A stretch of DNA of 64,000 bases from Liolophura sinensis (taxonomy: Eukaryota; Mollusca; Polyplacophora; Chitonida; Chitonidae): assembly GCF_032854445.1 (NCBI RefSeq), contig NC_088295.1, positions 15,923,385 through 15,987,384 of the forward strand, written 5' to 3'. The position numbers and the translations under genes were made by a program. Under the pieces are notes generated by a model that was given only the letters and a program-made list of their open reading frames with translations, was not told where the DNA came from and ran no database searches. Of the stretch, positions 1 to 64,000 are shown in pieces (the first letter of the stretch is position 1; each line of letters opens with the position of its first letter).

Positions 1-1672
1 GATAATTACTTGTCAAAAACATTATGTTCAACAAGTGACCCGTGTGTAGGAGAAGATAAAAAAGGGATTTACTTCTCACTGTTCTCACGACAGAACCATC
101 CATACACTCCACTAGCGACCACACACACGGCCCGCTGGGCTCCCGGCCTGCAACACTATTACACCTGAAAATGTCGTTAGCCACAGAAAAATATACGAAG
201 TCGGCTTAATTATTGTGTGAGTCACGCGCTTATCTACCATGTATATTACTTAGCATTTCATTTTCTGATACCCATCTACACTGGTTTCCCGACATGCCGG
301 GTGACACGTTAAATTGTAACTAACTGCCATCAAAGTGATTAAGTCTCACGTGATAACTAGCTTCACTGTGTTTCCCAACATACAGCAACAACACCGAGCA
401 AAGGAACATCGTAGTTAGGCCTCATGAACAAGCTATGACTGGTATACTTCAAGTAATGAGAGTTGCTATATTTTTCTTTGCAGGCGATGGTTAGATTATT
501 TTATAATCTGGATGTACATGGTATATTTCTTAATGTATTAGAGCCACTTCTCACGTGCAGGAGTTGCTGTAAATTAAAATGATCGCTGTTTATTAAAATA
601 TATCGAGAACAAATGCCAGCAAGCATAGATTAATGGCGTAGCAAAGCAGCGGATTGTAGCGGGATTTAAAAGTTTTATCGAGCCTTGCACAGCATTTGGT
701 GGTTTTGGATAGTAAGTGTTTCGGTATATATGCAATTTTGATAAATCAGATCAGGGTTTTATCAGCCCTGACTACGTGACTACATCAAAATATTCATAAC
801 CTGTCAAATTCTTTCGACAACATGTTCTGGTGTAGTAATTTAGCATTAACTTCTCGAGCAGACTTCACATATATTTGAGACAAGGTCTCTTTACTAGAAG
901 GATGACTATAATTTTGAACAGTCATCAATGTCGAGGGATCTGGCATAAGGCTTTGAAAAAAACATATACAGAGTAAAAAATTATCAATAAGTCATGGAAT
1001 CTATACAGTGCAATTAAGGTGTTTAATCAAACAGTTCAAGATCGACAGCTGTCCTCAGACGGACTCCTCAAATAGCATACAGTATGATCAACATAACAGG
1101 CTGGTTAATATGTGGCTGGCGAATACGGCAGTCAAGATCAATTAACTCGGCTCAAGGAGTCGGAAATAAAAGACAGGTGAATGTTCAGTGTAGTAATGGC
1201 ACACCTGCGAGTCTGCGAGCTATTATTAATGTCTCGTGAAGGGCTGGTATTCATTATCTTCATACAGATGCTATCTTAGGCAGGTTTGGAAAGAAATCCT
1301 CATCAACAATGCCTTTAATAGAAATTAATTCATTGCATAATGTAAGTTTGTTATCACGTTGTGTAAATTGATTTGATTGTTAGTGACATTTCATAATGCA
1401 CCGGGATACCCCGCGTAGAGCGTTCACAGAAGACGAATTAAAGCAAGAATCTCTCTGCTCAAGTCCTATACAAAAAGAAGGACATTCTTACACACTGAGC
1501 TGTATTAACAAAGGAAAACTATTATTAATAATAGACTATGATTTTTCTGTCTGAAAGCAATTATTTCAAAAGTCATGCATAAGCCAAAAGTAACATTCGT
1601 CGTTTTTATACGAGAGTGTATGCTGTGTTTACAATCGACATTCCGTTTGATGGATTAAGCTGCTCTCGACAA
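1..1672. other. Gene-free AT-rich stretch
   Basis: Both strands have frequent stops and no recognisable protein, RNA gene or repeat element. It ends at the edge of the 40-bp satellite. Confidence 0.6.
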
Positions 1673-3740
1673 TGGGTAGATTGGCCGGGATGTGGTGTTA
1701 TAAGTGGGACCATGGGCAGATTGGCCGGGGTGTAGTGTGAGAGGTGGCACCATGGGCAGATTGGCCGGGATGTGGTGTTATAAGTGGCACCATGGGCAGA
1801 TTGGCCGGGGTGTAGTGTGAGAGGTGGCACCATGGGCAGATTGGCCGGGATGTGGTGTTATAAGTGGGACCATGGGCAGATTGGCCTGGGTGTAGTGTGA
1901 GAGGTGGCACCATGGGCAGATTGGCCTGGGTGTGGTGTGAGAGGTGGCACCATGGGCAGATTGGCCTGGGTTTAGCGTGAGAGGTGGCACCATGGGCAGA
2001 TTGGCCTGGGTGTGATGTGAGAAGTGGCACCATGGGCAGATTGGCCTGGGTGTGGTGTGAGAGGTGGCACCATGGGTAGATTGGCCTGGCTGTGGTGTGA
2101 GAGGTAGCACCATGGGCAGATTGGCCTGGGTGTGGTGTGAGAGGTGGCACCATGGGCAGATTGGCCTGGGTGTAGTGTGAGAGGTGGCACCATGGGCAGA
2201 TTGGCCTGGGTGTGGTGTGAGAGGTGGCACCATGGGCCTATTGGCCTGGGTGTAGTGTGAGAGGTGGCACCATGGGCAGATTGGCCTGGGTGTGATGTGA
2301 GAGGTGGCACCATGGGCAGATTGGCCTGGGTGTGGTGTGAGAGGTGGCACCATGGGCAGATTGGCCTGGGTGTGGTGTGAGAGGTGGCACCATGGGCAGA
2401 TTGGCACGTGTTTAGTTTGAGAGATGGGGCCATGAGCAGATTGGCCTGGGTGTGGTGTGAGAGGTGGCACCATGGGCATTGGCCTGGGTGTGGTGTGAGA
2501 GGTGGCACCATGGGCAGATTGGCCTGGGTGTAGCGTGAGAGGTGGCACCATGGGCAGATTGGCCTGGGTGTGGTGTGAGAGGTGGCACCATGGGCCTATT
2601 GGCCTGGGTGTAGTGTGAGAGGTGGCACCATGGGCAGATTGGCCTGGGTGTGGTGTGAGAGGTGGCACCATGGGCAGATTGGCCTGGGTTTAGCGTGAGA
2701 GGTGGCACCATGGGCAGATTGGCCTGGGTGTGATGTGAGAGGTGGCACCATGGGCAGATTGGCCTGGGTGTGGTGTGAGAGGTGGCACCATGGGTAGATT
2801 GGCCTGGCTGTGGTGTGAGAGGTAGCACCATGGGCAGATTGGCCTGGGTGTGGTGTGAGAGGTGGCACCATGGGCAGATTGGCCTGGGTGTAGTGTGAGA
2901 GGTGGCACCATGGGTAGATTGGCCTGGGTGTGGTGTGAGAGGTGGCACCATGGGCCTATTGGCCTGGGTGTAGTGTGAGAGGTGGCACCATGGGCAGATT
3001 GGCCTGGGTGTGATGTGAGAGGTGGCACCATGGGCAGATTGGCCTGGGTGTGGTGTGAGAGGTGGCACCATGGGCAGATTGGCCTGGGTGTGGTGTGAGA
3101 GGTGGCACCATGGGCAGATTGGCACGTGTTTAGTTTGAGAGATGGGGCCATGAGCAGATTGGCCTGGGTGTGGTGTGAGAGGTGGCACCATGGGCATTGG
3201 CCTGGGTGTGGTGTGAGAGGTGGCACCATGGGCAGATTGGCCTGGGTGTAGCGTGAGAGGTGGCACCATGGGCAGATTGGCCTGGGTGTAGTGTGAAAGG
3301 TGGCACCATTGGCAGATTGGCCTGGGTGTGGTGTGAGAGGTGTCACCATGGGCAGATTGGCACGTGTTTAGTCTGAGAGATGGGGCCATGGGCAGATTGG
3401 CCTGGGTGTGGTGTGAGACGTGGCACCATGGGCATTGGCCTGGGTGTGGTGTGAGAGGTGGCACCATGGGCAGATTGGCCTGGGTGTAGTGTGAGAGGTG
3501 GCACCATGGGCAGATTGGCCTGGGTGTAGTGTGAAAGGTGGCACCATTGGCAGATTGGCCTGGGTGTGGTGTGAGAGATGGGGCCATGGGCAGATTGGCC
3601 TGGATGTGGTGTGAGAGGTGGGACCATGGGCCTATTGGCCTGGATTAGGTGTGGTAGGTGAGATTATGGAGAGATTGTTCAGGATGTGGTGCTGTAGGTG
3701 AGACTAAGGGCAGATTGGTCGAGATGTGGTGTGATATCAT
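1673..3740. repeat. Satellite array, ~40-bp unit
   Basis: About 51 head-to-tail units of 40 bp. Each unit is built from a gggcagattggcctggg half and a tgtggtgtgagaggtggcac half joined by cat. The first six units (to ~1,870) alternate two variants, one with ggccgggatgtggtgttataagtgg and one with ggccggggtgtagtgtgagaggtgg, giving an 80-bp dimer. The rest is a more uniform ggcctggg type. Some units are 38 bp because two bases are lost in gggca(ga)ttgg (near 2,474, 3,192 and 3,431). Units decay from ~3,600 to 3,740. A block within it has been duplicated (see separate entry). The long minus-strand open frames here are by-products of the repeat, since 40 bp shifts frame each unit and no frame contains a stop. 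Confidence 0.97.
1875..3288. repeat. Higher-order duplication inside the satellite
   Basis: Positions ~1,875-2,570 recur at ~2,593-3,288 with an offset of 718 bp, which is 18 units minus the two-base deletion. Private variants recur at exactly this offset: tttagcgtga at 1,971 and 2,689, catgggccta at 2,231 and 2,949, and ttggcacgtgtttagtttgag at 2,401 and 3,119. I found only two or three differences between the blocks, so the duplication is recent or is an assembly collapse/expansion artefact. Confidence 0.9.
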
Positions 3741-6700
3741 GTAGCGGCCATATGATCAGGTTGTCCCTTTAGCGTTCTTACTAATTTACAGGGATGACCA
3801 TTAAAACAGGATTTCATTCATAGGTTAGCCAGGATAAGATACATCCATTGGTCTACGTCAGTTGTCATCACTTGAATTTTCTCCTCGCCTCCTACCGTGA
3901 TGTCCCCTCAAGGCCTAGAAATTTAACATATTTTATCTAATTACTTTTGTGGGTTTTAATTGATATAATGAGTTATACAAAAGCTCGAGGCTTGTTTGAC
4001 TCCTTGTGAAAATGGCGAAGTTTATGTGTGAAGTGAACCTGAAAACATTTAATCACGTTATATTGACAGACATTAAGCCAACCTCCGTACACGGTCAGAA
4101 ATATCTCTGCCACAGAAAGTGCCATTTGTCACAGATAACGAAGTGCAACGTTTTTTCGCTAATCTGAAACTCTCGTTCAAAGAATTAGCCTACATGCACC
4201 GCTGAATTGAAGTATTTCCATCCGTAAATAGCATAAAACGATCGTGAAATGTATAGGTAAAATGTCACCGTGACAATGGATTGCTATTGCGAAACTGGCT
4301 AAAGAGATGGTCCTCTATAAATGGCGCCATGCTATAAGCATACACCACAGTTACGTCATCTCGTAGATCTACACCAGATAGCAGACGTCAGATAGCGCAT
4401 TTTAAGAGAGAAACTTTTCGTACAGTTTGTTCATATCACTCTTTGCAGGGAAAATATGATAAAACAGTCAGAGAGGATAATAGTTCATGTACAATATTAT
4501 TCTTGATTATGTCACAAAAGACAGTAAGATGTATCTCTTTCAACATGGACGAATTTTCCAGATAATTCACACGCAGAAAGTTGGACCGTCAAAACGAATT
4601 ATGTCTGCCTCAAGAAAACTGACCACAGCACAGAACCTGTTTGAAGAGAAGAAGTAGGGTCAAGTGAATTAAAGATTGTATACAGTACGCATAGAACATT
4701 TCACGTTCTCACACCTTCTTCAAGGCTTTGAAACATTGACTCATAAACAATTTCTTTTGACATATGAGCATGTCGACAGAAAAATTTCCACTTAAACCTG
4801 ACTACGTTTGTGTCAAACGTAATTTGACACATCCTTATGAAAAAAAGTTTATAAAGCTACATTGCGGAAATTTTTATTACGTCATTCAGATTAATGTTTG
4901 TGACTGACCATTTTTTGTAAACTAATGATTGCAAGCTTTGCTTACAAAGGTATACACGTGTAATCCTTTGGGCCTAATGATCCCGCTTTAGTATCCAGCT
5001 GTCTAGTAGGATCACTAAAAGGGTTTGTATGACCCATACATTTAATATACTGACTAATTTTGAAAATTTTTCTGTCACGCATTTACGGCGTTAAACGTCA
5101 TACTCATAAATAAATTAATTAATCAGTTGAACTGTTTCGTACTCTAACAAAGGCAAGTCATATATAATGCCCCATATAGCGTTACTCCACCCTCGTGCCT
5201 CGTGTCTAGTTTTTACCTAATTAATCATCCCGTGGAGAGAGGCTTAATTTGTTTATCTTTTATATCAGGTATATCGTTATTTTTGCAGTTCTTTTAAATA
5301 CCAGTGTCCCTCCAAAAACCAATCAGATTTCAATCGAAATATATAATTTAATATGTAAACACGCCATACAATGAACTATTTTTTTATTGATGGCAGATTG
5401 GCGCGTTTCTGTACAGATTTAAAAAGGGGTAGCTTTTCAGACAGATTTCATCATTTGATAACTTTCGGCAATTAATTAGTCGTGTCAGTTTCAATGTGGC
5501 AGAAAAACTGGTTTGTTCACGTTCAAAAAATACACGTTCAGCCTGAAAAACACCGCACAATACATTTCCACAAAACACCATTAAGTATCTTAGTAAATTT
5601 AATTTTTTCGGTAACAGCTCGGCATTTTCTTTGTTCAGTCTCTACATTTGTCGCATTAGGCGGTCTCATAAATTGGCCATACATTAATTATATTAATATA
5701 GATCTGGAAAAATGAACTGCACAGATATATGAGTTGTCGGTTTCGTCATGACATTGTACCGACGAGGGAAGGCAAAAGACGCTGGATCTGTGTCGGTGCT
5801 TGTGTCGAATAATGCCAGAGATGTCGAGAAACAGTATGCATGTACAAACTGTTTAATAACTCATCGTGATAAATGACCTCTGTCTACCCTTAATGGAAAA
5901 AAATACCACGGATGTTTCATTTTGCTGCAACTTCTCAACTTCATGTCAAAAAAGGTCGTTGCTAAAATGAATTTAGAAGCTTTGTTTTTAGAGAAATTGG
6001 TTTTAGGTGTGAAAAGGATGTAATTGTAAAGTTATCCTACGCCATCCACTGCACATGAATGTCTTCGTCTGGGATCTTTTTGCCTTCAGTAGAGAACACA
6101 GCATTTCACACGTGTTTTGCTTTACTAATTAATAACCACAAGACCACTCAGGGGAATCACACGTATATCGCCATAATTGAAGTCTCCTTGTGCTCATATT
6201 CTAGCAAAGCATAACACAAGCTATTTTATCCATGACGTTTTGCGATTATACAACATGTATAGAAGTTTGTCAGGGGTATGAGAATGAAAGGTGCAAATGC
6301 TCTGATCATAGAACTAGGCAATGTTAAACAGTACTTGTGTCTTTGATGATGTTCACAAAATCTACATATATGGATATGTCCCTGCATATATAATTGATGT
6401 CACCTGCATCATGGACACAGAAAGCGTGTAAATACAGTCAATCTACAAACGACCTGATCACAATTTGAGATTATCAATCAAATTTCATACACAGACAGGT
6501 GACTTTCGTTATTTAATTCGGGGTTATCCGTCACTTTCGCAAAGCCTGAAAGGACTCGGGGCTTTATGGGGGCTTTAGTTTAAGCTTATTGACCCGAACA
6601 TAAAAACGAGAGAATGCATTCATACATTTACATACTTGCGAGCAAAGGAATTCATTGACAGCTGCTAAGTAGTAAAGTTGGTCTGCTAAGATGCCACTTT

Positions 6701-7729
6701 CATCTCTATTGTTATTCTTCAACTGAACCAGTTATCAACGTGTATTTAATTTAATATCGTTATCACCGACGTGTTTCCTGTTGAACAATTATCAGCGATG
6801 ACTTAAGGATAAGATCAGAGCTAATAGGAATACCACTGCTTCGGGTGACTTCCGGTAAGCACGCCGACATCGTGGGAGTTAATCTTATTGCACAAATTTT
6901 GAACATTGTATTTCTAGATTAAATCACGAAGACTTCAGTAGTTGGTTCATTATCTAAACAATGTGGAGTACAAGTTGGCCTATATTTAATTAAATACGGC
7001 TGTATTACCACGAAAGGAAGGCGGCAACTACAGTGGTTAACAAATACAGCATTCCATAACCATGAGGATTTTAGTTAGTGTGACATGTTATCGATCAGAT
7101 GGCTTTTCAATGTTTACCGTTCAGATGGAATATAAAACATAATAAACGAACTGATTAGAAAATAATTAAATGACAGAAAGACAATTCATAATTGATCCGT
7201 ACAGTTGCATAATGTGTTTTTCATGTACAGTCATCTGATAGTTTTATGTCTTGTCCTCGTGTTATGTATCCCTGTGTGCTGTGTGCAAAATAAAAGATGA
7301 TAACACATTAACTTACAGCAAAACAGTTGATTTAGTCTCTGACTTTGGTTTTTGTGTCTTCCTCTCCTTGGACACCACTTTGAAGGACGCCAAGATGTAC
7401 AGCGATACAACTATTTCAATAAAATCAGCAAAATCTCAGCATGAAATAACATTTTCCTCAAGCCAATCTTCACAGAAAGTGCATTTGTGCAGCAGAGAGA
7501 CATAGTATAGAGGAGGCAACTGGCCGTAAATCTATGTCTACTGGCTGTCACTACAGTTTGAAAGAAAATCGTCTTGGCACTGGTTGGGTATATAAGTTTC
7601 AGTAGAAGTTTATTCCTGCCAGTGCTTCTTTACAAGCATGAGGCCACCAACCGTTAATGTCCAAATGCCCAAAGTTGAGAGAAATTCAACAAGTCTTTGA
7701 AGTCAAAGAGACAAGGTGCGTGTTTCAAG
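3741..7729. other. Gene-free AT-rich stretch
   Basis: No conserved reading frame, splice-bounded exon or RNA gene was recognised. Short open frames at 5,384-5,715 and 7,251-7,505 have no recognisable motif and no flanking splice logic. Confidence 0.5.
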
Positions 7730-8370
7730 CATCAAGATAACACGGTGAATTTCCCACGCATATAGCGCGATATCAATAAGGTACAGTGAGTGTTCTACGA
7801 ATGCGACCCAATGGGAGATAGATACAAACACAGCGGATGTTTCACACATATGACCAGATATGAAATATACACGGGGAATGTTCCATGTATGCCGCACGAT
7901 ATGAGATGAACACAGTCAATGTTCTAGGTATGCGACCCGACATGAGATATACACAATCAATGTTCCACGCATGTAACCTGATACGAGATAGACACAGTGA
8001 ATGTTTCACGCATGCAACCTAATATGAGGCAGACATAGGGAATGTTCCACGTATGCCACCCAATATGAGATAAACACAGTCAAAGTTCTAGGCATGTGAC
8101 CCGACATGAAATAGAAACAGTCAATGCTCCACGCATGCAACCCAATATGAGAAAGACAAAATAACTTTTGCGCGCAAACAACCTAATATCATGAAGACCT
8201 GGTGAGTATTCAACCCATACATCCCGATATGAGAAAGACATAATGATTGCTTAACACATGCAACCCAATATCAAGAAAGACATCGTGAATACTCCACGCA
8301 TACAACCCGATAGGAAAACAAGGCGAATTTTTTCTCCATACGACCCGATGTCAAGGACACGGAGTGTGTT
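7730..8370. repeat. Degenerate minisatellite, ~41-bp unit
   Basis: About fifteen diverged units of the type gaatgttccacgcatgcaac followed by ccgatatgagatagacacagt. The core motifs acgcatgcaac and atgagatagacaca recur every ~41 bp with many substitutions. It is old compared with the satellite at 1.7 kb. Confidence 0.85.
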
Positions 8371-11300
8371 CAATGTAACACTGTCATTGTGGCATGCAAT
8401 CCGCTTCACAAATCCAACTCAAAGGCTCAATGTTTCCGATGCGATTTAACCGTCATCTGCAATTATGTATATACACGATGTTTATACTTCCCCAGTAGTA
8501 AAATATGGAACTTCCCGCCATACACAGGGATGTCAAATGTATATTGTTCATGCAATGCGACATCTCATTTCTTAACATGAACAATCTTCATGTGACTGCC
8601 ACTTGAACACTAGCCTGTCTGAGAGCATGCAATTCTTGTTCTAAAGCGTGATTTCGACCTACCTGAATTTCACGCATTTAATTATACATTTACGATAAAT
8701 ATAATACACGATGCGAGGAAATAAAGTTTACTCTGTAAATCTTTAACACCGTTAACTTCCGAAACCTTTAACAAAATACGGAAAAACATCGGAAAGAAAG
8801 AGTGTTTAAATATGCAAATTTATATTTTACAATGTGCATCATGTAGACACAATCATGATAATAAACGGTTAGTGAAAAAACTCGATCGTGTTTAAAAACA
8901 AAGCTTTCTTGGGATTCATATCAAATTAATTTCCTTTTGTCAAAACTGTTTTTAAGACAAATAAAAACTTGTCATTTGTATATAAATATAAACGACTTTA
9001 AGTTGTAATTAAACCTTGTTCCCTTTTTTACTAAATAAGTCTGACATCATTTAATTCAGCATGTGTGAAAAATGGCGTCTGATAATATGTCATTTTCCCT
9101 TATGTAAATATAATTCTCGTAAGCAAGGGGTAAAACTTTCAGAGTTAATAAGTTGAACGATAAATGATATATTATTATGTCATTATATATAATGAAAAAC
9201 AATGACATCAGAAACATTTTAGTGAATGCTGGCATTCTGTTTTTGTTGGTTTATAGTGTTACGATATGACAACTATGCAGCCTGTCCTGAGAAATCACTA
9301 TAATTGTATACTAATGGGTTGTGAAAATTGCGTAAATTTATTTAAAAATATTTAGCACACACTTTGGAACAAAAATTGTCGAAGTTTAAAATCTTTTTAA
9401 AAAATGTTGTCAATACAACAAGCATTGTCAGCTATACGTAGTGTATATTTCGACGTCTAGATTCTCTAGATGTGAGCATTGTCGGCAGCTATAAATCATG
9501 GATTTGAAGATCTGATATTGATCAACGTATACAATGTATCGTGGAAAATCGTTAACGCTTTGCAGCTCTAGGAGAGATTAACGTGGAGCTTAGTGTGGAA
9601 AGTCGCGAATTGTTTTGACAGAGGAGTGGTTTAAATACTCGTTAATATTGTCGACCAGTTTGTCACGACGTTGTGTTCGGCAGAATCAAGCGTTAATCTC
9701 TGCTAACACCACATATCCACAACTCTTTCCAAGCATTGAGTATTATAATCGTATATGTTAATGAACCGCATTTAGTACGCTATTAATGAGTTAGAGTGTG
9801 TACAAATGCATCTGGAGAATAGCATTTCTGTGTATAAATGCTCGTAAACGTTAATTTTTTTATTACATGAACACAAAAACAGAAAATATCTGATTTTATG
9901 ATATATCCACCTTAATTAACAGAGCTATGTTAGATATAATTTGCACATGTGGGATTGAAGGAAACTAAAATGTATACCCATTAACAGCTAAAAATTGAAG
10001 GTAGCTCCATTTGTAATGCATCCAGACTATAAAGGACATGTTTTGCCTAAATATAGTACATAAATTAGAAAAATGCCTAAACTTATGGTTGTTTATAAAA
10101 GACACATGAAACAATGAATGTTCATCTGTTTTAAATATATACACACTTAACCTCTTAAGTGTACTTAATGACTTAACCTCATATTTAATTTACAGTGTGC
10201 TGGTCCATTCCATCTGGAGCTTGTAAACTTACATTCAAATCATAGATATACTTTCAAATTTCGAATTTCCTTGCTCATCTGATAACATCTGATGCTTATG
10301 CTCAAAACCTGTCATATGTTGAAACGGAATGCAGTCTTTTATCCGGGTGATTTTCCTACAACTTATACATATTTCTGTACCGGATTACCATAAGTGCAAC
10401 GATATATATTTTGCTAAGATGATTGCTGCAAAAGAAATCCTGGCCTTGGGTGAATGTGTTAAGCTGTGGTAATTCATTACTTTTGTGTAACTCACCATGC
10501 ATCAGTCATCACACTACCCACGCTGTAGTCAGCGTATTATTACTCCATACAGTTTTTTCTAAAGTAAGGGCATAACTGTCAGATACTTCCATTGATACTG
10601 AAGAGACGACGCATTGTGTTATTAGACATAAAACCACAATCAGTTTCAAACTCGTATGTTTTTACCGTGTACTTATTTTAGAAACATTGTTGCACTGTAC
10701 GCATCGAGGTTGTGTATTTCTATATATCTGCATTGTATGCATCACCCCATACCTAACTGGTGTCTATACGGTCATCAGTGTGTATATACTGTACTTGTTG
10801 CACATATCGCCTTCAATTTGATGACGCCTGTCCGGTTTTAACATAAATGACGTCTATCATTTTAAAATATATATTTACAGATACATGCATATGCTACTTA
10901 TCCAGATTATAACTTAGATGAGATTATTCAGTTTTACCATCTGTGAAACATCTATAGCCTTACACAGTGTTTGTGGAGGCGTAATGAATGATGCTTGTCC
11001 GGTTCGCACCAATAGGATACATATTTTGTCTTTACGTATATGTAAGACGTATACCCTTTGTCACCCAACCAAATGCTTCCCTTTCTATCTCTCGAAAAGG
11101 GGTAAAGTCTAGCTTTATGATGAATACCAGGCCAAGGGCAGTTGTTTACTCCGGCTTTCCCCACCCATATACGTGACCAGTATAATATAAGTGACAAAAT
11201 CCTCAGTACGGCGTTAATCACCACGCGTAATATTTAAATATTAAGTAGAATGGTTTTTTTTATAATAAAACAGAATAAAAAAAGTTAAAATCCGAATTTA

Positions 11301-12964
11301 TCTACTATTTTATATGTATGTCATCATGCATATAGGAGTATAGGGGGATACCTCGTCCCCCTTCTCCTCCCCCACACACTCCAGATCTTCCTCCACCCTT
11401 TCTTACTGTACAGGGTTGTCCGAGGGCCTTTTACCTGGATATGTAAGTAATCTAAAGGTTGCACTCAGTTAACTCTAATAAACCGGAATTTTAATGATCT
11501 ATTATTAATCGGATCGCCTTATCAATGCAATATCTTTGACACATAAAAACAAAAGGTTTGGTCTTTTGCAGATTATTAAAATTATTTGTGGCAAAAGTTA
11601 TCGGTAATTAACAAAACATAAGTTTCAGTCAGTTGGCTCTTCACAACCTTCTGAAAGACCGGTCCTAGGTGCCTTTTTCGTGGTATATATCACACATTGT
11701 CACGTGGCATACGAACTCTAGCAAAACTAAGAGAGACAATTAAATGAATTAAGGCAATGCGGCTATCATTTATTGCTGTGTCAACACGAACGTTTTAAAT
11801 GTTTTTATACACAGATGTCTGCTGCCGTATTGTGTTTATCAGGCCATCAGAGATTAGCTAACATTTCCCGTAATAAATCTTTAAGCTTTTTTCTGCGAGA
11901 ATAAGAGTCGCAGTGTGTTCATTTAGATAGGACTAATTTGGCGATTAAAAGTTAATGTCGCTTTATGGGACTGTGTTCTTTGGGCTAGGAGTTTTAGCAC
12001 ATTATAGTTAATACCAATATTGTGGGACAGAAAGTGACTGGTGTTTTCTTATCAAAGGTTTCCAACAAGGAACATGACCGATCTGTGTATGTAGTAGTGT
12101 TCACGTATTAACAGACTAATAACATTGGTAAACAAATATAATATTATCCCTTTTACCGAGTAAACCGAGACACGATGCAGGCAACTCACTGTGAACACTT
12201 ATCAAAATAAAGATATCGTGTGCAGCCATTAGTCGTCATTGGGCAGATCGCCCGAGGAGTGCGGCATCGACCCCTGTGTGAGGCACGGCGCTAACGCTAT
12301 TCTAACAGGCCATTTAACTAACCGAGCACAGCTGAATCTGTGTTTGCAAATATTTACATCGCAATTAGGCATGTTAGAAGGGCGAAATCTGGGTATCTAT
12401 GAAGAGATGCCCGACAGTCTAACGCTGAATCTGCCCCGAGTGAGAGACGGCGAAAGCTAAGTAGCCAGTATTAGTTATATAGATATGCCAGGTTAATTTC
12501 TCTGGCTGATTTGAGACGATACAATCAGAATCACAGCTCTTTCCGCCAGTAAATACGCCCGCGGGATCCCTCATAAAATAACATGGCTCTTGGCTTACAA
12601 CAGAAAGTGTTGATCAGTAGCTCAGACTTTTCCCACAAATAGCCGCTGAGACATTTAGATCAATTTTTTCATGTTGAATATAACGTTTTTTTTTTTGCAA
12701 CAGAAAGTTCAGAAACCCCAATCACATGATCTCAGAATTTTGTTAACCACTTAATTAACTGTACATTTTGTATTTAGAAAATTTAAAATATATGTGATAA
12801 ATTTTGCTTAATACTTAGTTTTCTGTTTACATGAACTGAATTGTATTTACTGGTATTGGACGAATTATTGCATACAGAGCATTCACAGTGAGCCTTATTG
12901 TAAACTTGAATAACGCCACAACGCAGATGTAATTACCTTTAATCGTGTCTCTTGTGTGGCGAAA
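8371..12964. other. Gene-free AT-rich stretch
   Basis: No gene was recognised. A pyrimidine-rich patch lies at 11,340-11,405 (ccccct/tcctcc runs). The open frames at 10,656-11,224 and 12,239-12,460 show no known domain. Confidence 0.5.
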
Positions 12965-13135
12965 AGGACTTGCAAACTCTGTAAAAGCGCATTCTGAACG
13001 TAAGTTCATACGTAAGCGCATTAGGAACAAACGAATGAACTGCGTGTTGCTAGCAAATTCGGGACCTGCTTTCAAACTCTTTAAGTGCATTAGGAAGAAA
13101 CGAATGAACTGTGTTACCAGCACATTGGGAACATT
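12965..13135. repeat. Degenerate tandem duplication, ~78-bp unit
   Basis: The motif gcattaggaa(c/g)aaacgaatgaa occurs near 13,018 and again near 13,090. The motif caaactct(g/t)taa occurs near 12,974 and near 13,074. This gives about two diverged copies of a ~78-bp unit. Confidence 0.65.
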
Positions 13136-13542
13136 ATCTGATATTAAACGTCAAGCTCATTCATATCCTACTGTTCCAACTAGTACATTCAAGGGAGGCC
13201 CATTTACTGATATATGGCTGTCATATAAATCAACACATAACATCTATGAATGTTACAGAAAAGTATTCACCTTGTTTTAAATGCGTGATACTTCTGAACA
13301 GAGTCCACATTTCCGTTTATTTAGGGAAGCAACTTGGTGACTGGGTAGACAAAATTAACCGTCATTTAAGTATACATTGATCCAAATCTGTCATCTGCAG
13401 ACAGGCTACATTTAAGTTGTACAAACGTGTAAAAGCATTAAGGCACCAAAGGCAACCTCATATGCATAGGAATAACCACAGGGTTTTGTAAAATATCTAA
13501 GTATAAAGCTCTGTTATCAAATGCATCATTTTCAAATCTGCA

Positions 13543-13697
13543 TTACGCTCTTCGGATTTATGGATTTGCCTTACGCTCTTCAGATTTATGGATTTGCCTT
13601 ACGCTCTTCAGATTTATGGATTTGCCTTACGCTCTTCAGATTTATGGATTTGCCTTACGCTCTTCAGATTTATGGATTTGCCTTACGCTCTTCAGAT
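13543..13697. repeat. 28-bp tandem repeat, ~5.5 copies
   Basis: The unit is ttacgctcttcagatttatg followed by gatttgcc. Copies are nearly identical; the first has ttcgg in place of ttcag. Because 28 is not a multiple of three, the array is open in all plus frames and yields spurious peptides. Confidence 0.95.
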
Positions 13698-13702
13698 ATC
13701 AA

Positions 13703-15039
13703 TATGTCAATATGTTGTTTATCATTTGTTTATCTACACACACACCGCCATATGCGACCTTGGTGGACCCGTAATAAGAGCAGCAGATTTCATCGGGTTT
13801 ACACCCAGTCCGCCGAGGTTAACGCCGATGTAAGTTACAGAAGCCAGTAATGGCTCGGATCTTGTAGAAGAACCGGTGTAAATTGATGACCTGACCCCAG
13901 TTGTGTTAACAAGACCGTTAAATTGACTTTGTGGTAGACAAAGGGCCATAGAAAACACCGGCAATCCTTGAGGGACGTTTCGTAATGGAAACTCGGACTG
14001 TAGGCTGCGTGATGTAGGTTAGGCTAATGAATTAAGCAGGGGATCGGATAATGTCCCTGGATGAACCAGTCCTCGGCGGCTCCAGTTGATAGAGGAAAAA
14101 TCAAATGTCCTGTGGATCAACTTTATTTGAAAGGGAAGCCAGTGTTCAGCAGGGACCTTTGCTCGCTCTTCATCTGTCCCCCTGCGCCATCCAGATGACA
14201 CTAATGCTGCCAGCTGCTTCGAATTTTAAATTTGTTTTATGTCAGAGAACCATCGTTACAGGAAACAAAACAGGATGGCAACACGGTGGAATGGTGCGCG
14301 TTAGGAAGCTGTTGAAAATCAATTCTTAATAATTTCACAATTGCTTTTCTTTAGTCATTACAGTTGGCAGTCTTCTTTGAGGAGAAAACTTCCCCGAGGA
14401 TTTCCACGGAGCAAGCTAATTTCCAACCACACCAAACCTCATGATCCGGTGAAAACAAACTGTAATTGGCTTTGACCGAAAATAGAGGTCTTTCATCCAG
14501 TGTATACTTGAGTGGCACAAAAATGAGTGCGCCAAATTTTCAGCTATTATATATATACGTTTTTATATGTTTTCCTTTTCTTACTTTCTGAGTGACATAC
14601 TTTATTTAATCCTCTGAAAAGTTTGAGGTAAATGTAGTCTTTAAATTTTAGACCTCTCATTCTACCCACGGAAGGACATAGAAGAAGCAAAGCAAACGCA
14701 TGGTACTGGAAGAGTTTATAAAAAGTGGGCTATGTTGACTTAATATAACTATGAATGGCAAGTAGATTAATTTATTGTCGGTTTAATAATAGACCCGTTA
14801 TTGAAGACACGAGTAATGCAGATAAATATGTTTATATACATACTTGTGTGCTTTGGGAAGTGGAGATTTCCACAAGTTCTCGGAACGAAGGGAACGATGG
14901 GAATATCAGTTTGAACCAATTCGGCGCTTATACATGGACTGAATGAATGATTCTAACATGACGCCACCGTGCCAGTATTTCATCCATACTGTGGCAACGT
15001 TAACATTGAAGAATGGCTGCTACAAATTAATAAATAAAT
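13703..15039. other. Gene-free, non-repetitive stretch; possible conserved non-coding DNA
   Basis: No coding exon was recognised. The part from ~13,740 to 14,500 is more GC-balanced and higher in complexity than its surroundings and contains TGACCTGACC-like and TTAAC motifs. It is a candidate regulatory region only by contrast with the AT-rich background. Confidence 0.3.
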
Positions 15040-15500
15040 TGGCCAGACGTGGTCTGTGTGGAATTTGACACTCCTTTTGATCAATAGCAGATACAAATTA
15101 GCACCTATACTGATCGGTATAGGACATACAAATGGGAGATTAAAATCATTAGCAATATATACACATGGGCGCCTATACTGATCAGTAGGATTTACAAATT
15201 GGCACATACATTGATCAGTATAGTACATACAAAGGGGAGCTTAAAATCATATGTAATACATACAAATTGGCATTTATACTGGTACGTAGGATATACAAAT
15301 GCCTAATCTGATCCTTAGAACATACAAATTGGCGCCTAATCTGACCAGTAGAACATACAAATTGGCGACTAATCTGATCTTAGAACATAAAAATTGGCGC
15401 CTAATCTGATCAGTAGAACATACAAATTAGCGCTTGTGCTGATCAGTAGGATATACAGTATTACAACAGTATTGGATGTGTATTAATACTTATATTGATC
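15040..15500. repeat. Degenerate minisatellite, ~33-bp unit
   Basis: Units of the type acaaattggcgcctaatctg followed by atcagtagaacat are clearest at 15,320-15,440. Earlier units are longer and carry an inserted gggagcttaaaatcat-like segment. Most units contain TGATCA. Confidence 0.85.
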
Positions 15501-18500
15501 AATAGTAAATACCAGTAGGCGATTACATGGACAAACAGTGTATATTAATTAACGTAAATAATTAATTAGTATTACAAACATCCTAGCTCAGAAAAACCGT
15601 CAAAATACATGGCTTCACAGGAAAATAGAAAACTCTTCAGAAATATAGAAAACATATACTTCGACTGTGGCTCATTTGTGCTTCTTAAATAAGGGTAGTG
15701 TAAGGTGATCGGAGCAGGTCTGTGTGGCCAGGTGTTAGAGCAAGTGCACCTCCAGCCAACTGACCAGATAAAACTAACTGCCCTATCTGCCTGTCGTCTG
15801 ATCACCCCCAAGGGAACATCTATCACACAGATTGACCGATAGGCTGCACTCCCTTGTTCCCCTTTTACCGAGGCTTTACACCATTTGGAATGAGCTCTGT
15901 TATTCCGCTTGCATTACCATTTCATTAAGATTTCCGGATAATTTAGACTTTATCGTCATTCACGTTTAGAGCGGCAATTACCATGTATCCGCTACAACAA
16001 ACTGGCTTTAAATAAATCAATTTTACGCACGGAACTTATTGGAAATAGAATTTACAAAATGACAATTTGTTCTTTTTCTTAATTATTGTTAAAAAGCACG
16101 TAGTTTTGAATTATAAATGTACTATTTTATCGTCAACGTTCAGTATGTCTTTTACTTTCAATAGCGTTTATATTTTAGTTTGTGAAAGCTAAATGTGAGA
16201 CAATATTCACGCATTTTAGGTCTGGAAAAACGTGCGCAGATACAGGTGTTCGTCGGACTTCTAGCAGAACTAAGAGCACACCTCACCCTATACAGTGGAT
16301 ACAGAGATAGCCTAGAGCCATACAGGAAACCCTGCTATACATTTCAACTTCCTAATGAAATAAATTACCCCGATCGAGTGACGCTAGTATTGTGTGTTTC
16401 TGCCGCTAGAGGGCAGTGTTTAGGCCGTTCACTGTTAACACAAATATCGGAATTCCGCCAGCTTTTATGGCCTCGTACATTACCGTCACATTAAGAAATC
16501 CACGGACAGAAAACAGTCCTAAAACGGCAGTATTAGAGGACTACGTTTTGTCACCTGCGCAGGAGGCGGGATGCCGTAATTGACGGGTGAAATCAGACTG
16601 TTTACAGGCCTTTACCTAACACAGGTGATTTGTTGGTGACGTATGGGGCACGGTGTACAAATGTCAAAAGAGCCTACTATTAAAGCATTGGTTCAGGCGT
16701 CTGCAGATCTCGCTCAGGTTGATATATACCCGACACTGTGGTCTCATGGAGCGCGCTTTTGTCAACTGACCCTTAAGTCTGAACTTGTATTTTGTTAAAG
16801 AGATTTTGCTGTGATATTATACAGCGGGCTTCTCCTCAAATCTTTCTGGTACTTGTCTGTATAGACGAGTACAGAACGATCTCAAAGATATCTTATGTTC
16901 ACGTGTGGTGTCTAACATCAAGAATGCCATTAACAATGAAATGTGTTCCGGTCGGCTTAGGCTACAGTTGGTGTTTGGTGTTCAGCAATACCATAACAGC
17001 ATCAGCGGTAACGACGTCACTGTTTTATTGTTATTGGTAATTATTTATTAAATAGATTAAATAGGTTCTATATTCAGAACAGAACATTTTGTGTAATTCT
17101 AGACCAGTGTCTGTTAAATGGTTCTTAACATCACTGCATTTATGTTACCTAATTCTGCCAAGTCATTTGACAAGGGCGTGTATAAGTTGCTGCTATATTA
17201 TAAGTATTTATATGAAGAATTAGAAGAAAAGCCTAACTGTCGTAAAGAGGTCGTATTTTACCTGTGACCATTTGCAAACTATCATAATGTCGACTCTGCT
17301 CTGGTTTTACTTTGCTGTTTTATGTTATAACAAAACTGCGTGTAAGAATGTTACATAAAAATTCACGTGAATCGGATCTTCAAATGTTTTGTCAGACCGC
17401 CCCATTCTATAAGATTAAATCACCACACCCTGCAAATCGTACATAATGAGCATTTAGTCAATATTTGTAATATTTGCTGTCTGGCTCATATGTAATAAAC
17501 ATTTCCAGCGATTCTAAATTTACGTGTGCATTTTGCGTGGCGGTATCTACAAAGATAATATAAAATCCTAAGTGTGATAACTATTATCTATTCATTTATA
17601 TACAGTGTACGTTGTCTTTCATCTATATTCATTTTTATTCAGTGTGTGTTGTCTTTCATCTATTTAGTTATGTACTTATGTTCAGTGTGAATTGTCACCT
17701 TGATATTATTTTATTGCTCTTATGAGAAAAGTCTGAAAAATGTTGCTCAGACGTGACTACATCGTTCCGATTTCTTCTTTTGAATTTTTAGGTTTATACC
17801 TGCATAAATCCCTATGAAATATAAAAATAGATACACTTGTTTATATACACTTTGACATTTCGCGATCGCTTCATTTTGATCTAAACGTAAATGCTCAATA
17901 AACAGAAAAGTGAAGCAACTGGATGAACTTCGGATTGGTTTATCTTGCATTACCCGGAAAAACAATAATGTAAACAAAAGGGCTTTATTTTAGAGTGGCG
18001 AATCTGGCCGGCATGTGACAGGCATTTGAGACAGGATTATCGGTAATGCGGTTTTCATCTCTTTGGCAAATTTGCTTGAGCTGTCTTCCGCGTTCCCAGG
18101 AAACAACATTAATAAAATGACTAACAGAAAAACAAAGTCATCTAATTCATTCGGGCCATTACTTGGTTAATGCTGTAGTTGCGACCGTACAATGGCTCCA
18201 TTTATCAGTTGTCAGCATTGATCCGATCTCAGGCTGTAGAATCCCCAGCAGAGCCGATCCAACTCAGAAGCCAACCCTTTAATTTAATTTTAATTACTAA
18301 ATAAATCGGTTAGATTTTCACAGTTTCTGGCAGCTCATGCAAGTCAGCTCATTATCCTATCTGTTTTCTGATAGCCGCAAATTCACTGATCAACCTGTCA
18401 GAGAAATTCGCATTGCCTTTACACTGATTATCAACTCGTCAAAATTCTACTGTCTTATATTTCACATTTAACAGTAAAGGATATTCACTGTACTATAATT

Positions 18501-20311
18501 GATAAAGCTTTAACACATGAACATCTATTTTAGCCTAAACCGGACAGTAATTTGACTTCTGGGGGATTGCTACCCCACGTGTATAGTAACGATAACTGTA
18601 GACAATACAATAAATACAATATGTAATATGAGTATAGTCGGTAAAATTCCATCAATAAAATCGCCCTGCTTTTCCGAGACTGTTAGATGTATGGAATGTC
18701 GTCAAGTAATGTGCTCTCAATGGTTTCTGTTTTGTACTCCCAATAATAAACGGTGTAGGTAATATGGTGGAATAGATGTTCTTGGATCAATAGAGTTTCT
18801 AACAAAAGTGAACTGAACAGCTTTTGAAACTTATTTATAACATGCTCTCTCTCTGTTTGATAAAATAGCGTGTAATGATATTATACTTAAGTATCTCCCC
18901 GAGAGATGAACTAGTGGATACCATCTGTTAAGCTGGCATTTTCAATATTTCATCGCAGCTATCAATAATTTATTTATTAAACGGAATCGAGAATGAAAGC
19001 AATTTTACGACACTGATTTGTTAACAATCTTGGTAAACGAAACATTCCGGTCAAAATCCATTATAAGACCGTGTCGATTTCATTAGTTTTAAAATAGCAT
19101 CGGTTTGCTATCAATCAGAAACCGGTCGGTGTTGGTGAGGCGGGCCTAATCGGCGTGGGCTCCGCGGCAGGCCGGTCGGCGTGCTCACGCCAGCAGCGGT
19201 AGATTACTCCTAAAGAGGCCAGCGCCTTCGATAAGACGCTAGAAAATTGAGGCAGCACCGAGGTCTTATTCAATCGCGATCCATTAGCCTTGGAGGCGAT
19301 CAGCTGTAAACTAGTCTGATCTTTTACAGCCTGTGGATGTAACATAAAGCATGACCCTTATCTCTGCTGTGTTTCTTACAATCAAGTGGCCGCTTTATTA
19401 GTGTGAAGTATTCATAGAAATAAATTGAATGTCCGTTACTAGCCACTGATGTAAAGGCAAGATAAGCTGGGCTGCATTACCTCCGTTCCGAAACAAAATG
19501 TGAATGGCTGGCTTTGGATGCCTATACAGTCACATGACTTAACGAGATAGGTAAAGTGGCAAAAGTGACCATAACTGTAACAAGTTTCCAGACAATCCAC
19601 CCCATTAAATCACTAGTCCATACCGCTAGGAAAACTTATCCTGTGTCTGAACTACAACCCCGTGTGATGCAATTACATCGCTTGGCGATTTGAACGATAG
19701 CAATTAAATCAGGAATGTAGGTTTGCCTGTGTTAAAGCCATAAGATCAAATGTGACAATGAAGAAAACAGACTCGTGGGGAAGTTATCATACTGTAAGCT
19801 AGTCAGTAAGTAAGCGGGTTGTAGTCACTTAAATACACAACGATAGATTAGAATTGATCCACGGATTAAAACTTATGTTATTCGAAATCTGAGATATACC
19901 AATTTGTTAAACACTTTTATTTTGGTCTATAACGTCAAAAGCAGGATTCTAATTAGGTCTACATACTCGACTGTGTTTCTCCGACATCATTGTAAGGTTG
20001 ACTCATTTTGTTCTTATTTGCATTATAATATTGCGATTTCTTATTTCTTTTCAGATAAACTATACCGATGAATAAATTTTGAATATAGACGTCAAATATG
20101 ATAATAGATTTTATATAAAATTATCCTGAATGTAAAGTATATATTATTTTTTACTGGATAGTATAAATGAAAATACGCATACATTGTAATGGCGTGTATC
20201 AACAGGCAAAATGGCGTTAGATAGCACAGCTGTTCTGTAAAAAACAAAGAAATGTTAGAGACGTATTCTTTTCGTTATAATACCAATGTATCTGTGATAT
20301 TGCATCACCGT
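15501..20311. other. Gene-free stretch with two higher-complexity islands
   Basis: No gene was recognised. A short direct repeat (gttgtctttcatctat, twice or three times) lies at ~17,605-17,695. Two islands, 18,000-18,450 and 19,100-19,350, are richer in GC, lack simple repeats and contain homeobox-type TAATTA/ATTTAATT cores. The minus-strand open frame at 19,115-19,345 has no recognisable domain. Confidence 0.4.
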
Positions 20312-20480
20312 TTTTCTCTGCTACGCGATTGATTCACTCTGTTACGCGATTGATTCACCCTGTTACTTGATTAATTCGTTGTGTTTCATGATTGGCCCTC
20401 TTTGCTACTTGATTGGCTGTCTCTGTAACATGATAGATTCTCTCTGTAATATGTCTGATTGAGTAACATGACTGATTCTC
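20312..20480. repeat. Degenerate ~22-bp tandem repeat
   Basis: About seven units of the type ctctgttacgcgattgattc(ac), becoming more diverged downstream (ctttgctacttgattggctg, ctctgtaacatgatagattc). Confidence 0.8.
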
Positions 20481-20837
20481 TGTGGTAGTGCGGCATCATG
20501 TATTCCCTCTATAGAATGTTTACTATTGTTTGTAGCGCTATGGCATGGGTCTGTGACACATTTGAGCATCTGTAACATAGTTGTTTCTCTCCACATTATT
20601 ACGTGTATAGTGAATTATTCCACTGTATACTGTTATGTTGATGAAAATTTGTACAAACAGGTGTTCGTCGGGATAAATTGGCAAGTGATTATCACAAATA
20701 CCAGAAAGTAGTATACATTTACAGGCGGTGTGTCTGGAAAATACGCACGAAAGCCAATGCATAAAGCCATTTTGAGTAATTCTAGACTGGTGACGACTAA
20801 TAAATTGCAGTTAACAGCACTGTTATATCATATATAT

Positions 20838-21083
20838 TGGTGTCTTACGCCGTGTATTTCACTTATACGACGGCGGCCAGCATTATGATGGGAGGAAACC
20901 GGGCAGAGCCCTGGAGAAACCCAAGACCATCCGCAGGTTACTGATAGATCTTACCACTTACGATCGGAGAGGAAGTCAGCATGAGCTGAAGTTATGAGCT
21001 GAACTCACAGCAACCCAGTTGATGAGACGCATCGGGGTCATTGCGCCGAGCTGGCTTGCTAACCACGTCGGTCACAGAGGCCC
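20838..21083 (-). mobile_element. tRNA-derived SINE, family A
   Basis: On the minus strand this reads from a tRNA-like head (gggcctctgtgacc...) through the family's conserved body (cagctcatgctgacttcctc, accataatgctggccgccgt) to the tail cgtataagtgaaatacacgg. The body matches the copies at 23.4 and 34.3 kb. The poly(aaat) tail is not preserved here. Confidence 0.8.
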
Positions 21084-23014
21084 TTTTCTATGTGTATGTA
21101 TTTTCTACAGAATATGTTTGGATATATAATACACAGGTGTTTATTATTATTATTTACTGGATGTTTTGGCCCGTGTTTTAATATTATTTCATTATCATAT
21201 TCCGTGTAATGATATTTTTGTATTACTTCACGCATGTACATACTTGATAAGCCTGCAGCTCTTAACATTTACTGCATGATTCCCGATTCTAAAAAGATGA
21301 CACAAGTTTTAACGCATGCGAATATACTAATATATCAACTTTCGCCTGAAGAAAATACATTTCGTGATTTAAGATGTGTAAATGTGTAACATGGGTTTTA
21401 TATATAACATTGATACAGCTAATTTAATATTTGTTTCTTTCGTATCTTTTCATCCAACGGCCATATAGTTTCTAAGATACACGAAATGTACAGTGAGTAG
21501 AGAGATCTATTACTCTGCGTAATTCATAAATTTGTTGACTTACATTGCTGTCACAGTACAAGTCAATTTGGAAAATACAGGGCGATTATTGATGATCTAT
21601 CATAGTTGGGTTCCGTACAACATTGCATGGTATAATCAAACATAATTGACTTTGGATCGGTGATGTTTCCTAAACTTGTCACACAGTATGATATGTGTAA
21701 CAGTTTTTCTTCAGGAAAAAATATAATTGAGCCATACACCCGAGCTGGCTTATTAGACTGGTCTATAGCTGCAGACATAGACAATGGAGGGCACAGGTCA
21801 AGTCCGGTTATGAAATAAGAAAAACTGGACGAGGCATATGCATTGGAGTGAGGAGATAGTGGGCACTTAGCCCGTTCATTTCCGACTGTCACGTCGGCGG
21901 TTCATTGAGCAGGCCTCTAGACCCCCTATCACGTAACATGTAATCGCCGACGATTTAACCAATTTCCTCATGACATACCGACTTCTGGCCAGGGGCAAAC
22001 TGCCGGTTGTCACCGATTCATTTTGATTTTCCGCAACACAATTGGTTTCGTCTTATTTTGTTTTTTACGTCTCCTTAACGCAAAAGGTTGATGGCATTTC
22101 TTGGGCATTACCGGAGTATCAAAATAACAACGATTTAAGTGAAAGCCAGCCGAGCAGTAATTTCCAGAAAATCGTTTTCTACCGGAACTGCTGTAGAAAA
22201 ATCAACTAGCAATCAAGTAGGAGGCGTGCTGGGGCTGAAAATCCAAGCGGAAATTACAATTTGTTTACTTGACACTGGAAGACAAATGGCATGATCAGTT
22301 ACAATGGGATAGCCAGTCGGAGGAAAAACAAGTGTGAAATAATACATCTCAAGCATCAGTGAAATCACAGAAATATGGCAATTAAAACAATTAAACAAGC
22401 GCCCGATTGTGGCAGACCCGATGCCCTTCGAGTTTAACATTTCCCCTGCACGTTTTAACAGCTGTAGACGTCATCAGCAATACCCATGTATATGTGAATT
22501 TGGCAAATGGGCTTAATTCCAACCAATTTAAAGCATTTATTTCGTACGAATATGTATAAAGTATGATATGATATATAAGCTATGATTTCGCTATAGTTGC
22601 CTCTGATTAGCACTTTTGCCGTATAGTGGCCATAAATCCTGCTGTGGCCATAAATCCTACTGTGGCCATAAATTCTACTGCGGAAATCATCCTATCGTTG
22701 AATTTCAAATGACATTGCGTGTTTGTAGATGCTATCGTCGCCGCTCATTGTTGGAATGGAAAAAGCAAATGCCTTGCATTTTTGGGGAGTCATTCCATTT
22801 CATTTGGTTCAGTGGAACGTAAGACACGAAATCAACAAGCTCTGAATATCGTCCGACTTGACTGCTGATCAACATGGTGTAACTTACAATCGTCCATCAG
22901 TTTTTTGTGAATCAACAAATTTCTCGAAATTCTATATAGACTGTTTCTGAACAGTTTAACAAACAAAACAAGCATGCTTAATTTTCCATCCATTAGCTCT
23001 TCTGGTCGGAATAC
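21084..23014. other. Gene-free stretch before the gap
   Basis: No exon was recognised on either strand, including the GET4 exons expected on the minus strand. The open frame at 21,563-21,892 (minus, ~109 codons) has no recognisable motif and no downstream context. Confidence 0.45.
22626..22680. repeat. 18-bp tandem repeat, 3 copies
   Basis: Three copies of gtggccataaatcctact with one or two substitutions each. Confidence 0.9.
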
Positions 23015-23214
23015 NNNNNNNNNNNNNNNNNNNNNNNNNNNNNNNNNNNNNNNNNNNNNNNNNNNNNNNNNNNNNNNNNNNNNNNNNNNNNNNNNNNNNN
23101 NNNNNNNNNNNNNNNNNNNNNNNNNNNNNNNNNNNNNNNNNNNNNNNNNNNNNNNNNNNNNNNNNNNNNNNNNNNNNNNNNNNNNNNNNNNNNNNNNNNN
23201 NNNNNNNNNNNNNN
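23015..23214. other. Assembly gap (200 N)
   Basis: Exactly 200 N, the usual placeholder for a gap of unknown size. Sequence of unknown length, possibly including GET4 exons, is missing here. Confidence 0.99.
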
Positions 23215-23415
23215 ATAGCCTACCAAACTCAACTTTGAACAGTTATAGCTTAAAACAGGTTCAATCAAACCACTTTGCCCATACCTACAACTTTAAGTCC
23301 TTTAGAGGTTTGTGAAGTGTCTGTCATGTCTATATGTATTTACAACACTTCGCGAGTAATTCAAAGCTACTAAATGAAAAGAAAAAAATGCTTGCCAAAA
23401 AAATCATTCAGAATG

Positions 23416-23675
23416 ATTTATTTATTTATTTGATTGGTGTTTTACGCCATACTCAAGAATAATTCACTTATACAACGGCAGCCAGCCTTATGGTGGGAGG
23501 GAACCGGGCAGAGGCCGGGGGAAACCCATGACCATCCGTAGGTTGCTGACAGACCTTCCCACGTACGACCGGAGAGGAAGCCAGCATGAGCTGGACTTGA
23601 ACTCACAGCGACTGCATTGGTGAGAGACTCATTACGCTACGCTAGCGAGCCAACCGACTGAGCCACGGAGGCCCC
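23416..23675 (-). mobile_element. tRNA-derived SINE, family A, near full length
   Basis: On the minus strand this runs from gggggcctccgtggctcagt (tRNA-like A box GTGGCTCAGT) through a B-box-like gagttcaagtcc, cagctcatgctggcttcctc, ggtttcccccggcctctgcc and accataaggctggctgccgt to a tail aatcaaataaataaataaat. Imperfect flanking direct repeats (attcagaatga at 23,406 and attatgaatga at 23,677) fit a target-site duplication. It lies between the putative GET4 exon 2 and the gap. Confidence 0.9.
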
Positions 23676-23748
23676 CATTATGAATGAACACGATGTTAGC
23701 ACACTACACATCCAAGTACAAACCATAATTATATGACAAAACACCTAC

Positions 23749-23827
23749 CTGATTGTGTTGTAAGAGATCAAAGATCCTTCATACAGTAATTCTATGGCAT
23801 CTGAAAACCTCTGCTGTGGCAACATAT
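23749..23827 (-). pseudogene. GET4: Probable GET4 exon 2, frame broken by one base
   Basis: On the minus strand a good acceptor (tttggtttcag) precedes 79 bases and a good donor (CAG then gtaggt). In the frame set by exon 1 the exon starts R-Y-V-A and then hits TGA after fifteen more codons. One base later in frame it reads QQRFSDAIELLYEGSL, which resembles the GET4 family's second helical repeat (EA-ELLY-GALL pattern). So a single extra base lies around GCC-A-CAG near 23,816-23,819. This may be a sequencing or assembly error close to the N gap, a true frameshift allele, or an indication that exon 1 joins elsewhere. Similarity was judged by eye only. Confidence 0.5.
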
Positions 23828-25680
23828 CTGAAACCAAACAAAACCGCAATAATAAGTACTAAGACACACACAAAAATTTTAGTAATCCAACAGATTTTGC
23901 AGAACTGATGGTTGACCAAATATGTCCAATGTATTTGAGACTCAAATGAAGCCCACTGTACTTTTGCACCACAGTGCCTTTTCAATGTTAGTCAAGTGAA
24001 GGGTCCAACTGGATTACTGTCCAGAACTAGGAGAAAGTACGGAGCCAATGTAAAGCAGAAGATATTGTTGGATCGTTATGGGATAATTGCAAATGACTCA
24101 GCCATTCAATTTTGGTTAATTTATATTTGAAATTGATCAGGTGTGGTGGAGAGTGTGGAGGGCTGGGACAAGGACGCTTCTACAGCTTAAATGTGATTTG
24201 AATAATGCTTAAGCATGGTATCACTGTCCTATTTCACATCCATGTTGACATGCCATCTGCCATTCACAGCAGGTAATGAATCATAGAAACAGTACACATG
24301 TGAGTCTGATCGGAGGAACAATGGAGATAATGGTATTTTGCCACTTGACACATAAGTTAGTTTAGAATTGCAAGTATGACATTTGGACATCAAGCCAACA
24401 CCAAACCCTGCAAAAGTGGTTCATGCCTTTCTACCTCTTTTTACTTCTTTTGTATTTTATAATATATTGATATTTTAAAATATTCAAAATTTTACATAAA
24501 CTCAATTTGAACACATCCAAAGTTCGGCAAAGCGATCTGTTCGCATTACGAGATATCTCCCTTTCACCGAAATCTTCAACACCCTCTGCATTGTTTAGAT
24601 TTAAGAAGGAGGAGCATATAAAACCAGACATGAGACATTGTAAGCTTCTTTGGTCTCTATCACATCGTTCCTCACAAGTAATTTGACCTACTTCAGCTTC
24701 CAATCGTTCTGTTTCCGACATTAGCATAGTGCAAGTGACTGCATGTGAAGGCAAGCAGGCTGACTAATTTTCTCCCCCTGACATCAGGTGGCGCTAATAT
24801 TTTCAGCGTCTTGCAAGGCAAGCACGCAGATTGGTTTTGTTTTCGGGAGTCTAAAGTTTGACAAATGGCTTATAACAGCAAAATTAAAACCTTTCTTTGC
24901 CAGATATGAATCAACATTCATCAGTGACACTAATTCCCTATAAAAGCTTGTGTTTTGTTCAAAGACTGAACATGGAGAATTGTGCCAGACAGGACTTCAG
25001 CCGCTCAAGCCATTGTGATCCAGCTGTTTTCGTCATACAATAAGTGCAATTCAACAATGCATAAAATAGCAGCGTGTATTATCTCTCTATATATGTAGCC
25101 TCTCTATTTAAAGATCATTTTAGTTAATACTCCATCAGATAAATCACTATTAGTGGATCTCTTAATTTTCTCATTGCCGGTGGCTGATTTTCGCAGTAAA
25201 TTTCATTAGCAATTCTATCACTGTTGACATGTCCGTTTACTGACGGAGTGACAACCACATATTTCATCAGTCATTAATGAATGACCATTCTATCTTTATC
25301 CATGACTATTGAATATTTTTTAAAGTGATGTCAAGACCAATTGCTCATGCAAGTTTCAGTCGATCTAGACTAATTCTCTAGGTTGTAAGCTATCTGGGCA
25401 AGTCTTCACACTTCACTGGACTAGTACCCTGATATACAGGTAACAATAACTGCAATAAGCGCTGATTATCAGTTTGCAGTATCACATAGGAGGCCAGCTT
25501 GATTTCATATATAGGCAGTGATAATTACTTTAATCAATGACGTATAGTAATGTACAAAAATATTTAATTTTAGTATCTCAAACGGTTGGTCAAAACAAGA
25601 CGTTACGCTACAATCCAATCTTGACATAAAAATGGCTTGTGGTCCTTCTTCACACTAGCGCCTCCTCCCAGAATGAAAAA

Positions 25681-25704
25681 AAAAAGCTACCCCCCCCCCC
25701 CCCA
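25681..25704. repeat. Poly-A/poly-C homopolymer patch
   Basis: A short A run followed by 14 consecutive C residues at about 25,691-25,704. It lies in the putative GET4 intron 1. Confidence 0.9.
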
Positions 25705-25920
25705 TTAAGAAACTGTCACATGGGAAAAGCAACAGAGAATCTAAGTGGTGAAAGGGTTTTGGAAATGGATCTCTGTTTAGATGTTATAATGTTGTTGTAA
25801 ACGATCAAATTCATTAGGCTAGCAGGGAGTCTGTGGTTAAACAGTCTAGGACAGCAAGGACCCAAACTGTAGCTTAACAGGGATAGAATCACCTAGACGT
25901 TGATTGTAGCTCTGTAGGGC

Positions 25921-26680
25921 TTTGATTATGTATACCGGTACTATCACAGCTCTATCTTGTTCCATAAGCTTACCTTGAACACCTCTGTTCTTCCCTTGCT
26001 GGCTTCAGTATACTACTGCTGGGCACCAAATAATTTTTCTGTCGGTAGTCACAGTCGTTTCAACTATCAATTCCAGGTAGGAGTTCCCATGTGTCATCTC
26101 TAGTAAATCCACACAAGCATGAAACTATAGTGGAAATTGGTTAAATTCCAACTCCAACCGCCATCTTTGAATGCATACTTCGCACAGCCCATACAAAAAG
26201 ATAACTACAGACACTTCCAGCATCTTTTGTACTTGTTTAATCTCTTCTTCAGTTTTTGTATCATTTATTTGACAAATGTTTTTAGTGATCAATGTTGAGT
26301 ATGGTTCCCTCTAGGTCATTACTGGTTAGACTGACCCCAAACAATTACCCAGAATGCGAGTCAAAAGGGTCTAACTTTCATATTAATGGCAGCAGGAATT
26401 GATACATGAGTCCCCTCACTGTGAGGAGTATGCTTTCAAACATGGTGGCTGACGTTGGAATATATCCAATTTCCACTATAGTTTCATGCTTGTGTGGTTT
26501 AGTAGTGATGACATATGGGAACACCTACCTGGAATTGATAGCAGAGATGACTGTGACTACGGACAGACACATTCTTCGGTGCCCAGCAGTAGTATACTGA
26601 AGCCAGCAAGGGAAATACACAGGTGTTCAAGGTAAGCTTATGGAACAAGTCAGGGCTGTGCTAGTACACATAATCAAATG
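25921..26680. repeat. Long inverted repeat (arms ~260 bp, spacer ~240 bp)
   Basis: The left arm, ~25,921-26,185, and the right arm, ~26,423-26,680, are reverse complements at roughly 85% by eye. Shared blocks include tgttccataagcttaccttg, ttgctggcttcagtatacta, tatcaattccaggtagg and cacacaagcatgaaactata. The spacer is unrelated sequence. It lies in intron 1 of the GET4 homologue. No transposase or terminal target duplication was recognised; it could be a foldback element or an inverted duplication, and a transcript across it would form a long hairpin. Confidence 0.9.
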
Positions 26681-26969
26681 TAAAAGACAAGTCACAATGT
26701 CCAGAAATTCTGTAACAGTCAAGTTTTCATCTACCAAAAAAATACTAAATTAAGAAATTAAACATCTTCAATTCTTAACTAACATGTATGTAAAGAGCCT
26801 ATTGTTGACTCATATCGCACGATTCACTGAATAATTTCTTTCAAATTCCACAAATTCCATAAGTCTTAGCGTCGTTGTTGTTGTGTCGACAACGCATTAA
26901 CTCAGTTTGGGCGTGTCTCGTAAAAACAAGACTATCTTTCCCATTAAACCCACAATATCTGAAACATAC

Positions 26970-27082
26970 CTAAAGTATAACGTTCTGTACATCTGATGAG
27001 CTTCATAAAAATTCCCAGCTTCAATGCTAGCTTTGCATTTCGCCAAAACCCTTCGCACGCCACCGGGTCTCGACGACGCCAT
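26970..27082 (-). CDS. GET4: GET4 homologue, exon 1 (partial gene)
   Basis: GET4 is the TPR-like scaffold subunit that, with GET5/UBL4A (and BAG6 in animals), hands tail-anchored membrane proteins to GET3/TRC40 in the cytosol. The exon starts at ATG 27,082 and encodes 37 codons plus two bases, ending at a consensus donor (TTTAG then gtatgt). The peptide contains [20 protein letters not shown] followed by [12 protein letters not shown], matching the family's N-terminal helix pattern ([14 protein letters not shown]). Only one further probable exon is seen (23,749-23,827); the C-terminal ~250 residues expected of the family are absent from the window and may be in or beyond the N gap. It is transcribed divergently from CDK2AP1, about 1.3 kb between the start codons. 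Confidence 0.85.
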
Positions 27083-28408
27083 GATGTTTGAAGCTGATAG
27101 AATCAGTAAATATGTCGGACAGCGGACTTGAGATATAATCAGTTTGCCTGATTTTACTTTGTCCTATATAATAACCACTAATATTTACATAATGGAAATA
27201 CAAACAATTCATAAGCGTTCAAACCATTAACTAAAACGAAGAATACGTGCTTAACCTTTCTTGTACGTACATGTTCGTATCTTTTCACATTCTTATTTGT
27301 AGAATCTCCATTAATTGATGGCAACAAAGAGGAAGACAGAAGAGTTTCGCGTGCTTTCATCTCTATTTTAGGTAATCTGAGGCGAGTAAGTTAAAGTATG
27401 TTGATGTATTATACTCGGCGTTCTCATTAGTTGTCGGTATTTTTTATTGTAAACGGGCGAAAGCTGTCGGCGGCGGTGTAACGTGAGATTTAGTTGATGA
27501 TGTGGCTGTTCGGGATTGGTTGGGTTACTGTTTCGTAAATAATGGTTGATGGTAGATGATCGATAGTAAAGGGGTGACTATTTACCGTGTTTATTTTAGC
27601 TTAGTTATATACAGTGTGGCTCTGTGTTTTTACAGTTCTGGCTTGACTCTTGTGCATTTGGCAATAACCATTTGTACAAAAATACATCGTAGTCGGAAGT
27701 TATTTTAAAATTTCATTTCATTTTCATCCGAATCATTGTAACAGTAACATGGATGAATTTCAGATTTTTAAACAGTACACAGAGTTCATCTAGATGCACT
27801 AGCCAATAAATAAATAAATAAATAAATATGAAAAAAAAACAGTAACTGTCAGATTTTAAAATATTTTACATGACTTACTTCACAGGGCATAGTTAGAGTC
27901 TTTGATTTAACTGTTCACTAAGCAGTCAGGGTTTTATTTGATTGGTGGCTATTAACCGTATTTCTTCATCTGTGTTAATATCTAAGGCTAACCGAGGCTA
28001 ACCTTGTTTCTTGGAATAATGAACTTAACTAAAAATGAAAAAAAGTTGAAGGTTGCAGAGAATACCTTTTATAAAATTAAGCCTGTTAACAGGACACAGC
28101 TGTTAATATTTTTTACTATATCGTCATTTGGAAGACGGAGCAGTTTTGTATCACATCTCACCTCTTGTATATGAGAGCAAAGCACCACCCATGATCCATC
28201 TGGTGTATTAGTACCTTAGATTACTTGATAATAATATGTTTATCTGTCATTGCACAAAATAATGAGATCAGCGTAATAGTTGGGTTTAGTATTGCAATGT
28301 TACCTCAAGCACAATATGTACTGTATCCTAATGCTAATAAAATCATTTGTTTCACTGCTGGCTTTCTGTCTTTATTTCAAGGGCTTTTAATACTTTCAGG
28401 ACAAGAAC
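27083..28408. promoter_or_regulatory. Divergent intergenic/5' region between GET4 and CDK2AP1
   Basis: The two start codons face away from each other, so this stretch must hold both promoters. A locally GC/CpG-rich patch lies at 27,410-27,500 (cggcggcggtgtaacgtg). CDK2AP1's coding exon is preceded by an acceptor-like pyrimidine tract and ag at ~28,400, so most of 27,500-28,400 is probably a 5'-UTR intron. An (aaat)n microsatellite lies at 27,806-27,830. No TATA box was assigned. Confidence 0.5.
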
Positions 28409-28759
28409 ATGGCTGATCGTGAAGATGATGTGATGGAGTCGAGCAATTCCCCAGCAACATCAAATTTCAGTAACCCAGGAACACCAGTTGTTGCCAGTAA
28501 CCCAGGCACCCCCCGGTCAGACCTGGCTGACGTGAGAGCTACCCCACCCCCTCAAGCTCTCCAGAGGAGCATCATACCGCCACAGCCCCAGAGCAAATAC
28601 ACACAGCTATTGGCCGTGATTGAGGATATGGGTAGAGACATTCGTCCCACATATTCAGGGAGTAAATCATCAGCAGAGCGCCTTAAGAGAGGGATCGTTC
28701 ATGCCAGGATACTTGTTCGTGAATGTTTACTGGAGTGTGAACGAAGTGCAAGGACATGA
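28409..28759 (+). CDS. CDK2AP1: CDK2-associated protein 1 (DOC-1 family)
   Basis: A complete 116-residue protein; vertebrate CDK2AP1/2 are of about the same length. The family binds CDK2 and is a small subunit of the NuRD chromatin-remodelling complex. The N-terminal half is low-complexity and Ser/Pro/Thr-rich ([17 protein letters not shown]). The C-terminal half carries the conserved helix-pair signature: [19 protein letters not shown], then [17 protein letters not shown], then [14 protein letters not shown]. The TER tripeptide reported to contact CDK2 in the human protein is CER here. The start ATG lies in AACATGG context nine bases after an acceptor-like tttcag, so the upstream exon is probably non-coding. 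The whole coding sequence is in one exon, unlike the multi-exon vertebrate gene as I recall it. Confidence 0.93.
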
Positions 28760-29591
28760 AAGTCATTGATTAGGATAACAGTATCTGAACACCCATGTCA
28801 TTGACATTTGTAGTGGATAAAATACTCTGTCAAGAATCAAGAAGGATTCAGGTGAATCCTGTACATGAAAAGAAATTTAATGAATAGACACCGTAGTAGC
28901 AAGTTTTTCCTTTGAGATCATCATTTTATCATGCTATAATGCATTGTTTTTTGTATGGTAAAAATGGAAAAAAACTTTGATAGCCACCATTAATTACCAA
29001 ACATGGAATCAAAATGTCATTGACACTGCCATGTACAATTATATACAGTATCATTTGTGGGCTGCTGCCTGTGTGTTAGGACCGTAAACATTTTACATTA
29101 TAAGCTATGATAAAGACATGTTTTCCTCATTGTTACTTATAACTTATTTAATACATGGTTTGTACACATTAGTCTGTGCTGTCATTGTGATGTGTTTTTT
29201 GAAAACATTTACATGTTTTAACTATTTTACATAAAGATATGCATCAAATTGGACGTTTTGGTATTGTTTTGAGGTGGTAATTTTTTTTTATGAGAAAATT
29301 TGCCACAAGATAACAAGTGTTCACAGTAAAGGGGGAATCATTGATAGAATTTATAAATAGATTAAAGCACAGCATAGCTGGGAAGAGCTGAAAACAGTGT
29401 TCAGAAATAATTACTTGTATGGTAACTTTAAAAAGTAAAAATGCATATTTCTGCGTTTCATCTGGAAGAAAAAAGGAGACCAAATTTTCTGAGTCATATT
29501 TTATTTAAATATATACACATAGTGAGTTCTGGTCAATGTTTAGTGACCAGAGAGCCATGGTTGCCTAGAAGTATTTGATCCTACATGTATA

Positions 29592-29597
29592 AATAAA
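29592..29597 (+). terminator. Candidate poly(A) signal for CDK2AP1
   Basis: AATAAA about 830 bases after the CDK2AP1 stop, followed by a GT/T-rich stretch (ttgtttgtcatgttcttatg). It is the first canonical hexamer I see downstream of the stop on this strand. Confidence 0.5.
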
Positions 29598-30228
29598 GTA
29601 TAACAAATTGCAAATGTAAGATATTGTTTGTCATGTTCTTATGTTTTTATCAATATTGAATGACTAGTCTCACATGTAACATGCATGCAATTGAGAACAA
29701 CCTGTTTACCTCTAGAAGCAAGGAACAAATGAAACAGTTGGCATGTGTACAAATCCTGCGTTTGTGGTAGTTGGCCCACACCTTGTCTGTTATTGTCTGA
29801 AAGCTGTTTTGAGGTATGTTCAGTACTTAAAAGGTAGCATAAGATCCTACTTTCATTACCAAAAGTAATATTTCAAAAACTTTTATTTGCCTCTAAAAAA
29901 TACCAGGCCAAATACAGTAATGGCATGGTTTTGTTTGCTTCATGGATACCCTATTTTTGCTTTTCTACAAAATAGAGGGTAAAATAAATATTTTTTATAA
30001 CATACAATTTCGTATGTGACTAACATCATAGACTTTTCAGGTATGTGGTGTAGTCCAGGCACGCCTGTCACTACAGTTTCCTCCATCCATAAAGTCTGAC
30101 TAGCACAATATATTAATGTGGAAAATTATTGATCAGTCAATCATATTTTTCAATGGACATTATGTACTTCAACATTATGATCCCCTGTGAAGTTGTGGTG
30201 AATTCTAAACAACTTTGTCTTTGGTACA
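29598..30228. other. Intergenic, nothing recognised
   Basis: AT-rich, no open frame or repeat element recognised. Confidence 0.5.
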
Positions 30229-30706
30229 TGTACTTACAATGTAGCAAAGTGTGATCAGGTGGATTGTCTGGTTATTACAATGTAGCACATGGTGATCAGG
30301 TGGATTGTCCGGTATTTACAATGTAGCAATGTGTGATCAGGTGGATTGTCTGGTATTTACAATGTAGCAAAGAGTGATCAGGTGGATTGTCTGGTATTTA
30401 CAATGTAGCAAAGGTTGATCAGGTGGATTGTCTGGTATTTACAATGTAGCAAAGAGTGATCAGGTGGATTGTCTGGTACCTACAATGCAGAAAAGTGTGA
30501 TCAGGGCATTGTGTTGTATTTACAATGTAGCAAAGGGTGATCAGGTGGATTGTCTGGTATTTAAAAGGTAGCAAAGGGTGATCAGGTGGATTGTCTGGTA
30601 TTTACAATGTAGCAAAGGGTGATCAGCTGGATTGTCTGGTACTTACAATGTAGAAAAGTGTGATCAGGGCATTGTGTTGTATTTACAATGTAGCAAAATA
30701 TGGTCA
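30229..30706. repeat. Minisatellite, ~40-bp unit, ~12 copies
   Basis: The unit is gtgatcaggtggattgtctg followed by gtatttacaatgtagcaaag. A variant reading gtgtgatcagggcattgtgt recurs at ~30,495 and ~30,659 with the same flanks, so a four-unit (~164 bp) block has itself been duplicated. It lies between CDK2AP1 and DPH7. Confidence 0.95.
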
Positions 30707-32063
30707 GGTTGTGTCTCTGATACATTATATACAATGTACAATATAACAAAGTGGGAGGGGTTTCTTCCTGGCTTTGACTGGTTTCCTTTTATCATTATTA
30801 CACTTGGCTGTAGTCAGAAAAGTGAAACACTCACCTACTTTTCTGGGGTATGAAAGGCAATTAAATAATCAATCCTGTCTCAGTTGCTTTACGTGTGGCT
30901 CAGACTGTACACACTGGGTGCCAGTAAGTTTCACCCAATTCTCGTCTTCATTAAGCTTAAAGAGGAATTCTCTTAATGGTCACTAATTCCACCAGTTTTC
31001 CTTTTAAACATACTTTCCATACTTGACCCTTTTTAGTTTATAGGTTGAGAAAACATAAAAATGACATAAAGTTTAGATGAAAGAGTGTGAAAAGTTATTC
31101 CTAAATGTGGTCTTGAATATTTTTTCCAATTTTTGAGACACTTGAAAATAATTTTTGTATGCTGGGTATCTGGGACCACCTTTTGGTATTTATAGTCTTT
31201 GTTTAATAATGTCATAAAAAAGGATGTAACAGGTTTAATAAATATTTTTGCTCTAGAATTTGTTCTTTTCAGCTAACAGATGTATTAAACCTCAATTTGG
31301 ATCATATTTATATTTTTAATATGTTCATAAATATTATCATAATTTAGTTAAATGTGTATGTTTCGATATAAACAACAAATTTACATTCAAATAAATTTAT
31401 TGGACAAGCATCACATCCTTATTTAGAACATTATTATGCAACAACGATAAATACCAAAAGTTGGCCCCAAAAAGATCATATTTGCAAATAAGTTTTGACA
31501 CTCTTTCATCTGATTTTGGGACCATTTCTATGTTTTCTTCTCCTTTAAGTTGAGAATCCATGAAATCCTGATACTGCATGTCTATAAGACAAGAGCGAAC
31601 AGATATTTTACCTCATAGCATGTCTATGCTGTGTATTCCTTTGTTGTTTCATTGTATAAAATGTGTTTACTGTTCCTGAAATCCTGAGACCAAACCTGGG
31701 TTCTGCCAAGATTTTTATATGCCAAATATGTATGGATTGTGCTCTGTCTGTCGTTACTGGTATGTTGATGAAGTGATCATCACATTTCTCAAATTGATTC
31801 TCAAAATACTTATAATGGTATTATAATGGTACATGAGGATGATGATGGTGGTGATAGAATGATAACATTGACTGACAACAAACCTGGGAGAGTTCATCTT
31901 ACCTGTATCAGTGATACAGATTAAAAATAGTTCAGTTTGTTATGTGATATGTCAGAGAAATGGTTGGGTTTTTTCCATTCATAATGGACTGAATAATTTT
32001 ACATTTGTTCTGTTTGTTACAGGAAATCTTTGACATGGGTCTGGTGTTATAGCTGTCGACCTG
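30707..32063. other. Intergenic and DPH7 5' region
   Basis: No exon with coding potential was recognised. An acceptor-like ttctgtttgttacag ends at ~32,022, 41 bases before the DPH7 start codon, which suggests a non-coding first exon of DPH7 somewhere upstream. Confidence 0.45.
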
Positions 32064-35000
32064 ATGGAGTGTGGTGATGGGAAGGTAGTGACCAGGCATG
32101 TGGTGGACACAGAGTTCACTGCAGACTCTGCGGAGTGGTGTCCCCTGGATGAGAATGCTGACCTACTGTTGTGTGGGATGTATCAGCTGACAGACCCAGA
32201 CTCATCCACAACACCTTCGGTATGAAGATGGAAATAATAATTTGTAACACTATTAGACATGTAGAGTCATAAACAGCCATTAATAAAGTGATAACTACCA
32301 GCCAACTGGAATGCTTACTTATCCTTACACCTTATTTGTAAGGTGTGTAAATATATGGAAGCATATGATCAGTTACAGGAATATTTTGATAGGCTGAATT
32401 GATATTTATCATTATGAAACAGTTGTAATTTATATTTCAGTTTGCTAACATTTGTAAATAAGTGTACATAAATCTTGTTCAAAGGATATGAGTGCAGATA
32501 TGCTAAATGTTATTTTATACTGATGTTTCTGAGTTTGTTTTTAATGTCTGTTGTGTATGGGATCCATGATGTATGTTTTTTTTGTTTCAATGGCTAGTTT
32601 AACACTTAAAGGCATAGCATGCACAATTTGGATGCAGTCCTTTACTTTTGAATGTAAAAAAATAGATATGTTCAGAACTGCTAACTTCACAAAATGATTT
32701 TGTAACATACCAGGTGTCACCATTTACAATGGTCTGTATTTATTTTAAATAAATCCCAAGAGAGTTCAATACAGTGTAGGTGATAAGTAAAGAGAATAAA
32801 AGAATAAAAGAAAAATGGGGCATTAAAATCAACTAAATATTAAATAAATGTACTTTGACGTTTACCCTTGCATATGTTATTTTTTCCATCAAAACAAGGT
32901 TAATCTTCAGACCATTTCTTTATCACCCAACGCAAGCCAGCAGAAAAACCAGTATGATCATTCCATTTTGGAAACAGGTTTATTCAAATCATGAACTCGA
33001 TTTATATGTGGCATTGATTTATAATGAATTGATTGTTGTTTCAAAAGAAGCCCTAAAGTGTCTGCCAAAATATAACATACGCAAGACAGTAGTCTATTTG
33101 TATCTCTTGCGCTCCTAGGGCAAAGTTTAATTTATGAATGTCATGATCACTGACTTATCTTTTGCTTTACATGTTTTGAATGGTATGTGTTCTTGCTATT
33201 ATCTTCAGTCAGTTTAAAACAAAAATAAGAGATCAAAAATTGACCTTCAGTGATATATATATATATTCCATTTCATTTTGCTCAGACAGAAAATGTTCCC
33301 ACAGATGTCCCCAAAAAGAGAATTGGGAGGATTTACCTGTTCAGAGTGCTTGATGATAATAACGGACAGTTTTCTTGTGAGGAAATGGAGCGTTTAGAAA
33401 CTGCTGGGGTGCTGGACATTAAATGGAACAGTCTGAGATTGAATCAGTGTCCAGCATTTGTCGTGGCAGACTCAGATGGTAACGTCAACCTGTATTCTGT
33501 TAGTGTGGACAGATCAGGTCTGGAGAAGTGTGTAAGCCAGTTGTCATCAGCTTGTGTGTGTGTGGAGGGTAAGAAGGCCCTGGTTCTGTCCTTAGATTGG
33601 TCTACTGCTGTTAATAAGAGGTATGTGAAAGTAATTTTTGTTTGGAATCCAATCATGACTTAAATTTGACTTAATTTCATCTTCATGTAATGTAAATTTG
33701 GTGAAGGCTCAAAAAACTTGAAAATGACTAGTGATGTTCACGCCCCCATCACTGAACTAATACAATGTGGCCGGTACTTTCTTCCTTGATAGTTACATGT
33801 ATACTTGGATATTGTAGCAAAATATTTACTCTGTTTTACTACTGTATAGGTTTTACAGAATAGAGAAATAAATTATTCACAGGGACAGTGTTGAAAACTT
33901 GTACATGCACACTATTAATTCTGTTTGTATTTGTAGATATCTGTATACATTGCAGTCCCATTAAAAGGTTTGACTGACATACTTAGAATCTTATGCTGTA
34001 TAAGGTTGATCTTTGTGACTTGTATTCCAGTTCCCCTGCTCAAATCATATCCTCAGACTCAGAAGGAAGGTTGAATTTATTAGACTGTAATGTGGATGGA
34101 CTTACACTAGTGTCTCAGTGGAAAGCCCATGACTTTGAGGGGTGGATTGCAGCCTTTAATGCTTGGGACACTAACATTGTTTACTCAGGTAAAGTCATAT
34201 AGCTTAGTCTACTTTAAATTGAATGTGTTAAGAGTAAATGACCTCTTTGTATTGACCATGGGGCCTCCGTGGCTCAGATGGTTGACGCGCTAACGTAGCG
34301 TAATGACCCAGGAGCCTCCCACCAATGCTGTCAAAGTGAGTCCAAGTCCAGCTCATGCTGGCTTCCTCTCTGGCCATAGGTGGGAAGGTCCAGCAGTATC
34401 CTGCGGATGGTCGAAGGTTTCCCCCGGGCTCTGCCTGGTTTCCCCTCACCATAATGCTGGCTTCCTCTCTGGCCATAGGTGGGAAGGTCCAGCAGTATCC
34501 TGCGGATGGTCGAAGGTTTCCCACCTCAGCTCTGCCTGGTTTCCCCTCACCATAATGCTGGCTGCCTTCTTCTAAGTGAAATATTCTTCAGCACCAATTG
34601 AATTGAATAAATAAATATTTTGCTAACCCCCTTGGCCACGGAAGCCAACCTTCCCCACAACTTCGTCTATGATAACATTCTGTAAGTGAAAAAATGTCTG
34701 CTTCATGTATGTGTAGGCCTATGTAATACTGATAGAACATGTTGCTTTTTATGCTTTCAGGGGGAGATGATTGTAAATTGAAAGGCTGGGATGTTCGGTG
34801 TAAAGATAAGCCTATTTTTGTCTCTAATAGGTATTGCATATGTTAAATTTTGAGCTGAAAATTCTTAAAAAGGAAAATGATTTTTTCTTCACAAGTGAAC
34901 AAGTAAAATATAACAAGTAAAATGATAAATATGTATTGTTGAGTAAAAAAACGACAATGATCTTCATCGGCATTAGGTCCAGCCTGCTACAAGGAGATAT

Positions 35001-36708
35001 CACTTGTGGTGTTGCCAAACTATTGAAAACAATGTTAAATCCTAGTCAGAAACATACATAGGAAAACCTTAGTTACAATGCTTTGGTTTTTACAGGCACA
35101 TGATGGGTGTGGTCAGCATTCAGAGTAACCCTGTGAAGGAGTTTATATTAGCTACAGGGAGGTAAGTTGGCTTAACGTCATATGAACGGTAGACTGGCCC
35201 GCATAGCACAGTTGGTAAAGCGTCCGCTTTGGGACCGGTAGATCCAGGATCAATCCTTGATCGAGTCACACCTAAGACTTTAAAAGAGGAAGTTGTAACT
35301 TGCCAACTCGCTTGGTGTTCAGCATGAAGGGGATAGTGCAACGACTGGTTGACCCGTATCAGTATAATGGCTTGGGCGGGACGGCTTACTTGCCTTCGGT
35401 AAGTCGTCTCAGTGAAGCAGCACTAAATAAAAGAGCAACAAGGGAGGCACATTACACGTACATGCACCCTAATGATTCCTTTGTTGTCATATGACTGAAA
35501 AATTGTTGAGTACGACGTTAAACCCCAAGCACTCACTCACTCATATGAACAGTCATAAAGGGATATACCTTTAAGTCTTCCAATTAATAATGTTAATAAA
35601 ACCATCATATTTACCACCTGTTAAGGGTTTTTGTCACTACTTTGTGGCTTGTAATTTATTTTATGTGTTAGGACGGGAAAATGCCAGAGTCCACTCTTTC
35701 TTTGTGAAGATTACAAATTGATCAGGTGAACCAGAAAATGCATACTGTGATACAAATGTATAATAGCAACTGATGTTGTTTGACTCTGCAGTAAAGACAC
35801 TTACTATGCTGTGTTTCATGTAGACTGGGGATTGATGAATGATTGTATGAGTCAATGTTCAATTGGTATCTTGGCAGTCCATGATAAAGTAGATCCAATA
35901 CTTGATTGTTTGTTTCAGCTATGATGAGCATGTGTTGCTTTGGGACACAAGGCAGATGAAGAGCCCTCTCTCCAACACTGCCCTTGGGGGAGGAGTATTC
36001 AGGATCAAATGGCACCCAAGGCATGGTCAGAAAGTACTCACTGCCACCATGCATAATGGTTTCCATGTGTTGGATGCCCGTGAAATCCCTTCAGGTAAAT
36101 AGAAATTTTTATGTTCAAAGTTTCATATGGAAGATATGTTCTTTTCTCTATAAAATCATGATCCTTAAGAACTAAACTATTCTACATTTATTCATTTTAT
36201 TGAGATATGGAAACTAATAAAGGAGAAATTTAGCTTCACAGAAAACAGAGAATATATATATGCTTTTGTGTGCAGTTGTGAGTGGACTGATGAGAATATG
36301 TTTGCCTTTCATTGATCATAGGCCCCCATAGACATGGGTTCACTCTACAGCATTCTCTGCCATGATCTGGTATAGTGTTTGCTGGACACTCTGCCAATAA
36401 CTTGCCAAGGGTTAGTGGTTTACTTTGGGCACTCTGGTTTCTTCCACCCATAAAACTGGATGTCATAGTAGAAAAGTTCTTGTTTATGGCTTTAAACAAC
36501 CATGTTGAAATAAAGAAATAAATATATCTGTTGTGTTGTAGGAGCTAGTAGTCTCCCTTTGATGGCTCACTACTGCCAGGAGGAACATGGCTCATTAGCA
36601 TATGGAGCTGATTGGTCAAGAAGTATCAGCATGGATTCAGCATATGACAGGATTGCTACTTGTTCATTTTATGACCATTCGTTACATATCTGGGACATTC
36701 ATCCCTGA
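32064..36708 (+). CDS. DPH7: Diphthine methyltransferase / WD-repeat protein 85
   Basis: DPH7 is a cytosolic WD40 protein that removes the methyl ester from methylated diphthine on elongation factor 2 before the final amidation to diphthamide. Seven coding exons, all phases consistent: 32,064-32,219; 33,286-33,620; 34,031-34,188; 34,761-34,830; 35,096-35,161; 35,919-36,094; 36,542-36,708. They total 1,128 nt, 375 residues plus stop; human DPH7 is somewhat longer. Family hallmarks are [16 protein letters not shown] near the N-terminus, [37 protein letters not shown] with YSGGDD across an exon junction, [27 protein letters not shown] and the last blade [11 protein letters not shown]. The start is the first ATG after an acceptor-like site. 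Introns 3 and 5 contain SINEs. The C-terminus stops right after the last WD motif. Confidence 0.95.
34260..34619 (+). mobile_element. tRNA-derived SINE, family A, with internal tandem duplication
   Basis: It begins with ggggcctccgtggctcagat (A-box-like), has a B-box-like gagtccaagtcc, and ends at an aataaataaat tail. The central ~135 bases (gctggcttcctctctggcca ... ctcaccataatgctgg) occur twice. The duplication junction is the 8-base atgctggc, which is naturally present at both ends of that segment in other copies. It lies in DPH7 intron 3. Confidence 0.92.
35191..35540 (+). mobile_element. tRNA-derived SINE, family B, with target-site duplication
   Basis: The head cccgcatagcacagttggta resembles a tRNA A box and ggatcaatcc a decayed B box. 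The body includes ggaagttgtaacttgccaac, ttgacccgtatcagtataat and gaagcagcactaaataaaag. The tail is gttgagtacgacgttaaacc then (cact)n. Flanking tcatatgaac(g/a)gt at 35,178 and 35,541 is a clear target-site duplication. It lies in DPH7 intron 5. Confidence 0.93.
36270..36532 (+). mobile_element. Degenerate SINE-like element
   Basis: It contains cacccataaaactgg, ggtttactttgggcactctg and a 3' end of the form ggctttaaacaacc...aaataaagaaataaat. Parts are shared with 48,190-48,260 and 49,445-49,510. It sits in DPH7 intron 6 and is too diverged to set its ends exactly. Confidence 0.6.
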
Positions 36709-36714
36709 AATAAA
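36709..36714 (+). terminator. Candidate poly(A) signal at the DPH7 stop
   Basis: AATAAA starts immediately after the TGA stop. Its use would give an extremely short 3' UTR, so a downstream signal may be used instead. Confidence 0.3.
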
Positions 36715-37158
36715 TGAATCACATTGTAGACATGTCACCATGTTTCCTGTTTTCATGCTATTGATTTCCATTTACCAAAAGACTGCATACACTGTAAATG
36801 ACTGAAACTTTGGATCTTAATAAGGTGGTTTTGAGGTTTCTTAGGAAGGCAGGCCGATAATATCCTACAAGCAAAATGTAAGTTTCAGCTTCAGATATAA
36901 TATTTCGATATATTCAGTTCAAAAATTCACTCCTTTCATATTATTTACAGTAACCATTGCCTGTTACCACTGCCTGATAAGATATCAAGGTTTATTGGTA
37001 TATATATGTTTGATGATCATATAATAACATCCACATAGGGATTAATATCACAATATACATCATTTAACCCTGTTACTATATATAAGCTACAGATAAGTGT
37101 TTCAAAGTGGTCACAATTAAGTTAACTATACTATTCTACTTATCTCCAGAAAAGACCA

Positions 37159-37370
37159 GGCCTCTGTGACTTACTGTCAGTGAGTTAATCTCCAGCTCAT
37201 GCTGGCTTCCTCTCGTCATACCTGTGAATGTTGGTCAGCAACCTGCGGATAGTCATGGGTTTTCTCCTGGCTCAGGTTCTGCCCATTTTCCTCCCACCAT
37301 AATGTGGTCTACCGTTTTGAGTGAAGTTCTAGAGTCCAGAGTAAAACCGTAATCAAACAAATAAATAAAT
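37159..37370 (+). mobile_element. Degenerate SINE, family A
   Basis: It contains ggcctctgtgacttactgtc, ccagctcatgctggcttcct, gcaacctgcggatagtcatg, cctcccaccataatgtgg and an aaacaaataaataaat tail. Confidence 0.75.
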
Positions 37371-37588
37371 CTTGTCCAATGATGTTAATTTTGCTAGCTA
37401 ATTCAGGTCCAAGTGGATTGGCTGAAAATTGCTTACATGATATCCTTCAGTCAAGTTCTTGGGGGCAAAAACTGAGGGTTACTTACTCAGTTGCTGGTGG
37501 ACCACCTAAACTCACTGTATGTCATCTACATTAACTGAAAAGTAAAAGAAAACAATAAATGCATCCTAATCGGCATATAGCCTTAGAC

Positions 37589-37738
37589 CGTATGTGGGAA
37601 AGTCTACCAGCAACCTGCGGATGGTCGTGGGTTTCCCCGGGCTCTGCTCGGTTTACTCCCACCATAATTCTGGCCGCCGTCGTATAAGTGAAATATTCTC
37701 GAGTACAGCGAAAAAACACCAGTCAAATAAATAAATAC
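37589..37738 (+). mobile_element. 5'-truncated SINE, family A
   Basis: Only the 3' half is present: gcaacctgcggatggtcgtg, ggtttccccgggctctgctc, ctggccgccgtcgtataagt, gaaatattctcgagtacagc and a caaataaataaata tail. Confidence 0.85.
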
Positions 37739-38304
37739 AGCCATAGAAGAGCCTCAAACTGATCATTAATGGGCTCGTATTTAGTTTACCGCAAGACATT
37801 CATACTTCATATGGTAAACTTCATGTGAGGTTTACATCGATACATTGAATTACAAGCCCAACGTTGACAAAACATAAGGAACAATTATCAACTTGGTCCA
37901 TAAGGCGACAAATTGCGTGATTGCAACTGAAGAACAGAAGTACCGGTAACTACAAACAACACAGTTGTCACATTGTAGAATTTAAATAACTTAGTCATGA
38001 AAAACGACACGTAACATTAGTTATCTCTGTTTGTTTGTTTTTTTTTGTTTTTTTTGTTTTCAAGTAAATAAATCTTTTGTGATCTCTACCTGTGATAGGT
38101 TGTGCATGTATGGATTATCTCCTCTTGACACAGGCATGCGTGTAATGATATGATACTTCGTGGCGAAAGTAGTCCCGTGTAAACGTCATTAGCATAAACA
38201 TGAATGGCGGCTGCCCTCTATGTACATAGTTGCCAGCAGAAGGAACAAGACGATATGGTTTGAGTTTACAGGGGAGGCAGATAATTTTTACCTTTGGCTT
38301 CACC
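37739..38304 (+). promoter_or_regulatory. Probable promoter/5' UTR of SGSM3
   Basis: It lies immediately upstream of the SGSM3 start. It contains a T-rich run at 38,030-38,060 and a short upstream open frame, ATG at 38,200 to TAG at 38,229 (nine codons plus stop), which would be in the 5' UTR if transcription starts upstream of it. The transcription start is not visible. Confidence 0.4.
38200..38229 (+). other. Possible upstream open frame in SGSM3 5' UTR
   Basis: ATG AAT GGC GGC ... TAG, nine codons plus stop, ending 75 bases before the SGSM3 ATG. Relevant only if included in the transcript. Confidence 0.3.
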
Positions 38305-41300
38305 ATGGAGCTTGCTCGGTCTATGTTTGGTGGCCACTCCAACGAGGGTTACAGCCGCAAAGCGACGCAAGGTGAGATAAGCAGCGTGCTGAATATGTCA
38401 AACTGTTACAACAACAACATCTTTATTTCTTCGATCGGACACCTGTTCAGTTTGATTTTATCAATAAATGATCAGTTCAGCTAGATATTTGATAAACTCC
38501 AGGCGATTTGCTTCAGACGTGGTTATGGGCAGTAGAGTGAGATTGTAAAGTTGATAGCATAAATTCACAGTTATTGAGATAATAGGGCCATGATATATAG
38601 ATGGACGGTTCTGTGTGAATGACATCTGACATTGACGTGACACAACAGTCAACATTACAGTCAGTGACATTACGACCAGAAACAATGCATGAATTAAATG
38701 ACACCCTCTCATTTCATTTCAACACGACCTTGAGGACACACCACCAAGTATTTTGTGAAATTCAAAAGTTGTCAGCCAGTGATTTAATTAACTCTATTTT
38801 GTATAAATCATTTTAGTAAAGTTTAAAATATGTCCTTCCGTCAGTTAAAAATGTATTATTTATAAGCTAGATAATCGTTCAACACTGGAAATAATGTAAT
38901 AATTTAAGTTTGTGCAGGACGTAACTGGGCAATTTTCCATTAAAATTTCATTAAAAATTTACTTACCCAGCAGTTTGTCCTGTACCATACAATTGGTCAT
39001 TGTCAAAATACTATATCATGCAGGACATTGTGTTTGTTGTGCTGCTTATTTCTGTCATCGTCGTTTTGACAGGAGCATCAATATGCTTGTAAAGAAATAG
39101 CCCTGAATGACTTGTTTTTTTATGTTTGGACTGGCGCTCCAAATATTTATCAACCCAATAGTCATTGTACTCAGACTAATGACTTTTTTTATGAATAATG
39201 CTTGTGCTACCAGTACAAGACTGGACACACAGTCGACTGCCCAAGATTCTGCACAGCTCTATTTTTTTCATGTTTATCAAAGTCCTTGTCAGAAAAACTT
39301 AACATTGGCATTAAAACTATGATTTTGAGACCTGTATGTGCCTTTTCACAGGCCAAACTAAACAGTACTTTAGTTTTATGTTATTTTCCTTAACAACAGT
39401 CCAGCATGACAAGTCTTAACCTTTAAAACCAATTTATTTCAATTTATTTCCTTTTGCTGAGAGCCAATTGCCACCAGCACAATTACTGATTGGGGTGAGT
39501 TAGCTTAGTGGGATGGAATGTCATTGGCATTCAAGGCTTGTAGTAGAAAGATTCATACATGCTACTTTGTGGATGAAAATTGACATGTTATCATGTATGA
39601 CACACAAACAACTCGTGCAAGTGTATGTGATTTTATCTGTAATTTGCTTCAGTATTTAACATATTATTATGTACACTCCCTATTTGCCAGATCCTGTGAC
39701 AAGGACAAATGGAATAACACTTAAACAACATGTAAACATGTTAAGGTAGGGAAGCAGATGGTGTGGATAATAACAAGATTTCTCTTCCGTGCAAATTTGT
39801 AGGGCAGTGTTTGTTCATCTCTTGAATACATGAAGAAGCACAATAACTACTGCACATTTGGATTATCCATGTAGGCTCACACTATCACTGTGGCCATGGT
39901 CTTGGTGGCCTAGTTAATAGAGAGCCAATCAAAAGGGCAAAATGCCTCAGAGACAAGGAAAATTCATGAACAAAATATTATTGGATGGTTTATGTCGTGT
40001 GATCCAACTTAAACAACAATAATGACTCCATGTGTGAGCTAGGCAAGAAAATGGGGATGGAGATTTAAAGAAAATCCAGCAATATAAATTAAAAGCATTT
40101 CAGAAAGCTGACTGGCAGTGGAAAGTCACTGCATTTCAATGTACCCAAAGTTAGGTCAACAGCAACAACTACAGGTTCGTCCAAAATGTTAAAAAGGTAT
40201 GCCATTGTTGCAGTGTTCTGCTAGTCATCCTCATTAAAGTGAAAGGTAGCACCCGACTAATATGTATGTCCACTGAAAGATTGCCATTCAAAATGTTTTA
40301 AACCGGCATTAAGTATTTTTTTTCAACCTGATAAAAGTTTAGTGAAACTGCGTCTCATCACAGCTTCAGCGTGTCTCCATTATCAACAGCAAGGTGACGT
40401 CACGTTTACTCTAGGCCTCTAACATTGAAGGTATTTCCCACATAATAGTCTAAGTAGTAGCCTATGGCAGAAAAAAGTTGTGGATTATAGTGATGAATAT
40501 AAGCGTCATGTCCGACATTCGTATACCAATCGCAGTCCTTAAAGGGCGTTTCAAGTTGATAATCGGCAGAACCATATCCAAAACAACTTTTAACACTAGC
40601 TCCCAAAGACAAAGGTATGTAAGAAATAATAGGAAATAAAGCCGGTAACACACGATAGAAGCGGTAATCAGTTCCAGGTACAAATTACATATCAGACTTC
40701 AAATTCATAGTCCATGAATGAGTTCCAGGTCAAATAACAATTAAACAAAAGGCATCTCAGTTGCGCTTTGATTGCAACTGTTCATAAAGGCATCATGCAG
40801 ATGTAATGAGCATGGCTGCCTTTACGGCCCCTAACCCCAGGTTAAACTGTGTGAGATACAGTTAGAAAATGGCGAGCGTCATTTGAAGGACCAGGTTATA
40901 AATAGCTTTCTAGGAAATATGACATACAGCAAGAGTATTTCTTTCACTGCTTGAACTGTTCATACAGTAGGCCTACTACATCATTTATACAGTTTATGAG
41001 TAGCCTGAAGATGCATGGCCTGGGTACTGCTGGTTTGGGTCGTAGCCTCTGGAAGGGTTGTGCGGGTAGCGGTAATTCTGACCACTAGTAAATGTTTACA
41101 GAATTACAATATGATGGTTGTACAAGTGGATTCGTGCTCAGTTCTGATGCAAATGGCAATAGATCCAAGCACCACTGAGGCTGATCTAGGCATTCGAAGG
41201 TCGCTGGATTTTATGCTTAAGTTTTGTAGTGGTGGCTTCTAAAATGAGAGCAGTGCTGACCTAGATATCGCAGACGCCACAGAAAGCACCTCGGCTTAAC

Positions 41301-44300
41301 GTTTCAATAACTTTACTCTATGTTATTAAAGACAACAGAAAAAACATGCCTTGTATGCGAGAAAGACAAGGGGGAAAATTCAAATTCTTCAGTTGTCATA
41401 AATTCAGGGAAAAAAAAAAGATTTAGTTTATTTTAAGCATTGTCCAGTGAGATGGCATTTTCTCATTCCCATAAACCTTCAACATGGCTAATGAATTTAT
41501 CACTGACTCTGATATTAGTTATTTAGCGACTGCACTAAACGCTGACATGAACAACAGAAATTGTATTTGTATAACATCGTGTCTAAGTAGGGGAGATGTC
41601 TACTGGGGAGATGTATGCAGTTTGGGTCGAGACAGTAGGCCTATGCTGCTGTATGACATACATGTAGTTTGTGATACCGTCATTATAGATTACACGGCTT
41701 GTAAATCAACTGATTTTACGTCTGCGGTGATACAGGCCTGTCCCACAACACAGTGTGAAATGGCCCTTGGGCTACACATAAATAAATAGTTGTAAGCGAT
41801 CGCAAAATGTCTTATGCACTAGTTCTGTGTTATCATATGTCACATTATGGAATGTATGGATATAGGCTATGTCACAGCGTAGGTTGATCAACCTGATAGC
41901 AACATGTTTGATTGGATAAAATTCTCAAGATGGCTGCCTTGATCAGCTCCAGCCATTTGTGCAGTATTGACATTTTGTTGTACATGTTTTTTGGTGAAAT
42001 CTGATTAAAATGATAAAGTATTGTACTTTACTTTTTAGAAAGCTTGAATATAATCCTTTCGATGGAAGTATGTCTTAGCCAGATGCAGTCTTGTCCTTTA
42101 ACATACAAGTGGTTAAACACAAGTGTGATGGGGAATTTAGTCAGGGGTTTAGTCACCTCTGCTGTCTATTTAATGATTCTTCATACAAAAGCCAGTGTGT
42201 GCAGCCTCGTTTCATTGGTTGACATAGCTTGTACATTTAACGTCGCGGGAAATTCCCCAAGTTGGCCTACAACAGAGAATGAACCTGTGTTAATCAGCAG
42301 CTGGGACAAGCATGGCAAGGTATCGACATGAGCATGATTATCCATGCTGCTAAAGGGCTATGTTAAACTCCATACCGTTATTAGAATTATGTACTGCAGT
42401 AATTTGGTTATGTAATACTGAAGTGTGTATAGAGTTCAACGGAGGGTAAAATGTGATGAATTTTGATTAATTCAGAAAGCTCATTACCATTGGAATTTCA
42501 TACTACATTTGAAACTTAACCGATAGGTGCATCGCTAGACATACATGTACTGTATTTCATGTGAAATTTGGTACGTAAAAATGCACATTAGCTATAGGCT
42601 GATAATTTTGGTGCCAAAAGTTTGGTATATAGGATATAAAATTAATCAAATTTAAAAACTGTAAGTTGCCCTATGAGAATTATGAACTCTTCAGAATCAA
42701 GCAAATTGTGTCACTTGAAAGATGCTGAACTAGGTGAAATACAGTGACAACATCTGATTTGCAGTTATGTTCCTGAAAATGTGCAAAGATGGCTACAGTT
42801 AAGTAGTTGCACTGATTTAAGTTGTTTTTGCACATGTAGTTGCCATCTGTAATTCCATTGAAAGACTGTGGATCTGTATATTACTGGTACTGTGATAAAA
42901 GATGGGGTCTTCATGGTTACAAATAAAGCATTGCAGTCTTGTCATCTGTAATGCTTTCATGGATCACTTATGTTGATTTTGATAGATTCAGAAGAGACTT
43001 AAGATATTTTGATGATGTTCAGTAATAACTTCAATTTAGCAAAATTTTGAAACAAATATCAGAACCCTTCAGTCAGCCATGAAACTAAACATTGCACAGA
43101 CAAGCTTATTACACAAAGAATGTTTTCTCGATATGTATTTTTATGTCCTTGTACATGTATGCTGTAAAACCTGTTCACTTGCTTTACAATTTCTCATTGT
43201 TAGCCTGTTCAGTGGGTTTAGTGCATTGCAACATGATAAAATGATGAGACCAGCATATTTTCTCATTTGAGAAAGGTTTGTGTGTACGCCTAAGTTCCAG
43301 AAAGCTATGCAGGATTTAAAGCAGACAGTCGTGTCAAACTCAAAAGTAAATCTCCACAACGAACAATGTGCTCAACGTTCTCCACGAGATGTTAGTTTTC
43401 AGACACTAGGATACACCAGTGTCTGTGTGTGTGTGCCACCACCCACAGCCATGGAGAATACCTACCGTGATATTTGTCTTCTTGACATTCTCGAGTGTTT
43501 GCCATGAAGAGGATGTAGCAAGGGGTTAAAAATGGTCTCTTTGGTTACTATACTGCAAGTTCTGCTTCTGTATGGCACAAAGTCATCCTAATATCGCTCC
43601 CAAATGTCTGATGTCAATTCCCCAAGAACCGTCTGTCTGCAGCGTTAAAGTATCATCGAAGGGTTAGTTTCTGACATATACATGTACCTATGATTTCGTG
43701 AAGAGAGAAGCTAATGCTGTGGAATAAAAAATATCATGAGAACTGCTAGCAACATATCCACAGAAACACTTAAGATTTATACTATATACTGCCAGCAATT
43801 GAAGCACAAAGTAATAAACTCTTGCCCTCTAATGTAGGCCCTACATTTGGATTTAGCCTATATCAACAACGGTTTTATCAACTTTTGACCCAAAGACGGT
43901 AGTTGTTAACAATTTTGTACATACCAACAAATGGTTAGACAGGTAAAAAATAATGTACCTGTCGAATAGGCAGGTTACCACAGAAAAAATAATACTGCAA
44001 CTCCTGCTATCAAAGTGTAAGGAATGAAAAATACAGAATAACATTGTCATTGAGTTATTGAAATAATTAACCCCATACAGGTTGATGCGAAATAAATGTA
44101 TTAACTTCACTCAGATTCATTCCTCTTGCGGAAGAGCTGAAATAATTACTTTATTCTAGAATGTCTTTGGACAATTCATATGTAGGCCTACATCAACTTA
44201 TATACCAGATAGTCCTGTATAACTACAAAGGAAAGAATCTCTAGGTCAGCCTATGTACATGTGTACATGTATGCACATGTAGGCCTAGGGCCCTATGTCT

Positions 44301-47300
44301 TTTTGTTCGCCCCCTTTCCTACACTCGATCAACATCACACTTTCCAGGTGTATTACTGGTGACCCAAAATAGTGAAGTATTAAGTATTTTTAAAAAAATG
44401 TGTTTTGCGGTACTGCTTTTTGGTAGTACAGTACTCCCTCTCTTTCATAGTTAGGAGTACCATGTACTCCTCTGACAAAAATTATCCATAGAACTGATCA
44501 CGAATGGGGAACGAGTTGAAAGCAAGTAGTTATTCTAAATGTACGCATCATGGAAGAAGAATAAACAGGATTATGTAGGGTATTTATTGGTGCAAAATTT
44601 TCCTATCCTGACTAAGAACCCCTAAAAATTCTATCCCTCAAGGCTGTCATGTACTTGTTGTAGTGTTAATGCAAGCTTGTATCATATCTTCGAACTTGAA
44701 AGGTTTAGCTGGGTGTACAAAAATGTGAGAATCTTATTTATATTGCATGTCACCTAATATTCAACCATTACTAACTTACTTCTTGATCTTAAAGTGTATT
44801 GACCGGCCGCGATAGCACAGTTGGTAGAGCATCCGCTTCGAGAGCGGCAGATCCAGGGTCATTCCTGGGTCAAGTCACACCTAAGACCTTAAAAGAGGAA
44901 GTTGTCGCTTGGCGTTCAGCATGAAGGGGATAAGGCAACGATTGGTTGACCCGTATCAGTATAATGGCTTGGGTGGGGCAGCTTACTTGCCTTCGGTAAG
45001 GCATCTCAGTGAAGCAGCACTAGATAAAAGACGGGTGGAAAACCGTCCTGCAACAAGGAGGCACATTACATGGACTCTAAGGATTCCTTCGTCGTCATAT
45101 GACTGAAAAATTGTTAAGTAAACCCCAAGCACTCACTCACTCCTAAAGTGTTTTGAGAGTTCTTCTGAAAACTGTAAGTTTCCACACTGAAAGTGATCTT
45201 TTTGGTTCTTATTTTGGCTTTAAAATACTTTTTTGCGCAAATTTTATGGCAAACACAGTAAATTTTTTTGAATTCAGTTTTGTTAAAGTTATAATTTGAT
45301 CAGCCAGTTGTAAAGATCCAGTGTAAGTCATGTTGCTTTGTGTTTTAAAGGTTTTTTTTTTGGCTATCAGGGTCACATCATGCTTTTGAAATGTAACCCA
45401 CAAAATTCATTCTGTATATTATCATGAGAAATGTTGTGTATCTGTTCACAGCTGACACCTGTACATTATCTGAAGATGAGGATGATATGGTGCCAGACTC
45501 TGGGGAAGGCCTCAGTGTCTCTGCCACACCCCAGTTCAAGAGCAGTTCTGGCTTCACCCCTACTCCTGGGGGCCCATTCTCTGCCCTCACCCCCTCCATG
45601 TGGCCTCAGGATATCCTTTCTAGACTAAGCAATCCGGTATGCAATTTTAAATAACATGGGATATGTAAAATTATGCAGAAATTGAATGCATAGATGTGTA
45701 CAGAAATCTACTTGTTGCTGTTGAACATTTAATACTGCACAACTAACATTGCACTGCTTTACTGAAAATAAAAGGCAAAAAAATATTTAAATGATACATT
45801 TTCATAAGTGTAAGAGTACACCAAAAAAGACGATCACGAAACATGACCATTGGAAAGTGTTTCATTCATAGCATGATCAGTTATGTTGTATGTGGACAAA
45901 ATGGTGTGATTCTTTCAATTTTGCTGGTTTTGGTAGCCTGAAGATGCGAAAGGCCAGCTGGACTACAGATATGATGAGTTTGGGTTTAAGGTAGAAGAAG
46001 AAGGTAAGAAAATTTATTTAACTGGACAATAACATACATATATCCGTGCAGTTTGCCTTATGTTAGATCTAGAATTTGAGCATTAATCTTGATTATGACA
46101 TATTTGTTTTATACTACATATTTTGTTTTTATGACTTGTTGATGAAACCAATATATTTATCATATGTTTTGGGTGTTCTCATGTAGATGGTCCAGAAGAA
46201 AACTCCAGTAAGTTGTTGAGCACACCTTTTGTAGAGGACCCACAGCATAGGTTGAAATGGACAGCTTACCTGGAATTTACTCACAACAATGAGGTGGGGG
46301 ACCTCACATGGGATAAGGTAAAATGTTCAGGGGTCACTGGTGATTCATTCAGTGTATACTTTTCTTCACACACTCTAAATGACCTAAAATTTTGCCCACA
46401 AACATGCACTTTTAGAGGCACTTAAATGTCACAAAATACTATTTTTGGTGTTGAAACTTATAATTTTCCAGCAGAATATCATCTCATGTTCCAAACAAAG
46501 CGCCGCCGTCGTATAAGTGAAATATTCTTGAGTACGGCGTAAAACACCAATCAATCCAAACAAAGCTGTAAACACCTTTCTAAAATCAGTAGAACTCTCA
46601 GAATGAGGAAATATGGGCAAATCAGTAGTCATGGACAAAATTTATGATCATTTAGGGTAATCCCACAAAGCCCCTGCTTTTCAGCATTATTTTCATGTTA
46701 TTGTAAGCCTAGCTACACTTTTTTTTTAGACAGGTGCTGTTCCTTAACCCTAAAGTGTTAACCCTGGTGCAGTTTTTGTCTGGCACAGTGTTACATAGCT
46801 TTTATGAGGAATGTACTTTTGCAGCCTGCTCCTTTCAATTTCTAACTAGTGTCTATGTATAATGCCATTGACCAACAGTAAATCTGACAAATGTACATGT
46901 ATCTTCAAGAAATTTTTCTACCTTTGACTTCTGTTCCAAGATTTAAGATTTTGTACTGATTTTTATCATTCATTTTACAGGTGGAAATGAGATTGCCCAG
47001 GTCAGAGAAGCTTAGAGGCATGATCAAACAGGGGATTCCCCATTCCCTGCGGCCTCAACTATGGCTGAGGTTATCAGGGGCCCTGGAGAAGAAACACAAA
47101 TCCGACCTGACCTACAAAGATATCGTCAAAGCCAGTGCTAATGATCATCTCATGACTTCCAAACAAATTGAAAAGGTTAGCCTTATGATCTCCTAGAAAT
47201 GCTTCGGAATTTTGATCTATAATAATGAAACAAGCTTACATGTATACCTTAGCTTTATTCCACACTGTGCTCCAAGGACGTATCAACTTTCATGCTACCT

Positions 47301-50300
47301 TAAGATACGTACGTTCAGCATTTGTGATAATTTTATTTACATTTAATAAGATACATAGGAGTTAACAAGTAAGTTGATCATAATTGTAGAATGTGGAGTG
47401 GTTTAACTTCGTCCTGGCAAAATGACAGATGTGTACTATATTGTTCCTAATTGCGAATACAATGTTTTACGCTTTATGCTCTCTCTATTCTTCCCTGCAG
47501 GACCTGCTGAGAACAATGCCGAGTAATGCATGCTTCTGTAACATAAATAGCACAGGAATACCTAGGTTAAGACGAATACTGAGAGGATTAGCCTGGCTCT
47601 ACCCGGACATTGGCTACTGTCAGGGAACAGGAATGGTCAGTATGTTCATGTACAAATTTTCAAGGATATTTTTCCATGTTGTTAACAATGAAAGCATTAT
47701 AATGCCATATGGTGAAATTTTCCAAGTATTGTTTTTAGCTGCATTTTGTTACTTGACTACATTTGTGTACCTGTGCCTGATGCTGTGACAGTTTCTGGCA
47801 GCTTGTACAAGCTTAATATAATGTACATGACTGATTGTTTTGTTTGTCATGCTAGATTGCAGCCTCATTACTATTACTGATGGAGGAGGAAGATACCTTC
47901 TGGATGATGTGTGCAATAATAGAGGACTTGTTACCTGCCTCTTACTACTCCAGTACTCTTATTGGTATACAGGTAAAGAGCACTAACAAACACCGTCAGG
48001 AAAACATTCAGCATACACGTGTTTCTATCTCATTGTCTTTCATATTGTGGATGACGAGCATGATATTTATATTAGTCTGCAGTGAAGCAATATCACTGTT
48101 TAACTGAATGCAGCTGACAGTTGTGGGGCTGTTTGCTCTGTCTTATGTTTGCTGATAAGCAACAATATGCAACGATGCAAATCTGTACATACAAGAGATT
48201 GGTGGTTTACTTTGGACTTGCCAGTTTGCTCCACCCATAATCATGACCGCTATCATATTAGTATATTATTATAGATAACACAACAGTCAAATTTAATAAT
48301 AAAAAATTTGTTATTAGTTACATGTATGTTGTGTGTTTCAGGCTGATCAGAGAGTATTGCGCCAACTGCTGATCAGCTACCTCCCAGATATTGATTTAAT
48401 TCTCAAGGAACATGACATTGGTAAGTTTTCAGTGCCTATTTATGTCTTATTAGCTTATTAGCCAGACGGATTGCGTTGTGAGACATTTAGCACCCCATTT
48501 TTAAAGAACTAACAGCTGAAATTTGCAATTTGTAATCCTATTTACAAAGCTAATGCTTTAAGGTGGACGAGGATTATACACATAAATTGCTATTGCAAAT
48601 ATCTGTTGCTCATGCATTAAAATGGTTATGTTGAAATTATATTCATTCACCTATTTTATCCATAGAAAAACAGATAAAAAAAAAGGAACAAAAAGAAAGA
48701 AGAAATAAGATGTGAAAAAGTGACCATTAGTATCTTATTTGTGGTTATTAAGGAATTGATTACAGTTTTAGCAATATTGCTTGAGTTGATATATTCGTCA
48801 GTAATATTATTTGTACGTAGTACGCTATAGGAATGTCGGTGCAGCATTATTGCTTGAGGAGTATTTATCATATAATATTACTTGAATTGTTCCATCATGA
48901 TAATCTGTGCAGCTTCCTTGTATGCATGTGTTTCAGTACTTCCATGCCTGCATGTTGTGTGTCCTGCTTCCCCCATTCCACTCACAAATACATGCCCACA
49001 CACATGCTCTAAATCTGTATGTGTGTGACTAACAGCCTGCTGCCTGCATGGTGTTTTCCAGAGCTCTCCCTTATCAGCCTTCACTGGTTCCTGACAATAT
49101 TTGCCAGTGTGGTTCACATGAAGGTTTTGCTCCGGATCTGGGACATGTTTTTCTACGAGGGTTCTGTCATTCTCTTCCAGATGACAATGGGCATGTTAAA
49201 AATGAAAGTAAGTTAGGCAGGTTTATTTTTGAGAAGCTAGAGAGCGGGTTCTGGCAAGTGGTTGTAAAGATGCTCGCTTTTAAATGGCTAGAGCACACCA
49301 AATGCAGCTTTTAAAGACAGGAAATTTGTGGATTTCTTCACTTTTACTGTCCCTGTGTATTCGAGTGGCTGTGGATTCAAATGTTTGTTGAGGACCACTT
49401 ATCTTCCTCCGATGTGGTGTGCCTATATATATGTCAGAAAGTTTGCCTGTAAGTTGCCAAAGGTCATTGGTATACCCTGGGCATTTGTTTTTCTCCATCA
49501 ATTAAAACTATAGTGAAGAATTCTTTAGATTGACATTTAACTAGAATCAAAGGATTAAATACATTTTTGAGAAGCCATGGTTAACTTTTATTATCCCCAA
49601 ATTGATGACAACAGTTGAAATGTGCTTTCCATAGAATTTAAGATTCATGTAACTCCCAGTTTTTTCTTCACATAATCTTTGTTTACTTTGAATGACGTGC
49701 TTACAGTAATATTCTGTCAGAGGGTAATATTTCAGAGTTTCCTGACAGGTTTGTATATTTTTACCTACTAAGTACAGATGATGTAGTAGATTGTTTGCGT
49801 GTTTGTTAATGAAGGAGGATGACTTGACTATGATGGACAACTCTGCTCAGATCTTCAATGCCCTGTCCGACGTCCCAGGAGATGTACAGGATGTGGAGGA
49901 TCTCATAGAGGTCTGAACATGCATTATAACACACTAAAACAATGTTGTTTGTTTTTGTGCAGACTTATCTCCCCTTATTTCAATCAGCCAATAACAAAGT
50001 CTGAGGTGATGAATATTGTGTACGTTTTCTTCATACACTGAGTTTCACCTGCCCCACCACAAGAAGACACAGTATATGTTCCTAACACCTAATGACTCCT
50101 CCTCGTCATTTGACCAAAATATTTTTAAGTACAACCAAAACATACATACATACATACACTAGGTTTGTAGTGCTCACATTGTGTAAACCGCTGCTAATGT
50201 TTTCTTTGTTGATCCCCAGGTGTCTTACCGTGTGGCCGGATCCCTGACTGATGTGATCGTGGACTCACATCGAAGGAAGCATCTGGCCTACTTAATGGCT

Positions 50301-53300
50301 GATCAAGGAGCAATAGTAAATCCAGAGTCAACAAAGAACTTGCCAAAGCAGGTGAAAAAATATGCTTCCATGCCACCTTCTTGACACATACATCAAAACA
50401 TATGGCCTTGTTTAATCATTCACTATGTTTATCATCACAGATAGATGTATCACAGTGTAGTTCACAATCTGATAGTCATTTAGAATTTACCAAAATTGTT
50501 GGTGTTTTACAACTAATGAGGCAATTTGTTTCACATGTTTTGGTGAGTAAATATTCTTGGTATTCTTTGTGAACAGCAATTGAACAAACGCCATTTGCGG
50601 CGGTCACGGTCTGTCCTGTCCTTGTTGTTGTGGGGAGAGGCAGAAGATGAGGACTTTGGTAAAGCTAAGAACATTCGACAGACAGAGATCTTGGTAGACA
50701 TGAGGGAGGCCATACTACAGGTTGCTAGACACTTCCAGTCTGTTGATCCTAAAAACAACAAAGTAGTAAGTAACATTTCTGCTGTGTGGTCATGCTAAAA
50801 ATCATATAATATAAACATGACACAATGGAAGAAGGTGGCATTTAATGGTGCTTAGCTAATGTAAATGAATTTAAAAGCTAATTCCAGTATTTACGTGTCA
50901 GAATTCTTTCTATATGATTATGTATATGCAAGTTTAATGTCACCCTCTTTTGATATTTATGTAAAAAATCTTGCCTATTGTGAGCAGAAAAACTGCTAAT
51001 GACAAGCTGTTGGCATGTTGTTTTCTCTGGTCTCAATGAATGCTTGGTGGTGAGTAATGTACACAGGGTGTGCCATCCTGTCCGCCAGTTCCTGCCATTG
51101 TCTTGTTGTCTGTTGTAGAACTTACAAGCTGACTACACTATGGACAGCCACGCCAAGGATCTGGAGAACTACCTCAACGTTGCCAGAAACAGGAGGCGGA
51201 GGGCTAAAGCCTTACTGGACTTTGAGCGGCATGATGATGATGAGCTGGGCTTCAGAAAAAATGACATTATAACTGTAAGTGTACAAAGGGGATCACCTCC
51301 TTGTGCAGTGGAACTATTGAACTCCAATGCATACATACACTGGAAATTTGAATATACAGACATGTTTGCTCTCCTATGTGTATAGAAAAAGCTGAGTATA
51401 CTGACATATTGTCAATGCTAATTGTTTTCAGTGGTCCCAGTCATTATCAGTTTTTGCACCTCTGACTATAGCTGCTTTGAGTTAAGATAGTTTCTTTCTT
51501 TTCATGAATTGACAAGTTTCATCGATGTTGTAATTACCCTATTTCTTCTAATTATTGGGACACTTTTGGGTTTCCTTTTTTTCACATGGGTAGACCATCT
51601 ATTGGACAACGTAATCATATCTTTACTTTTCCAAAATGCTGAAAATGTAATATTCTGCTTTCAGCAAAAAAATTAGAGCAATTAGGGTATATGACTTTTC
51701 AGTGTAGTGTTATGCTTGATGCTGAATCGATTTATGTACATAATTTTTTACACGAATGAAAACTTTTGAATGCATCTCAGGGCTATATGATGGTTTTACT
51801 TGTGATTTTTGTCCAGATAATATCGATGAAGGATGAACACTGTTGGGTGGGAGAACTGAATGGCTTGAGAGGATGGTTTCCTGCTAAGTTTGTAGAACCT
51901 CTGGATGAGAGAAGTAAACATTATACGTCAGCAGGGGATGATTCTATCACAGAAACTATCACAGATCTGGTTAGGGGAACGTAAGTCTGTGTGATAACAC
52001 TGATACAGTTGTTCATTTCCAGCTATGTTTTCTGCTTCAGAGCTGACAACCACTGTCATAGAATTCAAGATGAAGGGGACTTGTTTAAAGGATACAAAAT
52101 CAATGCTGATTGGCTGAGAGTGGAGAAAGGATATCCTAGATAAACCTGCTGGTCACATTCAAATAAATCTGCCACTGATAAAATTCAACTTGGTCTTGGT
52201 GTATAGTTTGAACTTGCTTGTTTCCCACGTCAGCCAGTTGGCCATTCTGTATCCCTGTAAATGTTTACAGCCTAGAGTTATTTAGTGGATCTGGTGCCGT
52301 TCTGAAACTACAGTATGTACAATAGTGCGCAGTACAGCTGGATTCTAGGTGAATATCCTATGCCCTCCTTGCCTGCACGGTCTGCGTATGGTGGGTCGGC
52401 ATTGGTCAGATGGTGTTCGATTATCCATACACCATCAGCGTAGGATCCAGTCAGGATGCACGTACCATATTACCATCATGGTAGCATCGTGGACGTATGA
52501 TCGCCATGTTTTTTTACAACGTTAAATCAAGTACATATATAGATGTACCTTTTGCTACAACAGCTATGCACTTAACATATAAACAATTTTGCGCATATAC
52601 TGTGAAAGTTCTGGAGCCATATCAGCATTTATCAGTGGTAATCAGATGTGAAGCAGTATTAATATGCATGAGTCTATATGCCTGTGTAGTTTGTCACTAA
52701 AAGGACATCCTGTTTCTGCCTGTGCCTATGTACCTTGTACAACATCAGCATGAAAACCATACAACAATGTAACTGTTCAGATGCCTGCAGATTATCTACC
52801 GTACCTAAAGATGACATCACTGCATCTTTCTCCTTATGTTTAGAAATATGTATACTAATGGAAAAAAGTAACTGTGCATCACAGAAAATGGGACAAAACA
52901 AAAGATGTTTGAAAAGTTATAAACCTAACCGTCAATAAACATTTAGCCAAGCATTTTTCATGAAATGTCATGTCACGTATCGCGCGTGGCACGTGCACTT
53001 CGTGTATAATGACATGACTCACATCCTGCATGATGTTTGACACATGAAGTTCACACACCTGATTTCGAAAATTGAAGAACTGTTGATTATTCTTTAGCCT
53101 CTAAATGTTGTGGAAAACACGTTAACTTCAACATAAATTGTGCGTACAACATGCCACGGCTTACAGAAAATCAGCGTCTCCGCGCCGTGGGTATGCTGGA
53201 GACTGGAATGGCCCAGAATGAAGTTGCCAGACATTTTGGTGTCCATCGAAACACGATATCCTCTCTATGGCGACGTTTTCAACAGAATGGGAACACGAGA

Positions 53301-56300
53301 GATTTGCCCCGGTCCGGCCGTCCACGTGTGACGTCACGTCAGCAAGACAACCATATTCGGCTGACCCATCTAAGGAATCGATTCCAGAGTTCCAGTTTGA
53401 CTGCTCGGACCATTCCTGACTTACGCCCAATCAGTTCCAGGACTGTACGGAACCGACTGCGGGAGCGCAACATCCGGCCCAGACGTCCTGCCATACGTCC
53501 GATTTTGCTCCAACGTCACCGACAGGCACGTCTTGTCTGGTGCAGACAACATCTACGGTACAGGAGACAAGATTGGGATGGTGTTCTGTTCACTGACGAG
53601 TCGAGATTTCATCTGGACGGCTCAGATGGCAGGGCAAGGGTGTACAGACGTCCTGGTGAACAGTATGCTGACGCGTGCGTTGTTCAACGTCGAGCGTTTG
53701 GTGGCGGCAGCGTTATGGTATGGGGAGGCATCACATCTCATGGGCGGACCCAACTTGTCATTGTGAATGGCAATCTGACAGGCCTGCGATACAGGGACGA
53801 GATCATTCTGCCTCATGTGCAAGCGTTCATTCAAGGACATGGACGTAACATCACACTTCAGCAAGATAATGCCCGTCCACATGTCGCTCGTGTTGTGACG
53901 GATTTCTTGAGACAGCACAACATTCCGGTACTCCCTTGGCCAGCAGTTTCTCCTGACCTGTCCCCTATCGAGCATGCATGGGATGAAATGGAACGGCGAT
54001 TACGTCAGGACCCGAATCAGCCATTGACGTTAGCTGATTTGGGACAAATGTTGCTTCAGACATGGAACAACATTCCCCAAGCTTTCTTCACTCGCTTAGT
54101 GTCGTCTATGCGTCGTCGTTGTCAAGCCTGCATCAGCGCCAGTGGTGGACACACACGATATTGAGTTTGTGAACTGACTTTTGACACCACATCTCTTCGA
54201 GGGCGTATCATGATGCCTAGTGTCAAATCATAAAAATTTCGAGATTATCCTGTCAACAGTTAAACAGTGATTAAACAGAATACCAAATATCATATTCTTA
54301 TCTTAATTCATTAGAGCATGGCATAACTGCAGATGATGCACAGTTACTTTATTCCAGTAGTATAGTTATAAGCTAATGTTGCCAGTGGACATGTATAGGA
54401 ATAACATGTCTTGTGTTTTCTGTTTGTGAACAGTTTGTGCCCAGCTTTGAAGGCAGTATTTGAACATGGACTGAAGAGGTCTAATCTGTTAGGGAGCAGT
54501 TGTCATCCCTGGCTTTTTCTTGAGGAGGTGAGACATAAGTTTGTGCTCTGCTCTCTTTTGTTTCCAGGATGTAATGGAAGTTTAGCTATATGTGTTGAAA
54601 ATAGAAAGCTTGGTTATTTTGTGTTGATATCTTGTCTGTTTTGGTCATGCTCAATATTTCTATTAAACAGGCAGCCACTAGAGAGGTGGAGAAAGATTTT
54701 CAATCAGTGTACTCAAGACTGGTACTGTGTAAAACTTACAGGTTAGTATCTCCCCATGGATCAACTGTGGCATGCATTTGGTGTGAGGTGTGTGTACGGT
54801 GTATTCCAACACATCTGTAAAATGCATACTACATTACACAGAGAATAGAGACATCAACTGCATTTATCAGACGGTATATGCAGTGAATTTTTTCAGGCGA
54901 CTCAACAGTGTTGTTGAAGAGTAACAGCATAGCATCCAACAGGGTTGTTACAGGGAGGATAGGTTGGTACTGCATACAGTTAAAACATATGAAAACAAAC
55001 TATATAACGTCATCAACATGAAGCGGTGCAATCTCTATGTAGGTCAGCATGTTTAACTTGAAGGCGGATTTCTTACACTCGGTGACAGATCTATGTACAA
55101 TTAGCAGCTACGAAATATAAACAACGAAAAGCACAGCAAAATTCTACATACACATTAATTTATTTACTTTAGTTTTCCATCGAAATTTTGACGATCATGT
55201 CCAGTCAGAAATGTCCAGCCTTTATCATTTTATGTTTCAAATAAAAAAGTCTTTTCCAACGCCGACATAAAAACTCTATCTCTTTTTCCGATATTTGTAT
55301 GACACTCTGAGCACTCATATATCTGGTGACGGGACAAGTCTATCTCTTTTTCCGATATTTGTATGACACTCTGAGCACTCATATATCTGGTGACGGGACA
55401 AGTAAGTGTCGGATATATCCAAGTCTTCAGGACGTCCTCTCGGGCTTCATGTTTTCAGTGACAGCACCAAGCAGTTGAGCTGGCCAAGAGTCCATAGCTG
55501 ATAACATCCTTCATATGCTACCAGCGTACGTGTGGACAGTTTACCAAGTGACCAGCGTACATGTGGACAGTTTACCAAGTGCATTCACTACTGCTGACTG
55601 CAGTAGATTCTTGCATAGCGCTTATCATCATCTGTCAATCTCTTCTTAGTTTTACTTCCACACCTCACCACTCAAATCTTCGCACAAAGACTTACTCTAG
55701 GAATGTCTGAAACTCCTCCAACAACCAGCGTGGACATATCACGTGCCAAATGCAGTATTCTCATTGGTTCTTGATGTTTTGCACCCTGTAGTTCTTTTAA
55801 GTGGACTCTTCCATGGAGCGATTTACGCAAGAGCAACGTAATCAAAATGAAGGGGTGAATAGGTATCAGTTTGCAAATCGAAAGGGATTAAAAACTGAAA
55901 ATTAGTGTACCGGTGATGTGTTAGAATAGAAATAATGGGCCGCAGGCTGAGTCCTAAAACAATGGACACTTCCTTTTGGACTGCAATTATCACAGTGTAT
56001 ACACAGTGAATGAAGCCGTTATTTCTTGAACTACATTCAGTATAAACATTTGCACACTTTTCACATCATTAACAGTTTTTTCTTTTTATTGATTGGGTCT
56101 ACAAAGGTATGACAGGCTGATATGGATATCTCTTTTGTTCTTATATGAACACCACTGTATTCATTAACTTTTTGTGTGTATCTGTATATTCTGTGTCTGT
56201 TTTAGATTGGATGAAGATGGTAAAGTTCTGACACCAGAGGAAATTCTTTATAGGGTAAGTTTACATACTATTCATTTTTATACAACCATTGAAAAGGTGT

Positions 56301-59300
56301 TTGGGTTGTGGGGGTGCATCTTACTGGCTCAGATGGTTAAAGTGCTGATTGACTGCTGCTATCAGGCCCTAGACCCGTGAGATCTAGTGTCCAAATCCAG
56401 CTCTGGCTTCAGCTGCAGCTGTAAGTAGGTAGGTTTGTCAATGTTCTGTGTTTTTTTGGTTTTTTTTGGTCACCCAGTTGAGCAACTCACTGCCATCATA
56501 AAAGTGAAAAATTGAGTAAGGTGTTAAACTCCCATCAGATAAATAAATAAGTGAGCAGCTCTATTATTATTATTATTACCAATGAGCAAGATTGTATCAA
56601 TATGTACAGTACAAGATGTTTTCATTAAAATATGTACATGTGTTGGTGGCATTTAGAAGCTGATAGTATACATAAATGTTTGTTGTGGTTGTTTACTCCA
56701 GTAACAAGAATGTTTACATTTGTGTTTATTTGTAAAAAAAATTAATAAAATAATTTTGATAAGTATCAGTGTCATCTATTGAATGTTAGTGTTAGGTGCT
56801 GAAATATTTATGGATGTGAAGACGCCTTTAATTTTGTTGCTCACATTTACCATTGCTCATCCCAGGCTGTACAGGCGGTGAACTTATCCCACGACTTGGC
56901 ACATGCTCAGATGGACGTCAAGTTCCGATCTCTGATCTGTTGTGGCCTCAAGTAAGTTCAGTATTATACTCAACTATCGCAGAAATGTGTAGCAGCAGTT
57001 TGGTGTTTTCTCCATTCCTGCTACATCAAATGCATTTTGGGGTGTTAAGTTAACTTAAGTATATTTAAATTGATCTTTTCAATGATAGTTAGCTTCTTCT
57101 GTATAGTTAAGTGACCTTGTCATTCCTAGTCTTACAACATTGAACTGCAAATCTCACAGAAAAAAAAAACAAATAGTGTTACTGAGCGAAGTGTATTGAA
57201 TGCATTGCTGTTTGCTAGATATAATCAGTTTGACTATTGGTCTGAAATGAGCCAGTGTGTACGATGTGGTTAGCTGCTTAGGATGTCTGTCCTGAAAAGG
57301 TCCAACAAAAAACTGCCATGGGTTGAACTGTAGGGCTTTTCCTGACTTCCTTGGGTATTGCGCTATCTGTACCTGTGTGCTGTGTTTGTAGTGAGCAAGT
57401 GTTACACCTGTGGCTGGAAATGTGCTCATGTGTGGAGGTGGTAGAGAAGTGTATTAATGTACCTGTGTGCTGTGTTTGTAGTGAGCAGGTGTTACACCTG
57501 TGTGTGGCTGGAAATGCTGTGCTCATGTGTGGAGGTGGTAGAGAAATGTATTAATGTACCTGTGTGCTGTGTTTGTATTGAGCAGGTGTTACACCTGTGT
57601 GTGGCTGGAAATGTTGTACTCATGTGTGGAGGTGGTAGAGAAATGTATTAATGTACCTGTGTGCTGTGTTTGTAGTGAGCAGGTGTTACACCTGTGGCTG
57701 GAGATGCTGTGCTCATGTGTGGAGGTGGTAGAGAAATGTACTGATGTACCTGTATGCTGTTTGTAGTGAGCAGGTGTTACACCTGTGTGTGGCTTGAGAC
57801 ATTGTGCTCATGTGTGGAGGTGGTACTGAAGTGTATTTATGTACCTGTGTGCTGTGTTTGTAGTGAGCAGGTGTTACACCTGTGTGTGGCTGGAAATGCT
57901 GTGCTCATGTGTGGAGGTGGTAGAGAAGTGTATTAATGTACCTGTGTGCTGTGTTTGTATTGAGCAGGTGTTACACCTGTGGATGGAGATGCTGTGCTCA
58001 TGTGTGGTGATTGAGAAGTGTATTGACGTACCTGTATGGTGTGTTTGTAGTGAGCAGGTGTTACACCTGTGGCTGGAGATGCTGTGCTCATGTGTGGAGG
58101 TGGTAGAGAAGTGTATTGATGTACTTGTATGGTGTGTTTGTAGTGAGCAGGTGTTACACCTGTGGCTGGAGACACTGTGCTCCTGTGTGGAGGTGGTGGA
58201 GAAGTGGTACCACCCCTGGTCTTTCATGAGGAGTCCAGGTTGGGTGCAGATCAAGTGTGAACTGAGGTAAGTGCAGCTTCAGCTCATCGTCTTCATAAAT
58301 ATCCTAGGAGAGCCTTAGAATTGCTGAGGTACTAGGTTGACTATTTGCCCATCTGATTTGTCTTTAACAGCTAGAGTAGTGATAAGGACACAACTTCATA
58401 GGTATGATAGCAGCTTAGAATGTGTGTTTTTAGCATCAGAGAAAGTGCCTCTTCCAACATGGTTTGGTTTCATGTTGAGATTTTATGGGACTAATCCATT
58501 ATCCTTTAAGGTATTACTGCAATGAAACGTAAAAAAAAATTGCTGCATTTTACATAAAATGATATTTGGATGCAATTTCTGGTATGGTTGTTTTCTTATG
58601 GTAAAACTGGCATTTGTTTCATGGTTATTTTGAACAGTCAAAATGTGTCGTAGCAATATTTGTGTAGTCTTTTGTATTGCAACTATTCTAAGGCTCTCAG
58701 ATGAAAGTGTAAAAAAAAAAAAACTGCTTGCTCACCCAACACTTTAACAGTTTGGCTGCTTTACTAATTAACCTGGCTGATACCTTGCTGTGTTCTATTG
58801 GTGGAGTGAGTGACAACTGTGACATACAAAGTGTAATGATGCTGATCAGTGGGTGTTTATAAATGTGATAAACCTTCTGACATGATTAAAAAGGAGTATT
58901 GACATTTTAAAGAAGACCAGATTGCTTGCATCTTGGTTTAAGTATTGCTTACCATCTACACCACTGACTGCTGGTTAACATAGGGTTATATCTTCATCTG
59001 GTGCAGTGTATCTCCGCTATCTCTGTTAACACTGCTTTCAGGGTTTTACGCTTTGCTTTTCAGCTTACTTCTGCATTTACTAACCATCTTCATTCTTCAT
59101 AATGTTCTGCTTTTCACAGGTTGTTGCATGTATATAGGTGGATAGTGAAGGAGGTGTGGCCAGTTAAGTGAATAATGACCAATGAATAACAAGAATAGAG
59201 GCGCACACTGTCACTTGTTCACCCATTGCAGGAAAACTTGCATAATTAACAGCTTGGCCTATCCATTATTATCTGCTTATTTGCTAAACTATGTGTGGAT

Positions 59301-61755
59301 TATCTGCTTTTTAACCTTTTCTGGTGTCTTCAAAAAGTAATAAATGATGTTTAAACTAAGCACCGGACTGGAAACTAATGCTTTCTGATCCATACACACA
59401 AAATTAGTTATTATTCTGTGTAATGCTTATTAAATAGTTATCTCTGGGGAACAGTTAACAAGATTATACCAAGAATAGAATGTATATCTTTACAATTATT
59501 CAGTATTTTAATAATTACTTTCGTCAATTAAGTTAAAACATTACTCTCTGAAGCTGGAAATCAACACCTTGTAAGGGAAACAGTGAGCAGTTGGTGTCAC
59601 AGTTTGGTTCTGTCTTTCAGGATTTTATCGCAGTTTGCCTTTAATTTGACGCTGGACTGGGAGCTACCTCTGAAGAAGCGGATGTTAGAAACAGTGACTG
59701 CTGGCGTTCAGGACATCTTAATCAAACATCACCTCTTTAGCTGGCAGCTCTGAAATTTTACAGATATCTCACCTCCTCAGCCTTACACAGTCTATCTCGT
59801 TTTAATTTATTATGTCCAATTTATATTTACAGATGCCATCATCGTGTACTTTATTGAAATCGAGTGATCTTATGCAGCAATATGAATATTGTGTTACATA
59901 TTTCTTCTCTGTTTGACTTTTACATGACATGGTAAATGTCTATATGTTGTGCTTATGTGTGTTTTTTGTTTTTAAATTAACACATTTTTTGCATTCTAAT
60001 TTGGAGTGCACAGATTGTTTTTGTTTTGTGGTGCTAGTGTATTTGTAAATTCATAGTGAAGTATGTTAAGAGTGTAATTTGATTTTGTGTGATTCTGTTG
60101 TGTCAGACTTTATGGATATGATTTACGTAGGAGGAGATAAATGTATTTATGAATGGGCAGTACATAGAGTTTATGATTGTTGTGACTTGTTCCAATTTGT
60201 GGCATGCCATATGTAAACAAACCCTCAGAAGTGACTGATGAGCACAGTGCTCAGTGATGATAATGCAATAGTCCCATTATGGTAAAGCAGAAGTGATTAC
60301 AGTTAGACATTGTCAAGAGCTCAGATTTGTTGAAGTTACATTCTGATACTGTGAAATACTACTTACATTTGCTTGTTTTGAAATGATAGTCTGAATTACA
60401 GATATTCATGGAAGATGTAACATTTTTACTGTTGACAATGTATAGCTGATTTTTTTTCTTTTGGGTAGTTTTAAGTGCAATACTATTATTCGTGTGTTGT
60501 TGTTGTCTATGTGGCTGGCAGTTGTGCCTGCGTGATGCCAGATTTCAAATCTAATCATCACATCTGTTTCTTTTCATTTTTCTCATGATTGTTTAATATT
60601 ACAGGCTTCTGTCTCAGTTTGGCTTCCATTTAACGACGGACTTTGAACTTCCCCGAAAAGCCCCTGTCCGAAGCCCCGGTGATCTAAAGGAAGGTGTTCG
60701 CGACATGCTGATTAAACATCACCTATTTAGCTGGGACATTTGAACCTGTTGTACAAGGCTGATATCTAAAGTTGTCTCCCTTGAGGTTGTTATTCTACTC
60801 ACGTCTGTTCAGCCCAGGGTGGATCTTTTCTGTAAATTTATTGACATCATGAAATCCACAGTTAAAGGTAGTTGGGTAAAGATATGTACTTAAAGATAGT
60901 ATTGGTTGTACTGGTAACTTGATATACACATTGTATTTCCAGGTAAAGAACACTCAGATAATCATGTAATAAGATTTCATTTGCAGTGGATATACAGAAG
61001 TAACCTGCAGTACTTCTGTGACAGACTGTAAGATCATGTACATATAAACAGTATGCAAAGATAGATTTGCAGATGTAACATTATTATAGTAGTAGGAAGG
61101 ATGAATCCAGCTCCAGAAATAGTTTTTCATTACAAAGAATATCCTTAGAGAAAAAGCCATAGACTTGGGGGTCATGAATATGTTTTTCTGACAACCATTA
61201 GCATGCCATGCCTCAGTATTTTCACCATAACAAAGAGGCACTTAGTCAGGGCTGATATATTGATGCCATGACTAGTTGCTGTATGGTCAACTTACAGTTC
61301 ATTGTCTTCAATTTTCTCTCTTTATCTCCATCAGGACCTTGGATGTGTATTTAGGCGTTGTTCTCTTTGTCTCCTTATATTTCTTTTTAAATGTGTATAC
61401 GGTTATCAGCCTGTTTGAGCAGTGGATACCTGTAACCAGAGTAACCACTGTGGCCGCCACAGTGACCAAGGAGGGATATCTGCTTATGAGGGCACCACTG
61501 ACCAGCACAACCACTGTAATCACTGACTGGCCTTTGAGCCATGTAACAGCCAGGTAACCTGACCTGCATAACCCATGCCTGCAGGCCAGTTATCATTGTT
61601 TGACTTGCTTCCTGTCTTGCAGACTGCTGTCTCAGTTTTCCTTTAACCTGTCCAAAGACTGGGAGATCCCCATCCAGCCAGCTGTGCTCAGACCTTTAAG
61701 GGATGGTGTGCGGGACATGCTGTGTAAACATCACCTGTTCAGCTGGGACCTGTAA
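38305..61755 (+). CDS. SGSM3: Small G protein signalling modulator 3 (TBC-SH3-RUN protein)
   Basis: A Rab GTPase-activating protein with TBC, SH3 and RUN domains. The coding exons are 38,305-38,371; 45,452-45,636; 45,937-46,003; 46,187-46,317; 46,981-47,175; 47,501-47,635; 47,856-47,972; 48,342-48,420; 49,062-49,207; 49,815-49,910; 50,220-50,351; 50,577-50,765; 51,119-51,274; 51,817-51,980; 54,434-54,527; 54,671-54,741; 56,206-56,254; 56,866-56,951; 58,144-58,266; then one of three last exons (59,621-59,753; 60,605-60,743; 61,623-61,755). All junction phases agree. The product is 804-806 residues; the human protein is ~750. TBC spans ~165-390 with catalytic IEKDLLR (Arg 219) and YCQG (Gln 256); SH3 ~542-597 ([17 protein letters not shown] ... 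[11 protein letters not shown]); RUN ~615 to the end. The start is CACCATGG; exon 1 (22 codons, [10 protein letters not shown]...) is the least certain part because it is far upstream and not conserved by my recollection. Confidence 0.95.
38372..45451 (+). other. SGSM3 intron 1 (7 kb)
   Basis: It begins with gtgaga and ends with tctgttcacag. Besides one family-B SINE (44,803-45,144) I recognise nothing coding. The open frames at 40,406-40,683 (minus), 41,484-41,789 and 42,044-42,331 have no known motif. A decayed zinc-knuckle-like peptide occurs at ~39,205-39,250. Confidence 0.6.
44803..45144 (+). mobile_element. tRNA-derived SINE, family B, with target-site duplication
   Basis: The head ccggccgcgatagcacagtt then ggtagagcatccgcttcgag looks like a tRNA 5' half. 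The body and (cact)n tail match the copy at 35,191. Flanking taaagtgt(a/t)ttga at 44,790 and 45,145 is the target-site duplication. It lies in SGSM3 intron 1. Confidence 0.94.
46500..46556 (+). mobile_element. SINE family A 3' fragment
   Basis: Only the tail is present: ccgccgtcgtataagtgaaa then tattcttgagtacggcgtaa and aacaccaatcaat. It lies in SGSM3 intron 4. Confidence 0.85.
46981..47635 (+). CDS. SGSM3: SGSM3 exons 5-6: TBC catalytic core
   Basis: Exon 5 (46,981-47,175, 65 codons) and exon 6 (47,501-47,635, 45 codons) encode the start of the TBC fold. Exon 5 carries [17 protein letters not shown] (TBC motif A, R--W--L type). The IxxDxxR arginine-finger motif is split by the intron as IEK | DLLR, and exon 6 ends with GYCQGTGM, which supplies the glutamine finger. 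Both catalytic residues are present, so the Rab-GAP should be active. Confidence 0.95.
48180..48305 (+). mobile_element. Degenerate SINE 3' fragment
   Basis: It contains ggtggtttactttggacttg, tttgctccacccataatcat, gaccgctatcatattagt and an AT-rich tail, similar to the element in DPH7 intron 6. It lies in SGSM3 intron 7. Confidence 0.5.
49240..49530 (+). mobile_element. Very degenerate SINE-like sequence
   Basis: It contains a gattcaaatgtttgttgagg-like B-box region and gttgccaaaggtcattggta with gggcatttgtttttctcc, resembling the SINEs at 36.3 and 48.2 kb. It lies in SGSM3 intron 9. Confidence 0.4.
50050..50158 (+). mobile_element. SINE family B 3' fragment
   Basis: The sequence cacctaatgactcctcctcg then tcatttgaccaaaatatttt resembles the 3' end of family B, but the tail has become (cata)n. 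It lies in SGSM3 intron 10. Confidence 0.6.
51119..51980 (+). CDS. SGSM3: SGSM3 exons 13-14: SH3 domain
   Basis: Exon 13 (51,119-51,274) ends in an Arg-rich linker ([16 protein letters not shown]) and the ALYDF-type strand of an SH3 domain with the acidic RT loop [11 protein letters not shown]. Exon 14 (51,817-51,980) supplies the Trp of the binding site ([19 protein letters not shown]) and the start of the RUN domain (DLVRGT). The exons join in phase 0. Confidence 0.95.
52855..54360 (+). mobile_element. Tc1-like DNA transposon, complete with TIRs
   Basis: A 1,506-bp element bounded by ~27-bp terminal inverted repeats: ctaatggaaaaaagtaactg... at 52,855 and the reverse complement of ctactggaataaagtaactg... 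ending at 54,360 (25 of 27 positions match). TA dinucleotides at 52,853-52,854 and 54,361-54,362 are the target duplication. It carries one intact transposase frame in the same direction as the host gene and sits in SGSM3 intron 14. A perfect 9-bp inverted repeat (gtcatgtca / tgacatgac, 52,967 and 53,010) lies in its 5' untranslated part. Confidence 0.93.
53151..54164 (+). CDS. Tc1/mariner-family transposase
   Basis: An uninterrupted 337-residue protein, the usual size for Tc1 transposases. The N-terminus holds two helix-turn-helix motifs: [20 protein letters not shown] with [19 protein letters not shown], and a GRPR AT-hook-like hinge ([13 protein letters not shown]). The catalytic DDE triad is visible: D in [16 protein letters not shown] in [15 protein letters not shown], and E in [17 protein letters not shown], with spacing consistent with DD34E. 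It cuts and pastes its own element at TA sites. No stop or frameshift, and base composition is clearly more GC-rich than the flanking intron, which suggests recent arrival. The ATG is in AACATGCC context, ~300 bp inside the left TIR. Confidence 0.96.
   Translation: MPRLTENQRLRAVGMLETGMAQNEVARHFGVHRNTISSLWRRFQQNGNTRDLPRSGRPRVTSRQQDNHIRLTHLRNRFQSSSLTARTIPDLRPISSRTVRNRLRERNIRPRRPAIRPILLQRHRQARLVWCRQHLRYRRQDWDGVLFTDESRFHLDGSDGRARVYRRPGEQYADACVVQRRAFGGGSVMVWGGITSHGRTQLVIVNGNLTGLRYRDEIILPHVQAFIQGHGRNITLQQDNARPHVARVVTDFLRQHNIPVLPWPAVSPDLSPIEHAWDEMERRLRQDPNQPLTLADLGQMLLQTWNNIPQAFFTRLVSSMRRRCQACISASGGHTRY
54434..56951 (+). CDS. SGSM3: SGSM3 exons 15-18: RUN domain, first half
   Basis: Exons 54,434-54,527, 54,671-54,741, 56,206-56,254 and 56,866-56,951 encode [64 protein letters not shown] and [20 protein letters not shown] followed by RSLICCGLN. 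They match the RUN domain of SGSM3, which binds Rap/Rab-type small GTPases. All junction phases close. Confidence 0.93.
55275..55402. repeat. Perfect 64-bp tandem duplication
   Basis: 55,275-55,338 and 55,339-55,402 are identical (tctatctctttttccgatat ... ggtgacgggacaag). A second, 31-bp near-perfect duplication (accagcgtac(g/a)tgtggacag...) follows at ~55,518-55,579. Both are in SGSM3 intron 16 in a stretch (54.9-55.8 kb) that resembles nothing else in the window. Confidence 0.95.
56309..56551 (+). mobile_element. Degenerate SINE, family A type
   Basis: It has tggggg... tactggctcagatggttaaa as head, ccaaatccagctctggcttc in the middle, and ctgccatcataaaagtgaaa, gagtaaggtgttaaactcc and agataaataaataa as tail. 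It lies in SGSM3 intron 17. Confidence 0.75.
57362..58203 (+). repeat. Exon-derived minisatellite: tandem copies of an SGSM3 splice acceptor plus half-exon
   Basis: Nine head-to-tail copies, the last being the real exon 19. Exon-equivalent starts are 57,392, 57,482, 57,579, 57,676, 57,767, 57,864, 57,961, 58,051 and 58,144, spaced 90-97 bp. Each unit has ~30 bases of intron end (gtacctgtgtgctgtgtttg then tag) and ~61 bases of exon 19 (tgagcaggtgttacacctgt ... gtggtagagaag). Copies 3 and 7 have lost the acceptor AG (gtat for gtag). Copies 2, 3, 5 and 6 carry a four-base gtgt insertion. The pentamer gtacc occurs in the intron end and in exon 19 just past the duplicated part, so slippage between the two could have started the array. 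Confidence 0.95.
58144..58266 (+). CDS. SGSM3: SGSM3 exon 19 (functional copy)
   Basis: This is the only copy that continues past the repeated part into the conserved RUN-domain segment [19 protein letters not shown] then KCELR and a consensus donor (ctgag then gtaagt). The first 20 codons ([15 protein letters not shown]...) are the part that has been multiplied upstream. It enters in phase 2 from exon 18 and leaves in phase 2, compatible with all three last exons. Confidence 0.95.
59621..59753 (+). CDS. SGSM3: SGSM3 alternative last exon a
   Basis: Acceptor tctgtctttcag; 133 bases including TGA. It encodes [20 protein letters not shown] ... [16 protein letters not shown], the last ~43 residues of the RUN domain. 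It has diverged from copies b and c (D-I-L and W-Q-L in place of D-M-L and W-D-I/L) but has no disabling mutation. I saw no AATAAA between it and copy b. Confidence 0.92.
60605..60743 (+). CDS. SGSM3: SGSM3 alternative last exon b
   Basis: Acceptor tttaatattacag; 139 bases including TGA. It encodes [20 protein letters not shown] ... [19 protein letters not shown]. The motif [18 protein letters not shown] is, from memory, the closest of the three to the vertebrate C-terminus. It is two codons longer than a and c in the variable linker. Intact, same phase as the other two. Confidence 0.93.
61623..61755 (+). CDS. SGSM3: SGSM3 alternative last exon c
   Basis: Acceptor cttcctgtcttgcag; 133 bases including TAA. 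It encodes [20 protein letters not shown] ... [19 protein letters not shown]. Intact and in the same phase. It is the only copy with a canonical AATAAA within ~300 bases downstream. Confidence 0.93.
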
Positions 61756-61796
61756 CCTGGCTGAGGACTGTGTCACCCTCTGTCATGTGTCCTAGC

Positions 61797-61863
61797 TTGT
61801 TCCCCCCCCCCCTCCCCCATGTACCCTGGCTTGTCACCCTCCCTCATGTGGGGGGGGGGGGGG
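61797..61863. repeat. Poly-C and poly-G tracts facing each other
   Basis: About 11 C, a T and five C at 61,802-61,818, then 14 G at 61,850-61,863, with ~30 bases between. They lie in the 3' UTR of last exon c if that transcript runs to the signal at 62,052. Degenerate ~30-bp repeats (cctcatgtaccctggcttgt) surround them and recur near 62,165-62,225. Confidence 0.9.
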
Positions 61864-62051
61864 TGGACAAATGCCCAGGCAGGCAAAGCCCTCTTAGGCA
61901 AAAATCCTGCTGGACAAAAGCTCTGCGAACAGTATTACGGCTATTTGATGAATATGTGGATATAGCATGTTTGAAGTAAACCTCAAATTTATGTTGAATA
62001 TATGTCAAATTGCCTCAAGTTTTACATAGTAGCAAATACTTGTTAACAATT

Positions 62052-62057
62052 AATAAA
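62052..62057 (+). terminator. Candidate poly(A) signal for SGSM3 (exon c form)
   Basis: AATAAA ~300 bases after the stop of last exon c. Confidence 0.5.
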
Positions 62058-62304
62058 TATCATTCTGAGGACATGTCTGGATACATTTTGTGGGTTAAAT
62101 AAGACCCTGGGGATATTGTCCAGCAGGGTTTTCATCTGTGGGATTTGTGCACAGGATGTTTGTCCTTGAGTCCCCTCATGTATCCTGGATTGTTACCCTC
62201 CCTCATGTACCCAAGCTTGTCACTATTTGAAGGATCACCTTGGTTTATCAACCTCTCCATTACGTACTTTCATAACTTTCTTAAAATTGTACCTCTTTCA
62301 TTAT

Positions 62305-62432
62305 AGAGATCTAGTTAGAAGTTCAACATGTAACTTGTAATTTCAGACTAGAATAGATACTAGTGAACTAATTTTGGTTTGAAATTACAAGTTACAAGTT
62401 GAACCTCTAGCGTTTAACTAATGGTCTCTACT
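62305..62432. repeat. Hairpin element, 25-bp stem
   Basis: gttcaacatgtaacttgtaa(tttca) at 62,321-62,345 pairs with tgaaattacaagttacaagt(tgaac) at 62,380-62,404 with one mismatch; the loop is ~34 bases. Weaker pairing continues outward (agagatctagtta against taactaatggtctct). The right flank reads cctctagcgtttaact. Confidence 0.85.
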
Positions 62433-64000
62433 TGCTGAAATGTGGCCTCACTTCTCAGCTACTCAGTATTCATTGGCTGCCATTCTCTACATGGGAGTGA
62501 AGTGTGATTTATCCCAAGCATAAGGCACACCAGGTGTGTTTTTAATCTTGCCTTGGACAAGAATTTTGTAAAATCACTGACTTCAGTTGATGACCACTTG
62601 TAACTAAGCCACACATGAGAAAATTCATCAACATGTTGCAAAAGATCTATGGTTGATCTATGGATACGCCAGGTTGATCTACTTATAACACTGACTGTCG
62701 GAATTTGTCGCAGATAAATCCATGTATAAGAGCTTGGCCCACTGTCATTCCCAGCATTTCAGCAATGGTATTCTAACTTGCCTTTTAGCACAAAAGTTTC
62801 AGGAATTCCATTGTCTATGGCTGAATGGTGTAGCTGTGGTAATGATTATGAATATATTTATCTTTCACATCTTCTATATTGTTTTTACTCTGCCTTATCT
62901 CTTCCTTATCTATCTAGCCTTCCCCTTGATATTCCTGGGAGCTGAAACCTTCCAGATGACTCTGTTGCCTCTTGCATTGTAACACAACTGTGTCTTTATC
63001 CTGTGTTCTTCCACTTCCCAGTAAAAACATACTTGTCACACTTAATTCCTTGTTTCCTACCAGAACATCACTTTGTCCCCCAGCATTGAAACTCTGTTCC
63101 TTTTCTTGAGAAAAATGTCATAAAATGATTACATCTGTCATAAATTCTATTGTCAAATGAAAATTGTTCAACAGCCATGCCGATTTTGCAAAACATTCTG
63201 GCAGAAAACAAGGAAGTGTATGTCATTGGCATTATATCCCTTGCACCCCTTGTCTATGGCTGGTAGCTCTCTGTGGAGTTAAGTGGTAGGCACGTGTTGT
63301 GCTGCCGTGTTGTTCAGTGATTTATTTCTAGCTGTGTTTAAAGGTATCTCTTTGTTGTGTTGTGTAATAGCTTATGTAATAGGCTACCAGATAAAGGTGA
63401 CCTTGTAAGGTCACATATCTTACTTATGTCTGAGTGAGTTTAAGTACAACTATTGTAGTATTACAATCTGATGCAAATCTGGTTAAATATAAATTAAATT
63501 TTGAGGTCTATTTTCAACAATTTCTGATATTTGCAGGTAGATATCAGAAATTGTTGAAAATAAGACTAGAGCGTTTAATTGAATTAATGCAGACCAGGCT
63601 TGTGTTACTCTTGTGGGGATGGAGTATTTAATCAGGCTCATTACTATCTCAAATAGCCCCACCATCCCTCCCAGGGATGTAGAATATCTCTTATATGTAA
63701 GTAAAACATAAATAATGTAGCACCCCCACCTTCTGTGATCAAGATATATAAATAGTTACCTTGTATATGTATGTATATATTGATAAAACATGACAGGATA
63801 TGAATCCAGTTGTTTTCATTGTGTCGTATAAATATTTGACCATACCGCTAAACCAAGGCAAAGGATCACTTGTCTTAAGTCAGTATGTGAATCACACCAG
63901 TGTAGCTGTATGTTAGAAATGAACTGAGAAGATAAGGTGTGGTAATCTGAACAGAGCATATGGCTCTTTTATTGCATTTCTGTACCTGTATATGCACATG
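62433..64000. other. Downstream of SGSM3; no gene recognised
   Basis: Apart from the hairpin at 63.5 kb, nothing was recognised. Open frames at 62,722-62,982 and 63,434-63,631 show no known domain, and the first is hydrophobic by composition only. Confidence 0.5.
63509..63562. repeat. Perfect hairpin, 22-bp stem, 10-base loop
   Basis: tattttcaacaatttctgat(at) at 63,509-63,530 is exactly complementary to 63,541-63,562; the loop is ttgcaggtag. Imperfect pairing extends to ~63,490 and ~63,585. The right flank gactagagcgtttaattgaa shares ctagagcgtttaa with the flank of the hairpin at 62.3 kb. The size and shape also resemble a microRNA precursor. Confidence 0.9.

Follow-up and report, generated by a model that had tools for sequence, protein, structure and literature searches.

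Three tandem terminal exons, probably used as alternatives, in an SGSM3-like gene of the chiton Liolophura sinensis

An SGSM3-like gene of the mollusc Liolophura sinensis ends in three homologous terminal exons, A, B and C, which lie in tandem and in that order behind a single donor at position 58266, share the same phase, and each carry an acceptor and a stop codon (positions refer to the window, the whole 64,000-nucleotide stretch of NC_088295.1 that was analysed). We put the probability at roughly 0.8 that the last coding exon was tandemly duplicated and the copies kept by purifying selection as three alternative last exons. We favor alternative last exons because the observations are best accounted for by a tandem duplication on which purifying selection then acted. 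The gene would then probably give rise to three different protein tails.

The gene lies on the + strand, starts at about 45,452, and encodes a TBC, an SH3 and a RUN domain. We call it SGSM3-like on the basis of this domain order together with its general similarity to SGSM3. In the 781-residue spliced model, a single open frame crosses GT-AG junctions, and the domains run from TBC on the N-terminal side (residues 149-355; Pfam RabGAP-TBC, 1.8e-50) through SH3 in the middle (520-565; SH3_1, 7.1e-12) to RUN on the C-terminal side (597-750). Coding exons 1-13 of the model (45452..51980), delimited by open frame, GT-AG junctions and Pfam matches, supply the TBC and SH3 domains, and exons 14-16 (54434-54527, 54671-54741 and 56206-56254) the first part of RUN. 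Exon 17 (56866..56951) ends in phase 2. The last shared exon, coding exon 18 (58144..58266, 123 nt), is in phase 2 at both ends and closes with CTG-AG at 58266, followed by the donor gtaagt. A sequence-only reading of this DNA had described an exon 19 ending in phase 2; the phase agrees, and our model numbers this exon 18. The number 19 may still be right, because the 5′-most coding exon or exons were not located.

Terminal exon A (59621..59753, + strand) has 133 nt including its stop, a TGA at 59751-59753; exon B (60605..60743, +) has 139 nt with a TGA at 60741-60743; and exon C (61623..61755, +) has 133 nt with a TAA at 61753-61755. The acceptors read AG+G in A and B and AG+A in C, and each exon restores an Arg codon at the junction with exon 18. 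The same reading had proposed three diverged, intact terminal exons, and its coordinates, phase, acceptors, Arg codon and stops are all borne out. The acceptors fall within or above the score range of the gene's 18 others: under leave-one-out scoring, A (10.93) exceeds all 18, B (6.89) 11 of 18 and C (8.16) 14 of 18. Several further AGs in 58290-62300 reach scores equal to those of these three.

With exon C as query against the 609-Mb assembly, A and B were matched at E values of 1.4e-11 and 1.7e-10, so the likeness of the three exons is not due to chance. The fourth and last match had an E value of 1.09 and no fourth copy was found in this search, in which match counts are lower bounds, with some stretches of the assembly read as N. 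Searches for relatives in prokaryotic and viral contig collections returned 54 and 126 pattern matches, respectively, none of them confirmed, as expected of such genomes. It is most improbable that the copies are an assembly artefact, in the form of collapsed haplotypes or a mis-join. We found no sign of one; the window contains a single N run, at 23015-23214, and copies that are 56-64% identical in protein and have unalignable flanks are far beyond allelic difference.

The three exons differ from one another at 16-19 of 43 aligned amino-acid positions. Twenty of the 43 columns are invariant, and 11 of these 20 contain synonymous differences; silent sites between A, B and C are near saturation. 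Maximum-likelihood dN/dS values were 0.345/2.911 for A-B, 0.330/2.933 for A-C and 0.236/2.136 for B-C, and LWL85 (A-B, B-C) and NG86 (B-C) gave ratios of 0.12-0.18. Overall, the ratio is about 0.11-0.18 where methods yielded a value; dS is saturated, and NG86 (A-B, A-C), LWL85 (A-C) and YN00 (all three pairs) gave no estimate. Neutral simulations carrying an equal number of changes (20,000 runs each) rarely produced amino-acid differences as few as those observed, the fractions of runs being 0.00015, 0 and 0.0002. Outside the exons, the copies have diverged past alignment. BLASTN between the segments 59121-60104 (A), 60105-61122 (B) and 61123-62300 (C) gave a best E value of 0.49 there, and alignable sequence extends over at most 11 nt of the acceptor and 5 nt past the stop.

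These values bear on a rival explanation, which we regard as unlikely, that one terminal exon is in use (most likely C or A) and the other two are non-functional relics, intact by chance. Intactness alone is weak evidence against it, because random changes in the same number would leave a pair free of stop codons with a probability of 0.20-0.29. Tested on single branches with few codons each, constraint is clear for A (P 0.007) and only suggestive for B (P 0.053) and C (P 0.086), neither of which is significant at 0.05. However, a pair of long-standing neutral relics would approach a ratio of 1, whereas dN/dS is low in all three pairs while the flanks have become unalignable. The low pairwise ratios are still compatible with a recent loss of use by one copy. 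The suggestion of three terminal exons maintained by selection as alternatives finds support in pairwise dN/dS, in the flanks and in the intact acceptors, frames and stops; on single branches the support is clear for A only. Mutually exclusive use is itself an inference from these patterns.

The terminal exons complete the RUN domain and extend beyond it. The Pfam RUN profile is covered over 1-116 of 131 positions without a terminal exon and over 1-130 with A, B or C, and the score rises from 112.7 bits to 123.1-128.6. The match stops 13 residues into each exon, so the description of these ends as RUN-domain C-termini applies to those first 13 residues, and the remaining 31-33 form a post-RUN tail. 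This tail contains the motif KHHLFSW, invariant in all three, and a linker in which no residue is invariant and whose length is 11 residues in A and C and 13 in B. In a PDB sequence search, a RUN construct ending in C matched Iporin (6if2, E 9.5e-06) and RUN and SH3 domain-containing protein 1 (4giw, 0.0024), and more weakly 3cwz (0.11) and 8jc5 (0.18); where the 4giw and 8jc5 matches extend into the terminal exon, they are not significant. AlphaFold modelling of the exon-C peptide from a three-row alignment gave a mean pLDDT of 56 and a pTM of 0.26, and residues 22-35 possibly form a helix, the rest of this low-scoring model not being interpretable.

Under the favored reading, the 3′ end of the gene would have grown when its last coding exon was duplicated in tandem, and donor 58266 would be joined to one of the acceptors 59621, 60605 and 61623, with all three exons spliced into mRNA, one per transcript. 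The resulting proteins would be identical over TBC and SH3 and for the greater part of RUN and would differ in their last 44-46 residues, that is, in the RUN end, the linker and the KHHLFSW-bearing tail. The tails may tune partner binding; PMC11725557 assigns RAP GTPases and merlin to the RUN domain of SGSM3 as partners. More tentatively, the exons could form an ancient C-terminal switch with three settings, whose age would exceed that of many mollusc families. Tissue or condition would then determine which RUN end and which KHHLFSW tail the protein carries, and one GAP would serve three partner sets; the one indication of such an age is the saturated silent sites.

Exon choice could rest on competition among acceptors, all transcripts having the same 3′ end, or on alternative poly(A) sites. 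The former falls within the favored reading, to whose probability it adds nothing, and we give it a little less than an even chance: with A or B chosen, the downstream exons would become 3′ UTR, and there would be no separate poly(A) sites. In its favor, from the A stop to position 64000 there is a single AATAAA, and it lies beyond C (62052..62057, + strand, 297 nt past the C stop); oyster AOX operates in this manner, with one variant that contains both exon 10 copies, according to the AOX passages of PMC5589949. Neither AATAAA nor ATTAAA occurs from the A stop to exon B or from the B stop to exon C, but this lack is not unusual (P(0) 0.58-0.81). Nor is the possible signal after C beyond chance (mean expected 0.36), and one-base variants such as GATAAA at 60136 and TATAAA at 61043 are present, as is an ATTAAA within exon B at 60711.

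Drosophila PGRP-LC and pip have alternative 3′ ends of which one is chosen at a time, a choice that the passages on these genes in PMC9013439 ascribe to competing RNA structures. A crude scan looked for docking segments in the intron after exon 18, with starts at 58270-59275, that could pair competitively with the 286 nt preceding each terminal exon. It gave nothing beyond shuffled sequences: the best weakest-of-three value was -24.8, which was equalled or bettered in 5 of 30 shuffles.

Vertebrate SGSM3 is not known to have more than a single last exon. The order TBC, SH3, RUN is the same there, as described in the SGSM3 passages of PMC11725557. Among the titles listed for SGSM3, RUTBC3 or CIP85 in open-access PMC we found no report of alternative terminal exons, and the SGSM3 passages of PMC10897204 and PMC5667991 do not mention them. 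Human SGSM3 shows 3′ variation of another sort, alternative polyadenylation of its 3′ UTR, which PMC10897204 links to breast cancer risk.

Last exons that are duplicated and alternatively spliced have precedents in oyster AOX, tropomyosins and insect serpins, and the SGSM3 case would be a new example. In the AOX passages of PMC5589949, the last coding exon (exon 10) of this mollusc gene is tandemly duplicated, with own stops and an alternative 3′ splice site, and the 41-residue C-termini of C. virginica AOX differ at 15 sites. AOX is a different gene with two copies rather than three, its 3′ UTR is partly duplicated too, and its transcripts and stress response have been demonstrated. The tropomyosin genes TPM1, lev-11 and Tm1 also have tandem 3′ exons; they encode a different protein, and their three exon sets appear to lack a common ancestor (tropomyosin passages of PMC9741552). 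In insect serpins such as PpSerpin-1, a single gene holds duplicated C-terminal exons, 44-50 residues long, that serve as alternatives. PpSerpin-1 differs in being a serpin, not a GTPase regulator, in its 21 C-terminal forms, known from transcriptome data, and in the accelerated protein evolution of its alternative exons (serpin passages of PMC10513286). If the three SGSM3 exons are all in use, a single gene for a Rab/Rap regulator would yield three proteins with a common TBC domain and a different RUN end. This would amount to a natural swap experiment on the function of the C-terminal RUN end and of the KHHLFSW tail, and a three-copy signalling gene would join mollusc examples such as oyster AOX.

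Within 44,001-64,000, exons 1-18 have no second copies at E < 0.01 except for partial copies of exon 18, whose sole full-length match in the 609-Mb assembly is the exon itself. These partial copies belong to a tandem array of period 97 and 8.9 copies (57368..58206, + strand), the unit of which consists of the acceptor and 5′ part of exon 18, and the array runs into, and ends in, the real exon.

The 609-Mb assembly containing the window harbors, at 45452-58266, 18 coding exons whose gene model has GT-AG junctions and a single open frame without a stop. Pfam profiles place a RabGAP-TBC domain, an SH3 domain and a RUN domain, in that order, in the product. The gene is, on the basis of this domain order and of a presumed similarity to SGSM3, SGSM3-like. 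TBC, SH3 and RUN domains in the same order have been described for SGSM3 (PMC11725557). Eight matches to PF14830 (Haemocyan_bet_s), a family of molluscan haemocyanin, cluster on contig C8 of the assembly in a stretch of about 11.5 kb, every one above the cut-off, against none in 14 control genomes; the source is most likely a mollusc.

The last coding exon common to all forms (exon 18, 58144-58266, + strand) ends in CTG-AG and is followed by the donor gtaagt. Downstream on the same strand lie three homologous terminal exons, A (59621-59753), B (60605-60743) and C (61623-61755). The sequence-only reading had proposed that each restores an Arg codon and carries its own stop, and both the gene-model junctions and the reading frames bear this out. 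In the proposed arrangement, the single donor would be joined to any of the three acceptors. In the assembly, all four scored candidates matched the exon C query, giving at least C itself, A at E 1.4e-11, B at E 1.7e-10 and a fourth at E 1.09. The shared exon has at least one full-length match and at least seven others, namely five partial copies in the adjoining tandem array and two weak matches elsewhere (E 0.2 and 5.5). With one full copy of the shared exon found, A, B and C therefore have a single upstream partner within the reach of the search, for which withheld parts of the assembly counted as N.

Across 43 aligned codons, the encoded peptides differ at 19 (A-B), 19 (A-C) and 16 (B-C) amino acids, with differences at codon positions 1/2/3 of 13/11/26, 19/8/24 and 12/7/22, respectively; silent sites are saturated. 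The dN/dS ratio by maximum likelihood is 0.12 for A-B, 0.11 for A-C and 0.11 for B-C. LWL85 gives 0.18 for both A-B and B-C and no value for A-C, NG86 gives 0.12 for B-C and no value for the other pairs, and YN00 returns none for any pair. In 20,000 simulations per pair, with random changes equal in number to those observed, amino acid differences were this few in fractions of 0.00015 (A-B), 0 (A-C) and 0.0002 (B-C). The amino acid is invariant in 20 of the 43 columns, 11 of which vary synonymously. Branch-wise counts, restricted to codons identical in the other two exons, give five synonymous and two non-synonymous changes for A (16 codons, P 0.007), and two and one for both B (12 codons, P 0.053) and C (12 codons, P 0.086). 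Selection on all three exons, as first proposed, is supported by low dN/dS in all three pairs, and for A also singly, but constraint on B and on C taken one by one is suggestive only, given these P values from few codons. Apart from the exon itself, no more than 11 nt of its acceptor and 5 nt past its stop, the flanking segments gave no alignment better than E 0.49. As judged from these alignments, the exons are preserved and the DNA in between has turned over.

The shared part of the RUN construct, the protein of the RUN-domain part of the gene, stops at residue 158, whereas the Pfam RUN match reaches 171; 13 residues, Arg included, therefore complete the RUN model, which is covered to position 130 of 131 with a terminal exon and to 116 without. 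Consequently, the description of these exons as RUN-domain C-termini holds for the first 13 residues of each, but the remaining 31 (A and C) or 33 (B) form a post-RUN tail. This tail contains a linker without invariant residues (alignment columns 18-30; its length is 11 residues in both A and C and 13 in B) and a conserved end, GV.D.L.KHHLFSW, in which KHHLFSW is invariant. Exon A is the most divergent, with seven single departures versus four each in B and C, among them SWQ for SWD and VQD for VRD. The C peptide has one possible helix (residues 22-35) in a predicted structure of low confidence (mean pLDDT 56). Since RAP and merlin binding have been assigned to the SGSM3 RUN domain (PMC11725557), it is plausible that the choice of tail changes the choice of partner. 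RUN features alone, however, are reported not to define GTPase specificity (PMC7431699).

Scored with a matrix from the gene's own 18 acceptors, the acceptor of A (10.93) exceeds all 18 leave-one-out scores, that of B (6.89) exceeds 11 and that of C (8.16) exceeds 14. Nearby AGs score equally well (e.g. 60038 at 10.7), so these values show adequacy only. Downstream of A's stop, AATAAA occurs once, at 62052, which is 297 nt past C's stop. This position would fit a common 3′ end with acceptor choice, as reported for oyster AOX (PMC5589949). However, the presence of AATAAA behind C is unremarkable by chance expectation, as is its lack behind A and B (P 0.58-0.81), and single-base variants are present. 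Competing RNA pairing found no support in a scan, since 5 of 30 shuffles reached a value as low. Two inverted repeats lie downstream of exon C, at 62316-62409 (39-nt arms, 87% complementary) and 63478-63593 (53-nt arms, 72% complementary).

Duplicated alternative last exons are an established kind of arrangement, of which the present case is probably a clean, three-way example at silent-site saturation. Of the 236 tandem duplicated exon events described in human, 77 exchange the C-terminus; three tandem 3′ exons are present in each of TPM1, lev-11 and Tm1 (PMC9741552). SGSM3 does not occur in the main text of that source. Oyster AOX likewise has a duplicated terminal exon (exon 10), for which expression of both forms is reported, and the C. 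virginica peptides differ at 15 of 41 sites (PMC5589949). In a wasp, alternative regions 44-50 residues long give a serpin 21 C-terminal forms (PMC10513286). A search of open-access PMC found no report of alternative last exons in SGSM3.

The tandem array at 57368-58206 (period 97, 8.9 copies) repeats the acceptor together with the 5′ portion of exon 18, and is a VNTR built from a splice acceptor within a coding gene, possibly a polymorphic one. The AG is kept in six of the eight upstream copies, and use of the acceptor at 58051 would lengthen exon 18 in frame by 93 stop-free nt (31 codons). Exons 13 and 14 are separated by an intron with a Tc1/mariner-like transposase frame without a stop (53076-54164, + strand, 362 aa) that has DDE_3 and Tc3-type HTH matches, and exons 15 and 16 by one with a 64-bp tandem duplication (55275-55403, 100% matches). 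Upstream of the gene are a CDK2-associated protein match (28391-28759; PF09806, E 8.6e-23) and, at about 32,000-36,700, probably a WD-repeat gene, which we take to be DPH7; a beta-propeller fragment within it (35893-36102) scores under the cut-offs of beta-propeller models. A minisatellite at 1672-3643 (40-bp unit, 49.5 copies) yields minus-strand open frames as long as 410 aa, and GC skew is strong (0.319) over 1-4000.
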